Below, piece after piece: positions 1-64,000 of a stretch of DNA of 64,000 nt. The notes under the pieces are model-generated. The model worked only from the letters and a program-made list of their open reading frames with translations, had not been told where the DNA came from and did not search any database. Origin of the DNA: Mycobacterium sp. (GTDB lineage: Bacteria > Actinomycetota > Actinomycetes > Mycobacteriales > Mycobacteriaceae). The DNA lies in contig JAGQTV010000038.1 in assembly GCA_020438845.1 (NCBI GenBank), forward strand, positions 17,026-81,025, in the 5' to 3' direction. The stretch's first letter is position 1. Every line of letters begins with the position of its first letter. The position numbers and the translations under genes are program-made.

Positions 1-59
1 AATCGACGGGCGGTATTTCGCTCGCCGCGTCCGAACCCGTGCTGCCCATCGGAGACGCT

Positions 60-941
60 TTGACTGAGCAAGATTCCGCCCAGCCTGATTCCGCCCAGCC
101 TGATCCTGCCCAGCCCCTACCGGTCCGCCCGGCGGCCACCGTAATGCTGGTCCGCGACACCGATCGCCTGTCTCCCACCGGGCTCGAGGTGTTCTTGATG
201 CGCCGTCACGGAGGCATGCAGTTCGCCGCGGGCATGACCGTGTTCCCGGGCGGCGGTGTCGATGACCGCGACCGCGGTGCCGACCTGGTTCCGAACCGGT
301 CCTGGTTCGGACCCGAACCGGCTTGGTGGGCGCAGCGGTTCGGGGTGGACGTCAACCTGGCCGAGGCGCTGGTGTGCGCGGCCGCACGGGAGACATTCGA
401 GGAGTCAGGCGTGCTGTTCGCCGGGCCCGCCGACGACCCGGACGGCATCGTCGCCGACGCCTCGGTGTACCACCAGGCGCGCGCGGCGCTGGAAGACCGC
501 AGCCTGTCATTCGGCGAATTCCTGCGCAGTGAGAGCCTCGTCCTGCGTGCCGATCTGTTGCGCCCGTGGTCGAACTGGGTGACCCCGAAGGAGGAGCGCA
601 CCCGCCGCTATGACACCTACTTCTTCGTGGGTGCGCTGCCGGCGGGACAGCGGGCGGACGGGCAGAACACCGAATCCGACCAGGCAGGTTGGGCCAGCCC
701 GTCGACAGCCATTGAGGACTTCGCGGAGGGCCGCGCTCTGCTGCTGCCGCCGACCTGGAGCCAGCTGGATTCGCTGAGCGGGCGAACGGTTCCGGAGGTG
801 CTCGCCCTTGAGCGCCGGATCGACAAGGTGCAGCCGAAGATGACGGTGCTGAAAGACAATTGGGAAATCGAGTTCTTCGACAGCGACCGCTACAACGAAG
901 CGCGCCATCGCGCCGCACTGCGGATGCGGGGGAGGGACTGA
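60..941 (+). CDS. NUDIX hydrolase (Rv3040c-like)
   Basis: Predicted NUDIX-fold hydrolase of about 293 residues; the substrate is unknown, but the mycobacterial family sits beside acyl-CoA genes. The protein contains FLMRRHGGMQFAAGMTVFPGG early and AARETFEESGVLF, which fits the REx2EExG core of the Nudix box. I chose the TTG at 60 because a TGA in another frame overlaps it (TTGA, 60-63), the usual coupling in this genome. A GTG at 39 is in frame and would add seven residues. Residues 5-20 come from a 15-bp tandem repeat and lie outside the fold. The next gene starts three bases after the stop, so the two are probably cotranscribed. Confidence 0.85.
   Translation: MTEQDSAQPDSAQPDPAQPLPVRPAATVMLVRDTDRLSPTGLEVFLMRRHGGMQFAAGMTVFPGGGVDDRDRGADLVPNRSWFGPEPAWWAQRFGVDVNLAEALVCAAARETFEESGVLFAGPADDPDGIVADASVYHQARAALEDRSLSFGEFLRSESLVLRADLLRPWSNWVTPKEERTRRYDTYFFVGALPAGQRADGQNTESDQAGWASPSTAIEDFAEGRALLLPPTWSQLDSLSGRTVPEVLALERRIDKVQPKMTVLKDNWEIEFFDSDRYNEARHRAALRMRGRD
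72..116 (+). repeat. 15-bp tandem repeat x3 in nudix N-terminus
   Basis: The unit gattccgcccagcct occurs at 72-86 and 87-101, with a diverged third copy at 102-116. It encodes DSAQP/DPAQP units in frame, so copy-number change would not break the reading frame. Confidence 0.85.
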
Positions 942-944
942 GCG

Positions 945-1658
945 GTGCCCGAATTTGTCGGTATCTACGTCGGTGACCAGCAGCCCCGGCTCGCGACGCT
1001 GTTGCTTGGCCGCGAGCCGACCAACGCCCTGACTCGGCAGGTTTATCGGGAACTGGCAGAGGCAGCCACCGAGGTTTCCCGGCGCGCTGACATCGCCGCG
1101 GTCATTCTCTTCGGCGGGCACGAGATCTTCTCCGCCGGAGATGACATGACCGAACTGCGCACTCTGGACCGCGCCGAGGCTCAGGCCGCCGATCGAGTGC
1201 GCCGGGGGGCGCTGGACGCTGTCGCCGCGATCGCCAAGCCGACCGTCGCAGCGGTCACCGGTTACGCGCTGGGTGCCGGACTGAGCCTGGCATTGGCCGC
1301 GGACTGGCGGGTGTGCGGTGACAATGCCAAATTCGGTGCCACCGAGATCCTCGCCGGGTTGGTGCCGGGCGGCGGTGGCTGCGACCGGCTGGTTCGCGCG
1401 GTCGGAGCCGCTCGGGCCAAGGAGTTGGCGTTCAGCGGGCGATTCGTCGGACCCGAAGAAGCGCTGTCCCTGGGATTAGCCGATGAACTGGTCGCACCCG
1501 ACCATGTCTACGACGTCGCGGTGAAATGGGCGACCCGTTTCGTTGACTCACCGGCGGCGGCGCTGGCCGGGGCCAAGGCGCTGATCGACGCCAACCTGGA
1601 CGTGGTGGCGCAGGAACGATGCTACGGCGAGGTGTTCGTCGCCGGAGCGCCAGGTTAG
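945..1658 (+). CDS. echA17: enoyl-CoA hydratase/isomerase family protein
   Basis: Crotonase-fold protein of 237 residues, syntenic with echA17 of M. tuberculosis. It is expected to hydrate or isomerise enoyl-CoA thioesters in the cytoplasm. The oxyanion-hole segments are visible: [10 protein letters not shown] near residue 66 and the glycine-rich stretch [17 protein letters not shown] in the middle. The [14 protein letters not shown] segment carries the usual position of one catalytic glutamate. The GTG start follows the nudix stop by three bases, so the two genes form one transcript. The protein is shorter than most crotonases (about 260), mainly at the C-terminus. Confidence 0.88.
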
Positions 1659-1668
1659 GCTGCCCTAC

Positions 1669-2757
1669 ATGACGGATACCCATTCCGATGTAGCCGAAGT
1701 CGACCTGACCGACCCGGCTCCGGTGTCTGATGTCGCCGGCGACCCGGCTCCGGTGTCTGATGTCGCCGGCGACCCGGCTCCGGTGTCTGATGTCGCCGGC
1801 GACCCGGCTCCGAACCCGCACGCCACGGCCGAACAGGTCGAGGCGGCCCTGAAGGACTCGAAGCTGGCCCAGATCCTCTATCACGACTGGGAAGCCGAGA
1901 CCTACGACGACAAGTGGTCGATCTCCTACGACAAACGCTGCGTCGACTACGCCCGCGACCTGTTCGACGCCACCGTGCCCGCCGAGGACCTGCGCAAGCT
2001 GCCCTATGAGCGGGCTCTGGAACTGGGCTGCGGCAGCGGCTTCTTCCTGCTCAACCTGATCCAGGCAGGCGTCGCCCGTCGCGGCTCGGTCACCGACCTC
2101 TCACCGGGCATGGTTAATGTTGCTGTCCGTAACGGCGAGTCGCTGGGCTTGGACGTCGACGGCCGGGTCGCCGACGCCGAGGGCATCCCCTACGACGACG
2201 ACACCTTCGACCTGGTTGTCGGCCACGCGGTGCTGCACCATATCCCCGACGTCGAGAAGTCGCTGACCGAGGTGATCCGGGTGCTCAAGCCCGGTGGCCG
2301 GTTCATCTTCGCCGGCGAACCCACGACGGTCGGCAACGGTTACGCCCGGAACCTGTCGACGCTGACCTGGAAGGTGGCCACCAACGCCACCCGCCTGCCC
2401 GGTCTGGGGGGCTGGCGCCGGCCACAGGCCGAGCTCGACGAGTCGTCGCGGGCCGCCGCCCTGGAAGCTGTCGTCGACTTGCACACCTTCGCCCCCGCTG
2501 AGCTGGAAAAGATGGCCCGCAACGCAGGAGCTGTCGAAGTATCCACTGAGACAACCGAATTCACCGCTGCAATGCTGGGCTGGCCGCTTCGCACCATCGA
2601 GGCGATGGTGCCCCCGGGCAAGCTCGGATTCGGGTGGGCGAAGTTTGGATTCACCAGTTGGATGACGCTGAGTTGGATCGACGACAACCTGTGGCGCAAA
2701 GTGGTCCCGAAGTCCTGGTACTACAACGTCATGATCACCGGGGTCAAACCGTCCTGA
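1669..2757 (+). CDS. class I SAM-dependent methyltransferase (Rv3038c-like)
   Basis: Methyltransferase of 362 residues. Motif I is LELGCGSGFF, followed by VTDLSPGMV and HAVLHHIPDVEKSL, typical of Methyltransf_11-type enzymes acting on small molecules or lipids. The first 45 residues are a low-complexity tail made of three copies of DPAPVSDVAG encoded by a 30-bp tandem repeat, and are probably disordered. The gene starts ten bases after echA17 and its TGA overlaps the reading frame of the next gene. The acceptor substrate is not evident; synteny with the methylglucose polysaccharide region allows, but does not show, a role there. Confidence 0.85.
   Translation: MTDTHSDVAEVDLTDPAPVSDVAGDPAPVSDVAGDPAPVSDVAGDPAPNPHATAEQVEAALKDSKLAQILYHDWEAETYDDKWSISYDKRCVDYARDLFDATVPAEDLRKLPYERALELGCGSGFFLLNLIQAGVARRGSVTDLSPGMVNVAVRNGESLGLDVDGRVADAEGIPYDDDTFDLVVGHAVLHHIPDVEKSLTEVIRVLKPGGRFIFAGEPTTVGNGYARNLSTLTWKVATNATRLPGLGGWRRPQAELDESSRAAALEAVVDLHTFAPAELEKMARNAGAVEVSTETTEFTAAMLGWPLRTIEAMVPPGKLGFGWAKFGFTSWMTLSWIDDNLWRKVVPKSWYYNVMITGVKPS
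1711..1811 (+). repeat. 30-bp tandem repeat x3.4 in methyltransferase
   Basis: Three identical 30-bp units start at 1711, 1741 and 1771 (gacccggctccggtgtctga plus tgtcgccggc). A partial fourth unit (gacccggctcc) begins at 1801. They encode DPAPVSDVAG in frame. Perfect identity at the DNA level implies recent expansion. Confidence 0.95.
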
Positions 2758-3920
2758 GATTCACAACTGCCGACGTTGCCTACCTGACCAGCGACGCCGG
2801 TTGGGCCGCGCTGGCCGAGGTGGGCCGCTTCGATCTGGGCGAGGCCACCCGGATCAGCGACATCGGCGCAATCCGGGACCGCTACGGTGACCGTGCCGGT
2901 GTGCTGATCGAGACCACGTTGCTGCGCCGCAAGGCCGTCGCCAAATTCGACGGCGTCGACGTGACGGCTTGGCTATTCACTGAAGAAGCGCTACAGCAGG
3001 CCACCGCCGCTCCAGTCGCGCGCCATCGCGCCCAGCGGTTGACCGGTCTCGTGGTCCACGATGCCACCTGTTCGGTCGGCACCGAACTGGTGGCGCTACG
3101 GGACAAAGCCGACTACCTTCTGGGTTCCGACGTCGACGAGACCCGGCTGGCGATGGCCGCGCACAACGTGCCCGGCGTCCCGTTGTGCCGGGCCGACGCA
3201 CTGCACTCGGTCAGCCGCGACGCCGTCGTACTGCTCGACCCGGCCCGCCGTTCAGCGGGGAGGCGACGTTTCGACCCTCGCGCCTATGCGCCGCCGTTGG
3301 ACGAGTTGATCCAGGCGTACCGAGGCCGCGCCGTGGTGGTGAAGTGCGCTCCAGGAATCGACTTCGATGCGGTGCGGGGGCTGGGTTTCGATGGTGAGAT
3401 CGAGGTGACCTCACTGGGCGGCTCGGTCCGCGAGGCTTGCCTGTGGTCGGCTGGGCTCACTTCCGGCGTGCGGCGCCGCGCGACCGTCCTCGACCGTGCC
3501 GAGGTGCTCACCGACACCGATCCCGACGAGTGTGCGGTGGGGGCTCCGGGTCGCTGGATCGTCGACCCTGACGGCGCGGTGGTGCGGGCGGGGCTGGTCC
3601 GCCAGTACGCCACCCGCCACGGCCTGTGGCAAATAGATCCTGACATCGCCTATCTGACTGGCGACCGGGTGCCCGACGGGGTTCGCGGTTTCGAGATTCT
3701 CGACCGGATTCCGTTACGGGAAAAGACTCTGCGCCAGGCGCTTTCAGCGCGCGACTGTGGTGCGCTGGAGGTATTGGTGCGAGGAGTCGACGTCGACCCC
3801 GACGTCTTGCGCCGCCGATTGCGCCCGGTGGGTGGTAAACCGCTGACACTGGTGCTCACGCGCATCGGTTCGGGTTCCGCTGCGCGAGCGGTCGCCTTCA
3901 TATGCCGGGCCGATAGGTAG
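2691..3920 (+). CDS. THUMP-like SAM methyltransferase (Rv3037c-like)
   Basis: Class I methyltransferase-like protein, matching Rv3037c by position. Visible elements are VVHDATCSVGTELVAL (motif I position), LGSDVDETRL (acidic loop) and VVLLDPARRSAGRRRFDP (motif IV-like DPAR). The C-terminal third resembles the THUMP-like module of this family. The start is uncertain. Homology appears to begin at LRFTTADVAYLTSDAGWAAL, whose Leu is CTG at 2754 overlapping the upstream TGA (CTGA). The nearest conventional in-frame start is GTG 2691, used here, and GTG 2634 is also open. An RNA-modifying or polysaccharide-methylating role is possible; neither is proven by the sequence. Confidence 0.8.
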   Translation: MAQSGPEVLVLQRHDHRGQTVLRFTTADVAYLTSDAGWAALAEVGRFDLGEATRISDIGAIRDRYGDRAGVLIETTLLRRKAVAKFDGVDVTAWLFTEEALQQATAAPVARHRAQRLTGLVVHDATCSVGTELVALRDKADYLLGSDVDETRLAMAAHNVPGVPLCRADALHSVSRDAVVLLDPARRSAGRRRFDPRAYAPPLDELIQAYRGRAVVVKCAPGIDFDAVRGLGFDGEIEVTSLGGSVREACLWSAGLTSGVRRRATVLDRAEVLTDTDPDECAVGAPGRWIVDPDGAVVRAGLVRQYATRHGLWQIDPDIAYLTGDRVPDGVRGFEILDRIPLREKTLRQALSARDCGALEVLVRGVDVDPDVLRRRLRPVGGKPLTLVLTRIGSGSAARAVAFICRADR

Positions 3921-3930
3921 TCTCGGAACC

Positions 3931-4608
3931 ATGCGACGTTCCCTGCGACCCCTTTCCGTGGCCGTACTGTTGGCGGCCTGCGCGCTGCCGGCAGCGCCGG
4001 CCTGGGCCTTGCCCGGCGATTGCGCATTTCTCGGGGGGGCGGTCCGCTCCGACGGCGTCTGTCATGTGCAAACCAGCACGCCTGCCTACACCATGAATCT
4101 CGATGTTCCTCTGGACTATCCCGACGAACAGGCCGTCGTCGACTATCTCGTAGCGACGCGGGACGGTTTCATCAACGTCGCGCAGAACCCGGACGCGCGC
4201 AACCTGCCATACGAAATGGACGTCACCGCAGAGTCGTTCAGTTCGCAACAGACTCGCAGCCTCGTGCTCACCCTGTTCCAGAACGTCGGTAGCGCGCATC
4301 CGACGACGTGGTACAAGGCCTTCACCTACGACCTCGAACGTGGCCGACCGGTCACGTTCGACACCCTGTTCGCGCCAGATGCGAATCCCTTGGGGGCGAT
4401 CTTCCCGATCGTGGCCCGCGACCTGGGTGGCCAGACAGGTCTCCCCGTTTTTCCCGGCGAAGGACTGGACCCCGGGCATTATCAGAATTTCGCCATCACC
4501 GACGATGCGGTCATCTTCTTTTTCGGCCGTGCCGAAATGCTGCCGTCCTACGCCGGGGCCACCTCGGTCTCAGTGCCGCGCAATGCTATTCCGCCCTTAC
4601 AGCTATAA
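3931..4608 (+). CDS. secreted DUF3298/RsiV-like protein (Rv3036c-like)
   Basis: Exported protein of 225 residues. The N-terminus MRRSLRPLSVAVLLAACALP followed by AAPAWA is a classical Sec signal peptide with cleavage after AWA near residue 26. The mature part resembles the DUF3298/RsiV-type extracellular fold seen in the TB22.2/Rv3036c family, with segments such as TWYKAFTYDLERGRPVTFDTLF and the C-terminal AITDDAVIFFF. No catalytic motif is recognised. It follows the methyltransferase by ten bases and is probably last in that transcript, as a 259-bp gap follows. Confidence 0.8.
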   Translation: MRRSLRPLSVAVLLAACALPAAPAWALPGDCAFLGGAVRSDGVCHVQTSTPAYTMNLDVPLDYPDEQAVVDYLVATRDGFINVAQNPDARNLPYEMDVTAESFSSQQTRSLVLTLFQNVGSAHPTTWYKAFTYDLERGRPVTFDTLFAPDANPLGAIFPIVARDLGGQTGLPVFPGEGLDPGHYQNFAITDDAVIFFFGRAEMLPSYAGATSVSVPRNAIPPLQL

Positions 4609-4867
4609 GGGGCGATCTGCACTCTTGACGTGAGCGGCGGATCCCCAATTCGTTAGGCGCGAATTAACCTGTTATTCAACCGGAGTCCGCGACGCCGGTG
4701 GCATGATCGGCTCCCGAGACGGCCGTTTATCGCCTACAGTACGAACCGGAACGGCCTCAATCCCTTTTGCAGAAGGACGCTGAGCCCCCCTTCCGCGCTG
4801 AAACCGATCCGGCTGAGCACCACCCCACTGACTTTTCAGGTCGAAGTAGTTAAGGAGGGCGCTGACG
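4609..4867 (+). promoter_or_regulatory. 259-bp mgtE leader/promoter region
   Basis: Non-coding gap before the MgtE gene. It contains a possible 26-codon upstream ORF from ATG 4703 to TGA 4783 and the strong ribosome-binding site aaggagg at 4852-4858 for the ATG at 4868. The stretch 4651-4705 (cgttaggcgcg ... gacgccggtgg) has scattered similarity to M-box Mg2+ riboswitch elements. The hallmark conserved blocks in correct order are not present, so no riboswitch is claimed. Confidence 0.4.
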
Positions 4868-6253
4868 ATGAACCGATCCAGTGCGGAGCTCGGCGTACTT
4901 GGCGTTCTGACCATTCGGGCGGCCGAACTCGACTCACCCGAAGCGATCGCGGAGTGGCTGCGGGCGGCGGGCACCGCCGAACGCAGCCGTCAGGTGTCTG
5001 CGATGTCGAAAGACAAGCTGGCTCATTTCGTGTCGCTGCTCGATTCCGGCACCGGCCCGGAATTGCTGGGCTCCGTGGACCCCGATCTGGCGGCTCGCAT
5101 GGTTCAGTCGGCGGGTGTCGGCCAGTCGGCCTGGTGGTTGGAAGCCCTCGATCCCGACCAGGGCGCGGAAGTCCTTCGCAGGGTGGATAATTCGATCCGC
5201 GAATCGTTGCTGGCCCAGATCGCCCCGGAGCGGGCGCAAGCGCTCGGCGAGCTTTTGCGGTGTCCGCCGAGATCAGTAGCCGCGCATATCCTGCCGGATG
5301 TTTTCGTGGTCACAGAAACGCTGACCGCAGCCGAGGCCGAGTCCACCGTCCGCTCCCAGTGCGCGCAGGTGCGGGCCAGGGCCCGCGCCGATGCGTACAT
5401 CTACGTCACTGATGCCGCCGAGCGGTTGACCGGATTGTTGGAATTCCAGGACCTGGTGCTGGCCGAGCCAAATCAGACTGTCTCCGAACTGATGAGCGGC
5501 GACCCAGTCTGGGTTGGCCCGCTGGTCGACGCCGAGCAGGCGGCCAAAGTGCTGCTGGACCATGAACTTACCGCGCTGCCCGTCCTCGATGACGAGCGCA
5601 GGCTCCTCGGCGTTCTGACAGCCGACATCGCCGCCGACATCATCCGCAGGGAGGCGACTGCGGACGCTCAACGCCAAGGCGGCTCCGCGCCGCTGGAAGT
5701 CCCGTATCTTCAAGCCTCGCCGGCGCGGCTGTGGCGTAAGCGCATCGTCTGGCTCCTCGTGCTCTTCGTCGCCGAGGCCTACACCGGAACGGTGCTCCGA
5801 GCGTTCGAAGACGAGATGCAGACCGTCATCGCGCTGGCGTTCTTCATCCCCCTGCTGATCGGGACCGGCGGTAATACGGGTACCCAGATCACTACGACTC
5901 TGGTACGCGCTCTGGCCACCGGGCATGCGCGGCTGCGTGACCTGCCGAAGATCCTGTCTAAGGAACTGACAACGGGGTTGCTCGTCGCTGCCACGATGGC
6001 GGCGGCCGCCCTTGTGCGGGCATGGACGCTCGGAGTCGGGGCCGAGGTGACCGTCACCGTATGTCTGACGGTTGCCGCGATCGTCATGTGGTCCTCACTG
6101 GTGGCGGCGGTTCTGCCGCCGCTGCTGAAAAAGCTGAGACTGGATCCCGCAGTCGTCTCGGCGCCCATGATCTCCACGATCGTCGACGGCACCGGACTTA
6201 TCATCTATTTCGTGATCGCCCACCTGACACTGCCGCAGCTGGCAGGCCTCTAG
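4868..6253 (+). CDS. mgtE: MgtE-family magnesium transporter
   Basis: Mg2+ channel/transporter of 461 residues in the usual MgtE order. A helical MgtE_N domain (about 30-130) precedes two CBS domains (about 135-265) that sense cytosolic Mg2+. Five membrane helices follow from residue 290 onward. The pore signature PLLIGTGGNTGTQ and the last-helix segment DPAVVSAPMISTIVDGTG with its conserved Asp are intact. The start is fixed by aaggagg nine bases upstream. The stop lies only five bases from the stop of the convergent gene. It is absent from this position in M. tuberculosis as I remember it, so it is an insertion relative to that genome. Confidence 0.92.
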   Translation: MNRSSAELGVLGVLTIRAAELDSPEAIAEWLRAAGTAERSRQVSAMSKDKLAHFVSLLDSGTGPELLGSVDPDLAARMVQSAGVGQSAWWLEALDPDQGAEVLRRVDNSIRESLLAQIAPERAQALGELLRCPPRSVAAHILPDVFVVTETLTAAEAESTVRSQCAQVRARARADAYIYVTDAAERLTGLLEFQDLVLAEPNQTVSELMSGDPVWVGPLVDAEQAAKVLLDHELTALPVLDDERRLLGVLTADIAADIIRREATADAQRQGGSAPLEVPYLQASPARLWRKRIVWLLVLFVAEAYTGTVLRAFEDEMQTVIALAFFIPLLIGTGGNTGTQITTTLVRALATGHARLRDLPKILSKELTTGLLVAATMAAAALVRAWTLGVGAEVTVTVCLTVAAIVMWSSLVAAVLPPLLKKLRLDPAVVSAPMISTIVDGTGLIIYFVIAHLTLPQLAGL

Positions 6254-6258
6254 AAACC

Positions 6259-7563
6259 TCAGTCGCTCTCGGGGCGGAAGCTGTAGACCTGACCGCTGCT
6301 GGTGCCGACGACCACCCGGCGGTCGAAACCGACCGAGATGCCCACCGGAAAGCCGTCCGCCTCGGGAAGTGGGTAGCTGTTGACCGTGCGCCCGCCGTCT
6401 GCGGGGTCGAAGACCGTCAACGTCATCCGGTCCGGCCCGTCGGCGGCCACCACATAGGCGGCCCGCGAGCCAGCCTGGCTGGAGGTGGTCAACGGGGTGA
6501 CGTCGTCTCGCCGCCATTGGACCTCGGCGTGGTCGCCGGCGTCGCGGAGGGCGACCAGCCTTGCGCCCGGCCCGCCGCCCGCGACGATCAACCCCTCAGG
6601 TGCTACGGAGGGCGGTGTCTGCGGCTGGAAGTCCAGCGGCAGGGACCATTTGGGCTTTCCGTCGGCGGCGTTGAGGGCCCAGAGTTGACGGTCGCGGCCG
6701 TTGACGTAGACGGTCTGACCGTCCTCGGACAGTACCGGGCTGGCCAGTACGCCGGCGTCGATTGCAGTGCTGGTCCACTCCTGGGTCAGCAACGGTGTCT
6801 GGCCGGCGTGGTAGCGCAGCCCGGTCAGGACCGAGGCTTTCGCACCCGGTTGCCACACGTTCACCACAACGCTCTGACTTGCCGCCGAGTACGCCGGTGC
6901 GGCGGCGACCGGGCAGCCGGGCCGGGACTGTTGACAATCCGTCAGGCCGCGGGTGGCATCCGTCGGGTCGATCCCGCCCACCAAGTCCAGCGGGGTGCCG
7001 GTCACGTCCCCTCTGTGGGAATCGAATACCAGCGTCTGGCCCAGATGGGTGACGACCAGCAGCTGGCCATGATCGAGAAACCTTGCGGTGGTGGGCATTC
7101 CGATCACCGGAGTGCGCCAGCGAACCCACTGGGTGGGCGGGTAGGACAGCATGAGCCCGGGCTGGCCGATGAAGAGGTTGTCGAACCCGTCGAACAGCGG
7201 ACTGGAGAACCCTCCGCCCAGCACCATCCGGGTGCACCACCGTTGGCGGCCGTTGTTGTCGTTCTCCCAGACCATCAGGGAACAGCCGCCTGCGGTCTGC
7301 CCGTTGACCGCCAGATAGCCGTCGCCGCCGAGTGCCGCCGCCGCACCGAGTTCACCCTTGACCGAGCGGGTCCACTGCAGGGCCAGTGTCGTGGCACCGG
7401 CGGTCGGGGTGTAGCTGCGGTTGGCGGCGTCAGCGTATTGCGCTGGCCATCCCCGGGCTGCCGAAGAGTCCACCCAGGAGTCGGTGTTGCCGCAGGCCGC
7501 AGTCAAGCCTGTCAACGCAGCCACCGACATCACCGCGATCAGCCGCACCGGTGCCCTTCCCAT
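6259..7563 (-). CDS. lipoprotein with PQQ-type beta-propeller (Rv3035-like)
   Basis: Predicted lipoprotein of 434 residues. The N-terminus has a basic start, a hydrophobic core and the lipobox LTAAC at about residues 20-24, so the mature protein would be anchored to the outer face of the cytoplasmic membrane. The remainder shows repeated blade-like segments ending in Ala-Leu-Asn-Ala-type turns (LWALNAADGKPKWSLPL, GDGYLAVNGQTAGG), typical of PQQ-like/BamB-type eight-bladed propellers. No enzymatic motif is seen; a binding or scaffolding role is likely. It diverges from the acyltransferase gene at 7608 across a 44-bp gap. Confidence 0.82.
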   Translation of the reverse strand: MGRAPVRLIAVMSVAALTGLTAACGNTDSWVDSSAARGWPAQYADAANRSYTPTAGATTLALQWTRSVKGELGAAAALGGDGYLAVNGQTAGGCSLMVWENDNNGRQRWCTRMVLGGGFSSPLFDGFDNLFIGQPGLMLSYPPTQWVRWRTPVIGMPTTARFLDHGQLLVVTHLGQTLVFDSHRGDVTGTPLDLVGGIDPTDATRGLTDCQQSRPGCPVAAAPAYSAASQSVVVNVWQPGAKASVLTGLRYHAGQTPLLTQEWTSTAIDAGVLASPVLSEDGQTVYVNGRDRQLWALNAADGKPKWSLPLDFQPQTPPSVAPEGLIVAGGGPGARLVALRDAGDHAEVQWRRDDVTPLTTSSQAGSRAAYVVAADGPDRMTLTVFDPADGGRTVNSYPLPEADGFPVGISVGFDRRVVVGTSSGQVYSFRPESD

Positions 7564-7607
7564 CCAGGCGAGACTAGCGGTTAGGCAGGTGGTTACGCTG
7601 GTGCGCC

Positions 7608-8345
7608 ATGACGACCATGTGGGGCGCGCCGATACACAAGCGCTGGCGCGGGTCGCGGCTGCGCGATCCTCGCCAGGCTCGCTTCCTCACCAAAGCCTCG
7701 CTGAAGTGGGTCATCGCCAACCGTGCATACACGCCGTGGTACCTGGTCCGGTACTGGCGGCTGCTCAAGTTCAAGCTGGCCAACCCGCACGTCATCACCC
7801 GCGGAATGGTGTTCCTCGGCAAGGGAGTCGAGATCCACGCCACACCGGAACTGGCGCAATTGGAGATCGGCCGCTGGGTGCACATCGGGGACAAGAACAC
7901 CATCAGGGCGCACGAAGGCTCGCTGCGGCTGGGTGACAAGGTGGTTTTCGGCCGGGACAACGTCATCAACTGCTACCTCGACATCGAGTTCGGTGAGTCG
8001 GCGCTGATGGCCGATTGGTGCTACGTGTGCGACTTCGACCACAAGATGGACAACATCGAGATGGCGATCAAGGACCAGGGCATCGTCAAGACCCCGGTGC
8101 GGATCGGCCCCGACACCTGGATCGCCACCAAGGTCACCATTCTGCGCGGCACCACGATTGGCCGCGGTTGCGTGCTTGGCGCGCACGCCGTCGTCAAGGG
8201 CGATATCCCGGACTTCTCCATCGCAGTCGGATCGCCGGCCAAGGTGGTCAAGAACCGCAAGCTGGCCTGGGAGACCTCGGCGGCGCAACGGGCCGAGTTG
8301 GCCGCCAACCTGGCCGACATCGAGCGCAAAAAGGCCTCTCGTTAG
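7608..8345 (+). CDS. left-handed beta-helix acyltransferase (Rv3034c-like)
   Basis: Hexapeptide-repeat (LbH) O-acyltransferase of 245 residues. The repeats run from about residue 75 (GRWVHIGDKNTIRAHEGSL, RLGDKVVFGRDNVIN) to 220 (GRGCVLGAHAVVKGDIPDF). The segment CDFDHKMDNIE carries the histidine expected for acyl transfer from CoA or ACP, and the SIAVGSPAKVVKNR end is typical of maltose/galactoside acetyltransferase relatives. Its position beside the MGLP genes suggests acylation of methylglucose lipopolysaccharide; that is inference from synteny. It is divergent from the propeller lipoprotein and convergent with the next gene. Confidence 0.85.
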   Translation: MTTMWGAPIHKRWRGSRLRDPRQARFLTKASLKWVIANRAYTPWYLVRYWRLLKFKLANPHVITRGMVFLGKGVEIHATPELAQLEIGRWVHIGDKNTIRAHEGSLRLGDKVVFGRDNVINCYLDIEFGESALMADWCYVCDFDHKMDNIEMAIKDQGIVKTPVRIGPDTWIATKVTILRGTTIGRGCVLGAHAVVKGDIPDFSIAVGSPAKVVKNRKLAWETSAAQRAELAANLADIERKKASR

Positions 8346-8358
8346 GCCTGCTGCATCC

Positions 8359-11226
8359 TCAATCGAATTTCAGCTGGATAAGGGAGCAGTCGTCCTCGAA
8401 GGATTCTTCACGTGTCAATGTCCGCAGTTCGGCGACGAGGTCATCGAGCGACCAGGCCTCTGATCCGACCATCCGGGTGACCAGGGTGCGGAAATCGTCC
8501 AAAGACAGCTGCCGGTCGTCATCGAGTTGAAGTTCATACGCTCCGTCGCTGAACAACAGGATCTGGCACCCGGGCGGAACCGCATACGTCGCGCAGGTGA
8601 ACACGGTGTCTTCGAACATCCCGACCGGTTCCGAGGTCGCGGACAATTCCGTCATTGCTGCTGCAGTGCCGTCAGCTGAATTGAAGGCGAAGGCCGGCGG
8701 GGCACCGGCGCTGGCATAACGCAGCACGCGGTTGGACGCCTCGTAGACCCCTATCCACATGGTGAAGTAGTGGTCGTTTTGTCGATCCATCTGGAACAGG
8801 CCGTTCAACCCGGCCAGCACGGCTTCCGGTGCGGGCACGGCTTCTTGGGCGAGAGAACCGGACCGCAGCATGTTGTGCACGGAAACCGCCAGGAGTGCTG
8901 GTTCGACGCCATGCCCGGAAACGTCGATCATGTAGACCAGCAGGTGATCGTCGTCCATCCAGTTGTAGTAGAAACAGTCACCACCGAGTTCCTGGGCCGG
9001 CAGATATCGCGACGACACGGCTACCTTGCCGGTGAGGCTGCGCGGCATGATTGACTTCATGTAGTCAGCGGCCCTGGCCAGTTCCACCGCCATCTGGTCG
9101 CTTTGCCGTTGGAGGCGCTGCGTCAGGATGAGGTTGCGTTCCTCGGCCTGAATGGTGGCGGTGACGTCGACGACTTGTGAAATGAACAGCTCGAGCTGAG
9201 CGTCGTCGTCGCGCACGCAGCCCACTGACGAATCGCCCCAGATCCGGTGGCCGTTGGCGTGAATGTACTGCTTGAGCAGTCGGTAGGAGTCAATGCGCCC
9301 GGTCTTGACGTCTTCGACGTACTTCAAATCCACTTCCAGGTGCTCCGGCGCGGTCAACTCCTGCCAGGTCTTCTGTGTCAGAGTTTCTGCGTCGTAGCCG
9401 AACAAGTCGCAGAGCGCGTTGTTGACCTCGAGCAAGCGCCCGTCCGGCGCGATGAGACACATCCCGACCGCCGCGCTTTCCACCGCGCGGCGCAGGCGTG
9501 CGTCGGCTCTCGCCCGCTCCTCCGCCTGCTGAGCCGCCACCTCGGCATCGATCACACGGAATGCGCTGCGAATGCCGTCCTGTCTACCGTCGGCGTCGTA
9601 GAAGGGCTTGGCGAAGAGGTGAACCCAATGAGTCACGCCGTCCAGCGACCTCACCCGCGCGCGGCCCTTCACCGCCCCTCCCTCGGCGAGAGTCTTCACC
9701 CTGGCGAAGTGGGCCGATTCTTCCTCGGGCGGAACGATCTCCAGTTCGGCCCGGCCCAGCCAGTATTCGGGCGGCGCGCCCAGCACATCCTCGACGGACG
9801 GCGACGACCACACGAACTTGCCGTCGCGGATGAGCATGACCACGTCTGCGGCGTTCTCAGCCAGCAAACGGTATTTCTCTTCGGAGTCGGCAATGCGTCG
9901 CACGAGGTCGGAACGCTCCGTGACGTCCCGCCACGTGAGGTTCAGCCGATCGGCACTGGTTCGAGTGGCACGAATGTCGTAATGCCGGACGGCTTGCAGG
10001 ATCTCGCTGAAAAATGGGAAGTCATCGAGGACTACCGGTTCGCCGTCCTCCAGGCACTGGAAGAACCGCCGTTGTAGGTCCGAGTTACGCAGAGTCGGCG
10101 ACACTTCAAGTTGGGTACGGCCGATCAATTGGCTGCGCCCGAGCCCGAGCCCGAGTTCGGCCACGGCGGCGCTGTTGACGGTGAGATACCGGAGGTCGAC
10201 AACCTGTCCGGCGGAATCGCGGACCGCTTCCAGCAACGTTTGTGGGTCGAGCATGCTGTCGGCGATGGCACGTAGCTGGTTGCGTTCCGATTCGGCGACC
10301 TCGTACTGTTTCCGCTCGCGCTCGCCCAGGTAGAGCGCCAGCAAACCGACCGCAACGGTGCTGACGGCGGTCGAGAAAGTCAACGCAGCATCTCGTCCGA
10401 CGCCGAGGGTGAGGAAAATGCGCCGCGACAGCCCCACGAGAAGCGGAAAGCCTGCGATGACAAGGCCCAGTCGGACCCGCGAACCCTGGTCGGTTCTAGA
10501 GATCAGCCAGGCTATTGGAGCCCGGTCGGGTCGAGCGAGCAGCGCGGCAGCGCCGAGGAAGAGCAAGCCAATAGCGGTCAGCAGCGACATCCCCGTTGAC
10601 GTTGCGACCACCACGACGTCCAGGGCATCGAAGACATAAGCCAGGACTGCGATTCCCGGAAGTGTCATCGCAACGATCGAACTCACCGTCCAGACCACGC
10701 TGGCCCACCGGCGATTCAGCTGAGTGAGCCCAACGGGGGTGGACAGCAAGAGGGTCGCCACCGCCGTATGCGGACTGGGCCGGCCGGGCCACGTCGTGTC
10801 GAGCGCAGAGACGGCGTTACCGAACCAGATCAGATCCACCCCGAACCCACGACCGGTCGCATACTCCACGAGGACGAGCGCGGCGGCGGCGCCCACCACC
10901 AACGACAAAACTCGCCCCGCCCAGATCCGGGCTTTTGAAGGGTGGCCCGATTGCAGCAGGATCGCCGCACCCAATGCCGCGAGCCACAGCGCCGTCCACG
11001 GCGTCATTTCCGGCCAGGTCGAAACGATCCGGGTCAACACCGGGATACCGGCCACCCACCCGACCCAATCCAGCGTCGCGAGGGCGATTACCAGCACCGC
11101 CGCTGCGAATCCCAACCGAACCGATGCCGTCACAGGGGTCAGTCGAGTGGCTGCCGGAGTCATGGCGCCGACGCGAACGCTCTGCACAAAGTGAGGGCTC
11201 CCGATCTCGCTGGAGACGGCTTTCAC
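8359..11226 (-). CDS. membrane PAS-sensor SpoIIE/PP2C serine phosphatase
   Basis: Large sensor phosphatase of about 955 residues, RsbU/RsbP-like. The first 310 residues hold about eight hydrophobic segments (a MASE-type sensor region). Three PAS-like domains follow at about 325-440, 455-570 and 585-700, then a short coiled coil. The C-terminal SpoIIE domain runs from about 735. Metal-binding residues are intact: GGDCFYY, IDVSGHGV, LFSDGAYE and EDDCS. Such enzymes dephosphorylate STAS anti-anti-sigma factors; no STAS or anti-sigma gene is near, so the partner is elsewhere. The start is uncertain (GTG 11226 or ATG 11163, neither with a good Shine-Dalgarno). It separates Rv3034c- and Rv3032-like genes that are close in M. 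tuberculosis. Confidence 0.85.
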   Translation of the reverse strand: MKAVSSEIGSPHFVQSVRVGAMTPAATRLTPVTASVRLGFAAAVLVIALATLDWVGWVAGIPVLTRIVSTWPEMTPWTALWLAALGAAILLQSGHPSKARIWAGRVLSLVVGAAAALVLVEYATGRGFGVDLIWFGNAVSALDTTWPGRPSPHTAVATLLLSTPVGLTQLNRRWASVVWTVSSIVAMTLPGIAVLAYVFDALDVVVVATSTGMSLLTAIGLLFLGAAALLARPDRAPIAWLISRTDQGSRVRLGLVIAGFPLLVGLSRRIFLTLGVGRDAALTFSTAVSTVAVGLLALYLGERERKQYEVAESERNQLRAIADSMLDPQTLLEAVRDSAGQVVDLRYLTVNSAAVAELGLGLGRSQLIGRTQLEVSPTLRNSDLQRRFFQCLEDGEPVVLDDFPFFSEILQAVRHYDIRATRTSADRLNLTWRDVTERSDLVRRIADSEEKYRLLAENAADVVMLIRDGKFVWSSPSVEDVLGAPPEYWLGRAELEIVPPEEESAHFARVKTLAEGGAVKGRARVRSLDGVTHWVHLFAKPFYDADGRQDGIRSAFRVIDAEVAAQQAEERARADARLRRAVESAAVGMCLIAPDGRLLEVNNALCDLFGYDAETLTQKTWQELTAPEHLEVDLKYVEDVKTGRIDSYRLLKQYIHANGHRIWGDSSVGCVRDDDAQLELFISQVVDVTATIQAEERNLILTQRLQRQSDQMAVELARAADYMKSIMPRSLTGKVAVSSRYLPAQELGGDCFYYNWMDDDHLLVYMIDVSGHGVEPALLAVSVHNMLRSGSLAQEAVPAPEAVLAGLNGLFQMDRQNDHYFTMWIGVYEASNRVLRYASAGAPPAFAFNSADGTAAAMTELSATSEPVGMFEDTVFTCATYAVPPGCQILLFSDGAYELQLDDDRQLSLDDFRTLVTRMVGSEAWSLDDLVAELRTLTREESFEDDCSLIQLKFD

Positions 11227-11336
11227 CGTTGAACTTAGCCCATTTCACCCTCGTGACCACGGCAAACTCGACTGGCTGTCACCAAATTGTGCAGTTCGCA
11301 GGTTTCGTTTGACGTGAGCGGCGCGTGTACCGGGGC

Positions 11337-12566
11337 TCAGCGGCCCGGAAGTGGCTGCTTGACGATGGGCCGACGCTCCAATGGCCCGCGTTCCCGTCTC
11401 GTCGCCGCCCGATAGACCCTAGCCGTGCGATCAGCCACGGTGCGCCAGTCGAACTCCGCGGTGAGGCGTTTGCGTGCGGCAAGGGCCCGTTTCTGGGCGG
11501 CAGCGGGGTCGTCGAGTACGGCACGCACCGCCCCGGCGAGGGAGGCAACATCGCGCGGCGGGAATGACAGCCCGGTCTGCCCGTCGATGACCGCCTCGCC
11601 CAAGCCACCGACGTTCGAGGTGACAAGGGGAGCCCCCGCGGCCGCGGCCTCCAGGGCCACGATGCCGAAGGGCTCGTAATGGCTGGGCAGCACTGCAACA
11701 TCGACGCGGTGCAGCAATCGCAGGAGATTGTCGTGCTCGGCCCGACCGACGAAACGGACGCACCTGAATACCTTGTGCTTGCGGGCCATCTCCGCCAGCC
11801 AGGCTTCCTGGGTCCCGTCGCCGGCGATCGTCAGTGTGGTCCCGGGATGGGTGCGCCGGATCCGGGGCAGCGCGGCGATAGCGTCGTGGACGCCCTTCTC
11901 ATATTCGAGGCGACCGAAATACAGCAGTTCCGGCGGCCCGTGGTGCGGGCGGCGCCGCGCGAAGGGCCAGCGGCTGGAGTCGATTCCGTTGGGGATGACG
12001 CTGATCGGTGGCAATCCGGGGGCGAACAGGTCGTCGATTTCCCGGGCCATCGAGGCCGAACACGCGATCAGTGCGTCCGATGCTCGCGCCAGCCAGGACT
12101 CGCACGCGTGCACCTGGCGGTTAACCGGCCCGGTAACCCAGCCGGAGTGCCGGCCGGCCTCGGTCGCGTGGATGGTGGAAACCATTGGTGCATCGAAGAA
12201 TTCGGCCAGTGCGATGGATGGATGGGCAACCAGCCAGTCATGGGCGTGGACGACGTCAGGCGCCCAGCCATCGCGCAGCGCCAACCCCGCCCGCACCATG
12301 GCATGACCCATCGCCAGAGTCCAGGCCATCATGTCGCGGCCGAACTCGAACTCATGCGGGTCCTGGGCGGCGGCGATCACGCGTACGCCCTCGTGGACGC
12401 CGTCGGTGGTCGGGTGGCTGGCAGGGTCGGTGTCGAAGGGCTGCCGCGATAACACCAGTACCTCGTGGCCGGCGTCGGCGAGGGCGGTGGCCAGGTGATG
12501 TACGTGCCGGCCGAGGCCGCCGATGACCACCGGCGGGTACTCCCACGACACCATCAGCACCTTCAT
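11337..12566 (-). CDS. alpha-glucan glycosyltransferase of MGLP pathway (Rv3032-like)
   Basis: Glycosyltransferase of about 409 residues with a GT-B fold. It starts MKVLMVSWEYPPVVIGGLG, the donor-site glycine loop of glycogen-synthase-like enzymes, and ends with EPFGIVALEAAAAGAPLV, the E-x7-E signature of retaining GT4-type enzymes. The M. tuberculosis orthologue elongates the alpha-1,4-glucan of methylglucose lipopolysaccharide. I set the start at ATG 12566, where homology begins; ATG 12584 with an upstream ggag is an alternative that adds six residues. The reading frame stays open further upstream, but that part would run into the next gene. It lies downstream of the GH57 gene on the same strand. 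Confidence 0.9.
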   Translation of the reverse strand: MKVLMVSWEYPPVVIGGLGRHVHHLATALADAGHEVLVLSRQPFDTDPASHPTTDGVHEGVRVIAAAQDPHEFEFGRDMMAWTLAMGHAMVRAGLALRDGWAPDVVHAHDWLVAHPSIALAEFFDAPMVSTIHATEAGRHSGWVTGPVNRQVHACESWLARASDALIACSASMAREIDDLFAPGLPPISVIPNGIDSSRWPFARRRPHHGPPELLYFGRLEYEKGVHDAIAALPRIRRTHPGTTLTIAGDGTQEAWLAEMARKHKVFRCVRFVGRAEHDNLLRLLHRVDVAVLPSHYEPFGIVALEAAAAGAPLVTSNVGGLGEAVIDGQTGLSFPPRDVASLAGAVRAVLDDPAAAQKRALAARKRLTAEFDWRTVADRTARVYRAATRRERGPLERRPIVKQPLPGR

Positions 12567-12624
12567 CCTGAGGTTTCCGGGCATCCTGAGGCGTTCTCCG
12601 GGTCCGCGAGCCAAGCGACAGGGC

Positions 12625-14184
12625 TCACTTGGGCAGGCGTCGAGCGTCCAGTGCGCCGAACAATCCATCGGCACGATTCCAGCCCTCAGCCAGTCGCAGG
12701 GCGGCATCCCGGCGGCCCGAGGCCAGCGCGTCGGCGATCTCCCGGGTGGCATGGGCGTGCAGGTGCGCCCGGTAGCGCGCGTAATCGGCGGCGGAATCCT
12801 TGCTCACCATGAACGGCCAGTCGCTGGATACCGTCAGCAGCGTCTCACGCAGGATCTGGTCGGCCACGCAGTTGCGGGTCGGCGCGGTATCGGTCTGCGC
12901 CAGCGCCTTGTCGACCGTTGCCAGCGCGGTCTCCACCACCTCGGCGTTGAGCGCCACCAGGTCGGCGACCTTCGGGCCGGACCAGACCTGCCAGTCCTTG
13001 CCGGAACCCCACGAGCTGGGCGGCAATTCGACCGGAGCACCGACGAATCCGTTCGCCAATGCGTCTGACAGCGTGCCCACCCGGACCCCCGCCTCCGGCA
13101 AGGCCCGCAGCAGCCGCTCCAGCCAGACTGGCCCCTCGTACCACCAATGGCCGAACAGTTCGGTATCGAAGGCGGCCACGACGTGGGCGGGACGACCGAT
13201 GCGCTCGGACTCGCTGATGAGGCGCTGACGCACCACCCCGACGAAGTCGTCGACGTGGGCGTCCACCGCCCGGTCAGCGCGCTGCGGTTCGTAGGGGGCC
13301 TTGTCGTCCGAGTCGACGTTGCGGCCGGTGACCCGGGCGGGCTTGAGTCCGGTGAGGTGGTCATGGGTGTGGAAGTCGCGGTAGGCGGCGTGACCCGGGT
13401 AGCCGGACTTGGGCGACCACACCCGGTAGCTGACGGTCAGGTCGCGGCCGAACGCCACCACGCCGCTGTCGCCGACCGGCCGGCCCAACGCGGTATCGCC
13501 GTGCAGCGAGGGCCCGTCGACCATGAAATGGCTGACGCCCGCCGATCGGTAGCCGTGTTCCATCCCCGGGGCATAGGCGCACTCCGGCGCCCAGATGCCC
13601 GACGGGGTGTGAGCGAAGCGCTGGGCCGCATCGGCCAGTCCCTCACGGAGGGCGAACTCGCGCAAGCGCGGATTCAGCAGTGGCTGGAACGGATGGGCCA
13701 GTGGGCCGCCGAGGAGTTCCACGGTGCCGGCATCGATGAGTTCGCGCAGCAGCGGACTGGCGCCGTGACGCCACAGCACGGTGAAATCCTCCAGGGCCCG
13801 CGTGGCCTCGGTGTATTCGCGGCTTCCGAACCGCCGCAACGCCTCCGGATCGGACGCAGTCCCGGGTGCGGCACCGGTGGGGGCATGGACATTGGCCGCC
13901 TCCAGCGCGCGCAACTGCCAGTTGGCCAGCCACCGATGCATGCCGTCCAGGCAGTACGGGTCATCGAGCTGGGCGGTGACCACCGGGGTGAGGCCCAAGG
14001 TGATTAACCGGGTGCGCCCCTCGGCCGCCAAGGTGCGCAGCACGCGGGCCAGTGGAAGGTAGGCCGCCGCCCAGGACTGGTAGAGCCACTCCTCGCCCAC
14101 CGGCCAGCGGCCGTGGTGGGCCAGCCAGGGTAGATGAGTATGCAGGACCAGGCTGAACTGGCCCGGAACGGTCTCGTGTGTCAT
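12625..14184 (-). CDS. GH57 alpha-glucan branching enzyme (Rv3031-like)
   Basis: Family 57 glycoside hydrolase of 519 residues, probably a 1,4-alpha-glucan branching enzyme for methylglucose lipopolysaccharide. Recognisable family regions are LVLHTHLPWLAHHGRWPVGE near the start, GIWAPECAYAPGMEHGY with the expected nucleophile Glu, and VAAFDTELFGHWWYEGP with the acid Asp. The C-terminal helical domain of GH57 branching enzymes is present (about 400-519). It overlaps the upstream methyltransferase gene by four bases (ATGA, 14181-14184), so translation is coupled. Together with the glycosyltransferase it would make and branch the glucan. Confidence 0.9.
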   Translation of the reverse strand: MTHETVPGQFSLVLHTHLPWLAHHGRWPVGEEWLYQSWAAAYLPLARVLRTLAAEGRTRLITLGLTPVVTAQLDDPYCLDGMHRWLANWQLRALEAANVHAPTGAAPGTASDPEALRRFGSREYTEATRALEDFTVLWRHGASPLLRELIDAGTVELLGGPLAHPFQPLLNPRLREFALREGLADAAQRFAHTPSGIWAPECAYAPGMEHGYRSAGVSHFMVDGPSLHGDTALGRPVGDSGVVAFGRDLTVSYRVWSPKSGYPGHAAYRDFHTHDHLTGLKPARVTGRNVDSDDKAPYEPQRADRAVDAHVDDFVGVVRQRLISESERIGRPAHVVAAFDTELFGHWWYEGPVWLERLLRALPEAGVRVGTLSDALANGFVGAPVELPPSSWGSGKDWQVWSGPKVADLVALNAEVVETALATVDKALAQTDTAPTRNCVADQILRETLLTVSSDWPFMVSKDSAADYARYRAHLHAHATREIADALASGRRDAALRLAEGWNRADGLFGALDARRLPK

Positions 14185-14957
14185 GGCCGCACCGCGATCG
14201 CCAGGAGGTCCAGGCTGGTGTCGATGTCGCGGGCCGCCGCAGCGAGGATCTCGAAATCCTCGCAGCGCACCGCGGCCACGTCGGCCAGCAGCTCCTCCGG
14301 CCAGGGCGCGTCAGCCATTGCTCGCTCGATCTGCGCGTCGATGATCGAGCCACCGTGACGGACGTCCATCGTGGCAAGGCGCGGGCCATGAAAGACGCCG
14401 TAGACACCGTCCACGGAAAACCCGCCAGTGCTCAGCAACTCGTCGAGTTCTGCGGCGTTGAGTTCCCGGGTGTGGAACGGGTTGACCGGGGTATCGCTAC
14501 CCGGGGTGAATGTGATCCGGTTGGGCGTCGACATCAGCAGGCGCCCACCCGGACGCAACACCCGCGCGCATTCGGAGACGAACTGTGGTTGATCCCACAA
14601 GTGCTCGATGACCTGGAAGTTGATCACAATGTCCACCGAGGAGTCCGCCAACGGCAGGGCGGCGAGATTGGCGGCTACGACCTCAACCCTTGGATAGCGG
14701 GTGCGCACGTGCGCCACCGTCGCCGCGTCATAGTCGACAGCCACCACCCGGCGGGCCGGTGTGGCAATCAGATCGGCCCCGTAGCCCTCGCCGCACCCGG
14801 CTTCGAGCACGTCTTGACCTGCGCACATGGGTGCACACCACCGGTAAACGACTTCATGGCGGCGGAACCAGTAGTTCTCCACCGCCAGGCCGGGGACGGT
14901 TCGCTCACCGGTCAACGGCAGTCCGCCGTCCGGCGCGTCCGTCATGTGCATGGTCAT
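14181..14957 (-). CDS. SAM methyltransferase of MGLP pathway (Rv3030-like)
   Basis: Class I methyltransferase of about 258 residues. Motif I is DVLEAGCGEGYGADLIA, followed by VVAVDYDAATVAHVRTR and DIVINFQVIEHLWDQ, then LRPGGRLLMSTPN. Synteny with Rv3030 suggests sugar O-methylation of the glucan made by the two downstream genes; no direct substrate evidence is visible. The start is ATG 14957 (two further in-frame ATGs follow at 14951 and 14945). A longer frame to 15062 is open but has no support. Its promoter lies in the 208-bp divergent gap shared with fixA. Confidence 0.88.
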   Translation of the reverse strand: MTMHMTDAPDGGLPLTGERTVPGLAVENYWFRRHEVVYRWCAPMCAGQDVLEAGCGEGYGADLIATPARRVVAVDYDAATVAHVRTRYPRVEVVAANLAALPLADSSVDIVINFQVIEHLWDQPQFVSECARVLRPGGRLLMSTPNRITFTPGSDTPVNPFHTRELNAAELDELLSTGGFSVDGVYGVFHGPRLATMDVRHGGSIIDAQIERAMADAPWPEELLADVAAVRCEDFEILAAAARDIDTSLDLLAIAVRP

Positions 14958-15064
14958 TGCAACGCAGGCTAACGCCTCGGTCGGGGCTGGTCTGGTCGGG
15001 CCTGCGGGAACCCGTCGGGAGCACTGCCGCAGAACAGCTATCGTTAGGGGGCTTTCCACCATAA

Positions 15065-15080
15065 GTTACCGGCTAGTAAC
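15065..15080. promoter_or_regulatory. candidate operator, inverted repeat GTTAC-N6-GTAAC
   Basis: A perfect 5-bp inverted repeat, gttac-cggcta-gtaac, lies in the divergent gap between the Rv3030-like gene and fixA, 86 bases before the fixA start. The size and symmetry fit a TetR/GntR-type operator. This is pattern only; no regulator gene is adjacent. Confidence 0.35.
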
Positions 15081-15165
15081 ATGGTGTGGTCAGCGAAAGT
15101 GACCCCAAACAAGCTCGAGCGGCCGGACGGCCGCCGGGCATCTGCCAGGAGGACGTAGATAAGCC

Positions 15166-15957
15166 ATGACCAACATCGTGGTTCTGATCAAACAGGTCCC
15201 AGACACGTGGTCGGAGCGCAAGCTCAGTAGCGGTGACTACACCCTCGACCGTGAGGCTGCCGACGCCGTGCTGGACGAGATCAACGAGCGTGCCGTCGAA
15301 GAGGCGCTTCTGATCAAGGAGCGTGAAGGCGGCGAGGGCACCGTGACGGTCCTGACCGCCGGTCCGGAGCGGGCCACCGAGGCCATTCGCAAAGCGCTGT
15401 CGATGGGTGCCGACAAGGGCGTGCACCTGCTCGACCCCAATCTGCACGGCTCGGACATGGTGCAGACCGGCTGGGCGCTGGCCCGGGCACTGGGCACCAT
15501 CGAAGGCACCGAGCTGGTGATCGCCGGCAACGAGGCCACCGATGGCACCGGCGGCGCAGTCCCGGCGATCATCGCCGAGTACCTGGGCCTGCCGCAGCTG
15601 ACCCACATGCGCAAGATCACCGTCGAGGGCGACAAGATCAGCGGCGAGCGCGAGACCGACGAGGGCGTCTACACCGTCGAGGCCACGCTGCCTGCCGTGG
15701 TCAGTGTCAACGAGAAGATCAACGAGCCCCGCTTCCCGTCCTTCAAGGGCATCATGGCCGCCAAGAAGAAGGAAGTGACCACACTGACCCTGGCCGACAT
15801 CGGCGTCGAGTCCGACGAGGTGGGTCTGGCCAACGCCGGCTCGACCGTGTTGTCCTCGACCCCGAAGCCGCCGAAGACGGCTGGCGAGAAGATCGCCGAC
15901 GACGGCACCGGCGGCACCAAGATCGCCGAGTACCTGGTTGCTCAGAAAATCATCTAG
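15166..15957 (+). CDS. fixA: electron transfer flavoprotein beta subunit
   Basis: ETF beta subunit of 263 residues (FixA/EtfB), which with FixB accepts electrons from acyl-CoA dehydrogenases and passes them toward the menaquinone pool. It starts MTNIVVLIKQVPDTW, the conserved family N-terminus. The signature VIAGNEATDGTGGAVPAIIAE lies near residue 125. The AMP-binding part and the C-terminal recognition loop are of normal length. ATG 15166 is preceded by caggagg. FixB follows after 44 bases on the same strand. Confidence 0.95.
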   Translation: MTNIVVLIKQVPDTWSERKLSSGDYTLDREAADAVLDEINERAVEEALLIKEREGGEGTVTVLTAGPERATEAIRKALSMGADKGVHLLDPNLHGSDMVQTGWALARALGTIEGTELVIAGNEATDGTGGAVPAIIAEYLGLPQLTHMRKITVEGDKISGERETDEGVYTVEATLPAVVSVNEKINEPRFPSFKGIMAAKKKEVTTLTLADIGVESDEVGLANAGSTVLSSTPKPPKTAGEKIADDGTGGTKIAEYLVAQKII

Positions 15958-16001
15958 AGCAGATCGCCTAGCCCGAAGACATTCGAGAAAAGAGAACCGT
16001 G

Positions 16002-16958
16002 ATGGCTGAAGTACTGGTGCTCGTTGAGCACTCCGATGGTGCGGTGAAGAAGGTCACCGCCGAACTCCTCACCGCGGCCCGTTCCCTGGGCGAGCCGTCG
16101 GCCGTCGTCATCGGCGCCCCCGGCACCGCGGCGCCGCTGGTAGAGGCACTCAAGGCCGCCGGCGCGGCCAAGATTTACGTCGCCGAGTCCGATGATGCGG
16201 AGAAGTACCTGATCACACCGTTCGTGGACGTGTTGGCTGAGCTGGTCGAATCGGCTGGCCCGGCGGCGGTGCTGCTGCCCGCGAGCGCTGACGGCAAGGA
16301 GATCGCGGGACGACTGGCGGCCCGCATCGGTTCAGGCGTGCTGTCCGATGTCGTGGAGGTCAAGGAGGGCGGCACCGGGGTCCACTCGATCTTCGGCGGG
16401 GCCTTCACCGTTGAGGCAAAGGTCAACGCTGACGTGCCAGTGATCACCGTGCGTCCCGGCGCAGTCGAGCCGGTGCCCAGCGCCGGTGCCGGCGAGCAGG
16501 TCACGATTGCGGTGCCGGCTCAGGCCGAGAATGCGACCCGGATCACCGCCCGGCAGCCCGTGGTCGCGGGCGACCGCCCGGAGCTCACCGAGGCCGCTGT
16601 CGTGGTCGCCGGTGGTCGTGGCGTCGGCAGTGCGGAGAAGTTCAGCGTCGTCGAGGCGTTGGCCGACTCGATGGGAGGTGCCGTTGGCGCTTCTCGTGCG
16701 GCGGTCGACTCCGGCTACTACCCGGGTCAGTTCCAGGTCGGCCAGACCGGCAAGACCGTCTCGCCGCAGCTATACATCGCGCTGGGAATCTCCGGGGCGA
16801 TCCAGCACCGCGCCGGCATGCAGACCTCGAAGACGATCGTCGCGGTGAACAAGGACGAGGAAGCTCCGATCTTCGAGATCTCCGACTACGGGATCGTGGG
16901 CGACCTGTTCAACGTCGCACCGCAGTTGACCGACGCCATCAAGGCCCGCAAAGGCTGA
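16002..16958 (+). CDS. fixB: electron transfer flavoprotein alpha subunit
   Basis: ETF alpha subunit of 318 residues (FixB/EtfA), partner of FixA. The N-terminal domain starts [17 protein letters not shown]. The C-terminal FAD-binding domain is intact: [40 protein letters not shown] with the [20 protein letters not shown] continuation, and [20 protein letters not shown]. An in-frame GTG three bases upstream (15999) is an alternative start. The transcript ends at a strong hairpin at 16979-17004. Confidence 0.95.
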
Positions 16959-16978
16959 TCGGCCGGCACAGCGCAGAG

Positions 16979-17018
16979 GGCTCCCGCACCCTGGTGCGGG
17001 AGCCTTCTGCGTCTTTTC
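16979..17018 (+). terminator. hairpin terminator after fixB
   Basis: Arms ggctcccgcacc (16979-16990) and ggtgcgggagcc (16993-17004) are perfectly complementary, giving a compact 12-bp GC-rich stem. It is followed by the T-rich tail ttctgcgtctttt. It lies 20 bases after the fixB stop and before the cysteine desulfurase start. Confidence 0.85.
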
Positions 17019-17053
17019 GGCCCTGGTGGGCACACCGGTATCCTGAACAGGCC

Positions 17054-18256
17054 ATGAGCCAGAATCGGTCGGTCTACCTCGACCATGCTGCCACCACCCC
17101 GATGTACCCACAGGCCATCGAGGCGATGGCTGGCGCGTTGGGCGAGTTCGGCAACGCCTCGTCGTTGCACACGGTCGGCCGTGCCGCCCGTCGCCGACTG
17201 GAGGAGTCTCGGGAGCGTATCGCCGCCCGGTTGGGTGCACGGCCCTCCGAGGTGATCTTCACCGCCGGGGGCACCGACAGCGACAACCTGGCCGTCAAGG
17301 GCATCTACTGGGCCCGGCGCGCGGCCGACCGGCGCCGACGTCGGATCATTACCACGGCCGTCGAGCATCACGCGGTGTTGGACGCCGTCACCTGGCTGGC
17401 TGAACACGAGGGCGCCGAGGTCACTTTCCTTCCGACCGAGGCAGACGGTTCGGTCACCGCCGAAGCGGTGCGGGAGACACTCGGTGACGGCGGCGACGTG
17501 GCCCTGGTGACGGTGATGTGGGCGAACAACGAAGTCGGCACCATCATGCCGATTTGTGAAATCGCCTCCATTGCAGCCGAGTTCGACGTGCCGATGCACA
17601 GCGATGCCGTGCAGTCGGTCGGGCAGATACCGCTTGACTTCGCCGGGTCGGGCTGCTCGGCGGTGAGCATCACCGCTCATAAGTTCGGTGGTCCTGTCGG
17701 CATGGGTGCGCTGCTGTTGCGCCGCGACACTGAGTGTGTGCCCTTGTCGCATGGTGGCGGTCAAGAGCGTGACGTCCGCTCCGGCACACCGGATGTCGCA
17801 GGGGCGGTAGCGATGGCAGTGGCCGCCGACCTGTCCGTCGGCCTGCTGGAGACGACCGCACGGCGGCTGCGCGGCCTGCGTGACGGACTCATTGACGGGG
17901 TGTTGGCGGCCATCGACGACGTGACGCTCAACGGTGCCCTCGGTGACCGTCGGCTTCCTGGCAACGCGCACTTCACCTTCCGCGGCTGCGAGGGGGACTC
18001 GTTGCTGATGCTGTTGGACGCCAACGGCATAGAGTGCTCCACAGGTTCGGCCTGTACCGCCGGGGTGGCGCGTCCGTCGCATGTGCTGTTGGCGATGGGC
18101 CAGCCCGCCGAACGGGCACGCGGCTCGCTGCGACTGTCCCTGGGGCACACCACTACCGGGGCCGACGTGGCGGCGGCGCTGCGGGTACTGCCCGCCGCGG
18201 TCGATCGGGCCCGACAAGCGGCCCTGGCCAGTGCCTCGGCGATCGGGCTTCGGTGA
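17054..18256 (+). CDS. iscS: cysteine desulfurase
   Basis: PLP-dependent cysteine desulfurase of 400 residues (IscS/NifS family) that supplies persulfide sulfur for Fe-S clusters and tRNA thiolation. It starts [20 protein letters not shown]; the PLP lysine is in [18 protein letters not shown] and the mobile catalytic cysteine in [14 protein letters not shown] 17054 begins just before the conserved N-terminus. The next gene, mnmA, needs this sulfur and follows after 13 bases, so the pair forms a tRNA 2-thiouridine unit. Confidence 0.95.
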
Positions 18257-18269
18257 AGGAAGCACCGCG

Positions 18270-19334
18270 ATGAAGGTTCTGGCCGCGATGAGCGGCGGCG
18301 TGGACTCCTCGGTGGCCGCCGCCCGCATGGTCGATGCAGGCCACGAGGTGGTCGGGGTGCATCTGGCCCTATCGCAGGCACCCGGTGCCTTGCGCACCGG
18401 CTCGCGGGGTTGCTGCTCCCGCGAGGATGCCGGGGATGCCCGTCGGGTGGCTGACGTTCTCGGAATCCCGTTCTATGTCTGGGATTTCGCGGATCGGTTC
18501 ACCGAGGACGTCATCGAGGACTTCGTGTCCTCCTACGCCCGCGGCGAGACCCCGAATCCTTGTGTTCGGTGTAACGAGCGGATCAAGTTTTCCGCGGTTG
18601 CGGCCCGGGCGTTGGCTCTGGGTTTCGACGCCGTCGCGACCGGTCATTACGCCCGCTTGGAGCAGGGCCGGCTACGCCGGGCTGTGGACCGTGACAAGGA
18701 CCAGTCTTACGTGCTGGGGGTGCTGACCGCCGAGCAACTGCGTCATGCGGTATTTCCGGTCGGTGACACGCCGAAACCGGCCATCCGTAAGGAGGCCGCC
18801 GACCGCGGGCTGGCGGTGGCCGCCAAGCCCGACAGCCACGACATCTGCTTCATTCCGTCCGGCGACACCAGGGCTTTCCTGGGAGCGCGGATAGGTGTGC
18901 GGCCCGGCACTGTAATCGACGCCGACGGCGCGGTGCTGGCCCGCCATGACGGGGTGTACGGCTTCACTGTCGGACAGCGCAAGGGCCTGGGCATCGCTGG
19001 ACCCGGCCCGGACGGCACGCCGCGCTACGTCACAGCCATTGACGCCGCATCGGACACCGTGCGCGTCGGCGCCGTGGCCGACCTCGACGTCTGGTCGTTG
19101 ACCGGGCGGGCGCCAGTGTTCACCGGCGGCTCCCCTCCGGAGGACCCGATCGATTGCGAGGTTCAGGTCCGCGCGCATGGTGGAGTGGTCCCGGCCGTCG
19201 CCGAGGTGGTGGCCGACCGGTTGGCAGTGACGCTGCGCGCTCCGTTGCGCGGTGTTGCTCCGGGCCAGACGTTGGTGCTCTACAGTCCCGATCCGAACGG
19301 CGACGAAGTGCTGGGCAGCGCGAAGATTTGCTGA
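18270..19334 (+). CDS. mnmA: tRNA-specific 2-thiouridylase MnmA
   Basis: tRNA U34 2-thiouridylase of 354 residues (also called TrmU). The PP-loop is [20 protein letters not shown] at the N-terminus. [10 protein letters not shown] carries one catalytic cysteine, with [15 protein letters not shown] carrying the second. The central GHYARLE and the C-terminal VGQRKGLGI segments are typical. ATG 18270 has gaagga upstream and follows iscS by 13 bases. The frame is open far upstream but overlaps iscS, so the short start is preferred. Confidence 0.95.
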
Positions 19335-19337
19335 CCG

Positions 19338-19372
19338 GAGATCTCGCCGGGTTATGCGCCGGGGATCTCTAG
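19338..19372. terminator. possible bidirectional hairpin between mnmA and YCII gene
   Basis: gagatc and gatctc enclose an inner ccgg/ccgg pair around gttatgcg, just after the mnmA stop and overlapping the 3' end of the convergent gene. There is no T tract, so this may be only a factor-dependent or convergent-termination structure. Confidence 0.3.
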
Positions 19373-19660
19373 GATCTGGTGAAACTCCAGGTTGCCGCCC
19401 TGCTGACGGTGAGGGTTGGTCTGGAAAATCGTCGCCAACGCGTCCACGGAGTCGGCTTGCACAATGGAGTAGCCGCCGACGTCGGCACCGCCCCCGGAAA
19501 CCGCGGTGGTCGGTGCGCCGAAGTCGACGATGGCGTCCCCAGCGGCGTCCTTCCAGTCGAACCACGCCTGCATCATGGCCTGCTGCTGCTCCGGGGTGGG
19601 CTCGCCCGTCGGCTCATTCCCTGGAGCGCCGGCCTTGTACAACACCAGAAACTTCGACAC
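19352..19660 (-). CDS. YCII-related (DGPF domain) protein
   Basis: Small cytoplasmic protein of 102 residues with the YCII/DGPF-type alpha-beta fold. It starts MSKFLVLYKAG and includes WFDWKDAAGDAIVDFGAPTT and VGGYSIVQADSVDALATIF, typical of the family. Function is unknown; members are often stand-alone or linked to ECF sigma factors, but no sigma factor is adjacent. The GTG start at 19660 has aaaaggag upstream. It is convergent with mnmA, and the GH16 gene lies upstream on the same strand after a 47-bp gap. Confidence 0.8.
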   Translation of the reverse strand: MSKFLVLYKAGAPGNEPTGEPTPEQQQAMMQAWFDWKDAAGDAIVDFGAPTTAVSGGGADVGGYSIVQADSVDALATIFQTNPHRQQGGNLEFHQILEIPGA

Positions 19661-19707
19661 CTCGGGACTCCTTTTTACTTGGCGAACCCCATCGGAGACG
19701 GGGCGTT

Positions 19708-20781
19708 CTAGCTCGGTTGCCAGCGTATCGAGTCAACCAACATGGTGGCCGGGAACTGAGTCGACGCATCAGGCGGTCCGGCCCATTCCCCGCCGACGGC
19801 CAGATTCAGGATGGCGTAGAACGGCTTGTTGTAGACCCAGGTGGCGTCGGGCGGGATCGACTCCGGCGTGAACGTCCCCAACTCGGTGTCGTCGACGCCG
19901 ACGGTGATCGAGTTGAGCTGATGGTCCATCCAGTAGTCGTGGAAGTCTTCGGTCAAATCCTCCCCGGCATAGGTGATTTGGGCCTGCTGATATTTCCTTT
20001 CGGAATCCTCGATGGGGCCGTGAAGCGTTGCGTGGAACTGGTTCGGGTCTGATGCGAACTCGGCGATGTCGATCTCGCCGGCCCCCGGCCACGGGTTGGT
20101 GGACTCATCGGCGCCAACCAGCCAGAATGCCGGCCACAGGCCCTGGCCAGAGGGCATCTTGATGCGAGCGGTCAGGGTGCCGTAACCGAAATCGATCCGG
20201 TCCTTGGTCTGCACCCGGCCCGAGGTATAGCCGTCGTCGGTTTGCTCGGCCCGGATCGCCAGGTTGCCCGCACCGTCGAGGACAGCGTTTTCCGGCAGGT
20301 ACTTTTCGACTCCGGCGTCCCAGCCGGTGCCGACCACGGGGCTCCAGAGATTCGGGTCGGGCGGCGCGCCGCTAGGGCCGTTGAAATTCTCGACCAGGGG
20401 AAGTCCCGGAACAGCGCCAGGGGGCGCAGGGGGCGTTGCGGCGTCGGGCAACGGTGCGGCCTCGAGTGCCGGGTCGGTCATTGCGGCCGAAGCCGGGATT
20501 TCGGCGCCGCCTGGTGCCATGGTGTCCGGCAGGGCCTCCGGCGCGGGCGGAGTGGACGTCGATTCCGGCGGGGGAGGGGCGGCCCACATCAGAAGGTCGG
20601 GGCCGCCCTCGTCGACCGGGGTGCCGAGGTTATCGGACGGGGCCGACGGCGGACCTCCGCCGTCTCCCATTAACTGTCCGTCGTCGGCCAACGCCGACGG
20701 GAGACTGACCAACAATCCGCAGCCGAAAAATCCCGCTGCCACTACCGAAAATTGCAATCCACGTCGATTGACGAAACCCAC
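19708..20781 (-). CDS. secreted glycoside hydrolase family 16 beta-glucanase
   Basis: Exported GH16 enzyme of 357 residues. Signal peptide: QFSVVAAGFFGCGLLVSLPS with cleavage after ALA near residue 32. A Pro/Ala-rich linker (about 35-125) leads to the GH16 jelly roll. The catalytic ExDxxE motif is intact in GAGEIDIAEFA, after LWPAFWLVGADESTNPWPG. Family members cleave beta-1,3 or mixed-linkage glucans or remodel polysaccharides; the exact substrate cannot be read here. A GTG start at 20781 with gaggag upstream is chosen. It lies in the segment that carries PPE/ESX genes in M. tuberculosis, none of which are here. Confidence 0.9.
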   Translation of the reverse strand: MGFVNRRGLQFSVVAAGFFGCGLLVSLPSALADDGQLMGDGGGPPSAPSDNLGTPVDEGGPDLLMWAAPPPPESTSTPPAPEALPDTMAPGGAEIPASAAMTDPALEAAPLPDAATPPAPPGAVPGLPLVENFNGPSGAPPDPNLWSPVVGTGWDAGVEKYLPENAVLDGAGNLAIRAEQTDDGYTSGRVQTKDRIDFGYGTLTARIKMPSGQGLWPAFWLVGADESTNPWPGAGEIDIAEFASDPNQFHATLHGPIEDSERKYQQAQITYAGEDLTEDFHDYWMDHQLNSITVGVDDTELGTFTPESIPPDATWVYNKPFYAILNLAVGGEWAGPPDASTQFPATMLVDSIRWQPS

Positions 20782-20874
20782 TGTTTACTCCTCGCGTCGC
20801 GCAACCCGTTCCGAATGGAACCCGCACGCGCAAAGCCAACCTACCAAACTCGACCGCCCTCGGATTTCGGACTA

Positions 20875-21501
20875 TTAGTCGGGAACCCGGTTCCCGAGAT
20901 TGGCCAGGACGATCTCGCCGACCGATTCAGGCAATCCACATGAGATCACCTCGATCAGCACAGCGTGTTTCAGCCGATAATCCCGTCCGCAGTCCCGTGG
21001 CCGGGTGCGCAACTGGTCTTCGGTGAGGGTCCAGCCCCCCAGCAGCACCGCGGCGGGGCTGTCGGCGCAGGTGGCGACATCCGCGGAGAACGCGTCGAAG
21101 GCGCGGCGGGCGGCGGTGGGGTCGGGGTAGACCGCTGCCGCCTCCGAGATCAGCGCCCGCCGGGGCGGATACTGGAACACGACCTTTCGGAAGTCCGAAA
21201 GGTCGGTTCCGAATATTGATGTCTCCGCGAAGATGAACCGGCACTCGGGCGGCACGGTGGCGGCCAGGCCGTCGTCGTCCACCGGGGACGTGGTGCTCAT
21301 GCCGGGAATGATCGTCAGGTCCATGCCGGCGCCGGTGATGGCCTGCATCTGCTCCTGGCTCAGCAGCACTCGGTCGGCCGTCAGCGCGCCGGGCTCAGCC
21401 AGCTCCGCCCCGCGCACCGGTAGGCCCGCCACCCAGTGGGTACAGCCGGTGCCCAGCAACGCGGCGGCCGCACACAAGGCCAACCCGGCTCGCCCGGTCA
21501 T
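20875..21501 (-). CDS. lpqA: LpqA-like lipoprotein
   Basis: Predicted lipoprotein of 208 residues. The preferred start ATG 21501 gives MTGRAGLALCAAAALLGTGC, an ideal lipoprotein signal with lipobox LGTGC. The longer open frame to 21660 would bury this signal. The mature part contains LAATVPPECRFIFAETSIF and paired cysteines, a pattern shared with small mycobacterial sensor-domain-like lipoproteins. Position next to the cobalamin-independent methionine synthase-like gene matches lpqA of M. tuberculosis. The function is unknown. It is divergent from the gene at 21559 across 57 bases. Confidence 0.8.
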   Translation of the reverse strand: MTGRAGLALCAAAALLGTGCTHWVAGLPVRGAELAEPGALTADRVLLSQEQMQAITGAGMDLTIIPGMSTTSPVDDDGLAATVPPECRFIFAETSIFGTDLSDFRKVVFQYPPRRALISEAAAVYPDPTAARRAFDAFSADVATCADSPAAVLLGGWTLTEDQLRTRPRDCGRDYRLKHAVLIEVISCGLPESVGEIVLANLGNRVPD

Positions 21502-21558
21502 GGTGTTCACTGTGTTCACTATGCGCGCCAGGCCGGGACAGCGCGCTACCTTGTGCCG

Positions 21559-22569
21559 ATGAATGTCTTCGCTGCGGCCACCGGCTTGGGTTCCTGGCCC
21601 GGTGTTGCGCCGCGCCAGGCTGCCGGGATCGTGGTGGGCGAACTTCACCAGCTTCCGCACCTGGTGGAGTTACCCGCCCGCGGAGTAGGAGCCGACATGA
21701 TCGGCCGGGCCGGGGCACTATTGGTCGACATCGCCATCGACACCGTCCCGCGCGGCTACCGCATCACAGCCCGTCCGGGCGCGGTGACCCGCCGGGCGGC
21801 CAGTTTGCTCGACGAGGATGTCGACGCCCTGGAGGAGGCCTGGGAGAAGGCGGGTGGCCCGGGATCGGGACGACCGGTGAAGGTGCAGGCCCCCGGACCC
21901 ATCACGCTGGCTGCGTCGCTGGAACTCGGTGGCGGCCATCGGGCCATCACCGATCCGGGTGCCCTTCGCGACCTGGCCGCCTCGTTGGCCGAAGGCGTCG
22001 CCCGACACCGCGCCGAGGTGGCTCGGCGTCTGTCGACGACTGTGGCGGTCCAGTTCGACGAGCCGTTGCTGCCGGCAGCGTTGGCGGGCCGGTTGTCCGG
22101 AGTGACCGCTTTGACACCGGTGCATCCGGTCGACGAGGCCGGGGCCATCGCACTGCTGGACGGCTGCATCGCGGCCGTCGACGGTCAGGCGATGCTGCAC
22201 TGCTGTTCAGCTGATATTCCGTGGAACGTGGTGCAGCGCAGCGCTGTCAGTGCGGTTTCCCTGGATGCCAGAGCGCTTTCCGACCAGTCCTTGGACGGGC
22301 TCGGCGAGCTCGTGGACGCGGGCCGAACCGCAGTGCTGGGCCTGGTGCCCGGCGTTGCCCCGCCCACGCGACCCTCGTTCGAGGAACTCGCTCAAGCGGC
22401 GGCAGCCGTCACCGATCGGCTCGGCTTCTCACGGGCCGTGCTGGGCGAGCGGATCGGCATCAGCCCGACCTGCGGACTGGCTGGTGCCACCGCGGCGTGG
22501 GCGCGGGCGGCTATGGGATTGGTCCAGCGCGCGGGAACATCTATCGCTGAACATCCGGACGCGATCTGA
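21559..22569 (+). CDS. MetE-like cobalamin-independent methionine synthase C-terminal domain protein
   Basis: Protein of 336 residues related to the catalytic half of cobalamin-independent methionine synthase (Rv3015c-like). It contains VQFDEPLLPAALAG, MLHCCSADIPWNVV with His and Cys suited to zinc binding, and ISPTCGLAGATAAWARAAMG with the second cysteine. It lacks the N-terminal half of true MetE, so the methyl acceptor may differ from homocysteine. ATG 21559 begins MNVFAAATGLGSWPG; longer open sequence upstream overlaps the divergent lipoprotein signal and is not used. Confidence 0.82.
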   Translation: MNVFAAATGLGSWPGVAPRQAAGIVVGELHQLPHLVELPARGVGADMIGRAGALLVDIAIDTVPRGYRITARPGAVTRRAASLLDEDVDALEEAWEKAGGPGSGRPVKVQAPGPITLAASLELGGGHRAITDPGALRDLAASLAEGVARHRAEVARRLSTTVAVQFDEPLLPAALAGRLSGVTALTPVHPVDEAGAIALLDGCIAAVDGQAMLHCCSADIPWNVVQRSAVSAVSLDARALSDQSLDGLGELVDAGRTAVLGLVPGVAPPTRPSFEELAQAAAAVTDRLGFSRAVLGERIGISPTCGLAGATAAWARAAMGLVQRAGTSIAEHPDAI

Positions 22570-22622
22570 CCGATGACTGCTATTGCCGAACAGGCAACGC
22601 CTCGATCCATAGACTTGGCCGG

Positions 22623-23339
22623 GTGAACCTCGACAATGTCATCGCGGGCGTGGCGAAATTTCCTATTCGGGCCAGCCTCGCGGCAGCGGAACTCGGTATC
22701 GCCGTTGCGGCGTACGGGCTCGAACGTGTGAAGCAAGCCTTGGGCGAGGAAGGCATGCAACCGGTCGACCCGATTACCGACGTACTTCCGGTGCGTGGCG
22801 CGCTGGTCGGCGCCAACCGGGTTGCTGAGTTGACCGAGGACGACAGGGCCTTGGGGCGCATCCTGGCCCGCGGCGGCCCGGCGGACAAGCTGACGCGTCC
22901 AGGCGGGGTTGTCGACCTGTTGTCCGAGCCCGGCGGTTTACTCGATCGGCTAACGGACGACACAAGCGCGCTGGAGCGGATCCTGGCACCCGGTGGCCTC
23001 GCGGATCGGCTACTTGGCGAGGACGGACTGTTCGAGCGAATGTTGGCCGAGGACGGCATGATCGAGCGAATGTTCGCCGATGACGGCATTATCGACAAGC
23101 TGACCGCCAAGAATGGACCGCTCGAGCAGTTCACCGAAGCCGCCGAAATCCTGAGTCAGCTCCAACCCGTCGTGGAGACGCTGACGCCGACAGCCGACAC
23201 GCTGCAGGCCGGTGTCGACAGGCTGAACAGGGTGGCCAATTCGCTGGCCGGGATCACAGACCGCATTCCGCGGCGGCGGGCGACGCGGGCGGGTTCTACC
23301 CCGAAGGTGATCGAGGGCCAGGATGTCATCGAGGGTTGA
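22623..23339 (+). CDS. decapeptide-repeat protein of unknown function
   Basis: Unrecognised protein of 238 residues. Residues 71-170 are ten gapless 10-residue repeats with consensus near LAxGGLxDRL, for example LAPGGLADRL, LGEDGLFERM, LAEDGMIERM, FADDGIIDKL. Each has an acidic or Gly-Gly turn and a short amphipathic helix. Residues 12-40 are an Ala-rich, partly hydrophobic helix (RASLAAAELGIAVAAYGLER) that might associate with membranes. Residues 171-212 look like an amphipathic coiled coil, and the C-terminus is basic then acidic. No signal peptide is seen. GTG start, 53 bases after the preceding gene; ligA follows after 63 bases. Confidence 0.75.
   Translation: MNLDNVIAGVAKFPIRASLAAAELGIAVAAYGLERVKQALGEEGMQPVDPITDVLPVRGALVGANRVAELTEDDRALGRILARGGPADKLTRPGGVVDLLSEPGGLLDRLTDDTSALERILAPGGLADRLLGEDGLFERMLAEDGMIERMFADDGIIDKLTAKNGPLEQFTEAAEILSQLQPVVETLTPTADTLQAGVDRLNRVANSLAGITDRIPRRRATRAGSTPKVIEGQDVIEG
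22833..23132 (+). repeat. ten decapeptide repeats (30-bp coding periodicity)
   Basis: The encoded repeats are residues 71-170 of the 22623 gene product, ten units of exactly ten residues without insertions. DNA copies have diverged, so this is an old protein-level repeat rather than a recent expansion. Confidence 0.8.
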
Positions 23340-25481
<2,142 letters not shown>

Positions 25482-25487
25482 CCGGTC

Positions 25488-25546
25488 CCAGTCTCAGTCG
25501 ATCCAGTCTCAGTCGGTCCAGTCTCAGTCGAGCACAGTCTCAGCCG
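25488..25546 (+). repeat. 15-bp repeat x4 between ligA and ACT gene
   Basis: Copies of ccagtctcagtcg start at 25488, 25503 and 25518, with a diverged copy acagtctcagccg at 25534. The last copy covers the stop codon of the convergent ACT-domain gene. The array fills the whole ligA/ACT intergenic gap. Confidence 0.9.
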
Positions 25547-26205
25547 AGTAATTTGGCGACGATTCCGGCGAGATAGCCCAGCCTGGCCACCTCCGACGGC
25601 CGGAAGTTCGGACCGCCGGCTCGCCCCAGCACGATGGCGGTGTGGGAATGGCCCAGCGGAGCGGCCGCCAGCGCGGTGTCCATATCGCGCCATATCGAGG
25701 GCACCCAGTCCGCGGTTGCGTCCAGAGCGGTGGCGTGGCTGATCGGAAGCCACGGGGCGGCCGGCGCCCGGGTCTCGGGGGCGGCCGGACTGCCCGCAAT
25801 GCGGCGGGGGCCGTCGTCAGTGAACTCCACGACGGTGCACCAGGCAACGCGCAGAATTCGTGGCGCCTCGTCGACGAGTGCCTGCAGTTTGGCCGCGCTA
25901 CCGTCGGCTGTCGCGACATGCTCGATGAGTTCCAATTCGCGATGAGCCTCGAGCAGTCCGGTGTGTGGCTTGATGGTTTCCACCCGTACGCCCTCGAGCG
26001 CTTCGGCGGCCGTGATCAGGGAATCCGGCATCGCACCGAGCGGCAGATCGACCACCAGGTCGTCGACTGCGAATCCCGGACCGCGTTCGACGACGTCGAG
26101 CGACAGGATGTCTGCACCCACCGAACCCAGAGCGATAGCCAGTGACCCGAGGCTGCCGGGGCGGTCTTTGAGTTGGACCCGGAGCAGATAGGACGGCACC
26201 CGCAC
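25540..26205 (-). CDS. ACT-domain protein (Rv3013-like)
   Basis: Cytoplasmic protein of 221 residues. The N-terminal ACT domain reads [20 protein letters not shown] then [17 protein letters not shown], the ligand-binding fold that usually senses amino acids. A second region, from about residue 90, resembles a small sensor module ([20 protein letters not shown]). No catalytic motif is seen. It is conserved next to gatC in mycobacteria. It is divergent from gatC (83 bases) and convergent with ligA. An amino-acid-responsive role is inference. Confidence 0.8.
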
Positions 26206-26288
26206 ACTGTTTCACAACCACGATTGACCTGCGAGACGGAATGACGCGCCCCAACTCTGCGGTAGACCGCCCGTTAGGCTTACCGCCT

Positions 26289-26588
26289 GTGTCCACGATC
26301 TCCCGCGACGAGGTGGCGCGGCTGGCCAAACTGGCCCGCCTAGCGCTGACCGACTCCGAACTCGACAGCTTCGCCGGCCAGCTTGACGCGATCATCGGCT
26401 ACGTCAGCACCATCCAGGCGTGCGACGTCTCCGGAGTGAAGCCCACCGGCAACCCGCTGCGCAGCGTCAACGTGACGCGCCGAGACGTCGTCCAGCCCAG
26501 CCTGACCCAGCAGCAGGCGCTTGCCGAAGCGCCCTCCGCCGATGAGGGACGCTTTGTCGTTCCGCAGATCCTGGGGGAGGCGCAGTGA
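26289..26588 (+). CDS. gatC: Asp-tRNA(Asn)/Glu-tRNA(Gln) amidotransferase subunit C
   Basis: GatC of 99 residues, the small clamp subunit of the GatCAB amidotransferase. It starts [19 protein letters not shown] and contains [20 protein letters not shown], both typical. The frame is open to 26241, but the conserved protein begins at GTG 26289. Its TGA overlaps the start of gatA at 26585/26588, so subunit synthesis is coupled. Confidence 0.95.
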
Positions 26589-28081
26589 TGAGCCACCCGG
26601 CCGATGTCATCCGTCGGGATGCGGCCACCCTCGGCGCTCAGATTGCCCGCGGCGAGCTTTCGTCGGTCGAGCTCACCGGGGCCTGCCTGGATCAGATCGC
26701 GGCCACCGACGAGCGCTACAGCGCCTTTCTGCACGTCGCGGCGGACCAGGCGCTGGACACCGCGGCCAAGGTCGATGCCGCGGTGTCCGCCGGGGACGAC
26801 CTGCCCTCGCCGCTGGCAGGGGTGCCGTTGGCGCTGAAGGATGTGTTCACCACCATCGACATGCCCACCACATGTGGATCGAAGATCCTCGAAGGCTGGA
26901 TGTCGCCATACGACGCAACCGTGACTGCGCGGATCCGGCAGGCCGGCATCCCGATCCTGGGCAAGACCAACATGGACGAGTTCGCCATGGGCTCGTCGAC
27001 GGAGAACTCCGCCTACGGACCCACCCGCAACCCGTGGGACATCGACCGGGTGCCGGGTGGTTCTGGTGGAGGCAGCGCCGCAGCGCTCGCGGCGTTTCAG
27101 GCTCCGCTGGCCATCGGTTCGGATACCGGCGGTTCGATCCGCCAGCCCGCAGCTCTGACCGCGACGGTCGGCGTCAAGCCAACCTATGGCACAGTCTCGC
27201 GTTACGGGTTGGTGGCCTGCGCGTCCTCACTGGATCAGGGCGGCCCCTGCGCGCGCACCGTGCTCGACACGGCACTGCTGCACGCTGTGATCGCCGGGCA
27301 CGATCCGCACGACGCGACGTCCCTGGACATCCCGATCCCCGACGTCGCGGCCGCAGCGATTGCCGGTGCGACCGGGGACTTGAGCGGCGTGCGGATCGGC
27401 GTCGTCAAGCAACTGCACAGCGGCGAGGGTTACCAGCCGGGGGTGCTGGAGTCGTTCAACGCGGCCGTCGAGCAACTCCAGGCCCTCGGTGCCGAGATCC
27501 GGGAGGTCGACTGCCCGCATCTGGACTACTCGCTGTCGGCGTATTACCTGATCTTGCCCTCGGAGGTGTCGAGCAACCTGGCCCGCTTCGACGCCATGCG
27601 CTATGGCTTGCGTGTCGGCGACGACGGCAGCCACAGCGCCGAGGATGTGATGGCGTTGACCCGCGAGGCCGGGTTCGGACCGGAAGTCAAGCGGCGCATC
27701 ATGATCGGCACGTACGCGCTGTCGGCGGGCTACTACGACGCCTATTACAACCAGGCGCAGAAGGTGCGGACGCTGATCGCCGGCGACCTCGACGCGGCCT
27801 ACCGGGACGTCGACGTGCTGGTGTCGCCGTCCACCCCGACCACGGCCTTCCGGCTGGGCGAGAAGGTGGACGATCCGCTGGCGATGTATCTGTTCGACCT
27901 GTGCACCCTGCCGCTGAACCTGGCCGGGCATTGCGGCATGTCGGTGCCCTCCGGACTCTCGCCGGACGACAACCTGCCGGTCGGTCTGCAGATCATGGCG
28001 CCGGCGATGGCCGACGACCGGCTTTATCGGGTGGGGGCCGCCTACGAGGCGGCGCGTGGCCCACTGCCGTTTGCGCTGTGA
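26588..28081 (+). CDS. gatA: Glu-tRNA(Gln)/Asp-tRNA(Asn) amidotransferase subunit A
   Basis: Amidase-signature enzyme of 497 residues; it releases ammonia from glutamine for transamidation of mischarged tRNA. The Ser-cisSer-Lys triad is visible: Lys in PLALKDVF, the first Ser in [13 protein letters not shown] and the nucleophile region [15 protein letters not shown] 26588 lies seven bases after gggggagg. GTG 26585 in the same frame is possible and would overlap the gatC stop by four bases. Confidence 0.96.
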
Positions 28082-28092
28082 CTGACGGAGTG

Positions 28093-28160
28093 ACCGCGTC
28101 GGCACCGTGACTGGGGTAGTCACCGCGTCGGCACCGTGACTGGGGTAGTCACCGCGTCGG
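28093..28160 (+). repeat. 29-bp tandem repeat x2.3 between gatA and pfkA
   Basis: The unit accgcgtcggcaccgtgact plus ggggtagtc is repeated perfectly at 28093 and 28122, and a third partial copy (accgcgtcgg) starts at 28151. It occupies half of the 133-bp gatA-pfkA gap, in the likely 5' leader of pfkA. It is a minisatellite candidate suited to strain typing. Confidence 0.92.
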
Positions 28161-28214
28161 CCGAGTCGCCCCGTTAGCGCTGTGAGGGACTGACCCGCAG
28201 GGTTAGATAGAGCC

Positions 28215-29246
28215 ATGCGTATCGGAGTTCTCACCGGCGGCGGCGACTGCCCCGGCCTCAACGCCGTCATCCGTGCCGTCGTGCGGACCTGTGACACCCG
28301 GTACGGCTCGTCGGTGGTCGGGTTCCAGGACGGCTGGCGAGGACTGTTGGAGAACCGGCGTATCCAACTGGTCAACGACGATCGCAACGACCGCTTGCTG
28401 GCCAAGGGCGGCACCATGCTGGGTACCGCCCGAACCAACCCGGAGCGCCTGCGTGCCGGCATCGACGAGATCAAGCAGACGTTGGAGGACAACGGGATCG
28501 ACGTGCTGATCCCGATCGGTGGAGAAGGCACGCTGACCGCGGCGCACTGGCTGACCCAGGAGGGCGTCCCCGTGGTGGGGGTTCCCAAGACCATCGACAA
28601 CGACATCAACTGCACCGACGTGACGTTCGGCCACGACACCGCGCTGATGATCGCCACTGAGGCCATCGACAGGCTGCACAGCACGGCAGAATCCCACCAG
28701 CGGGTGATGCTGGTCGAGGTGATGGGCCGCCACGCCGGCTGGATCGCGCTCAACGCCGGGATGGCCTCCGGAGCGCATATGACGCTGATCCCAGAGCAGC
28801 CCTTCGACGTCGAGGAAGTCTGCCGGCTGGTGAAACACCGATTCCAGCGTGGCGCGTCGCACTTCATCTGCGTGGTCGCCGAAGGCGCCAAACCCGCCGA
28901 GGGCTCGATGCAGCTGCGTAGTGGTGGCATCGACGAGTTCGGCCACGAGAAGTTCACCGGAGTGGCTCAGCAGCTGGGCTTCGAGGTGGAGAAGCGGATT
29001 CGCAAGGAGGTCCGTGTCACCGTTCTCGGCCACATCCAGCGTGGCGGCACCCCGACTGCCTACGACCGGGTGCTGGCCACGCGGTTCGGCGTCAACGCCG
29101 CCGACGCCGCCCATGCCGGCGAGTACGGAATCATGGTCTCGCTTCGGGGGGAGGACATCGGTCGGGTACCGCTGGCCGACGCGGTCCGCGAGCTCAAGCT
29201 GGTGCCGCAGAGCCGCTACGACGACGCCGCGGCATTCTTCGGCTGA
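28215..29246 (+). CDS. pfkA: 6-phosphofructokinase
   Basis: Phosphofructokinase of 343 residues, committing fructose 6-phosphate to glycolysis. Visible motifs are [20 protein letters not shown] at the N-terminus, [23 protein letters not shown] with the catalytic Asp, [16 protein letters not shown] and the [14 protein letters not shown] substrate loop. GGEGT (Gly where PPi enzymes have Asp) favours ATP as donor, while PKTIDND keeps the Lys found in PPi-type enzymes. That mixture is usual for actinobacterial group III PFK. ATG 28215; the repeat array lies just upstream. Confidence 0.95.
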
Positions 29247-29270
29247 CCAGGCGCGCAATCGGGGATCGGG

Positions 29271-29552
29271 CTACTTGATTGCGGGGTTGCCAGCCCTCAG
29301 GTAGTGCAGGTGGTGGTGCTTGACGGCCCCGGTCGGCACTCGAGTAGCTGCCGGAAGGGCGCGTCCGGGGGAATCGTGGGCTGTCGAGTGCGTGGCGGTT
29401 GCTCTTCCGGTCTTGGAGCCTCCGGTGTCGGCGAAGCTTTCCGGTGAGGCACCGAGAGCTAAGAGGGCGGGTCCGCAGGCCAGTAGGGCAGCTGCCACAG
29501 CTCGGGTGAACCAGCGGGAGGAGTTGTCGGTGGGGTTGGTTGCGGTCGTCAT
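29271..29552 (-). CDS. small secreted protein, unknown function
   Basis: Protein of 93 residues. After a short polar N-terminus the segment TRAVAAALLACGPALLALGA and the following SPESFADTGG form a signal peptide with likely cleavage after SFA. The mature part is short, His- and Thr-rich (TAVKHHHLHYLRAGNP-like C-terminus, VKHHHLHY visible) and may bind metal; that is a guess. ATG 29552 has a near-perfect Shine-Dalgarno, aaggagg, seven bases upstream. A clear AT-rich promoter lies 75-104 bases upstream, which supports a real gene. It is divergent from gatB. Confidence 0.7.
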   Translation of the reverse strand: MTTATNPTDNSSRWFTRAVAAALLACGPALLALGASPESFADTGGSKTGRATATHSTAHDSPGRALPAATRVPTGAVKHHHLHYLRAGNPAIK

Positions 29553-29617
29553 GATCGTTCCTCCTTGCGGGATCTGTAATTCCGTCGTGGTTTCGGGCGA
29601 ACCCCTTTGTTTTATTT

Positions 29618-29656
29618 GATGAGCTAACTATATAGTAAGACGAGCTAATTAATCAA
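29618..29656 (-). promoter_or_regulatory. AT-rich promoter with palindrome and direct repeats
   Basis: On the minus strand a -35 ttgatt (29656-29651) and a -10 tatagt (29632-29627) are separated by 18 bases, reading toward the small secreted protein. The -10 overlaps the perfect palindrome actatatagt (29627-29636). Two 12-bp direct repeats, gatgagctaact (29618-29629) and gacgagctaatt (29639-29650), are spaced 21 bp, two helical turns. This suggests tight control by a repressor or activator. It is strikingly AT-rich for this genome. Confidence 0.55.
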
Positions 29657-29769
29657 TACCCCTGGCAGGGCTTTTCCGGCTCGGCGGGCCGGACCACCAG
29701 TGGGTCGCTGGTCCGCGCCGTAAGCCCGCTGTGAGTGCATCGGCGATGCGGAAATTAGGATTGCTACCC

Positions 29770-31296
29770 ATGACCGGGCCTCTTCTCAACACTCCCACCG
29801 CCGAACTGCTCGACTACGACGACGTCCTCGCGCGGTTCGATCCGGTGTTGGGCTTGGAAGTGCATGTCGAACTGTCGACGCAAACCAAGATGTTCTGCGG
29901 TTGCGCGACTACTTTCGGCGCCGAACCCAACACTCAGGTATGTCCGGTTTGCCTGGGGCTGCCCGGGGCGCTGCCGACCCTCAACGAGGCCGCCGTCGAG
30001 TCGGCCATCCGCATAGGCCTGGCACTGAACTGCGAGATCGCGTCATGGTGCCGCTTCGCCCGGAAGAACTACTTCTACCCGGACCAGCCGAAGAACTACC
30101 AAATCTCGCAGTACGACGAGCCGATCGCGTTCAACGGCCACCTCGACGTTCCCCTCGAAGACGGCAGCACGTTCCGGGTGAACATCGAGCGAGCTCATAT
30201 GGAGGAGGACACCGGCAAACTCACCCACGTCGGCGGCGACACCGGCCGCATCCACGGCGCCACTGCATCGCTGCTGGACGTCAACCGGGCCGGGGTGCCG
30301 CTGATCGAGATCGTCACCAAACCCATCGAAGGCGCGGGGGAGAACGCGCCGCAGGTGGCCCGCGCCTACGTCACAGCGTTGCGGGATCTCCTGCGCGCCT
30401 TGGGTGTTTCCGACGTCCGGATGGATCAGGGTTCGCTGCGCTGCGACGCCAACGTGTCGTTGCGGCCGCATGCGCAGGCCGAGTTCGGTATCCGAACCGA
30501 GACCAAGAACGTCAACTCGCTCAAGAGCGTCGAGGTGGCCGTCCGCTATGAGATGCGCCGTCAGGCTGCGGTTCTCGACGCCGGAGGCAAGGTCCACCAG
30601 GAGACCCGCCACTTCCACGAGGACGGCCACACCTCGCCGGGCCGGGACAAGGAGACCGCCGAGGACTACCGCTACTTCCCCGAGCCCGACCTCGAGCCGG
30701 TCGCACCCAGTGCTGAGTTGGTCGAGCAGCTGCGCAGAACCATCCCGGAGCTTCCGTGGTTGGCGCGCAAGCGGATTCAGCAGGAGTGGGGAGTTTCCGA
30801 CGAGGTGATGCGCGATCTGGTCAATGCCGGGGCGGTCGACCTGGTAGCCGCTACCGTCGGCTACGGCGCCGGCAGTGAGGCCGCCCGCGCTTGGTGGGGA
30901 AACTTCCTGGTGCAGAAGGCCAATGAAGCCGGAGTGGAACTCGATGCTGTGGGCATCACGCCCAAGCAGGTCGCGGCCCTGGTAGCACTGGTCGATGAGG
31001 GCAAGCTGTCCAACAAGTTGGCCCGCCAGGTAGTAGAGGGTGTCCTGGCCGGAGAGGGCGAGCCGGAGCAGGTGATGGCCGACCGCGGTCTGGCCCTGGT
31101 GCGCGACGATTCGCTGATCCAGGCAGCCGTCGACGAGGCGCTGGCTGCCAGCCCCGATATCGCCGAGAAGATCCGTGGCGGAAAGGTTCAGGCGGCTGGG
31201 GCCCTGGTCGGGGCGGTGATGAAGGCGACCAAGGGTCAGGCCGACGCGGCACGGGTACGCGAACTGGTGCTGAAGGCCTGCGGCCAGGAAGGGTGA
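29770..31296 (+). CDS. gatB: Asp-tRNA(Asn)/Glu-tRNA(Gln) amidotransferase subunit B
   Basis: GatB of 508 residues, the tRNA-binding and kinase subunit of GatCAB. Motifs: [20 protein letters not shown] with the zinc cysteines in FCGCATTF and [28 protein letters not shown], and [12 protein letters not shown]. The C-terminal YqeY-like domain is complete and ends KALVLKAC-like. ATG 29770 starts [19 protein letters not shown]; an upstream in-frame start at 29731 is less likely. It is separated from gatCA by pfkA and the small secreted gene, as in other mycobacteria. Confidence 0.96.
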
Positions 31297-31407
31297 GCTC
31301 CGTCTTAACCCGGTAGGTCAGGCTTCATAAGCCCCGCTGTCCTGCCGGGAGCAGTATCATGCTGGATCAGATGTCGGCCGATGGTTTCAGCATCAGGGAC
31401 GGAGGCA

Positions 31408-34062
31408 ATGGCAAGCGTGCCGATGCCGGATGCGGTCCCGGCAGATTTCGTCGCCGGCCAGGCGGGCCAAGCCATCGCGGACGACTACGTTTCCACGGTC
31501 CTGGTAGTCGACGACAACGCTCAACTGCGTGAGTTGCTCTGTGCGGTGCTTGCGCCGTTGAACTGCGACACCGTCGCGGTGGGTTCCGGTGAGGAAGCGC
31601 TCACCGAGTTGTTGCGGCGCAAGGTCGCTGTGATCATCCTCGATGTCAAGATGCCTGGGATCGACGGGTTCGAAACCGCCCAGCTGATCCGAGAAACCGA
31701 AGACTTCGCCACGACGCCGATCATCTTTCTCACCGGCGAGGCCGGGGCAGACAGTGATCTGGAAAAGGGCTATCGGCTGGGCGCGGTCGATTTCCTGATC
31801 AAGCCTGTTTCCCGGCATGTGCTCTTCGCCAAGGTCAAGGCCCTGCTGGAACTGGATCAGTCCTTCGCCCGGCTGAGGCACGAAGCCGCGGAGTTTCACA
31901 CCCAGCAACTCCGTGCGGCCCGCGAAGCAGAGGTCAGGCAGCGCGAGGAGTTGATCTTCACCCAGCGACGGGAACGGCTGACCAACATCTTTGCCGAAGC
32001 GAGCATCGACGTGAAGGCCTTACAGGAAGCCATCGTCGCTGAGGTGAGTCAGTTGTTCGACGCCGATTGCGGGCTGCGCCTGTCGTCGCCCGGTCACGGT
32101 TGGCATGAACCTCTCTCGCTCGCCGTCTCCGGTGACACCTGTCCGGTGATGGAAGCCTGGCTGGTCGGGCGTCCGGCGGAGCAGGGTCAGCGGGCGGCGC
32201 CTTACGACCAGATGATGGTGGAGGATTTGACTGCCCGAGGGCGGGGTGTCGGTGTTCTCTGCGTCGGACGACCCGACGGTCGTCCTTTCTCTGACATCGA
32301 AGCTGCGCTGTTTCGGGGGGTATCGGTCGCCGCGGCCCTGGCGGTGTCCAACGCGACCCTCTATCAGGTTCAGGCCGAGTATGCGGCCGTCATGCAAGCC
32401 AGCGGCGACGCGATCCTCGCCGTCGATTCCTCAGGTGCCATCCGCAGCTGCAACAAGGCGGCGGCAGCCTTGTTCGGGGGAGATGCGGACACCCTGATCG
32501 GCCGTTCCATCCTGGAATTCGCCGCCGACGCCGATCGAGAGCGGCTGCGGGAGCGGGTGATCAATAACCTCGCATCACAGGAAGGTTCGTTGGAGATGGT
32601 GTGCGTCTCCCGGGACGGACGTCATGTCGAGGTCGCGGTGACGTTGTCCCCGATCGGCGATTCGGTCGAACTGCACGTCGCGGCGGTGGTCCATGACCTG
32701 ACCGAGATCAAACGTGCGCAGAGCGAAATCCGGCATCTGGCCAGCCACGACCCCCTGACCGGCCTGGCCAACCGACGAGAGTTGAACGCCCGGCTTGTCG
32801 ACGTGGTTGCCGACCACGAGATCAGCGGGGATGTAGCGGCACTGCTGTACATGGACGTCAACCACTTCAAGGCGGTCAACGACACCTATGGTCACGATGC
32901 CGGGGACGACTTGTTGGTGGCCGTGGCCAATCGAATTCGAGCCGCGGTACGTGCCGAAACGCTGGTAGCCCGTATCGGCGGGGACGAGTTCGTCGTCTTA
33001 CTGGAACATCTCCCATCGGTGAGCGCTGCCGCGGCAGCCGGAAACCGAATTCTGAAACAAATTCAGACTGAACCGATTTCGTGCCGAAACGCCACCATTA
33101 AACCCTCCGTGAGTATGGGCATCGGCTGCCTGGGCGACACCGCCGGGGACCCCGACGAGTTGCTGTCTCACGCCGACCTGGCGATGTTCGCGGCCAAGAG
33201 CAACGCCCTGGAAGAGGCCGTTGTCTACACCGATCTGATCGGATCGCGATACCGGGAGAAATCCCACCTGCGAGCCAGATTGCCGGAGGCCCTGGAACGT
33301 TCCGAAGTTCGCATGGTTTACCAGCCGATCGTCCATGCCGAGACGGGCGCCTTGTTCGGCATCGAAGCCCTTATTCGTTGGCAGGTGGGCGACGAGGAGG
33401 TGCCTCCCCGCGAGATCGTCTCGCTGGCTGAGACTTCCAATCAGATGGGGGCGCTCGGTCAATGGATTTTGAGGCGTAGCTTCCGGGATTACCTGGCTCT
33501 GGGCAGAAGCGATCTGCGTCTGCATGTCAATCTGTCACCCCACCAACTGCTCGAAGCCGGCTTTCTGGAAGAACTGACCAACGCCTGCCGGGACAGCGAG
33601 CTGACCCCGGCCACCGTGTGTCTGGAACTCACCGAACACGCTTTCAGCAGAGAGCCTGCTCCGGCCTACGCGGCGTTGCGCAGGGCCAAGGACTTCGGGT
33701 TCAGCCTGGCGATCGACGAATTCGGGGTGGAATACGCCAGCATGACCAATCTGCTCGAGGTACCTGCCGACTGGCTCAAGATCGATCGATCCTTCATCGC
33801 CGGCCTGCTCGAGAGCGAACGACTGCAACGGCTTGTGCGCGGACAGATCGCGGTTGCTGCATCCATGCAGGTGGATCTGATCGCGGTGGGAGTCGAGACC
33901 CAGGCGCAGGCCGACTGGCTCCGAGAGGCAGGATGTGTACTGCACCAGGGCTTCTTGTATAGCCAGCCCGTCGAGACCGATGAACTGGCCGCTCTGATCG
34001 GGAGGCACTGGCCAGGACGTCGCGAACAGCCCGGAACCGACGATGGAAGCAGTGCAGTGTGA
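31408..34062 (+). CDS. REC-GAF-PAS-GGDEF-EAL c-di-GMP signalling protein
   Basis: Cytoplasmic signalling protein of about 884 residues, first gene of a four-gene operon. Order: receiver domain (30-150, phospho-acceptor D79 in IILDVKMPG, Lys in FLIKPVS), coiled coil, GAF-like (190-330), PAS (335-445), GGDEF domain with intact GGDEF at 524-528, and EAL domain with EAL at 653-655. The diguanylate cyclase half looks active. In the EAL half the canonical DDFG is IDEFG, and other ligands (VNLSP, LELTE, DWLKID, VGVETQAQ) remain. I chose ATG 31408 for its ggacggagg; ATG 31381 is in frame. It is probably phosphorylated by the next gene product. Confidence 0.9.
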   Translation: MASVPMPDAVPADFVAGQAGQAIADDYVSTVLVVDDNAQLRELLCAVLAPLNCDTVAVGSGEEALTELLRRKVAVIILDVKMPGIDGFETAQLIRETEDFATTPIIFLTGEAGADSDLEKGYRLGAVDFLIKPVSRHVLFAKVKALLELDQSFARLRHEAAEFHTQQLRAAREAEVRQREELIFTQRRERLTNIFAEASIDVKALQEAIVAEVSQLFDADCGLRLSSPGHGWHEPLSLAVSGDTCPVMEAWLVGRPAEQGQRAAPYDQMMVEDLTARGRGVGVLCVGRPDGRPFSDIEAALFRGVSVAAALAVSNATLYQVQAEYAAVMQASGDAILAVDSSGAIRSCNKAAAALFGGDADTLIGRSILEFAADADRERLRERVINNLASQEGSLEMVCVSRDGRHVEVAVTLSPIGDSVELHVAAVVHDLTEIKRAQSEIRHLASHDPLTGLANRRELNARLVDVVADHEISGDVAALLYMDVNHFKAVNDTYGHDAGDDLLVAVANRIRAAVRAETLVARIGGDEFVVLLEHLPSVSAAAAAGNRILKQIQTEPISCRNATIKPSVSMGIGCLGDTAGDPDELLSHADLAMFAAKSNALEEAVVYTDLIGSRYREKSHLRARLPEALERSEVRMVYQPIVHAETGALFGIEALIRWQVGDEEVPPREIVSLAETSNQMGALGQWILRRSFRDYLALGRSDLRLHVNLSPHQLLEAGFLEELTNACRDSELTPATVCLELTEHAFSREPAPAYAALRRAKDFGFSLAIDEFGVEYASMTNLLEVPADWLKIDRSFIAGLLESERLQRLVRGQIAVAASMQVDLIAVGVETQAQADWLREAGCVLHQGFLYSQPVETDELAALIGRHWPGRREQPGTDDGSSAV

Positions 34063-37000
34063 ATCTCGCAAACCGATTGGCGATCCTGGCCGGCTCGGCA
34101 TTGTTGTCCATCATTCTTGCGGCGGGCATGTTCACCTGGCAGACCGCCCGTATCTCAAATCTTTACGAAAAGCGTTTCGAGGCAAGCCAAGCCGCCTCCA
34201 CAGCGCTGACCATCGATGGGGACCTGACCGAATTCGTCACGGCAGCCTACGGTCTGTTGTTCGTCAAGGATCAGGGGCGGCGTGCCGAACTGTCCGCGGC
34301 GGTGGACCGACTGGGGAAAGCGATCGACGCGGAGCTTCGCGAAGCGACAGATCAAGCCGGGCAGGACAGCGATCGACTGCTGTACCAGTCTGCTCTCTCG
34401 AGCTGGACAACCTTCCGGTCGCTCTACCAGGCCCCACGGGACGCAGTGCCGGAGGCTGGACAGGCAGCTGCTGCAACGCTCCTGGACAGCCAGACCGCCC
34501 CCGTCGAAGGACAAATTCAGCGCATCGTTGACCAGGATGAGCTCGCCATCCGGCAGGCTGATGCAGCGGCGCGGGCGGCGATACACACCAGCCGGATCGT
34601 CATCTGGGTCGCTTCGACCGTGATCGTGCTCGGGCTGGGTGTGCTGCTCTTCCTCACCAGCCGGAAGATCTATCACGCGGTAAATCAAGCCACCGAAAAG
34701 TCCGAACGAGCAAGGCGGTTCAAGGAAACTCAAGCGGACCTGATGACCGAGGTACAAGGCGAGACCGACCTGGCCGGTGCGTGCGGGATCATCGTGACGC
34801 GCACGGCGCAGGCACTGGGCGCCAGCCACGGAGCCTTTTATCTGAAGCAGACCACTGACGTGCCCCGCTTCGCCCTGATGGCGTCCTACGCCTTCCACCG
34901 CCGCAAGGACTTGCCGAACTCGTTCGGACTGGGGGACGGTCTCGTCGGTCAATGCGCCTTGGAGGGGCAGCGCATCGAAATCACCGAGGCCCCGGCCGAT
35001 TACGTCGAGATCGTTTCGGGGCTGGGCAAGACCCAGCCGGTTTCGCTGATTCTGGTTCCCGTCATGTTCGAGTCCGAAGTCCTCGGCGTTCTGGAGTTCG
35101 CCTCACTTCGCCCCTTCTCCCACGACGACAATGAGCTCTTGGACAGCGTGGCGCTGGGAGCCGGAGTTGCCATCGCTGCGATCGAAGCGGCGCAGAAGAC
35201 CCGGGAACTGCTACAGGTGTCCAAGGCCCAGACCGAAGAACTCCAGACCCAGGAGGAGGAACTTCGCGCGGCCAATGAGCAGCTGATCCAACGCGAAGAA
35301 CGGCTGTCTGCGCAGAATGCGGAACTGGAGGAGCAAACCGAGCAACTGCGCTCACAGAAGGAAGAACTGAAGGCGAGTTCCGAGACGCTCGAAGCGCAGG
35401 CCGACGCGCTGGAGAAAAAGAACGACGAACTGCATCGCCTCAGTAAATCGCTGGAGGCGAAGGCCGAAGATCTGGCCGTCGCGTCCCGGTACAAGTCGGA
35501 ATTCCTGGCCAACATGTCGCACGAACTGCGCACGCCGCTGAACAGCATCCTGATCCTGGCAGGTCTTCTCGGTGACTCGGGTGATCCGCTGACCGAGAAA
35601 CAGCAGGAATTCGCGGAGACGATCGAACAGTCGGGGCGCGACTTGCTGAATCTCATCGATGAGGTCTTGGATCTCGCGAAGGTCGAATCTGGCTCGTTGC
35701 GCTTCGAACAGGAAGACATCGACATCACTCAGCTCGTCAGTTTCCTGGAGAGGACCTTCCGGCCTATCGCCGAGAACAAGGGGGTGGTCTTCCGTGTCGT
35801 GGTCAACGAGAGTGCTCCGCGGGAGATCACGAGCGACTACACGCGGGTGAAACAGATCGCGAAGAATCTCGCGGCGAATGCAGTGAAGTTCACCGATGAG
35901 GGATCGGTCACGGTGACGCTCTCGGGGGCCGCTGACACCCAGGGCAATCCCGGAGATCGTTATCTCGCGATCGCCGTCACCGACACCGGCATCGGGATCG
36001 ACAAGGTCGACCACAACCTGATCTTCGAATCGTTCCAGCAGGCAAATCGTGGATCCACCCGGCAGTACGGCGGTACTGGTCTTGGCCTGGCCATCAGTCG
36101 CGATCTGGCCCGCCAGCTGGGTGGTGAGATAACGCTGATCAGCGCACCGGGACAAGGTTCGACCTTCACGTGTTATCTGCCTGTCCGAGTTGGGCCCGGT
36201 GCCGAAAACCAGCGGGGAGGGGCGCCGACGCCCGCAGCGGCCGCCAGGAGTGCCGCCAGCCCGGTGCCGTCGGCGGTTGCGTCCAGCGCCCCCGTCGGCG
36301 CACCCGTCCCCGTCGAGGCGCCGATTGCTCGGGTGACCGGGACTGTAGAGAGTCGGCAAGCCGAATCCGCACCGGCCGAAGAGTCGGTGGACATCTCGGA
36401 CGTCGCCTGGCCGGATGGGGAAAGACCGGTCCTGTTGATAGTGGAGGACGATCGGACCTTTGCCGGGATGTTGGCCGAACTGGCCAGGGAGACAGGCTTC
36501 GATGCGGTCATCACACCGAGCGGTCGTGCGGCCCTGGCCCTGGCCCGGGAACGTCAACCCGCCGCCATCTCCCTGGATATCGGCCTACCCGACATGGCGG
36601 GCTGGGTTGTTCTGGATGTCCTCAAACACGATCTTGCGACCCGACACATACCGGTGGACATCGTTTCCGGTGCAACGGATGTCGCTCGTGGTCGCCGGAT
36701 GGGCGCCATCCATACGCTGAGCAAACCCGCCGACGTCACCGCCATCCGTTCGATGTTGCGGGCCACCGCTGAGTTTCTGCGGCCGGGACCGCGGCAGGTG
36801 CTGGTGGCGGCTGCCGACGATGACAAACAGCGTGCGTTGTCGGAAACCCTGATGGAGGGCGGCGATATTTCCATCGCCACGGTCAGCACCGGCGAACAAG
36901 TGCTGGCCGAGTTGAACGGACCGACGCACTACGACTGCCTGGTCCTCGATCTCGGATTGCCCGACATCGACGGGATCGACCTCATTGAACGCATCAAGGA

Positions 37001-37637
37001 CCAAGTCAACGAGGCGAGTCTGCCGGTGATCGTGCACACCGACCGGGAATTGACCGCTGCCGAAACAGAACGACTGGAAGTGCTGGCCGCCGCCATCGTT
37101 CTGAAGAATGCGAAATCGCCGGAGAGGCTGCTCGACGAGACCGCGCTGTTCCTGCACCGTGTGGCCGACGACCTACCGGATGAGGCTCGCGCGATCCTGG
37201 CCAATCCGACGCCGTTCGACGAGTCACTCAAGGGCAACACGGTTCTCCTCGTCGACGACGACGTGCGAAACGTCTTCTCGCTCGGCAGCGCGTTGAAGCG
37301 GTACGGCATTACGGTGGTCCCGGCCCGCAACGGGCAGGAGGGAATTGACAACCTCGCCGCTCATCCAGAGATCGACCTCGTTCTGATGGACATGATGATG
37401 CCCGTGATGGACGGGTATGAGGCGATGCGCCGTATCCGTAGCGAGGCCCGGTGGCGAGACCTGCCCATCGTCGCGCTCACTGCGAAGGCCATGAAGGGCG
37501 ACCGGCAGAAGTGCCTGGACGCGGGTGCTTCCGATTACGTCACAAAGCCCGTCGACATGGATCAACTCACCTCCGTTCTCCGGGTGTGGTTGGCCAGCCG
37601 GCCCCGACGGGTGCGAGGACTCTCCGAGCAGCGATGA
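34059..37637 (+). CDS. membrane hybrid histidine kinase with three receiver domains
   Basis: Sensor kinase of 1192 residues. TM1 (7-29), an extracytoplasmic helical sensor (30-180, CHASE3/4HB-like), TM2 (181-203), GAF (about 235-380), a long Glu/Gln-rich coiled coil (385-475), then the HisKA domain with phospho-His H488 in MSHELRTPLN. The HATPase carries NLAANAVKF, VTDTGIGI and GGTGLGLAI. A Pro/Ala linker leads to three receivers with Asp at D840 (SLDIGLPD), D964 (LVLDLGLPD) and D1111 (LVLMDMMMP). No Hpt domain is present, so phosphate flow beyond the receivers is unclear. GTG overlaps the upstream stop by four bases (GTGA). Confidence 0.92.
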   Translation: MNLANRLAILAGSALLSIILAAGMFTWQTARISNLYEKRFEASQAASTALTIDGDLTEFVTAAYGLLFVKDQGRRAELSAAVDRLGKAIDAELREATDQAGQDSDRLLYQSALSSWTTFRSLYQAPRDAVPEAGQAAAATLLDSQTAPVEGQIQRIVDQDELAIRQADAAARAAIHTSRIVIWVASTVIVLGLGVLLFLTSRKIYHAVNQATEKSERARRFKETQADLMTEVQGETDLAGACGIIVTRTAQALGASHGAFYLKQTTDVPRFALMASYAFHRRKDLPNSFGLGDGLVGQCALEGQRIEITEAPADYVEIVSGLGKTQPVSLILVPVMFESEVLGVLEFASLRPFSHDDNELLDSVALGAGVAIAAIEAAQKTRELLQVSKAQTEELQTQEEELRAANEQLIQREERLSAQNAELEEQTEQLRSQKEELKASSETLEAQADALEKKNDELHRLSKSLEAKAEDLAVASRYKSEFLANMSHELRTPLNSILILAGLLGDSGDPLTEKQQEFAETIEQSGRDLLNLIDEVLDLAKVESGSLRFEQEDIDITQLVSFLERTFRPIAENKGVVFRVVVNESAPREITSDYTRVKQIAKNLAANAVKFTDEGSVTVTLSGAADTQGNPGDRYLAIAVTDTGIGIDKVDHNLIFESFQQANRGSTRQYGGTGLGLAISRDLARQLGGEITLISAPGQGSTFTCYLPVRVGPGAENQRGGAPTPAAAARSAASPVPSAVASSAPVGAPVPVEAPIARVTGTVESRQAESAPAEESVDISDVAWPDGERPVLLIVEDDRTFAGMLAELARETGFDAVITPSGRAALALARERQPAAISLDIGLPDMAGWVVLDVLKHDLATRHIPVDIVSGATDVARGRRMGAIHTLSKPADVTAIRSMLRATAEFLRPGPRQVLVAAADDDKQRALSETLMEGGDISIATVSTGEQVLAELNGPTHYDCLVLDLGLPDIDGIDLIERIKDQVNEASLPVIVHTDRELTAAETERLEVLAAAIVLKNAKSPERLLDETALFLHRVADDLPDEARAILANPTPFDESLKGNTVLLVDDDVRNVFSLGSALKRYGITVVPARNGQEGIDNLAAHPEIDLVLMDMMMPVMDGYEAMRRIRSEARWRDLPIVALTAKAMKGDRQKCLDAGASDYVTKPVDMDQLTSVLRVWLASRPRRVRGLSEQR

Positions 37638-38488
37638 ACGTGCCCGACGAGGAGTCCGGGTCGCAGTGGTCCCGGGAGCTGACGCGGATCGAGGCGGAGG
37701 CATTCTTTTACACGGTCTACGAGCATCTCGGACACGACTTCCGGCACTACAGTGACGCATCCCGGAATCGTCGGCTGGTGGGATTCGTGCGCAGGCATTC
37801 GCTCGGCACCATTTCCGAGGCGCAGGGAAGGGTTCTGCGCGACCCCGAGCTCCAATCGGCCTTCCTGTCCGAAATGACGGTCAACGTGACCGAAATGTTC
37901 CGAGATCCCCAGGTGTTCGCCAAGATTCGCACCGAATTGGTGCCCCGGCTGGCGACCTATCCGCGAATACGGGTGTGGGTGGCCGGCTGCGCGACGGGGG
38001 AGGAGGCCTATTCCATGGCCATCTTGCTCGCCGAAGTCGGCTTGCTCGAGCGGACCACCATTTACGCGACCGACATCGACACCGTCTCGCTGCGGACCGC
38101 CACCGCGGCGATCTACCCGGCCGACGCGATGATCCGTGCCACCCGCAACTACCAGGCCAGCGGAGGCGACAGGCCATTCTCGGATTGGTACCTCGCCAGA
38201 TACGACCGCTGCATTCTCAGCCCCGACCTACGGCCGCGCATCGAATTCTTCTCCCACAATCTGGCCACCGACAGCACGTTCGCGGATTTCCACCTGATCT
38301 TGTGCCGCAACGTGTTCATCTATTTCGAGCACAGCCTTCAGCGCCGCGTGGAACTTCTTTTCTGGGAGAGTCTGGTGCCCTTCGGCCATCTCGTCATTGG
38401 TCCGCGGGAAACCCTCACGCCCGAGAGTGCCAAGCAGTTTGCCCCGTTGGACCGCAGGCTGGGAATCTATGTCAAGCGTCACGACTAG
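37634..38488 (+). CDS. cheR: CheR-type protein-glutamate methyltransferase
   Basis: CheR-like SAM methyltransferase of 284 residues. The N-terminal helical CheR_N domain (residues 10-80) precedes the SAM domain with RVWVAGCATGEEAYSMAILL, YATDIDTVSLRTA and the closing LILCRNVFIYFEH. In chemotaxis CheR methylates chemoreceptor glutamates; no chemoreceptor, CheA or CheW is encoded here, and mycobacteria lack flagella, so the target must differ. ATG 37634 overlaps the kinase stop (ATGA). The frame is open further upstream inside the kinase gene, but that part is not conserved. Confidence 0.9.
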   Translation: MNVPDEESGSQWSRELTRIEAEAFFYTVYEHLGHDFRHYSDASRNRRLVGFVRRHSLGTISEAQGRVLRDPELQSAFLSEMTVNVTEMFRDPQVFAKIRTELVPRLATYPRIRVWVAGCATGEEAYSMAILLAEVGLLERTTIYATDIDTVSLRTATAAIYPADAMIRATRNYQASGGDRPFSDWYLARYDRCILSPDLRPRIEFFSHNLATDSTFADFHLILCRNVFIYFEHSLQRRVELLFWESLVPFGHLVIGPRETLTPESAKQFAPLDRRLGIYVKRHD

Positions 38489-39119
38489 CGCGTCGGTGCC
38501 GAACGTCATCGTCTTCGGAGGCAGCGCCGGTGGCATGAATGCGCTGAAAGGGATTTTCGAGACTTTCGACCAGATCGGAAACAGCATCGTCGTCGTGGTT
38601 CTGCACCGCGACCCGAAGGATTCACCATTGGCCGAGGTGCTGCAGAACTACACAACCATCCCGATCCGCGAACCCGACGACAGCCCCTGGACGCCTCCGG
38701 AAGGGGTGGTCGCGGTGGCCCCGGCCGGATACCACCTTCTGCTCGGCAATACCCGAACACTCGTGTCAGAACCCCCGACCCCGGTCTCCCTCTACGAGAA
38801 CGGCACTGGTGTGCGGACCCACCTGACTCTGGACCCGCCCGTCGCGTACTCCCGTCCCTCGCTGAACGTAACCTTCTCCAGCGCAGCCGAACTCGTCAAC
38901 CCCGTGACAGTTGTCCTGCTGTCGTGCGCGAACGACGACGGTGCGCGCGGCTGTGAGGTGGTGAAAGCATCGGGGGGAAGAGTGGTGCTCCAGGATCCGG
39001 CCTCGTGCCAGGCGCCCACCGCGGTCAACTCGGCGATGCGCACGGTGCAACCGGACTTCGTTGCCGATCCGCGGGCGATCGGTATGTGGCTGTCGCGGAA
39101 CGCCGCTCGGGGCAGGTGA
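38469..39119 (+). CDS. cheB: CheB-type protein-glutamate methylesterase
   Basis: Methylesterase-domain protein of 216 residues without a receiver domain. The catalytic triad can be assigned: S19 in VFGGSAGGMNAL, H46 in VVLHRDPKDSPL and D157 in LSCANDDGARG. The segment YSRPSLNVTFSSAAEL matches the RPS-x-DxLFxSAA family stretch. It would demethylate or deamidate whatever CheR modifies. ATG 38469 overlaps the 3' end of cheR by 20 bases. Having no N-terminal receiver, it might be regulated by the stand-alone REC domains of the two upstream proteins. A hairpin follows the stop. Confidence 0.9.
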   Translation: MSSVTTSASVPNVIVFGGSAGGMNALKGIFETFDQIGNSIVVVVLHRDPKDSPLAEVLQNYTTIPIREPDDSPWTPPEGVVAVAPAGYHLLLGNTRTLVSEPPTPVSLYENGTGVRTHLTLDPPVAYSRPSLNVTFSSAAELVNPVTVVLLSCANDDGARGCEVVKASGGRVVLQDPASCQAPTAVNSAMRTVQPDFVADPRAIGMWLSRNAARGR

Positions 39120-39131
39120 TCTTCGGCGATT

Positions 39132-39155
39132 CAGACCCGTGCCGCGGAGGGTCTG
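39132..39155 (+). terminator. hairpin after cheB
   Basis: cagaccc (39132-39138) and gggtctg (39149-39155) form a perfect 7-bp stem with a 10-base loop, 12 bases after the cheB stop. It has no T tract, a form seen for many mycobacterial transcript ends. Confidence 0.45.
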
Positions 39156-39396
39156 CGGCAAGCCGTCGGAATGGGAGGTGTCGAGAATCTTTTAGAACCG
39201 AAAGATAATTCGAGTTATGAAACCCTCGCCATAGACCCGCCAAAGGTTTAGTGTCAGGGCTAGGTGCCATCGACCGGGAGGTCTTCGATGATGGCTGTGC
39301 TGTCAGTCGTTCCGGCGGCGCTTTCCGATGCCCGCCCACAGTGTCTGACTCCGTTGCGTTCAACTTGCCCCCGGTTTCTGTGAGAGGAGTTCGTCC
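39156..39396 (+). promoter_or_regulatory. upstream region of the hydrogenase operon
   Basis: This 241-bp stretch holds a relatively AT-rich patch at 39188-39232 (ttttagaaccgaaagataat and following) likely to contain the promoter. The Shine-Dalgarno gaggag at 39384-39389 serves ATG 39397. No perfect DosR-type or CRP-type palindrome was found by eye. Confidence 0.4.
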
Positions 39397-40368
39397 ATGG
39401 CGTCTGTTCTGTGGTTCCAAGGAGGAGCGTGCAGTGGTAACACCATGTCGTTCCTCAACGCTGAGGAACCCAATGTCGTCGACCTGATCGTCGACTTCGG
39501 GCTGGACCTGATCTGGCATCCGTCGCTGGGTCTGGAATTGGGCGCCAATGCCCAGAAGCTGTTCTGGGATTGCGCCAAGGGTGAGCGTCCGTTGGACGTC
39601 TTCGTCTTCGAGGGCACGGTCATCGAGGCTCCGAACGGCACCGGCCGAATGGACATGTTCGCCGACCGCCCGATGAAGGACTGGGTGACTGACTTGGCCA
39701 AGCAGGCCGGGATCGTCGTCGCGATCGGTGACTGCGCCTGCTGGGGCGGCATCCCGGCGATGGAGCCCAACCCGTCGGCCTCAACGGGCTTGCAGTTCCA
39801 CAAACGCAACAAAGGCGGCTTCCTGGGCCCGAACTTCAAGTCCAAGGCCGGCCTGCCGGTGATCAACATCCCCGGCTGCCCGGCCCACCCGGACTGGATC
39901 ACCCAGATCATCGTTGCGCTGGCCACCGGCCGCACCGGGGATATCGCACTCGACGAACTGCAGCGCTCGCAGACCTTCTTCAAGACCTTCACCCAGACCG
40001 GTTGCACCCGAGTGCAGTTCTACGAGTACAAGCAGTCCACCGAATCGTTCGGCGAAGGCACCCGCACGGGTTGCCTGTTCTACGAGTTCGGCTGCCGCGG
40101 ACCGATGACCCACTCGCCGTGCAATCGGATCCTGTGGAACCGGCAGTCGTCGAAGACCCGTGCGGGTCATCCCTGCATCGGTTGCACCGAGCCGGAGTTC
40201 CCGCACTTCGACCTCGCACCGGGGACTTTGTTCAAGACCCAGAAGGTCGCCGGGGTGATCCCGAGGGAAACCGGCACCGGAACCAAGACGCTGACCTACA
40301 TGGCTGCTGCCGCCGCGGCCAGGCTGGCCGCCCCGAAATGGTCCAAAGAGGACATGTTCGTGGTGTAG
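39397..40368 (+). CDS. hhyS: [NiFe]-hydrogenase small subunit, group 1h (Hhy type)
   Basis: Electron-transfer subunit of a high-affinity, oxygen-insensitive uptake hydrogenase (323 residues). Fe-S ligands are seen at C12 in WFQGGACSGNTMSFL, C113/C115 in GDCACWGGIP, NIPGCPAHPDW, C233 in FEYGCRGP-like FGCRGPMTHSPC, and CIGCTEPEFPHFD. The related Ralstonia enzyme has a 3-Cys/1-Asp proximal cluster. There is no twin-arginine signal, as expected for this group. It lets the cell oxidise atmospheric H2 during starvation. It starts at ATG 39397 with gaggag upstream; the large subunit follows after 49 bases. Confidence 0.95.
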   Translation: MASVLWFQGGACSGNTMSFLNAEEPNVVDLIVDFGLDLIWHPSLGLELGANAQKLFWDCAKGERPLDVFVFEGTVIEAPNGTGRMDMFADRPMKDWVTDLAKQAGIVVAIGDCACWGGIPAMEPNPSASTGLQFHKRNKGGFLGPNFKSKAGLPVINIPGCPAHPDWITQIIVALATGRTGDIALDELQRSQTFFKTFTQTGCTRVQFYEYKQSTESFGEGTRTGCLFYEFGCRGPMTHSPCNRILWNRQSSKTRAGHPCIGCTEPEFPHFDLAPGTLFKTQKVAGVIPRETGTGTKTLTYMAAAAAARLAAPKWSKEDMFVV

Positions 40369-40417
40369 CCCCCGCCCCGAGACCCGCTGCCAATCAGAAC
40401 TTTTGGAGGATTTTCCC

Positions 40418-42025
40418 ATGACCTCACTGGATCTCCACGTCAGTCCGCTCGGTCGCGTCGAGGGCGACCTCGACGTCCGGGTCACAATCGACGACGGGGT
40501 CGTCACCTCGGCGTGGACCGAGGCCGCCATGTTCCGCGGCTTCGAGATCATCCTGCGCGGCAAGGACCCACAGGCCGGCCTCGTCGTATGTCCCCGTATT
40601 TGCGGCATCTGTGGCGGAAGCCACCTGTACAAGTCGGCCTACGCGCTGGACACCGCTTGGCGCACCACGATGCCCGCTAACGCCACCCTGGTGCGCAACA
40701 TCGCCCAGGCCTGCGAAACCCTGCAGTCCATTCCGCGCTATTTCTATGCGCTGTTCGCCATCGACCTGACCAACAAGAACTACGCCAAGTCCTCGCTGTA
40801 CGACGAGGCAGTTCGCCGCTTCGCGCCCTACGTCGGAACCTCGTACCAAAAGGGTGTGGTGCTCTCCAACAAGCCCGTCGAGGTCTACGCGATCTTCGGC
40901 GGCCAGTGGCCGCACTCCAGTTTCATGGTGCCCGGTGGGGTCATGGGCGCGCCGTCGCTGTCCGACGTGACCCGTTCGACGGCGATCCTGGAGCACTGGA
41001 AGGACAACTGGCTCGAGGCCGTGTGGTTGGGGTGCAGCGTGGATCGCTGGCTGGAGAACAAGACCTGGGAGGACGTGCTGGCCTGGGTCGACGAGAACGA
41101 GTCGCAGTACAACAGCGACTGTGGCTTCTTCATCCGCTACTGCCTCGACATCGGACTGGACAAATACGGCCAGGGGGTGGGCAACTACATCTCCACCGGC
41201 ACCTACTTCGATCCGGCGCTGTATCAGCGCCCGACCATCGAGGGGCGCAACGCCGCCCTGATCGGCCGGGGCGGCGTCTTCGCCGACGGTCAGTACTACG
41301 AGTTCGACCAGGCCAAGGTGCGCGAGGACGTGACCCACTCCTTCTATCAGGGCAACAGGCCGTTGCATCCCTTCGAGGGCGAGACCATTCCCGTCGACCC
41401 GGAGAAGGGCAAGACGCAGGGCAAGTACAGCTGGGCCAAATCGCCACGCTACGAGGTGGGTGACTCCGGCACCATCCCGTTGGAGGCCGGCCCGCTGTCG
41501 CGGCGGATGGCTGCTGCCGGGCCGGGGGCGGCCAAGCATCAGGACAACGACCCGCTCTTCCTCGACATCTATAACAAGATCGGGCCCAGCGTCATGGTCC
41601 GCCAGCTGGCCCGGATGCACGAGGCGCCGAAGTACTACAAGTGGGTGATGGGGTGGCTCAAGCAACTCGACCTCAAGGGCAGCTTCCACAAGAAGCCCAC
41701 CGAACACGCTGAAGGCAAGGGCTTCGGCTCGACAGAAGCCGCCCGGGGTGCGCTGAGCGACTGGATCGTCATCGAGAACAGCAAGATCAAGAATTACCAA
41801 GTGGTGACTCCGACGGCGTGGAACATCGGCCCGCGCGACGGCAGCGAGCAGCTCGGCCCGATCGAGAAGGCGCTGGTGGGCTCGCCGATAGTCGACCCGG
41901 AGGATCCTGTCGAACTGGGCCATGTGGCACGCAGTTTCGACTCCTGCTTGGTCTGCACCGTGCACGCCTATGACGGCAAGACCGGCAAGGAACTGTCGAA
42001 GTTCGTCATCAACGGCATGGTCTGA
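40418..42025 (+). CDS. hhyL: [NiFe]-hydrogenase large subunit, group 1h (Hhy type)
   Basis: Catalytic subunit of 535 residues carrying the NiFe(CN)2CO site. L1 motif: RICGICGGSH with C62 and C65. L2 motif: DSCLVCTVH with C510, C513 and H516, having Ser where other groups have Pro. Nineteen residues follow H516, a cleavable C-terminal extension, consistent with the protease gene that comes next. ATG 40418 is preceded by ttggagga. The first conserved segment, SPLGRVEGDLDV, follows directly. The adjacent accessory genes have the same orientation with tiny gaps or overlaps. Confidence 0.96.
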   Translation: MTSLDLHVSPLGRVEGDLDVRVTIDDGVVTSAWTEAAMFRGFEIILRGKDPQAGLVVCPRICGICGGSHLYKSAYALDTAWRTTMPANATLVRNIAQACETLQSIPRYFYALFAIDLTNKNYAKSSLYDEAVRRFAPYVGTSYQKGVVLSNKPVEVYAIFGGQWPHSSFMVPGGVMGAPSLSDVTRSTAILEHWKDNWLEAVWLGCSVDRWLENKTWEDVLAWVDENESQYNSDCGFFIRYCLDIGLDKYGQGVGNYISTGTYFDPALYQRPTIEGRNAALIGRGGVFADGQYYEFDQAKVREDVTHSFYQGNRPLHPFEGETIPVDPEKGKTQGKYSWAKSPRYEVGDSGTIPLEAGPLSRRMAAAGPGAAKHQDNDPLFLDIYNKIGPSVMVRQLARMHEAPKYYKWVMGWLKQLDLKGSFHKKPTEHAEGKGFGSTEAARGALSDWIVIENSKIKNYQVVTPTAWNIGPRDGSEQLGPIEKALVGSPIVDPEDPVELGHVARSFDSCLVCTVHAYDGKTGKELSKFVINGMV

Positions 42026-42033
42026 CTCCGGGC

Positions 42034-42870
42034 GTGGCCGACGCTGAACACCCTTTGGCAGAACACACAGCGGCCGAACAGTCCGGCGTGGACATCGACC
42101 CGCCGGGGTACGACGCCCTCGTAGTCGGTTGTGGCAACCTGCTGCGGGGGGACGACGGTGTGGGTCCCGTTCTGGTGCGCCACCTTTGGGACCGCGGCGT
42201 ACCCAACGGTGCGCGGCTGGTCGACGGCGGAACCGCTGGGATGGACGTCGCATTCCAAATGCGGGGAGCGGCGCGGGTCGTGATCGTCGACGCCTCGATG
42301 ACGGGCGCCGCGCCGGGAACGGTGTACCGGGTACCGGGCGAGGAACTGGCCGACCTGCCACCGCTACAGGGTCTGCACACCCACTCGTTCCGCTGGGACC
42401 ACGCGATTCCGTTCGCCCGTTGGGCGCTCGGTGACGCCTGCCCCACCGACATCACCGTGTTTCTCATCGAAGCCGCCGACGTCGAGATGGGTGCCGAGTT
42501 GTCCGAACCGGTGCAGACGGCCATGGAGCAGGTGATCGAGGCGATCGAGCGGGACTTCTTCGCCCCGTTGCGCCCCCAGACGGCGAACTGCGTCAGTGTC
42601 GAGATCACCGCCGAGGGATACCTGCGGCTGGACTCAGGCTTGGCCGCCAGCCGGTTTCCCTCCGACGCGGTGGCGGCAGTGCTGCGCGACGACGCGCTGT
42701 GGCTGATTCCGTTGCGTGGCCCCAGCAGCGGCGGTCTGCTGCTGAAACAACGCAATCCGGCGGGAGACCGCGCCGTTCTGGTTCGCGACGTGCTGCCGGA
42801 AGGTTTCCCGGTGGGCGTCCGTACGGCATTCTGGGACGATGACCGCAGGGCGCTCCGAATCCCGGGGTGA
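42034..42870 (+). CDS. hydrogenase maturation protease with extra C-terminal domain
   Basis: Protein of 278 residues. The first 165 match HybD-type endopeptidases: VVGCGNLLRGDDGVGPVLVR with the metal-binding Asp, VDGGTAGMDV and VIVDASMTG. It should trim the large-subunit C-terminus after nickel insertion. Residues 175-278 form an additional domain (NCVSVEITAEGYLRLDSGLA; LLLKQRNPAGDRAVLVRDVL) not found in ordinary HybD proteins of about 160 residues; its role is unknown. GTG 42034 lies eight bases after the large-subunit stop. The next gene starts at the last base of its stop codon. Confidence 0.88.
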   Translation: MADAEHPLAEHTAAEQSGVDIDPPGYDALVVGCGNLLRGDDGVGPVLVRHLWDRGVPNGARLVDGGTAGMDVAFQMRGAARVVIVDASMTGAAPGTVYRVPGEELADLPPLQGLHTHSFRWDHAIPFARWALGDACPTDITVFLIEAADVEMGAELSEPVQTAMEQVIEAIERDFFAPLRPQTANCVSVEITAEGYLRLDSGLAASRFPSDAVAAVLRDDALWLIPLRGPSSGGLLLKQRNPAGDRAVLVRDVLPEGFPVGVRTAFWDDDRRALRIPG

Positions 42871-43118
42871 TGCTCATGACTGAGCAGCGACCCAAGACCG
42901 TTGTCCGTCAAAACAGCTCCACCGACGAGGCACTGGACGTGCAGACCGTCGTGGTCGAGGAGCGCGGCCGGTGGGCCGTTGAGATCGTCGTGGTCTTCGC
43001 CGACGGCGTGGTCCGGAAAAGGATCGACACCCATGCCAGCCGGGCCCGCGCCGAATTATCGGCCAACCTGATCAGACGCGCCGCTGAACGCAACATCACC
43101 GGCCCCGTGAACGGGTGA
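42870..43118 (+). CDS. small hydrogenase-operon protein, unknown
   Basis: Protein of 82 residues. After a polar N-terminus the sequence TVVVEERGRWAVEIVVVFAD and the following basic helix (RKRIDTHASRARAELSANLI) suggest a short beta-hairpin plus helix fold. No known domain is recognised. Its ATG overlaps the protease stop by one base, and its own stop is followed 11 bases later by the TPR gene, so it is firmly part of the hydrogenase operon. ATG 42876 is an alternative start. It may aid assembly; that is only a guess from position. Confidence 0.75.
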   Translation: MLMTEQRPKTVVRQNSSTDEALDVQTVVVEERGRWAVEIVVVFADGVVRKRIDTHASRARAELSANLIRRAAERNITGPVNG

Positions 43119-43129
43119 GGGAGGAAAAC

Positions 43130-44368
43130 GTGGCTGCAACCGAAGCAGCGAGGCAAACCGTCCTGGCGGTCCGGCCTCAGCCGCTGGGAGTCTTCCCGCT
43201 GCCCCTTGGTTACCTGTTGATCCGGGCCTCGCCTGCGACCGAGGGCGCCCGCATGGACCTGCTGGCCGGTCGGCTGCCGGACTGGCCGGAGGCCTTGCGC
43301 GCCCACAAGCTGGCATCAGCCGGAGACCGGGAAGGTGCATTGTCGGCTCTGGAGGGCGCCGATCCAGTCTCCCGCTACAACCGCTTCGTGATGGATCCCG
43401 ATTCCGAGGATCCCGACGAGTTGCGTTCGGAATTAGGTGAATTCGGTGTGCTGGTCGACGTGGTCCAGTTCGCCCTGGGGCGCTGCGATACCGCTCCGGC
43501 GGTTGGTGCGGCCACCGGCGAACTGGCGGCGGTGGTGCTGTCCACACAGGCCGGTCAGGCTCTCGACGAGGGCGATGTGACCGGTGCGCTGGCGTTTCTG
43601 GACCGGGCTGCCGAGGCGGCCGCCGGAGTGTCCGAACCGCTGCGCGGCGTGCTGCTCGGCGCGTCCGGGTCGATCAGCCAGGCCGCCGACGCGGTCAGTC
43701 GCTACGAGCGGGCGCTGCGTGCCCTCGACGGTGCCGGGGACCTGCGGGTAGCGCGGGCCGAACTGCACCTGGCCCTGGCCGGGGTGTTGCACGAACAGTC
43801 CGTGGACCGGCCTGAAATGTTGGCTCGCGCTGTGCCGCATTACCATTCGGCGCTGCAACTGGTGCTGCGAGCGGAGGCGCCCCTGCTCTGGGCCGCCGCG
43901 CACGCCAACCTGGCGACCGCCTATCTGACCATGCCGATGACCGAGGCCTCAAGTCAATTGCGGCTGGGTGTCGCAGCGCAGTCGCTGCGCTCGGCGCTGA
44001 AGGTCTACACCCGGGAGGACCATCCCGAGCAGTGGGCCAGCGTGCAGCTGAACCTGGCCAATTCGCTGGTGTACACGCCGTCGAACCATCAGGCCGACAA
44101 CCTGGTTGAGGCAGTGGAGCTCTATGAGGCAGTGCTGGCTGCCCGTGACCGACACACCGACCCCCTGGGCCGGGCGCGGGTGTTGGCGAATCAGGGCAAT
44201 GTGCTGGCCCACCTCGGCGACTTCGACCAGGCCAAGGCCAAACTCTATGACGCCCGCTTCCTGTTCGAGGAACTCGGTGACGATGACTCGGTGCGCACCG
44301 TACGCGGGGTGCTCGACGAGATTGCCCGCCAACAGGCGCTGGCCCGAACAGAAGCGACGCCTCAATGA
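43130..44368 (+). CDS. TPR-repeat protein of the hydrogenase operon
   Basis: Helical-repeat protein of about 412 residues. TPR-like pairs are visible from about residue 65 (LRAHKLASAGDREGALSALE) through ALSFLDRAAEAA-like repeats to the C-terminus (GRARVLANQGNVLAHLGDFD, QAKAKLYDARFLFEELGDDD). Such proteins scaffold complex assembly; one is commonly encoded with group 1h hydrogenases. GTG 43130 is preferred for gggagga five bases upstream. GTG 43115, which overlaps the previous stop, is also in frame. The stop overlaps the NifU-Rieske gene (ATGA). Confidence 0.85.
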   Translation: MAATEAARQTVLAVRPQPLGVFPLPLGYLLIRASPATEGARMDLLAGRLPDWPEALRAHKLASAGDREGALSALEGADPVSRYNRFVMDPDSEDPDELRSELGEFGVLVDVVQFALGRCDTAPAVGAATGELAAVVLSTQAGQALDEGDVTGALAFLDRAAEAAAGVSEPLRGVLLGASGSISQAADAVSRYERALRALDGAGDLRVARAELHLALAGVLHEQSVDRPEMLARAVPHYHSALQLVLRAEAPLLWAAAHANLATAYLTMPMTEASSQLRLGVAAQSLRSALKVYTREDHPEQWASVQLNLANSLVYTPSNHQADNLVEAVELYEAVLAARDRHTDPLGRARVLANQGNVLAHLGDFDQAKAKLYDARFLFEELGDDDSVRTVRGVLDEIARQQALARTEATPQ

Positions 44369-45228
44369 GCGGGGCCGGGGCGTCGCCCGAGCCGACCTTC
44401 GAGGATCTGGCACAGCGAGTGGACGACGCTGTCGCCGCGCTGAACGATCTGGACCCTCCTGCCCGGAAAGTGGCGCAGGAGTTGCAGACTGCCGTGGAGT
44501 CCGTCCACCGCGCCGGCCTGGTCACCATCGTGCGCCGGTTGCGTGCCGATGATTCCACTCGCGATGTGCTCTTCGAGTTGGCCGACGACCCCGTGGTGCA
44601 TCTGTTGCTGACGCTGCACGGGATCATTCGGCCGGATCCGTTGACCCATGCCCACCAGGTGCTGGATGCGGTCCGCCCGCAGTTGCACAGCCATGGCGGG
44701 GACGTGGTCCTGGTTGGGGTCGAGGACGGCACGGCATTCGTACGCCTGGAAGGGGCCTGCAACGGTTGCTCGATGTCCTCGGTGACTCTGCGGAACCTGG
44801 TGGAAGAGGCACTGCTGCAGGGAGTGCCTGCCATCACCGGGGTGGAGGTGGTGGCGAACGAGCCGACGCCGACGCTGATCCCGGTTGAGTCGCTGCGAAT
44901 CGGCCCGGATCCGGCCGCTGAAGGTTGGGTGAAAGTCGCTCCTGTCGTTGATATTCCGGCTGGCGAGCTGTCGACGGCCACCCTGGACGGGGTGAGCCTG
45001 CTGATCGTGAATGTCGGCAATCGGCTGTCGGCCTATCGCAACGAATGCGCCCACGAGGCACTGCCGCTGGACGAGGCCGAGCTTGACCTGTCCACCGGCA
45101 CGCTCACCTGCCCGTGGCACGGGTTCTGCTTCGACGCGAGTTCGGGGGAGTGCCTGACCGCGCCGGGTGCCCAACTCGAACAGGTTCCGCTACGCATCTA
45201 CGACGGCGAGATTTGGGTGCGCCCTTAG
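44365..45228 (+). CDS. NifU C-terminal domain - Rieske fusion protein
   Basis: Fe-S protein of 287 residues, last gene of the main hydrogenase operon. Residues 90-165 are a NifU-type domain with CNGCSMSSVTL, the cysteine pair that holds a labile [4Fe-4S] cluster. Residues 185-287 are a Rieske domain with ligands in CAHEALPL and CPWHGFCFD. It is a good candidate for relaying electrons from the hydrogenase to the quinone pool or for cluster delivery; both are inference from domain content and position. The N-terminal 85 residues are helical and unassigned. The start overlaps the TPR stop by four bases. Confidence 0.88.
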   Translation: MSGAGASPEPTFEDLAQRVDDAVAALNDLDPPARKVAQELQTAVESVHRAGLVTIVRRLRADDSTRDVLFELADDPVVHLLLTLHGIIRPDPLTHAHQVLDAVRPQLHSHGGDVVLVGVEDGTAFVRLEGACNGCSMSSVTLRNLVEEALLQGVPAITGVEVVANEPTPTLIPVESLRIGPDPAAEGWVKVAPVVDIPAGELSTATLDGVSLLIVNVGNRLSAYRNECAHEALPLDEAELDLSTGTLTCPWHGFCFDASSGECLTAPGAQLEQVPLRIYDGEIWVRP

Positions 45229-45254
45229 GGGCTTTAGGGGGCCCTCCCGTTGGC

Positions 45255-47174
45255 TCAGACCGCAACTGCCGTCGCCGGAACCAGCCAGGCTTCGTGCACC
45301 GGTGCGGCGGGAAGCGGCTGAGTTCCCGGCACCGGGTTGTACGGCCACCACTGCGGCGGGATGATCTGGTTGCCCGTGACACCGGTGAGCCGGACGATCA
45401 GTTGTGCGGGGATGTTGACCATCTGGTAGATCACAGCGCCGACGAACAGGACCGGCTTAGACAGGACCGACGGCACTTTGTCGGCTATCGCGGTGCTGAG
45501 GGTGTAGACGGTGTACGGCACCGTCGCGACGATGGTGCGCCAGCTGAGGCGGAGGTTGGTCGCGATGTTGGGGTAGCCGTACATCCCGATCGCATCGTTG
45601 AGGGCGTTCTTCAACGCCGCCTGACCCGGAATAGCCGGCTGGTAGTCGCTGGCAGCCTTGTCCATCAGGGGCTCGCCTGCGAAATACGGCTCGGATCCGA
45701 GGCCGAACAGCCGCAGGATCGTCGGCGTGATGTCGACCTGGGAGTAGGTGTTGTTGATGTAGCCGTCGGCGAAGTCCGGACCGTCGGCGATGATGAACGG
45801 TGTCGTCTCGATCGGCGACTGGAAGCCATGCGCTAGAAGGCCCAGGCCCAGAGGGGGATTCAGCATCTGACCGTGGTCGGTGACCGCGATCACCGTCCAC
45901 TGCTCACCCGGATTGGCGGTCTCCCACGCGTCCACCTCGGCCATGATGTTGGCGATGTTGTCGTTGACGTTGCGCAGGGCGGCCGCGTACTCGGGTGATC
46001 CGGCCCCGGAGTTGTCGTGCCCGGCGTTGTCGACGCCGACGAAGTAGGTCATCTGGAAGCTCGGGGTTCCGGCCACGGTGTTCTGGATCGCCTGGATGGA
46101 CCTGTCGCCGACCGCGTCGTCGGTTTGCTCCCAGCTGTCGTTGATCTTCGGATAGAAGACGATGGTGTCGGCCGGAGCCGACCCCGCGCCGGCAATCTGG
46201 GCGATGACCTCCCAGTCAGCGACCACCGTGGTGGCGATGCTCGGGGCGGATCCTTCAAGCTGGTTGAACACGGTCGGCCAAGTGTCGTAGGTCCACGGGG
46301 TGAACACGTTGTTGGACACTCCGGCCGTCTCGCTCCAGACACCGGTCAGGATCCCGGTCCAGGACGGGTTGGAGATCGTCGTGTGCCCGACCATGGTCGC
46401 TACGGCGGTGGTGCCGGTATCCATCAGGTCAAAAAACGCCTGGTTGTAGGGGTCAGAAAGGATGGCGCTCAAGTTCGTGCCGTCTACGCCGATCAGCAGC
46501 ACGTGCTGATTGGGGTCCAATGCCGTGACTGCGGCCGCGTCGGCGGTCGCTGCCGCTACGACCGCGCCCTGACCAACGGCCGTCCGCCGCGCCAGTAGCA
46601 GCGCCCCGGACAGCAAGTCGGACAGCGGGCCGGCCGGCAAGCCCGAAACCAGGTTGGACCGCGTGTCTGCCAAGCCGACCGCGACAGTGTTCAAACCGAC
46701 GAGAGCATGCCGGACCTCGGGTGCCCGCAAGACGGGCGGTGCGTACCCGACCGCCGCTGCCGTGGGCGCGGCGGTCACAGGCGGTGGAGTCAGGGCGCTG
46801 ACCAGAGGCGAGGCGGTCGCGGAGGTGCCCTGGACCAGGGCGGCGAGCGATGCGGACTGCAGTGCTGAGCGGCTTGCTGGACGCAGGCCGGCCGGTTTGG
46901 CCGACGGCTGCGCTGAACTGGAGCGGGCCGCCGCCGCTGAAGCAGCAGCCGATGCCGCCGACCGGCCGGAATCAGCGCCACGACGCGCCAAGCGGCTGGC
47001 TGGGGCCTTAGCTGACCGGGCCTGCGTGGCGGAGCTTGTCGCGGCAGCCGACGCGCCGACCGAACCTGCATCGCCGGTGTCGGCCGTAGCGAGGCCCATC
47101 GCCTGCGGCCCGGCCAAAGACATCCCTGCCAGGAACGTCCCCGCCGCCAATCGGGTCCCAAGCCGCATCGTCAT
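45255..47174 (-). CDS. exported type I phosphodiesterase/nucleotide pyrophosphatase family protein
   Basis: Exported alkaline-phosphatase-superfamily protein of 639 residues. Signal peptide: GTRLAAGTFLAGMSLAGPQA, cleavage likely after LATA near residue 31. An Ala/Ser-rich disordered region spans about 32-190. The catalytic domain begins VLLIGVDGTNLSAIL (metal Asp), continues with TISNPSWTGILTG in the nucleophile position, GVDNAGHDNSGAG and AVTDHGQMLNPP (metal Asp/His). The last 100 residues (WRTIVATVPYTVYTLSTAIA) are amphipathic. Substrates may be phosphodiesters or nucleotides. It is convergent with the NifU-Rieske gene, with 26 bases between stops. Confidence 0.85.
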   Translation of the reverse strand: MTMRLGTRLAAGTFLAGMSLAGPQAMGLATADTGDAGSVGASAAATSSATQARSAKAPASRLARRGADSGRSAASAAASAAAARSSSAQPSAKPAGLRPASRSALQSASLAALVQGTSATASPLVSALTPPPVTAAPTAAAVGYAPPVLRAPEVRHALVGLNTVAVGLADTRSNLVSGLPAGPLSDLLSGALLLARRTAVGQGAVVAAATADAAAVTALDPNQHVLLIGVDGTNLSAILSDPYNQAFFDLMDTGTTAVATMVGHTTISNPSWTGILTGVWSETAGVSNNVFTPWTYDTWPTVFNQLEGSAPSIATTVVADWEVIAQIAGAGSAPADTIVFYPKINDSWEQTDDAVGDRSIQAIQNTVAGTPSFQMTYFVGVDNAGHDNSGAGSPEYAAALRNVNDNIANIMAEVDAWETANPGEQWTVIAVTDHGQMLNPPLGLGLLAHGFQSPIETTPFIIADGPDFADGYINNTYSQVDITPTILRLFGLGSEPYFAGEPLMDKAASDYQPAIPGQAALKNALNDAIGMYGYPNIATNLRLSWRTIVATVPYTVYTLSTAIADKVPSVLSKPVLFVGAVIYQMVNIPAQLIVRLTGVTGNQIIPPQWWPYNPVPGTQPLPAAPVHEAWLVPATAVAV

Positions 47175-47337
47175 AGCTCCGCCTCTACTTCTCCTGTGTG
47201 ATTCCTGGGAAATTGCCGTGTGCCGGATAACGGGATGCTAGTTCGGGCAGGCTCCCGGCAGGGGCCGATCCGCGAATTCACGGAGCCGGCCGCGGTTCGG
47301 CCTTGTTAGCGTGGTGCGATCGCGAGGAGGATCGGCG

Positions 47338-48489
47338 ATGGCGCGGACGGAACGGCAACCGGGCGCTGCGGTGCAACGGATCCAGCGTTCTGTGCTTTGG
47401 CGGCTCAAGCTGCGGCTACAGTTCACCGGCTGGCTGCAGTACCTGCCGACCGCAGTGGTCGGCTTGGTGTTCCTGGTGGCATCTTTGATCGGCTGGCTGA
47501 TCGGACGCTGGCCAGCGTTGTTCTGGTTTCCCTTGGCTGTTGGCATATTTTTCTTGGCCGTGGCGATGTTCGACATCGTCACGGTGAAGTGGCAGGTGCG
47601 GCCCAGCGAACCTCTGCCGCGGAGGCACGATGACCTCGATACGTTCGACCTCATCCGGTCACGGCGGTCGTGCCGGTCCTTCCAGAGCCGCACCCTGACT
47701 CCTGGGGACCGCGCCGAACTCGATCAAACGATCGATCGATGGACAAATCCGCAACGATTGATCGGTAGCGCCGCCATCCGACTCGAGTACGTCGCAGCAT
47801 CCCTGACCGTCTGGCCGACGGTCGGAGCGCACGAATTCATCGTCGCCATCGCCCCTCGAGACTATGACCGGGTTGCCATCATCGACGTCGGCCGGAGCCT
47901 GCAACACGTGGTGCTGCACGCCACCCGGATGGGCGTGGCGACCTGTTGGATCGGTCCCGGAGCCGACCAGTCCAGCGTCATCGCCCATCTCGGTGACCGT
48001 TTCGACCCGGATCGCGATCACGTCGTCTGCGTGTGTGCCGTGGGGTACCGGTCCAGTTTCCAGCCGACGCTGATCCGGATGATGGAGCGGTTTCAGCATC
48101 GTCGGCTGCCGTTGTCTGCGCTCTTCTTCAGCGATCCAGAACTTCGTCGGCCTCTTCCGGTCGACGAGCCACCGTTCAATTCATTCGGCCGCTGCTACGA
48201 GGTGTGCCAATGGTCGCCGTCGTCGTATAACAGCCAGACCACCCGATGCGTGGCGGTGACCAATCACGACAGGGACGTGGTGCGGTTCGACTTCTACGCC
48301 TCCACCACATCACGGTTCTACGCGCCGGTGGCCCTGGGGATCTGGTGTGCGAACTGGGAAGCCGGATGCCGGGCGTTGGGAATTCCGGGGCACTTCACGG
48401 TGCTGAACCCACCAGAGCGCGGGGTCGGCGATTCGGCTGATCCGCCCTGCTACGGGTCGAGTTGGCTGGTCGGCGCCGGTCTCGGCTGA
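47338..48489 (+). CDS. membrane-anchored nitroreductase-like protein
   Basis: Protein of 383 residues. Two hydrophobic helices at about 38-58 and 62-84 precede a nitroreductase-type region that opens with DLIRSRRSCRSFQSRTL, the RRS-x-RxF phosphate-binding motif of FMN nitroreductases. HVVLHATRMGVATCWIGPGA matches the second conserved helix of the fold. A second half (about 250-383) with QWSPSSYNSQTTRCVAVTN suggests a tandem nitroreductase-like lobe, as in putative TM nitroreductases. Flavin use is inferred. ATG 47338 is preceded by gaggagg. Confidence 0.75.
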   Translation: MARTERQPGAAVQRIQRSVLWRLKLRLQFTGWLQYLPTAVVGLVFLVASLIGWLIGRWPALFWFPLAVGIFFLAVAMFDIVTVKWQVRPSEPLPRRHDDLDTFDLIRSRRSCRSFQSRTLTPGDRAELDQTIDRWTNPQRLIGSAAIRLEYVAASLTVWPTVGAHEFIVAIAPRDYDRVAIIDVGRSLQHVVLHATRMGVATCWIGPGADQSSVIAHLGDRFDPDRDHVVCVCAVGYRSSFQPTLIRMMERFQHRRLPLSALFFSDPELRRPLPVDEPPFNSFGRCYEVCQWSPSSYNSQTTRCVAVTNHDRDVVRFDFYASTTSRFYAPVALGIWCANWEAGCRALGIPGHFTVLNPPERGVGDSADPPCYGSSWLVGAGLG

Positions 48490-48525
48490 CGCGGCGCCAA
48501 CGATGGCTAGGCTGCGGCGATTGTT

Positions 48526-48771
48526 CTAACCGTCCATCGACAGCGCTGTCTGCGGAAGCTGGGAATCCCGGTGCCAGGCGAGGTGCCCAAGACCGGCAGC
48601 GATCGCCCCATAGACGACTGCTTCGAGCAGCATCTTGCCGACGCCCCATTCGCGGCCTCGCCAGACCGGGACCGAGATCGTGCCCCGCAGCGTTGCCACT
48701 GCGTAGAAGATGTGACCGAAACTCGCGGCCGCCGCTGCGCCGGAGAGGAATTTGAAGATATCGCGCTTCAC
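48526..48771 (-). CDS. small membrane protein, unknown
   Basis: Protein of 81 residues starting MKRDIFKFLSGAAAAASFGH from GTG 48771, with aagggg upstream. Two hydrophobic helices (about 8-26 and 48-66) flank a short polar loop with VPVWRGREWGVGK. The fold resembles small DUF-type membrane proteins of actinobacteria, but I cannot name the family. The frame continues upstream to 48888 with unlikely composition. It is convergent with the nitroreductase-like gene. Confidence 0.65.
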   Translation of the reverse strand: MKRDIFKFLSGAAAAASFGHIFYAVATLRGTISVPVWRGREWGVGKMLLEAVVYGAIAAGLGHLAWHRDSQLPQTALSMDG

Positions 48772-48930
48772 GCTTCGCCCCTTCTGAGATTGACTCCAAC
48801 TCCACCTTCCCCCGCGCCCACCGGCATCTGAAGGGCTGAAAGTCCTGAACATCCGCAGCGCCGCCTCTCGACAAAGGGGCGAACCCACAACACGGATGAC
48901 CTTCTCCCCTTGTAGTCGGCCACGCCGGAG

Positions 48931-49581
48931 GTGACCATGACACCTGGTTCAGAGCGGGCAACGGTGCGCCGGCGTGTCCTATCAGCGCCGTGTCCTATCA
49001 GCGCCGTGTCCTATCAGCGGTTTTTCCAAACCTCCGGTGGAGGGGTCACCATATCCGGTGGCGAGCCGACCTTGTTTATGCCCTTTCTGTCTTCATTGCT
49101 GAAGCGTCTGAAGGCAGCGGACCTGCACACGCTGATCGAAACCAATGGGCGCTTCAATCTCGCCGATTTCCGGAAGTCTGTCTTGCCGTATACGGACATG
49201 ATCTACATGGACATGAAAATCCATGACAGACAGCAACATAAGCGGTTCTGTGGGGTCTACAACGACGTCATCATGACGAACTTCATCGCGCTTCATCGGA
49301 TGTCGGAATCAGGCACGTTCACGATCCTCCCGAGAACTCCACTGATACCCGGCATCACCGACACCGAGGACAACATCCGGGCGCTCGCTCACTTCTACCA
49401 GTCCAGCGGTGTCACTCGCACAGCCGTTCTCAAGAGCAATCCGCTCTGGTCGGACAAGCACGACAAGCTCGGACTTGACCTTCCCCGGCCACAACCGCCT
49501 CGGAAGCTCTACGACAGCAGCAGGCTCCACGAGCTCGTCGACATTTTCGCGGAATACGGAGTGACCGCAGTCGTCGGCTAA
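48931..49581 (+). pseudogene. truncated glycyl-radical enzyme activase (radical SAM)
   Basis: Remnant of a glycyl-radical-enzyme activating protein (PflA family). From about 49024 the reading frame matches the family: SGGGVTISGGEPTLFMPFLS, LIETNGRF, DMIYMDMKIHD, then PRTPLIPGITDTEDNI. The family's N-terminus with the CxxxCxxC cluster motif that binds the [4Fe-4S] and SAM is missing. In its place are about 30 unrelated residues encoded across a 16-bp triple repeat. Without these cysteines it cannot act as a radical SAM enzyme. No glycyl radical enzyme is encoded here, and such anaerobic enzymes are out of place in an aerobic mycobacterium, so transfer followed by decay is likely. Confidence 0.8.
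48973..49020 (+). repeat. 16-bp tandem repeat x3 at the 5' edge of the activase fragment
   Basis: cgtgtcctatcagcgc repeats at 48973, 48989 and 49005, the last copy ending in g instead of c. Sixteen is not a multiple of three, so the copies are read in different frames. The array abuts the point where homology to radical-SAM activases begins. Confidence 0.92.
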
Positions 49582-49585
49582 GGCG

Positions 49586-51115
49586 CTAACCGTTCATCCG
49601 CCGGTAGAACCCTTTCACGGTGCGGTAGAGCTTGCGGTATTCACGCATATGTCGCGCGTAGACTTCGCGGTCTGTCGGGTCAGGGTCGAACGCTGCGGCC
49701 ACGGGCACCCGGGAAGCGGCCTCGGCCAGGCTCATTCGGCCCATGCAGACCAACGTCCACAGCGCGACCCCACGTAATTGGGCGTTCCACGGATCATCGA
49801 CCTGCTCGATCCGGCGGTCGAGCACTGAGGCGATGATGGAGCACCACAGATCAGACTGGGCCCCTCCGCCGATGATCCGAACCCTGGGCACGGATCGCTT
49901 CAGGAATTTCTCGTAATAGCCGAAGAGCCAGCCGATGTTGAACGCGACGCCCTCCAGCACGCACCGGACGAGCATCGCCTGGTCGGTGCGCAGCGACAGG
50001 TTCAGAAACCCCGCCCGAAGCAGCTTGTCCTCCACCGGGCTGCGTTCACCCGCCAGCCACGGGGTGAAGATGGTTCCCTCGCAACCGGCCGGTGCGGTGG
50101 CCGCCAGCGCGATGAGTTGGTCATAGGTGAGCGGTGTTTGGAGGATCTTGGTGCGCAACCACGACAGTGCGGCGCCCCCGGTGTCGATGTTGTCGCCGAC
50201 GATGTTCATGTCCGGGGTCAAACCGGGCAGCGTCGCGATGGAATGCGCAATGTCGGTGCGTTTGAAGGGAACCGGTGCCGACAGCCATGCCGTGGTCGAT
50301 ACCGCCAGGTGGGTGTCGTACGGCGCCACGGCGCCGCTTCCGACGATGGCCGCGTGGATATCCGGGATCCCACAGGCCACCGGCACGCCGGCTTTCAGGC
50401 CCAGGCGGGCCGCCGGCCCGGGCGCAAGCGTGCCCTGCACCGAACCGGTCGGGACCAGTTCCGGCAGCAGTTCGGGCTTGCGCCCGGACCGGCGCACCAG
50501 TTCGTCGACGTACCCGAACGGGGCGCCTATGCGATTGTCGGTCAGCCAGGAGGCAGTCATTGACGCGGGAGTGGCGACCGCCCGTCCGGTCAGCAGGAAG
50601 CCAAGGTAGTCAACTGGTTCCAGAAGCAGTCGGCACCGCGTTCCGATTTCGGACAGTTCGTTCTGCAGGAGCAGCGAATGCCCGGTCGGGTCGGCGCCGG
50701 ACGGGCTGGGCGCCCCGCCGGTGATGCGGATCCAGGGCAGCACTTTCTGCGGGGCGTAGCCGCCGACATTGACCGGACCGCCGAGCAGGCGTCGGACGTT
50801 GTCCCGGGACCGGGTGTCCGACCACAGGATCACCGGACCGGCGGGGTTGCCGTCGTCGTCAACCGGCACCGTGGATCCCCACTGCCCGGTGATCCCCACC
50901 GCCGTCAGCCCGTCGAACGGAACGTCGGCGATCACCCGGGCCACGGCATCGCGCAGGGCAACTTCCCACTCGATGGCGTCTTGGGTGGCGGTGCCGTCGC
51001 GACCGTGGTGCACCGATACCGGGGTAAATGCGGTCGCCAGGATCTGACCGGACTCCTCGACAGCGGCGACTTTGGGCCCGCCGTTGCCGAGGTCGACGGC
51101 CAGCACCCAATTCAC
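49586..51115 (-). CDS. FGGY-family carbohydrate kinase
   Basis: Sugar or polyol kinase of 509 residues. The N-terminal ATP phosphate loop is LAVDLGNGGPKVAAVEESG, followed by GITGQWGSTVPVDDDGNP and WSDTRSRDNVRRLL. The C-terminal domain has LRTDQAMLVRCVLEGVAFNI and RIIGGGAQSDLWCSIIASVL, the FGGY_C adenosine-binding signature. The substrate is not predictable; xylulokinase- and gluconate-kinase-like enzymes look similar. GTG 51115 overlaps the stop of the PLP-lyase gene by four bases, so the two are translationally coupled and may act in one catabolic route. Confidence 0.88.
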   Translation of the reverse strand: MNWVLAVDLGNGGPKVAAVEESGQILATAFTPVSVHHGRDGTATQDAIEWEVALRDAVARVIADVPFDGLTAVGITGQWGSTVPVDDDGNPAGPVILWSDTRSRDNVRRLLGGPVNVGGYAPQKVLPWIRITGGAPSPSGADPTGHSLLLQNELSEIGTRCRLLLEPVDYLGFLLTGRAVATPASMTASWLTDNRIGAPFGYVDELVRRSGRKPELLPELVPTGSVQGTLAPGPAARLGLKAGVPVACGIPDIHAAIVGSGAVAPYDTHLAVSTTAWLSAPVPFKRTDIAHSIATLPGLTPDMNIVGDNIDTGGAALSWLRTKILQTPLTYDQLIALAATAPAGCEGTIFTPWLAGERSPVEDKLLRAGFLNLSLRTDQAMLVRCVLEGVAFNIGWLFGYYEKFLKRSVPRVRIIGGGAQSDLWCSIIASVLDRRIEQVDDPWNAQLRGVALWTLVCMGRMSLAEAASRVPVAAAFDPDPTDREVYARHMREYRKLYRTVKGFYRRMNG

Positions 51116-52512
51116 TCCGGTGCGACCTCGTGCATCGCGTCCAGCACGCCGGCCATCACCGAGTCCAGGGCCTCATGGGCGGCGGGGGTGTGCCCGAGTC
51201 CGTACATCGCGCCGCTCTCGGCCGGAGTACCCCGGTTCTCGCGAGAATACTGCACTGCCGCCCGCAGATCGGCCAGGAAAGCCTGCGCCACATCAGGCTT
51301 CGTGTTCGGGCGAGTGACGCAGAAATGCAGGGCAGGCGGAAGTTGCAGGGCGTTCATCCGCCAGCCCGCCTTCTTGAGTGCGTCGTTGACGAGGTAAATG
51401 TCGAGAGCCTCGTCTGGACCCCCGTCGGCCATGAAGGCGATCAGGAACAGCGGGTCGCCGATCACGGTCAGGCCGTCGATGGCGTCGATCCCACCGCGGA
51501 TCTCTGCAGCGGTCTCCAGAATCCCTTGGGCCGCAGCCAGATAACCAGACCGTCCGGTTGTCACCATCGCCGCCCAGGTTGCCGCGATCAGTCCGCCGGA
51601 GCGCGAACCAGCCAGGCCCGGGGACAGATACAACCCGCCCGGCCAATCCGGGTAGGTGAAGTACTGGTGGCGACGCAACTCCTTGGTCCGGTACAGCAGT
51701 GTGGACGTGCCCTTCAGCGCGTAGCCGTATTTGTGCGTGTCAGCCGAGATCGACGTCACCCCGGGTACCCGGAAATCCCATCGGGGGACGGGGTAGCCGA
51801 GTTCCTCGGCCCACGGCCACAACAACCCGCCCAGGCAGCCGTCGACGTGCATGCCGATCCCGCGGTCGGCGGCCAGGGCTGCGATCTCCTCGATCGGGTC
51901 GATCAGTCCGTGCGCGTAGTCCCCGGCCGACCCAACGAGCGCGATTGTCTGGTCGTCCATCAGTTGGGCCATTGCCGCCACGTCCGCGGTGAACGATTCG
52001 GTGAGTGGGGCGTGGCGGACCTCGATGTCCATCCAGTAGGCGCCCTTGTCCAGCGCGACGTGCGCGGTCACCGGCATCACCACGTTGGGCTTGGTGACTC
52101 CTCGCTGACGGGCCGCTTCCCGGTAGGTATAGAGCGCGGTGATCAGGCTTTCCGACCCGCCACTGGTGACCACCCCGCAGGAGCCTTCGCCGCCGTTCAG
52201 CAAGTCCAGCGCCATGGCGATGATCTCGCCCTCGAACTTCGTCGCCGACGGGTACATGTCGCGCTGCAGAACGTTGGCGTGGGAGAACTTCGAGAACACC
52301 TCGCCCAGATAGGCGTAGTGGTCGTGGTCGCCGCTGTATAGGCTTCCCGACACCCGGCCCTGGTCACCGGTGGCGTCCTCGGCGGCGGCCATCGCCGCGA
52401 TGGCCGCGAGTACCTCGGCCCTGTCCCGGGGCTCGTCGGGAATCCGCCGGTAATTGGCGCCCTGCCTGCGGTAGGGATAAAAGCCGTCGAGGAAGTCGTC
52501 GAACCCGCTCAC
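51112..52512 (-). CDS. PLP-dependent lyase, sphingosine-1-phosphate lyase/decarboxylase family
   Basis: Fold-type I PLP enzyme of 466 residues. The lysine is in SISADTHKYGYALKGTS, the exact pattern of sphingosine-1-phosphate lyase-like proteins, and GVVTSGGSESLITALYTYRE binds the PLP phosphate. MHVDGCLGGLLWPWAEELGY carries the PLP-nitrogen Asp. These enzymes split phosphorylated amino alcohols or decarboxylate amino acids. GTG 52512 is chosen where homology starts (SGFDDFLDGFYPYRRQGANY); the longer open frame runs into the divergent gene. The start is base-to-base with the next possible start on the other strand. Confidence 0.86.
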   Translation of the reverse strand: MSGFDDFLDGFYPYRRQGANYRRIPDEPRDRAEVLAAIAAMAAAEDATGDQGRVSGSLYSGDHDHYAYLGEVFSKFSHANVLQRDMYPSATKFEGEIIAMALDLLNGGEGSCGVVTSGGSESLITALYTYREAARQRGVTKPNVVMPVTAHVALDKGAYWMDIEVRHAPLTESFTADVAAMAQLMDDQTIALVGSAGDYAHGLIDPIEEIAALAADRGIGMHVDGCLGGLLWPWAEELGYPVPRWDFRVPGVTSISADTHKYGYALKGTSTLLYRTKELRRHQYFTYPDWPGGLYLSPGLAGSRSGGLIAATWAAMVTTGRSGYLAAAQGILETAAEIRGGIDAIDGLTVIGDPLFLIAFMADGGPDEALDIYLVNDALKKAGWRMNALQLPPALHFCVTRPNTKPDVAQAFLADLRAAVQYSRENRGTPAESGAMYGLGHTPAAHEALDSVMAGVLDAMHEVAPE

Positions 52513-52536
52513 ATGGCCGAGGGTAACGTCCGAGGG

Positions 52537-53766
52537 GTGAGCCGATACACAGTCCGGCACAACATCAGCAACGTGGGCACCCGCCCCGACCTCGAGCCGG
52601 TCGCGAACTTGACGGACGGTTGGTCCCCGGAGTTGTGGCTGGGCGCGCCGGCGCCCGGGGGACTGGCGCTGCCTCCGGCGAAACCCACGATGTCCTGGAT
52701 GTATTCGCCCCGCGGCGTCTTTCTGGGTGCCGATCAACTGGTGGTAGCGGACTCGGGCAACCACCGTGTGCTGATCTGGCATTCGATTCCGGAATCCGAC
52801 GAACAACCTGCCGACGTGGTGCTGGGCCAACCGGACGGCGAAACCGAGGGACCGGCCGCCGGCGGACGCGGGACCGAACGCGGCATGCACCTTCCGACCG
52901 GCGTCCTGGTCCACGGCGGCCGGCTGGTGGTCGCCGACGCCTGGCATCACCGGATCCTGGTGTGGAACACGGTGCCACTGGCCAGCGACGTGCCGCCCGA
53001 CCTGGTTCTTGGCCAGCCCGATTCCTCATCGGTGGCCCAGAACCGTGGTGGTGACTGCTCGGCATCGGGGTTCTACTGGCCCTTCGGCATCGCAGTTGTC
53101 GGCGCGGCCTTCTGGGTCGCCGACACCGGGAACCGGCGGGTCCTTGGTTGGCGCAATGGGATTCCCGACGCAAACCAACCCGCTGACATGGTGCTGGGCC
53201 AGCCCGACGCCGGGTCCCACGCCGAGAACAGGGGCGGAGAAGTGGGGCCGGACAGCTTCCGCTGGCCGCACGACATCTCCGGTCGCGGCGATCTGCTGTT
53301 GGTCGCCGACGCGGGTGACCATCGGGTCTTGGGGTGGTGTCCGCAACCCGACGCCGACCGCGCGGCCGACATTGTTGTGGGCCAACCGGATTTCTCCAGT
53401 TCGGCGGAGTGGCCCTACGGACCGCACACCAATGATCGATTGCGTTTCCCGTATGCGGTGTGCCTGGACGACTCCGGGGATACGGGGCGCCTGGCGGTCG
53501 CCGATACCGCCAACAACCGGATCCTGCTCTGGAACGGTATGCCTGAGTCCGGCCGGGGTGCCGACGGAACCGATGACGGCACGCCCTGGCGGGGTGCCGA
53601 TTATGTTCTCGCTCAACCCGATTTCGGATCCAACGGTGAAAACCGGTGGACTTCGGTGCAGCGCGACACACTGTGCTGGCCCTACGGACTGTCCTTGCGG
53701 GGTGACCGGCTGGCGGTTGCCGACTCCGGTAACAACCGGGTGATGCTGTGGCGGAGAAATACATGA
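52537..53766 (+). CDS. NHL-type beta-propeller protein
   Basis: Propeller protein of about 409 residues made of five to six blades of about 55-60 residues. Each has a strand like LVVADSGNHRVLIW and a turn such as ADVVLGQPDG, PDLVLGQPDS, ADMVLGQPDA, ADIVVGQPDF, ADYVLAQPDF. No signal peptide is seen, so it is cytoplasmic. NHL-repeat proteins accompany group 1h hydrogenases in other actinobacteria, so a role there is plausible. ATG 52513 is also in frame, but it directly abuts the divergent lyase start; GTG 52537 is more economical. The stop overlaps the next start (ATGA). Confidence 0.82.
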   Translation: MSRYTVRHNISNVGTRPDLEPVANLTDGWSPELWLGAPAPGGLALPPAKPTMSWMYSPRGVFLGADQLVVADSGNHRVLIWHSIPESDEQPADVVLGQPDGETEGPAAGGRGTERGMHLPTGVLVHGGRLVVADAWHHRILVWNTVPLASDVPPDLVLGQPDSSSVAQNRGGDCSASGFYWPFGIAVVGAAFWVADTGNRRVLGWRNGIPDANQPADMVLGQPDAGSHAENRGGEVGPDSFRWPHDISGRGDLLLVADAGDHRVLGWCPQPDADRAADIVVGQPDFSSSAEWPYGPHTNDRLRFPYAVCLDDSGDTGRLAVADTANNRILLWNGMPESGRGADGTDDGTPWRGADYVLAQPDFGSNGENRWTSVQRDTLCWPYGLSLRGDRLAVADSGNNRVMLWRRNT

Positions 53767-54599
53767 GGCCGCTAATCGTTCAGTCCGACGGTCAGATCGG
53801 GTTCTACTGGACCACTCCCGCCGGCGTTCCGGCCTCGTTGCAGACGCTGGTAGCCGACGACGATGAACCCGAGCGTCTCGTGGCCACCCATCTCGAGGCA
53901 CTCGACGACGCGCTGATCATCGCCGCCGAACGGTTTGGTGACATCCTCGGCGGAGGTCGGCGGCCGGCCGACGCCGACGAGCGCGACGATCTGCTGGCAC
54001 TGCACCGTGATGTGGACCGGCTGTGTTTCGAATACGCCGTCGCGCTGGAGGCTACCGGCCTGAGCGCTGATCTGCGGGCCGGGAAGATCATCGGCACCGC
54101 TGCACTGTTCTCGATCCGTGCTCGACAACCTCTCGGACTGCTCGGCCCGGCACCCTTCGACGGCGAACTCGACGAGCCGTCGCCCGGCGTCGTCGGTGGT
54201 TACGGGGAGTTCCACCACGTCGATTCCGGCCGGCCCTGGATGGGGGGCCGTTGGGTTTTGAGAACCCAATCAGGTCAACGTTTTCCGTTGACCCTCTCGA
54301 TGGTGTTCTTCGACAGTTCAGGGACCAACAAGGACGGCGCGCGAAAGGAACACCGAGACGCCCTGGCCTCGGTGGTGTCCGCGTCGAAGTGTCCGGAGGC
54401 TGACCCACTGGCTGTGACCTGCGCGGTGGACTGGCTGCTCTACGACTGGTTGATGGCGCATCGAGATGGACCCGACAGTGCCGAGATCGTCTTCCCCAAG
54501 GGCTACGAGGCTGATGCTCCACTGGTGGTTTCGGCGGCGGCGACCTCGGTTGCCGCCAGGGCGACCTTCGACCCCGGGTTGGTGCTCGTAGTGCGCTAA
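53763..54599 (+). CDS. unknown protein coupled to the NHL propeller gene
   Basis: Cytoplasmic protein of 278 residues with no recognised domain. Visible features: an acidic, helical N-terminal half (DDDEPERLVATHLEALDDAL) and a C-terminal half with WMGGRWVLRTQSGQRFPLTL and VDWLLYDWLMAHRDGPDSAE. No signal peptide or membrane helix. ATG 53763 overlaps the NHL stop by four bases, so both proteins should be made in similar amounts and may bind each other. Its last codons are followed by a 186-bp gap that holds the promoter of the next operon. Hydrogenase assembly is one guess. Confidence 0.72.
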   Translation: MRPLIVQSDGQIGFYWTTPAGVPASLQTLVADDDEPERLVATHLEALDDALIIAAERFGDILGGGRRPADADERDDLLALHRDVDRLCFEYAVALEATGLSADLRAGKIIGTAALFSIRARQPLGLLGPAPFDGELDEPSPGVVGGYGEFHHVDSGRPWMGGRWVLRTQSGQRFPLTLSMVFFDSSGTNKDGARKEHRDALASVVSASKCPEADPLAVTCAVDWLLYDWLMAHRDGPDSAEIVFPKGYEADAPLVVSAAATSVAARATFDPGLVLVVR

Positions 54600-54785
54600 G
54601 GCGGAAAGGATGCTCCGTCCACCGCGACATCCGTCGCGACGCCGGACGAGTCGGCCCGTCAGCTGACCAATGGAACAACATCGGATGAACACTGACGGCG
54701 CAGTGGTTCATTCGTCACAATCCGTACATCGACATAACGCCCAGAGGTAGATGTTTGGTCATGTGCGTCGGTGATTGTGCCTGGT
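54600..54785 (+). promoter_or_regulatory. 186-bp gap upstream of the acyltransferase pair
   Basis: Holds the end of the propeller operon and presumably the promoter of the GNAT/PlsC pair. I see no clear terminator hairpin with T tract and no strong -10/-35 pair. Confidence 0.3.
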
Positions 54786-55622
54786 GTGAGCACTTCCTCT
54801 GTACTCATCGCCCCCGACCGCGCCGACACCCGCCGGTCCGCCGGCCAGCACTACTCGCTTCTTCTGACCGTTGATCCGATTCTGATCGAAGCCGCCCAGC
54901 GACTGCGCTACGACGTGTTTTCCACCGAACCGGGGTTCGCGTTGGCCACCGACGCGGCCGTAGATGCTGATCGTTTCGATCAGCACTGCGACCACATTGT
55001 GGTCCGTGAGGATGACTCCGGCGAACTGGTCGGCTGTTACCGGATGCTGCCGCCGCCCGGTGCCATCGCTGCCGGAGGTCTCTACACGGCAACGGAATTC
55101 GATATCAGGGCCCTGGATCCATTGCGGCCGTCGATGGTTGAGATGGGGCGTGCGGTCGTTCGCCGCGACCACCGCAACGGCGCGGTCATCCTGATGATGT
55201 GGGCGGGCATCCTGGCCTATCTGGACCGCTGCGGTTATGACTACGTCATCGGATGCGTGTCCGTGCCCACGCATGGCGACGGTCCGGTCGGCAGTCAACT
55301 CCGCGGTATCCGTGACTTCGTTCTCAGCCGCCATTGCGCCGATGCCGATCGCGTCGTGCATCCCTATCGACACGTTGTGCTCGAGGGTCGCAGCCTCGAC
55401 AACATCAGTCCCCCGGAGCGGACGGTGATGCCTCCTCTGATGCGGGCATATCTACGTTTGGGCGCACGGGTCTGCGGGGAGCCTGCCCACGATCCTGCCT
55501 TCGGGGTGGGAGACTTTCCAGCTCTCTTGGACAAACGTAGGGCTGACATTCGGTATCTGACGAGGCTGCGGTCGGCCTCGGCCAGCGCGAGTCCCGTTGC
55601 GCATCAAGGTTCTTACCGATGA
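54786..55622 (+). CDS. GNAT-type N-acyltransferase (Rv3027c, OlsB-like)
   Basis: Acyltransferase of 278 residues in the PEP-CTERM/OlsB-like GNAT branch. The core reads LRYDVFSTEPGFAL, SGELVGCYRMLPP, FDIRALDPLRPSMVEMGRAV and the acceptor-end GCVSVPTHGDG. OlsB enzymes attach a 3-hydroxyacyl group to the amino group of ornithine. The next gene, a PlsC-type O-acyltransferase overlapping by four bases, mirrors the OlsB-OlsA pair, so a lipoamino acid such as ornithine lipid is a plausible product. GTG 54786 is the best start; ATG 54771 is in frame. Confidence 0.82.
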   Translation: MSTSSVLIAPDRADTRRSAGQHYSLLLTVDPILIEAAQRLRYDVFSTEPGFALATDAAVDADRFDQHCDHIVVREDDSGELVGCYRMLPPPGAIAAGGLYTATEFDIRALDPLRPSMVEMGRAVVRRDHRNGAVILMMWAGILAYLDRCGYDYVIGCVSVPTHGDGPVGSQLRGIRDFVLSRHCADADRVVHPYRHVVLEGRSLDNISPPERTVMPPLMRAYLRLGARVCGEPAHDPAFGVGDFPALLDKRRADIRYLTRLRSASASASPVAHQGSYR

Positions 55623-56509
55623 AGGGGATTGACCACCCCTGGCTACCCAAGACATCGTGCTCTGAAGGCTGCGTACTGGCCGGTCTAGGAGAACCGGGAC
55701 ACCGCGCCGTGGAGGCATTCCGAGTGGCTCGTCGCATCACCAGCACGGGGCTTCTCCTGAGCGCTCTGCCGCTTCTGGCGATTCCCTTACCAGGCCACAC
55801 GCACATCAAGCGGATGTACTGCCGGACGGTACTGCGATCACTTGGCATGCGAATCACAATGTCCGGGGGGCCGATCCGCAACCTTCGCGGGATGCTGGTC
55901 GTAAGCAACCACATGTCGTGGGTAGACGTCTTTGCGATCGGTTCAGTCCTGCCGGGTGCATTCGTGGCCCGCGCCGATCTCGTCGAGTGGCCTGCTGTGG
56001 GGTTCGCGGCTCGGTTGGCTCATGTCATCCCCATCGAACGGCGCAGCCTTCGGCAACTGCCCGCGGTCATCGACGCCGTATTCCGGCGCCTCCTCGACGG
56101 CCATACCGTGGTCGCGTTTCCGGAAGGGACGACGTACTGCGGCGTTGATCGAGGTCGGTTCCGTCCAGCGCTTTTCCAGGCCGCCATCGATGCGCGCCGC
56201 CCGGTTCAGCCGCTTCGTCTGGCCTATCACCACCGGGACGGAAGCCTTTCGACTGCAACGGCCTTCCTCGGCGATGACTCGCTGTGGGCGTCACTGACAC
56301 GAACCGTACGGGCTCGCCGGACGATCGTCTCTGTGAATGTGCTCCCGATCATGCTTCCCAACGCCGCGCGGAACGAACTCGCACTGCAATGCGAAGCTGC
56401 GGTGCACGCGGGATCAGAGCCAGTGGTTGCGCCGGAACGCGACATAGATGGTGCCGCAAATCGTGGCCATCAGACCGAGGACGGCGGGATAGCCCCAATG
56501 CCAAGATAG
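55619..56509 (+). CDS. 1-acyl-glycerol-3-phosphate acyltransferase family (Rv3026c, PlsC/OlsA-like)
   Basis: Membrane-associated O-acyltransferase of 296 residues. Catalytic HX4D motif: NHMSWVDVF; the substrate motif FPEGTTYCG follows about 70 residues later. A hydrophobic stretch SAL-rich (GLLLSALPLLAIPLPGH) near residue 45 may lie in the membrane. It would add the second acyl chain to the product of the coupled upstream enzyme or to lysophosphatidate. The last 32 codons overlap the convergent corA gene (56414-56509), so the C-terminal tail is probably not conserved. ATG 55619 overlaps the upstream stop (ATGA). Confidence 0.86.
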   Translation: MKGIDHPWLPKTSCSEGCVLAGLGEPGHRAVEAFRVARRITSTGLLLSALPLLAIPLPGHTHIKRMYCRTVLRSLGMRITMSGGPIRNLRGMLVVSNHMSWVDVFAIGSVLPGAFVARADLVEWPAVGFAARLAHVIPIERRSLRQLPAVIDAVFRRLLDGHTVVAFPEGTTYCGVDRGRFRPALFQAAIDARRPVQPLRLAYHHRDGSLSTATAFLGDDSLWASLTRTVRARRTIVSVNVLPIMLPNAARNELALQCEAAVHAGSEPVVAPERDIDGAANRGHQTEDGGIAPMPR

Positions 56510-57511
56510 TTCGGGCATGTCGGAGAAATTCATTCCGTAGATGCCGGCTATCGCCGTGGGAACGGCAACGATGGCTACCCATGCGGAAATCTTCCGCATG
56601 TCGGCGTTCTGCTGCAGGCCGGTATTGGCCAGGGCGGCAGCCACCAGATCGGAGAGCATGTCGTCGTAGGCGATGATCTGTTCGGCGGCCTGGGTCTGGT
56701 GCTCTGCGACGTCACCCATGTACGTCTGGACTTCTGGTGGCAGCAGGTCTGCGTGGTCGGTTGTGATTTTCTGCAACGCATTGCCCAGCGGGCCGATGGC
56801 CCTGCGTAATTCGATGACGTCACGCTTGAGCAGATAGATCTGTTCGATCCCGGTAGATCGCTTGGGGGAGAAGGTCTGCTCCTCGACGTCGTCGATATCG
56901 TGTTCCAACGGTCCGATCACCTCGAGGTAGTGCTCGACCGCGTGGCCGATGATCGCCTGCAACACGGCGAACGGTCCAAGTTGCAGATGGAACCGTCGAC
57001 GCTCGAGATCCTGGCGCAAACCGGCCAGTCCGCTGTGGTTGCCGTGGCGCACCGCGACGACGAAGTCGGGGCCGACGAAGATCATGATCTCGCCTGTCTC
57101 GGCAATACGGCGAGCCGTCTGCACGGATTCGTGCGGTACATAGTTGACGGTTTTGACCACGACGAACAGGGTGTCGTCATACCGATCCACCTTCGGCCGC
57201 TGCTGGGCGTGGACGGCGTCCTCGACGGCGATGGGATGGAGTCCGAACGTGGTGGCGACGGCCGCCATCTGGTGCTCGGCCGGTTCGCGCAGGCCGAGCC
57301 AGACGAACGCCCGCTGACCCTCTTCGTTCAGCTGACGGACGGTCTGAAGGGCGGTGTCATAGCTCTGTGTGCCGGGCAGACGAACCCCGTCGAGGTACAC
57401 CGCGCAATCCACGACGGCCTGCTCGACGGGAGCAGGTTCGGGGGCTCGGGCCTCGACGCGTACGCCGAGGACATCGAGGACACCGGGCGGTGCTGAACGA
57501 TTCGGGGCCAT
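56414..57511 (-). CDS. corA: CorA-family magnesium/cobalt transporter
   Basis: Mg2+/Co2+ channel of 365 residues. Cytoplasmic alpha/beta domain (about 40-240) with LREPAEHQMAAVATTFGLHP, a long stalk helix, then two C-terminal membrane helices. The selectivity signature GMNF is intact in IYGMNFSDMPELSWHWGYP, and the short basic tail FRRNHWL ends the protein. The 3' end overlaps plsC by 96 bases in antisense. With mgtE at 4868 the window encodes two unrelated Mg2+ uptake systems. Confidence 0.93.
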   Translation of the reverse strand: MAPNRSAPPGVLDVLGVRVEARAPEPAPVEQAVVDCAVYLDGVRLPGTQSYDTALQTVRQLNEEGQRAFVWLGLREPAEHQMAAVATTFGLHPIAVEDAVHAQQRPKVDRYDDTLFVVVKTVNYVPHESVQTARRIAETGEIMIFVGPDFVVAVRHGNHSGLAGLRQDLERRRFHLQLGPFAVLQAIIGHAVEHYLEVIGPLEHDIDDVEEQTFSPKRSTGIEQIYLLKRDVIELRRAIGPLGNALQKITTDHADLLPPEVQTYMGDVAEHQTQAAEQIIAYDDMLSDLVAAALANTGLQQNADMRKISAWVAIVAVPTAIAGIYGMNFSDMPELSWHWGYPAVLGLMATICGTIYVAFRRNHWL

Positions 57512-57614
57512 CGCGGTCGATTGTCGCGCCGCCGCGAATCGTTTCGGACCGTGTTCGCCTCCCGTTCAGCTTCTGTTCAACACTTTCCGGCCGTCGGGTG
57601 TCGGGAACTGTCCG

Positions 57615-58748
57615 TCAGGTGATCTCGGCGTTGGACCGCGGGAAACCGCCGCCCTGCGGGAACAACGGGAACACCACATCGTCGATCTTCTCGGCGTCGC
57701 CGGCCGTGCGGTTGATCGTCGCGCCCCAGATGTTGCCGTCCGGCGATACCGCCAGCGCCCACGCGTGGCCGTGGGTGTCCTGACGCACCACCTCGGGATC
57801 TCCGGTCACCGCTCCGGTGGCCTTGGCCAGTCGCACAGCCACCGTCTGCCTGGTGTTGACCAGGTTCACCAGTATCGTCCCGTCCAGGGCCGCGCAGCCC
57901 GCTACGCCGGGTCGGTCGGGCCAGGTCCAGACGGTCGTGGCTTTGCCGTCGGTGCCTAGGCGCTGGAGGCGGTCCCCGCCCGGCGTGCGGTCGGTGATGT
58001 AGAGCGACTTGTCGGCAGGGTCGAGGCACATAGCGCCGCCCGAGCCCATGCCGCTGAGCGCAGTGGTTGGTGCTGCCTGGCCTACCGTGGTGGGTTGTTC
58101 GATTCGGATCACCTTGCCCGCCAACGAGTTCGGATCATTGGCGAGTGCCGGGTTGCCGGCGTCGCCGGTCTGCACCACCAGTGTCGTCGGGCTGGTGAAG
58201 AGAAGAGAGCCGGTGTTACCGGTAGTGCCTTTGGGAATCCCGGTCAAAAGGTCTTTCGGGGCGTCGCCGTCGGCGATGCGGACCACTCGGTTGTCGGTGG
58301 GCGTGCTGATGTAGGCGTACATCAGACGGTCCTGGGAGTAGGTAGGGGAGAGCACGATGTCCATCAGGCCGCCGTCACCGCTGCCGTCCACCGGAATCAC
58401 GGCTTTGAGCTTCGGCTCGGCGTTGACTGCAACTTCTTTGACCGCGCCCGTGGTGCGCTCCGCGACCAGGGCTGTCTTGCCGGTGGGCCCCATGATCAGC
58501 CCGCTTGTGCTCTCCAGACACCCCTGCATCACGCCCTGCGCCGGGCAGGCCTTCGGGAACGGCTTCGGTGGCAGCGGCGGTGGCGGTGGCGGGGTGGAAC
58601 TCGGCCCGAGTCCCATCTCCGGTTTCGTGGTGAACGGCTGGGAGACGGCGTTGTCGAAACGAGCGCAACCGGTGGAGACGATGGTTGCAGCGCACAGCAC
58701 GGCCAGGATCCCGGTGACCGGCCCTCGGTGCAGACCGCGTGTTCGCAT
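57615..58748 (-). CDS. lppZ: lipoprotein LppZ, propeller type
   Basis: Lipoprotein of 377 residues matching LppZ by position. ATG 58748 gives a signal with lipobox VSTGC near residue 27; longer upstream frame to 58820 is not used. A proline-rich tether (PPPPPPLPPKPFP) leads to a six-bladed propeller related to PQQ-dependent sugar dehydrogenases: SGLIMGPTGKTALVAERTTG, GGLMDIVLSPTYSQDRLMYA, VVQTGDAGNPALANDPNSLA and GKVIRIEQP. Enzymatic activity is not established for this family. It sits on the outer membrane face of the cytoplasmic membrane. Divergent from the DoxX gene (125 bases). Confidence 0.88.
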   Translation of the reverse strand: MRTRGLHRGPVTGILAVLCAATIVSTGCARFDNAVSQPFTTKPEMGLGPSSTPPPPPPLPPKPFPKACPAQGVMQGCLESTSGLIMGPTGKTALVAERTTGAVKEVAVNAEPKLKAVIPVDGSGDGGLMDIVLSPTYSQDRLMYAYISTPTDNRVVRIADGDAPKDLLTGIPKGTTGNTGSLLFTSPTTLVVQTGDAGNPALANDPNSLAGKVIRIEQPTTVGQAAPTTALSGMGSGGAMCLDPADKSLYITDRTPGGDRLQRLGTDGKATTVWTWPDRPGVAGCAALDGTILVNLVNTRQTVAVRLAKATGAVTGDPEVVRQDTHGHAWALAVSPDGNIWGATINRTAGDAEKIDDVVFPLFPQGGGFPRSNAEIT

Positions 58749-58873
58749 GCCCGCCAGGTTACGGACTGGTCGGCGTTGTTCGCCACGATGACCCATTACG
58801 GGGCGCGGAAGCGCTCTCAACTCCCGGGGTCAAATCCCGTGTTTGAGCCCCAGTTGCACTTACGCTGGCGGGT

Positions 58874-59746
58874 GTGACGAGCCCGAGCCCCGATCAAGGT
58901 TGGCAGCGACCTGAGGACGCGCAGCGTCCGGCCTCTGCTCGGGTGGTCGATCCGGAGGACGACCTGGCGACCGCGACCTACAACGCTGATGCCCAGACCA
59001 CCAAGATCTCGCCCTTCAGTGCACCCGGGGCGGCATCGGGAACGCCTCCGGTCGAACCCGGTGCAGCCCCCTCAACCGGCTACGGTTTGCTCCACGACCC
59101 CGAACCCCTGCCGTACGTGCAGCCCAGTCGTCCCGACCCGGCGGTGAACTTCGGGGCCCCGTCGCATCCGGCGGGGCCCATGGAAATCGGACCCACCGCC
59201 GCCGATCTCAAAGCTGCCACCCGGCGTGGCACCCAGGACCTGGGCCTGCTGTTGCTGCGCTTGGCCCTCGGGGTGGTCTTCATCGCACATGGCCTGCAGA
59301 AGGCCTTCGGCTGGTGGGGTGGCGGCGGACTGGACGCCTTCAAGACCACACTGAGCGAGGCCGGCTACGAGCACGCCGGAGTGCTGACCTACGTGGGCGC
59401 GGGCGCGCAGATCGCGGCCGGGGTGTTGCTGGTGCTGGGCCTGTTCACGCCGCTGGCTGCGGCCGTGGCGCTGGGCCTCCTGGTCAACAGCGCGCTGATG
59501 TCGTTCGACTCCCAGCGTCGCGACGGCGGCCTGCTCATCTTCGGGTCGGCAGCCACCGAGTACCTGCTGACGCTCAGCGTGGTCGCGGCAGTGGTCATCC
59601 TTGTCGGGCCGGGTCGTTACGGCTTCGATGCCGGTCGCGGCTGGGCTCGTCGGCCGTTCATCGGCTCCATTGCGGCACTACTTCTCGGCATCGCCGGCGG
59701 CGTGGCGGCCTGGTTGTTCCGGCACGGCACGAACCCCTTCGCCTGA
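58874..59746 (+). CDS. DoxX-family membrane protein (Rv3005c-like)
   Basis: Membrane protein of 290 residues. The first 115 are polar, Pro-rich and probably disordered in the cytoplasm. The DoxX domain follows with four helices (about 120-240): LLLRLALGVVFIAHGLQKAF, then ADGVLLVLGLF-like, GLLVNSALMSFDSQRRDGG and LLTLSVVAAVVILVGPGRYG, and a fifth helix at the end. The M. tuberculosis homologue has been linked to a membrane oxidoreductase complex with SodA and SseA. GTG 58874 is used; GTG 58872 is out of frame. Convergent with cfp6. Confidence 0.88.
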   Translation: MTSPSPDQGWQRPEDAQRPASARVVDPEDDLATATYNADAQTTKISPFSAPGAASGTPPVEPGAAPSTGYGLLHDPEPLPYVQPSRPDPAVNFGAPSHPAGPMEIGPTAADLKAATRRGTQDLGLLLLRLALGVVFIAHGLQKAFGWWGGGGLDAFKTTLSEAGYEHAGVLTYVGAGAQIAAGVLLVLGLFTPLAAAVALGLLVNSALMSFDSQRRDGGLLIFGSAATEYLLTLSVVAAVVILVGPGRYGFDAGRGWARRPFIGSIAALLLGIAGGVAAWLFRHGTNPFA

Positions 59747-59753
59747 GGCGGAG

Positions 59754-60134
59754 TCAGCGGTAGGGGTTGGGCACCCGGCCGCCGCTGGCGGCAGTCAACG
59801 TCGGCAGCGTCGAGAACGTCACCGCCGGCAGCACCACATCGGCCTCGCCGTGCCGGCAGGCCCGCGCCCAGCCTTTGGTGAACTTCAGGCCTTCGACGTC
59901 GGCCCACGGCAGCGTGCGACTGCTCAGCAGCATGCGTGCGGTGACCGAGTTCTCGTCGGCAGTGGTGCGCAGTCGCACGATGGCCACCGAGATCAGCGCC
60001 GGGATCGCAAACAGAACCACGCCCCAGCGGCCGAATGCAGGCATCAGACCGAGCAGGATGATCACCAGAAAGATCGAGGTGATGTGCGCCATCGGCGATA
60101 TCCGTATCACCACGCCGTCGGATCGGGGGGGCAT
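59754..60134 (-). CDS. cfp6: PH-domain protein Cfp6
   Basis: Protein of 126 residues with two membrane helices (about 12-30 and 33-52: IFLVIILLGLMPAFGRWGVV) followed by a bacterial PH-like domain: ARMLLSSRTLPWADVEGLKF and KGWARACRHGEADVVLPAV. It matches Cfp6/Rv3004 by order, next to ilvB. The function is unknown; the homologue was first noted as a culture-filtrate antigen. It ends seven bases from the DoxX stop and diverges from the ilvB leader. Confidence 0.85.
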   Translation of the reverse strand: MPPRSDGVVIRISPMAHITSIFLVIILLGLMPAFGRWGVVLFAIPALISVAIVRLRTTADENSVTARMLLSSRTLPWADVEGLKFTKGWARACRHGEADVVLPAVTFSTLPTLTAASGGRVPNPYR

Positions 60135-60152
60135 CGGCCCATCATCGCAGAT

Positions 60153-60182
60153 TTGACGCTTGACCTGTGCCGGGACTAGCCT
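60153..60182 (+). promoter_or_regulatory. ilvB leader promoter
   Basis: A -35 ttgacg (60153-60158) and a -10 tagcct (60177-60182) are separated by 18 bases. The predicted start site, 60188-60191, is at or next to the ATG of the leader peptide, so the leader may be translated from a leaderless end. Confidence 0.55.
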
Positions 60183-60190
60183 TCGGGATT

Positions 60191-60262
60191 ATGACAGCCG
60201 GCGGAGAGCTCGTAGTAGTAGGTCAGCGCGTTGGTGCCGCGCTTGCCCTCAGCTGGGCCTAG
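60191..60262 (+). CDS. ilvB leader peptide
   Basis: A 23-codon [23 protein letters not shown] plus SWA. Seven of 23 residues are Val or Leu, including three consecutive Val codons, all GTA (60212-60220), a rare choice in this GC-rich genome. That arrangement fits ribosome stalling when valyl-tRNA is scarce. It lies directly before a pause-type hairpin and a terminator, as in corynebacterial ilvBNC attenuation. Confidence 0.8.
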
Positions 60263-60280
60263 CCGCACGCACCAGCGCGC
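60226..60280 (+). promoter_or_regulatory. ilvB attenuator hairpin 1:2
   Basis: gcgcgttggtgc (60226-60237) pairs with gcaccagcgcgc (60269-60280) over 12 bases with one G-U. The 5' arm is inside the leader ORF, just downstream of the GTA codons, so a stalled ribosome would disrupt it. Confidence 0.65.
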
Positions 60281-60318
60281 AACCCTCGTACAGCCGCCGA
60301 CGCTGACGGGGGTTTTTT
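60281..60318 (+). terminator. ilvB attenuator intrinsic terminator
   Basis: aaccctcgtacagc (60281-60294) pairs with gctgacgggggtt (60302-60314): 13 pairs with one G-U and one bulged A, loop cgccgac. The 3' arm runs straight into six T (60313-60318), a complete Rho-independent terminator 66 bases before the ilvB start. Confidence 0.85.
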
Positions 60319-60383
60319 CTTGCCCCAGGACACCACCGGAACGCAGCCAACGACCAGCACACAGAGGACATCGAGGACCAGGA

Positions 60384-62258
60384 ATGAGCGCACCCACCAC
60401 ACGAGCGCCAGAGTCGGCTGATCCGGCCCAGGCCAACGGCGCCCCCAATCACCCCAACGCGGACCGGACCGCGCCGCATCAGCTGACCGGCGCCGAAGCG
60501 GTCGTGCGAGCGTTGGAGGAACTCGGCGTCGAACTGGTCTTCGGCATTCCCGGCGGCGCCGTGCTGCCGGTCTACGATCCGCTGTTCGACTCCAAGAAGC
60601 TGCGCCATGTCTTGGTCCGTCATGAACAGGGAGCCGGTCACGCAGCCAGTGGCTATTCGCATGCCAGCGGCCGGGTGGGCGTCATGATGGCCACGTCCGG
60701 GCCGGGCGCCACCAACCTCGTCACCCCCCTGGCCGACGCCCAGATGGACTCCATCCCGGTGGTCGCCATCACCGGCCAGGTCGGCCGCAGCCTGATCGGC
60801 ACCGACGCCTTCCAGGAGTCCGACATCACCGGCATCACCATGCCGATCACCAAGCACAACTTCCTCGTACGCAACGGCGATGACATCGCGCGCACCCTCG
60901 CCGAGGCATTCCACATCGCCTCCACCGGCCGGCCGGGCGCGGTCCTGGTCGACATTCCCAAGGACATCCTGCAGGGCCAGTGCACCTTCGCCTGGCCGCC
61001 GCAGCTGGAACTGCCCGGCTACAAGCCCAATACCCGCCCGCACGGCCGCCAGATCAAAGAGGCCTGCAGGCTGATCGGGGCGGCCCGCAAGCCGGTGCTC
61101 TACGTCGGCGGCGGCGTGATCCGCGGTGAGGCAACCGAGGAACTCAAGGAGCTTGCCGAACTGACCGGCATTCCGGTGGTCACCACCCTGATGGCCCGTG
61201 GGGCGTTCCCGGACAGCCACCGCCAGAACCTCGGTATGCCCGGGATGCACGGCACCGTGGCCGCTGTTGCCGCGCTGCAGCGCAGCGACCTGATCATTGC
61301 CCTCGGCGCCAGGTTTGACGACCGGGTCACCGGCAAGCTGGACTCCTTCGCCCCCGACGCCAAGGTGATCCACGCCGACATCGACCCCGCCGAGATCGGC
61401 AAGAACCGGCATGCCGATGTGCCGATCGTCGGCGACATCAAGGCCGTTATCCGCGACCTGCTTGCGGCCTTCAAGCGCGGACCGAGCGGGCCGGATCACA
61501 TCGGCAACGAGGGCGTCGGGGATCCCGACCTCGCCCCGTGGTGGTCGTACCTCGACGGGCTGCGTGCCACCTATCCGCTGAGCTACGACCCGCAGCACGA
61601 TGGGAGCCTCAGCCCGGAATACGTCATCGAACAATTGGGTAAGATCGCCGGACCCGACGCCGTCTACGTCGCCGGGGTGGGTCAGCACCAGATGTGGGCC
61701 GCGCAGTTCATCTCCTATGAGAACCCGCGCACCTGGCTGAACTCCGGAGGACTGGGCACCATGGGCTTCGCCATCCCGGCGGCCATGGGCGCCAAGATGG
61801 CCCGCCCAGACACTGAGGTGTGGGCCATCGACGGTGACGGCTGCTTCCAGATGACCAACCAGGAACTGGCAACCTGTGCCATCGAAGGCGTGCCGATCAA
61901 GGTGGCCCTTATCAACAACGGCAACCTCGGCATGGTGCGGCAGTGGCAGACGCTGTTCTACGGCGAGAGGTACTCCAACACCGACTTGTCCACCCACAGT
62001 CAGCGCATTCCCGACTTCGTCAAACTGGCCGAGGCCATGGGGTGCGTCGGACTGCGGTGTGAGCGCGCCGAAGACGTTGTCGACGTCATCAACCAGGCCC
62101 GGGCGATCAACGACCGCCCGGTGGTGGTCGATTTCATCGTCGGTGCCGACGCTCAGGTGTGGCCGATGGTGGCCGCGGGCACCGGAAACGACGAGATCAT
62201 GGCGGCACGGAACATCCGGCCGCTGTTCGACGAGGACAACTCCGAGGGGCGTGCCTGA
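60384..62258 (+). CDS. ilvB: acetolactate synthase large subunit
   Basis: Thiamine-diphosphate enzyme of 624 residues that makes acetolactate or acetohydroxybutyrate for Val, Leu and Ile synthesis. The catalytic Glu is in [18 protein letters not shown]; the ThDP motif begins [20 protein letters not shown] and ends with [12 protein letters not shown]. The FAD region carries [20 protein letters not shown]. The target region for herbicide-type inhibitors is normal. ATG 60384 follows aggacc-rich sequence; an open frame to 60231 covers the attenuator and is not used. The stop overlaps ilvN. Confidence 0.97.
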
Positions 62259-62776
62259 TGACTCGCACTCCAACCACCGTGACGCACACGCTGTCGGTGC
62301 TCGTCGAGGACAAACCGGGCGTTCTGGCGCGCGTGGCGGCCCTGTTCTCCCGGCGGGGTTTCAACATCGAGTCACTGGCCGTCGGGCCCACCGGCCAGAA
62401 GGGCATGTCCAGGATGACCATCGTGGTCACGGCGGAGGAAACCCCGCTGGAGCAGATCACCAAGCAGCTCAACAAGCTGATCAACGTGATCAAGATCGTC
62501 GAGCAGGACGAGGACAACATGGTGGCGCGCCACCTCGCGCTGATCAAGGTGCGCGCCGACTCCGGTAGCCGCAGCCAGGTGATCGAAGCAGTGAACCTGT
62601 TCCGCGCCAAGATCATCGACGTATCTCCGGAGTCGCTCACCATCGAAGCCACCGGCACCGAGGAGAAGCTGGAAGCGCTGCTGCGGGTGCTCGAGCCCTA
62701 TGGCATCCGGGAGACCGTGCAGTCCGGTGTGGTAGCACTGTCGCGCGGAGCGCGCGCCATCACCAACTCCAAGTAG
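62258..62776 (+). CDS. ilvN: acetolactate synthase small (regulatory) subunit
   Basis: Regulatory subunit of 172 residues. N-terminal ACT domain: THTLSVLVEDKPGVLARVAA then FSRRGFNIESLAVGPT, the valine-binding site. The C-terminal domain (about 85-165) carries FRAKIIDVSPESLTIEATGT, and the end is PYGIRETVQSGVVALSRG. It confers feedback inhibition on IlvB. ATG 62258 shares a base with the ilvB TGA; an open frame from 62159 lies within ilvB and is not used. Confidence 0.97.
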   Translation: MTRTPTTVTHTLSVLVEDKPGVLARVAALFSRRGFNIESLAVGPTGQKGMSRMTIVVTAEETPLEQITKQLNKLINVIKIVEQDEDNMVARHLALIKVRADSGSRSQVIEAVNLFRAKIIDVSPESLTIEATGTEEKLEALLRVLEPYGIRETVQSGVVALSRGARAITNSK

Positions 62777-62798
62777 CGACAAGACCGCCAAGAGTTAA

Positions 62799-63851
<1,053 letters not shown>

Positions 63852-64000
63852 CTTTCAAGCGAATTCGGCGCGGTTTTGAGCGGCAGGTGGCTGTTGCGTT
63901 TTCTCCAGGGGCGTTAGACGACCGGCTGTTCTTGATGACGTGGGTTGGTTCGGTGGCCGGCCTATCCGGTGGTGGCATGGTGCAGTCGGGTCAGGTTCAG
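63852..64000 (+). other. 149-bp tail after ilvC
   Basis: No terminator hairpin is evident. A GTG at 63887 opens a frame that continues to the window end (38 codons, beginning VAVAFSPGALDDRLF) without recognisable domain; it may be the 5' end of a gene or chance. Confidence 0.25.

Follow-up and report, generated by a model that had tools for sequence, protein, structure and literature searches.

In the window (the whole 64,000-nucleotide stretch of Mycobacterium sp. contig JAGQTV010000038.1, assembly GCA_020438845.1, that was analysed) lie four coupled genes, all on the plus strand, encoding in order a c-di-GMP protein, a hybrid histidine kinase, a CheR methyltransferase and a CheB methylesterase-domain protein. 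We consider it probable that CheR and CheB reversibly modify the coiled coil of the kinase and that the kinase drives the c-di-GMP protein, in a cassette of the RsbK-RsbM or CfcA-CfcB-CfcC type. The operon is thus a little-studied mycobacterial member of a known bacterial type and not a new kind.

Organization of the operon

The four genes are as follows:

31381..34062, plus strand: response-regulator-type c-di-GMP protein, 893 aa; REC - (weak GAF) - PAS - GGDEF - EAL
34059..37637, plus strand: RsbK/CfcA-type hybrid histidine kinase, 1192 aa, GTG start; sensor, GAF, coil, HisKA, HATPase, three REC
37634..38488, plus strand: CheR methyltransferase, 284 aa, RsbM-like subfamily (Pfam, alignment and identity)
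38469..39119, plus strand: CheB methylesterase-domain protein, 216 aa, receiver-less; S19, H46 and D157 align with the CheB triad

The first two genes overlap in a GTGA, the kinase gene and cheR in an ATGA, and cheR and cheB by 20 bp (cheB running from an ATG at 38469 to a stop codon that ends at 39119); these coordinates and couplings, first described in a sequence-only reading of this DNA, proved correct on recheck, and its observation of a coupled four-gene operon is confirmed. Pattern scans for promoters and terminators gave nothing above chance. The neighbouring GatA/GatB, PfkA and hydrogenase genes were considered as members of the unit and ruled out, not being found beside the operon in 18 relatives. 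The sole exception in the flanks of those relatives is one 32% match to a GatA-type amidase.

The GAF, HisKA, HATPase and three REC domains of the kinase all score above the Pfam cut-off, and the residues proposed earlier as its phospho-acceptors, H488 and the receiver aspartates D840, D964 and D1111, are invariant in 17 aligned mycobacterial kinases. Its N-terminal helical sensor sits between two hydrophobic stretches (around positions 8-25 and 180-200), the call of two transmembrane segments being a reading of the sequence only. The identity of the sensor is vague, with a 4HB_MCP_1 match below cut-off (E 0.0064), a CHASE3 match in two of 17 orthologues, and no HAMP among the domain matches.

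CheR is intact, as had been claimed: its SAM domain is found by Pfam with an E value of 3.7e-38, the helical CheR_N domain falls just below its cut-off, and the CheR motifs are kept in all 19 aligned rows. The methylesterase domain of CheB (E 1.3e-30) is found at residues 14-205 only, and Pfam finds no REC domain in the 216 residues, so that the N-terminal receiver of the canonical chemotaxis CheB is not present. Alignment with the solved Thermotoga maritima CheB, whose triad residues we take to be catalytic, assigns the Ser-His-Asp triad to S19, H46 and D157, in agreement with the earlier description of a receiver-less CheB with an assignable triad; H46 and D157 are present in 19/19 rows and S19 in 18/19, the N-terminus of the remaining row having been trimmed by the chosen start.

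Distribution within the genus and beyond

The co-occurrence search that had been suggested as a check shows that, among 148 genomes of the genus, 18 have a CheB orthologue (E ≤ 1.9e-72) and 17 the kinase (E ≤ 1e-150), all 17 within the same 18; in the eighteenth (G093) the contig begins inside the kinase gene. Gene order and strand are the same at 16 of the 18 loci, the other two being cut by contig ends, the kinase and cheR are separated by -8 to +5 bp at every one of the 18, and the gene for the c-di-GMP protein is adjacent at all 16 loci with enough DNA. The surrounding DNA varies between groups of loci and the four genes remain together. Their co-occurrence across the genus confirms that the operon is more than a chance arrangement.

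Outside the genus, a related hybrid kinase lies directly upstream of CheR at 22/22 loci, comprising eight phylum genomes with a CheR match at E ≤ 4.6e-59 (396 searched) and 14 plasmid loci; at one of the 22 (L091) the contig includes no more of the kinase than its receiver end. Locus L075 was fetched but lies outside the comparison, and L098-L102 were compared by BLAST only; two of these, L098 and L099, have a more distant CheR (33% identity) with no such kinase beside it. At the Niallia taxi locus (L108) the kinase-CheR pair adjoins a REC-SpoIIE phosphatase, which is the RsbK-RsbM-RsbY layout. The mycobacterial operon likewise has a GAF-containing hybrid kinase with a signalling helix, followed directly by a CheR-type gene, and its CheR is closer to that of Niallia (45% identity) than to the fused CheR of its own genome with which it was compared (30%), placing it in the kinase-linked, RsbM-type subfamily.

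Chemoreceptors are not detected in the genome

Neither the MCP signal domain nor the CheW domain, which CheA carries too, has a match at E ≤ 0.001 anywhere in the assembly, which is given as 99.78% complete. The sequence-only reading had reported no CheA, CheW or MCP gene nearby and proposed looking for MCP and CheW elsewhere; its observation is borne out and extends genome-wide. Of the 18 relatives that carry the operon, 17 likewise gave no MCP or CheW match; the exception (G032) has both MCP and CheW/CheA matches. That exception speaks for the idea that CheR and CheB are leftovers of chemotaxis, either relics or servants of an array missing from the assembly, but the catalytic motifs are kept in 19 orthologues and the CheB is unlike the canonical protein in having no receiver; on these motifs and the absence of MCP and CheW we reject this explanation as highly improbable.

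The same genome encodes two CheB-CheR-PAS fusion proteins (contig C37), near GGDEF and hybrid kinase genes. Like the operon, these join CheB and CheR to sensory domains without chemoreceptors, but they do so in one polypeptide, with a CheR of the low identity given above. A weak fourth CheR match lies on contig C40 (E 4.2e-4).

Relationship to known systems

Two described systems resemble the operon. In the RsbK-RsbM-RsbY system of Bacillus cereus, a CHASE3-HAMP-GAF-S-helix hybrid kinase is followed by a CheR-type methyltransferase, and RsbM methylates RsbK on the S-helix and represses its output (PMC4574943). The differences are that RsbM has no paired CheB, that the output is a REC-PP2C phosphatase and SigB, and that RsbK has one receiver whereas the mycobacterial kinase has three; the B. 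cereus system is compared here by description. Demethylation of B. cereus RsbK is thought unlikely (PMC4574943), and CheB was not found at 7 of the 14 plasmid loci, so that reversibility is not general among these cassettes.

The second is the CfcA-CfcB-CfcC(-D-E)/CfcR system of Pseudomonas putida KT2440, which we liken by description and not by sequence. A multisensor hybrid kinase, with a sensor described as CHASE3/GAF (PMC6849547), is clustered with CheR and CheB (cfcB and cfcC), for which a chemotaxis role has been ruled out, and output is through CfcR, a REC-PAS-GGDEF-EAL response regulator whose diguanylate cyclase activity needs CfcA (PMC4951495). CfcR differs in being encoded elsewhere in KT2440, although together with cfcA in P. 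resinovorans (PMC4951495); the cfc cluster has five genes, and P. putida has separate chemotaxis CheB/CheR systems too. Mutants in the other cfc genes retained the c-di-GMP phenotype, according to an unpublished remark in PMC4951495.

The idea that the operon is unprecedented is not supported. Mycobacterial homologues of rsbK and rsbM, with rsbM directly downstream of rsbK, have been described in 17 of 244 mycobacteria, with a REC-PAS diguanylate cyclase/phosphodiesterase gene (Mflv_0999-type) in synteny (PMC8115616); by description, not by sequence, this is the same locus. The main text of that paper makes no mention of CheB, CheR, a methyltransferase or a methylesterase.

The kinase coil as candidate substrate

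Indirect evidence gives good support to the idea that CheR and CheB act on something other than a chemoreceptor, and most likely on the kinase next to them: the lack of MCP and CheW, the co-occurrence of kinase and CheB, the 22/22 linkage and the RsbM/RsbK precedent all favour this part of the earlier proposal. The following features of the kinase gene are relevant:

35232..35483, plus strand: coiled coil (signalling helix), residues 392-475; proposed methyl-accepting region
35256..35261, plus strand: E400-E401 (EELRAA), candidate modification site; chemoreceptor consensus in 18/18 aligned orthologues including its own
35361..35366, plus strand: E435-E436 (EELKAS), candidate modification site at H-53/H-52; consensus in 16/18 aligned orthologues
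35520..35522, plus strand: codon of H488, predicted HisKA phospho-acceptor (Pfam and orthologue alignment)

The coil comprises twelve heptads with an invariant leucine at each seventh residue (395 to 472) and is rich in Glu-Glu and Glu-Gln pairs. Throughout the 1192-residue kinase, positions 400 and 435 are the only ones at which the chemoreceptor consensus [EQ][EQ]xx[AST][AST] is shared by 80% or more of the aligned orthologues. Because shuffled coil columns with the heptad leucines fixed give at least two such sites in 127 of 1000 trials when otherwise free and in 156 of 1000 when the heptad is preserved, we dropped the two sites as proof of methylation; most linked kinases from outside the mycobacteria, that of Niallia among them, also lack the motif. 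E435/E436 and E400/E401 are only suggestive as site predictions. RsbM is reported to prefer E439 and E446, a preference that carries no weight in the argument here.

A glutamate pair at H-53/-52 is present in 28 of 39 CheR-linked kinases and 2 of 26 unlinked ones; by group it is found in 17/18 mycobacterial, 11/11 actinobacterial, Deinococcus and Bacilli, and 0/10 alpha- and beta-proteobacterial linked kinases. Linked kinases outside the alpha/beta-proteobacterial lineage have it in 28/29 cases. The unlinked figure becomes 0/22 after removal of four rows (L142, L144, L146 and L157, which include both unlinked positives) in which less than 2.5 kb of contig follows the kinase core, so that a CheR may be missing. 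Among the 22 unlinked rows, six plasmid ones (L127 included) were verified by a search of their fetched DNA for CheR and 11 by fetched flanks, whereas five (L143, L145, L151, L152 and L153) are classed as unlinked only because their genomes gave no CheR match; L158, which has no H-box, was left out. The kinase tree (51 rows after ten near-identical mycobacterial rows were removed, and carrying long-branch warnings) contains only two independent linkage contrasts on supported branches and four on all branches (sign test p = 1). That the pair tracks CheR linkage is thus suggestive but not significant, and glutamate at H-52 alone does not discriminate (28/29 linked, 15/22 unlinked).

CheR and CheB might instead act on the N-terminal sensor, on the c-di-GMP protein or on some protein whose gene lies outside the operon, given that the sensor is also helical and that RsbK is the only published case of direct methylation (PMC4574943), but we regard this as quite unlikely. 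The sensor is a poor common substrate, since it is the least conserved part of the kinase (2/145 columns invariant, against 57/105 in the coil) and some orthologues have another domain in its place, as do the two with CHASE3; the c-di-GMP protein has no conserved chemoreceptor-consensus site in 17 aligned rows.

Signal output

Two positions in the EAL domain of the c-di-GMP protein distinguish this strain:

33718..33720, plus strand: E780; DEFG here, DDFG in 16/16 aligned orthologues
33886..33888, plus strand: V836; AVGVE here, AEGVE in 16/16 aligned orthologues

The REC, PAS, GGDEF and EAL domains assigned to this protein earlier all score above the Pfam cut-off, but the GAF assigned with them is found only below it (E 0.0099, 16.5 bits against 28.6). 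The GGDEF motif is intact and the EAL motif present. As the two residues are acidic in all 16 aligned orthologues and differ here, the EAL half may have lost activity in this strain, making the output that of a one-way cyclase.

For output through c-di-GMP, also proposed in the sequence-only reading, the support is the close published parallel of CfcA and CfcR (PMC4951495). The operon could instead be a SigF stress module, in which RsbM-like methylation inhibits an RsbK-like kinase whose target is a PP2C-type phosphatase and SigF, the GGDEF-EAL protein being secondary. Homology to RsbK and RsbM, the 11 SpoIIE-type phosphatase domains in the genome, and the proposal of SigF as output of the rsbK/rsbM homologues (PMC8115616) all favour such a module; but the same paper found no RsbY in mycobacteria, no receiver accompanies the SpoIIE phosphatase at the seven scanned of 11 places (five of the seven frames being cut at the locus end), and the only response-regulator-type protein of the operon is the constantly adjacent c-di-GMP protein. 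We therefore consider a SigF module unlikely.

In the c-di-GMP mechanism that we prefer, the membrane kinase would use its N-terminal helical domain and GAF to sense a stress signal and would autophosphorylate on H488, and phosphate would pass, either straight or by way of the kinase receivers, to the REC of the REC-PAS-GGDEF-EAL protein and change its c-di-GMP output. CheR would methylate glutamates on the Glu-rich coil just upstream of the phospho-histidine, and the receiver-less CheB would strip the methyl groups and may deamidate glutamine, so that the kinase would replace a methyl-accepting chemoreceptor, with its gain set by a reversible covalent mark. Substrate, sites, direction of effect and phosphotransfer to the c-di-GMP protein are all things that we infer.

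Implications

Chemoreceptors are the textbook case of glutamyl methylation. A large CheR subfamily adjoins hybrid kinases in many phyla, with one case (RsbM/RsbK) reported biochemically. The operon offers a clean test bed, having kinase, CheR, CheB and output together in a genome in which the search found neither another MCP nor a CheW; through CheB, which RsbK-RsbM lacks, the mark would become reversible. We suggest, tentatively, a complete adaptation loop without a chemoreceptor, in which the kinase itself accepts the methyl groups as receptor, its signalling helix is marked by CheR and cleared again by a constitutive, receiver-less CheB, and c-di-GMP is the output, perhaps with EAL activity lost; if true, a non-motile bacterium would have a chemotaxis-like sensory memory for a second messenger. 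Confirmation of the cassette would suggest that the published mycobacterial rsbK/rsbM homologues have an output different from SigF, and would mean that c-di-GMP signalling can undergo sensory adaptation without a chemoreceptor array.

Operon anatomy and the c-di-GMP protein

The four genes lie at 31381..39119 on the plus strand, where the sequence-only reading had placed them, and are translationally coupled through GTGA, ATGA and a 20-bp overlap. Pfam recognizes REC, PAS, GGDEF and EAL domains in the first product, and the GAF domain also claimed for it appears below threshold only. The hybrid kinase contains GAF, HisKA, HATPase and three REC domains, with the proposed phospho-histidine H488 and receiver aspartates D840, D964 and D1111 invariant across 17 aligned mycobacterial kinases. 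CheR is recognized by Pfam, aligns with a solved CheR and keeps its motifs across 19 orthologues; CheB has no receiver (Pfam), its assigned triad (S19, H46 and D157) aligns with a solved CheB, and its motifs are kept across 19 orthologues save for one row, in which the N-terminus is cut through choice of start. The observation is correct. The operon is followed directly (window 39397-45228) by genes for the small and the large subunit of a NiFe hydrogenase, along with a maturation protease, a TPR frame and a NifU-Rieske protein.

All 17 aligned rows have an intact GGDEF motif and the EAL motif is kept, with two departures in the EAL domain that are seen in the window alone, DEFG for DDFG and AVGVE for AEGVE:

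Window 33718-33720: altered EAL-domain position, acidic in 16/16 orthologues
Window 33886-33888: altered EAL-domain position, acidic in 16/16 orthologues

Residues at these positions bind metal or lie in the active site of EAL enzymes; with both changed, the window's protein may act chiefly as a cyclase, which would match what is reported for CfcR of Pseudomonas putida.

Distribution within the genus

A search of 148 genus genomes with the window's CheB gives some match in 59, of which 18 (own included) are set apart by E <= 1.9e-72 and 56-100% identity; after these, the best match lies at 6.6e-11. The kinase passes E 1e-150 in 17 of the 148, all within CheB's 18, and in the eighteenth (G093) a contig starts in the kinase's last 46 codons; the co-occurrence put forward for checking is borne out for kinase and CheB, the one exception being a contig end. 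Orthologous loci include those of Mycobacterium sp. 1164985.4 and Mycolicibacterium sp. S2-37, in support of a mycobacterial placement of the window. Among 18 mycobacterial loci fetched (17 from CheB's 18 genomes, plus genome G481), gene order and strand are identical in 16, the other two (L057 and L061) being cut by contig ends, and the kinase-to-cheR spacing is -8 to +5 bp in all 18. Loci were grouped if they share >= 500 bp of flanking DNA, within either 2.4-2.6 kb of upstream sequence or 6 kb of downstream sequence. On this basis the window and the 16 intact loci form several groups, a number that may be inflated by divergence, with the window alone in its own; where neighbours differ, the four operon genes remain together.

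Chemotaxis genes and other CheB/CheR loci

CheR and CheB had been proposed to act on a non-chemoreceptor target, and a genome-wide search found no MCP signal domain and no CheW domain in the window's genome (4.5 Mb, 118 contigs, 99.78% complete as given). This genome has three CheB matches and four CheR matches, one of these weak. Beyond the operon's own there are two CheB-CheR-PAS fusions, both on contig C37; one adjoins a GGDEF-EAL gene of its own strand, and the same 19 kb also contains a PAS-GGDEF gene and a gene for a hybrid kinase, so each CheB/CheR locus of this genome has c-di-GMP enzymes and a kinase nearby. The C37 region (9000-28000, locus L074) is a signalling island, and a second case of CheB/CheR beside c-di-GMP enzymes:

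L074:2493-3791, plus: PAS-GGDEF gene
L074:3833-7006, minus: CheB-CheR-PAS fusion gene 1
L074:6898-9510, minus: GGDEF-EAL gene
L074:10940-14599, plus: CheB-CheR-PAS fusion gene 2
L074:14287-16194, plus: REC-multi-PAS frame
L074:16023-18020, plus: HisKA-HATPase-REC frame

Only one of the 18 operon-bearing genomes, G032 (93% complete, 400 contigs), has MCP and CheW. Its contigs C45 and C42 (loci L081-L083) carry matches to CheW and an MCP domain, two of the CheW matches sharing one 794-aa frame; either the assembly is contaminated or this mycobacterium has a chemosensory array.

CheR relatives and published systems

CheR matches at E <= 1e-15 occur in 122 of 396 genomes of the phylum. Apart from the genus, eight stand out (E <= 4.6e-59; next, 3.8e-37); a hybrid kinase lies directly upstream of CheR in all eight, although the L091 contig includes just the receiver end of it, and CheB follows CheR in seven, the contig of the eighth (L096) ending inside cheR. 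In a plasmid collection, 587 records match CheR. Among 14 plasmid loci fetched from the 40 matches listed (13 as CheR matches, L076 first as a kinase match), the kinase is directly upstream of CheR in 14 and CheB is present in seven; none was found in the seven from three Deinococcus, Niallia, two Rhodobacterales and Sphingobium sp. TKS, the last with a transposase right after cheR. In Niallia taxi (L108) the kinase and CheR are accompanied by a REC-SpoIIE gene on the opposite strand, which is the RsbK-RsbM-RsbY layout. The L108 CheR is 45% identical to the window's over 252 residues; identity between the window's CheR and the one compared fused CheR of its own genome is 30%. Close relatives of the kinase (L138-L158) occur in many actinobacterial genomes that have no CheR match, including genomes of 6-10 Mb from one genus (g27), and here the methylation pair may have been lost or never present.

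In Bacillus cereus, RsbM methylates the S-helix of the hybrid kinase RsbK, whose output it represses; the same report mentions 127 RsbK-like kinases in 10 phyla and describes RsbM without a paired methylesterase (PMC4574943). In P. putida, the REC-PAS-GGDEF-EAL regulator CfcR (D65) depends on the hybrid kinase CfcA (H496) for its cyclase activity; cfcB and cfcC encode CheR/CheB described as having no use in chemotaxis, and an unpublished remark of the authors has the crinkle phenotype retained in mutants of the other cfc genes (PMC4951495). For mycobacteria, rsbK and rsbM homologues are reported in 17/244, with rsbM following rsbK directly, a gene for a REC-PAS diguanylate cyclase/phosphodiesterase near them and no RsbY found, in a main text that makes no mention of CheB (PMC8115616); M. 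smegmatis is described as having no RsbM homologue (PMC10950880). The reported rsbK/rsbM locus is taken to be that of the window operon, matched by description alone and not by sequence.

A rival output of the cassette to c-di-GMP would be SigF. For this output no RsbY, the REC-phosphatase partner, is visible: a receiver was seen in none of the seven scanned of the genome's 11 SpoIIE places, with five of the seven frames cut at the locus end.

The kinase coil as candidate CheR substrate

The kinase coil comprises twelve heptads, with Leu invariant at every seventh residue and positions b and c rich in Glu. Invariant columns in the kinase alignment number 57/105 in the coil, 64/118 in the ATPase domain and 2/145 in the sensor; the coil is as conserved as the ATPase domain and far more so than the sensor, which fits a conserved interaction surface. 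Because of the published RsbK case, it is the likely CheR substrate. The L062 and L068 kinases differ in their N-terminal sensor, the match to the window beginning only at residue 215 or 200; CHASE3 occurs in 2/17 kinase orthologues, perhaps these two, and sensors have perhaps been swapped on a constant coil and kinase.

Conserved chemoreceptor-consensus sites lie at 400 and 435, in no excess over shuffled controls. At positions -53/-52 counted from the phospho-His, a Glu pair is present outside the alpha/beta-proteobacterial lineage in 28/29 kinases linked to a CheR gene versus 0/22 unlinked ones, and within that lineage in 0/10 linked kinases, with independent contrasts too few for a statistical test. 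The alignments thus give a weak prediction of methylation sites. The G032 kinase is the sole mycobacterial row without Glu at -52. Position 429 is Gln in the window and Glu in 17/18 aligned rows; the CheB family also deamidates Gln, and this residue fits that second activity.

That CheR and CheB modify the adjacent kinase and tune c-di-GMP output is plausible and agrees with the published relatives. The kind of system is already known, and the locus has already been noticed in print. New here are the co-inheritance of all four genes including CheB, the lack of MCP and CheW matches across the window's genome, the placement of this CheR in the kinase-linked RsbM-like subfamily, and an EAL-domain change specific to the window.
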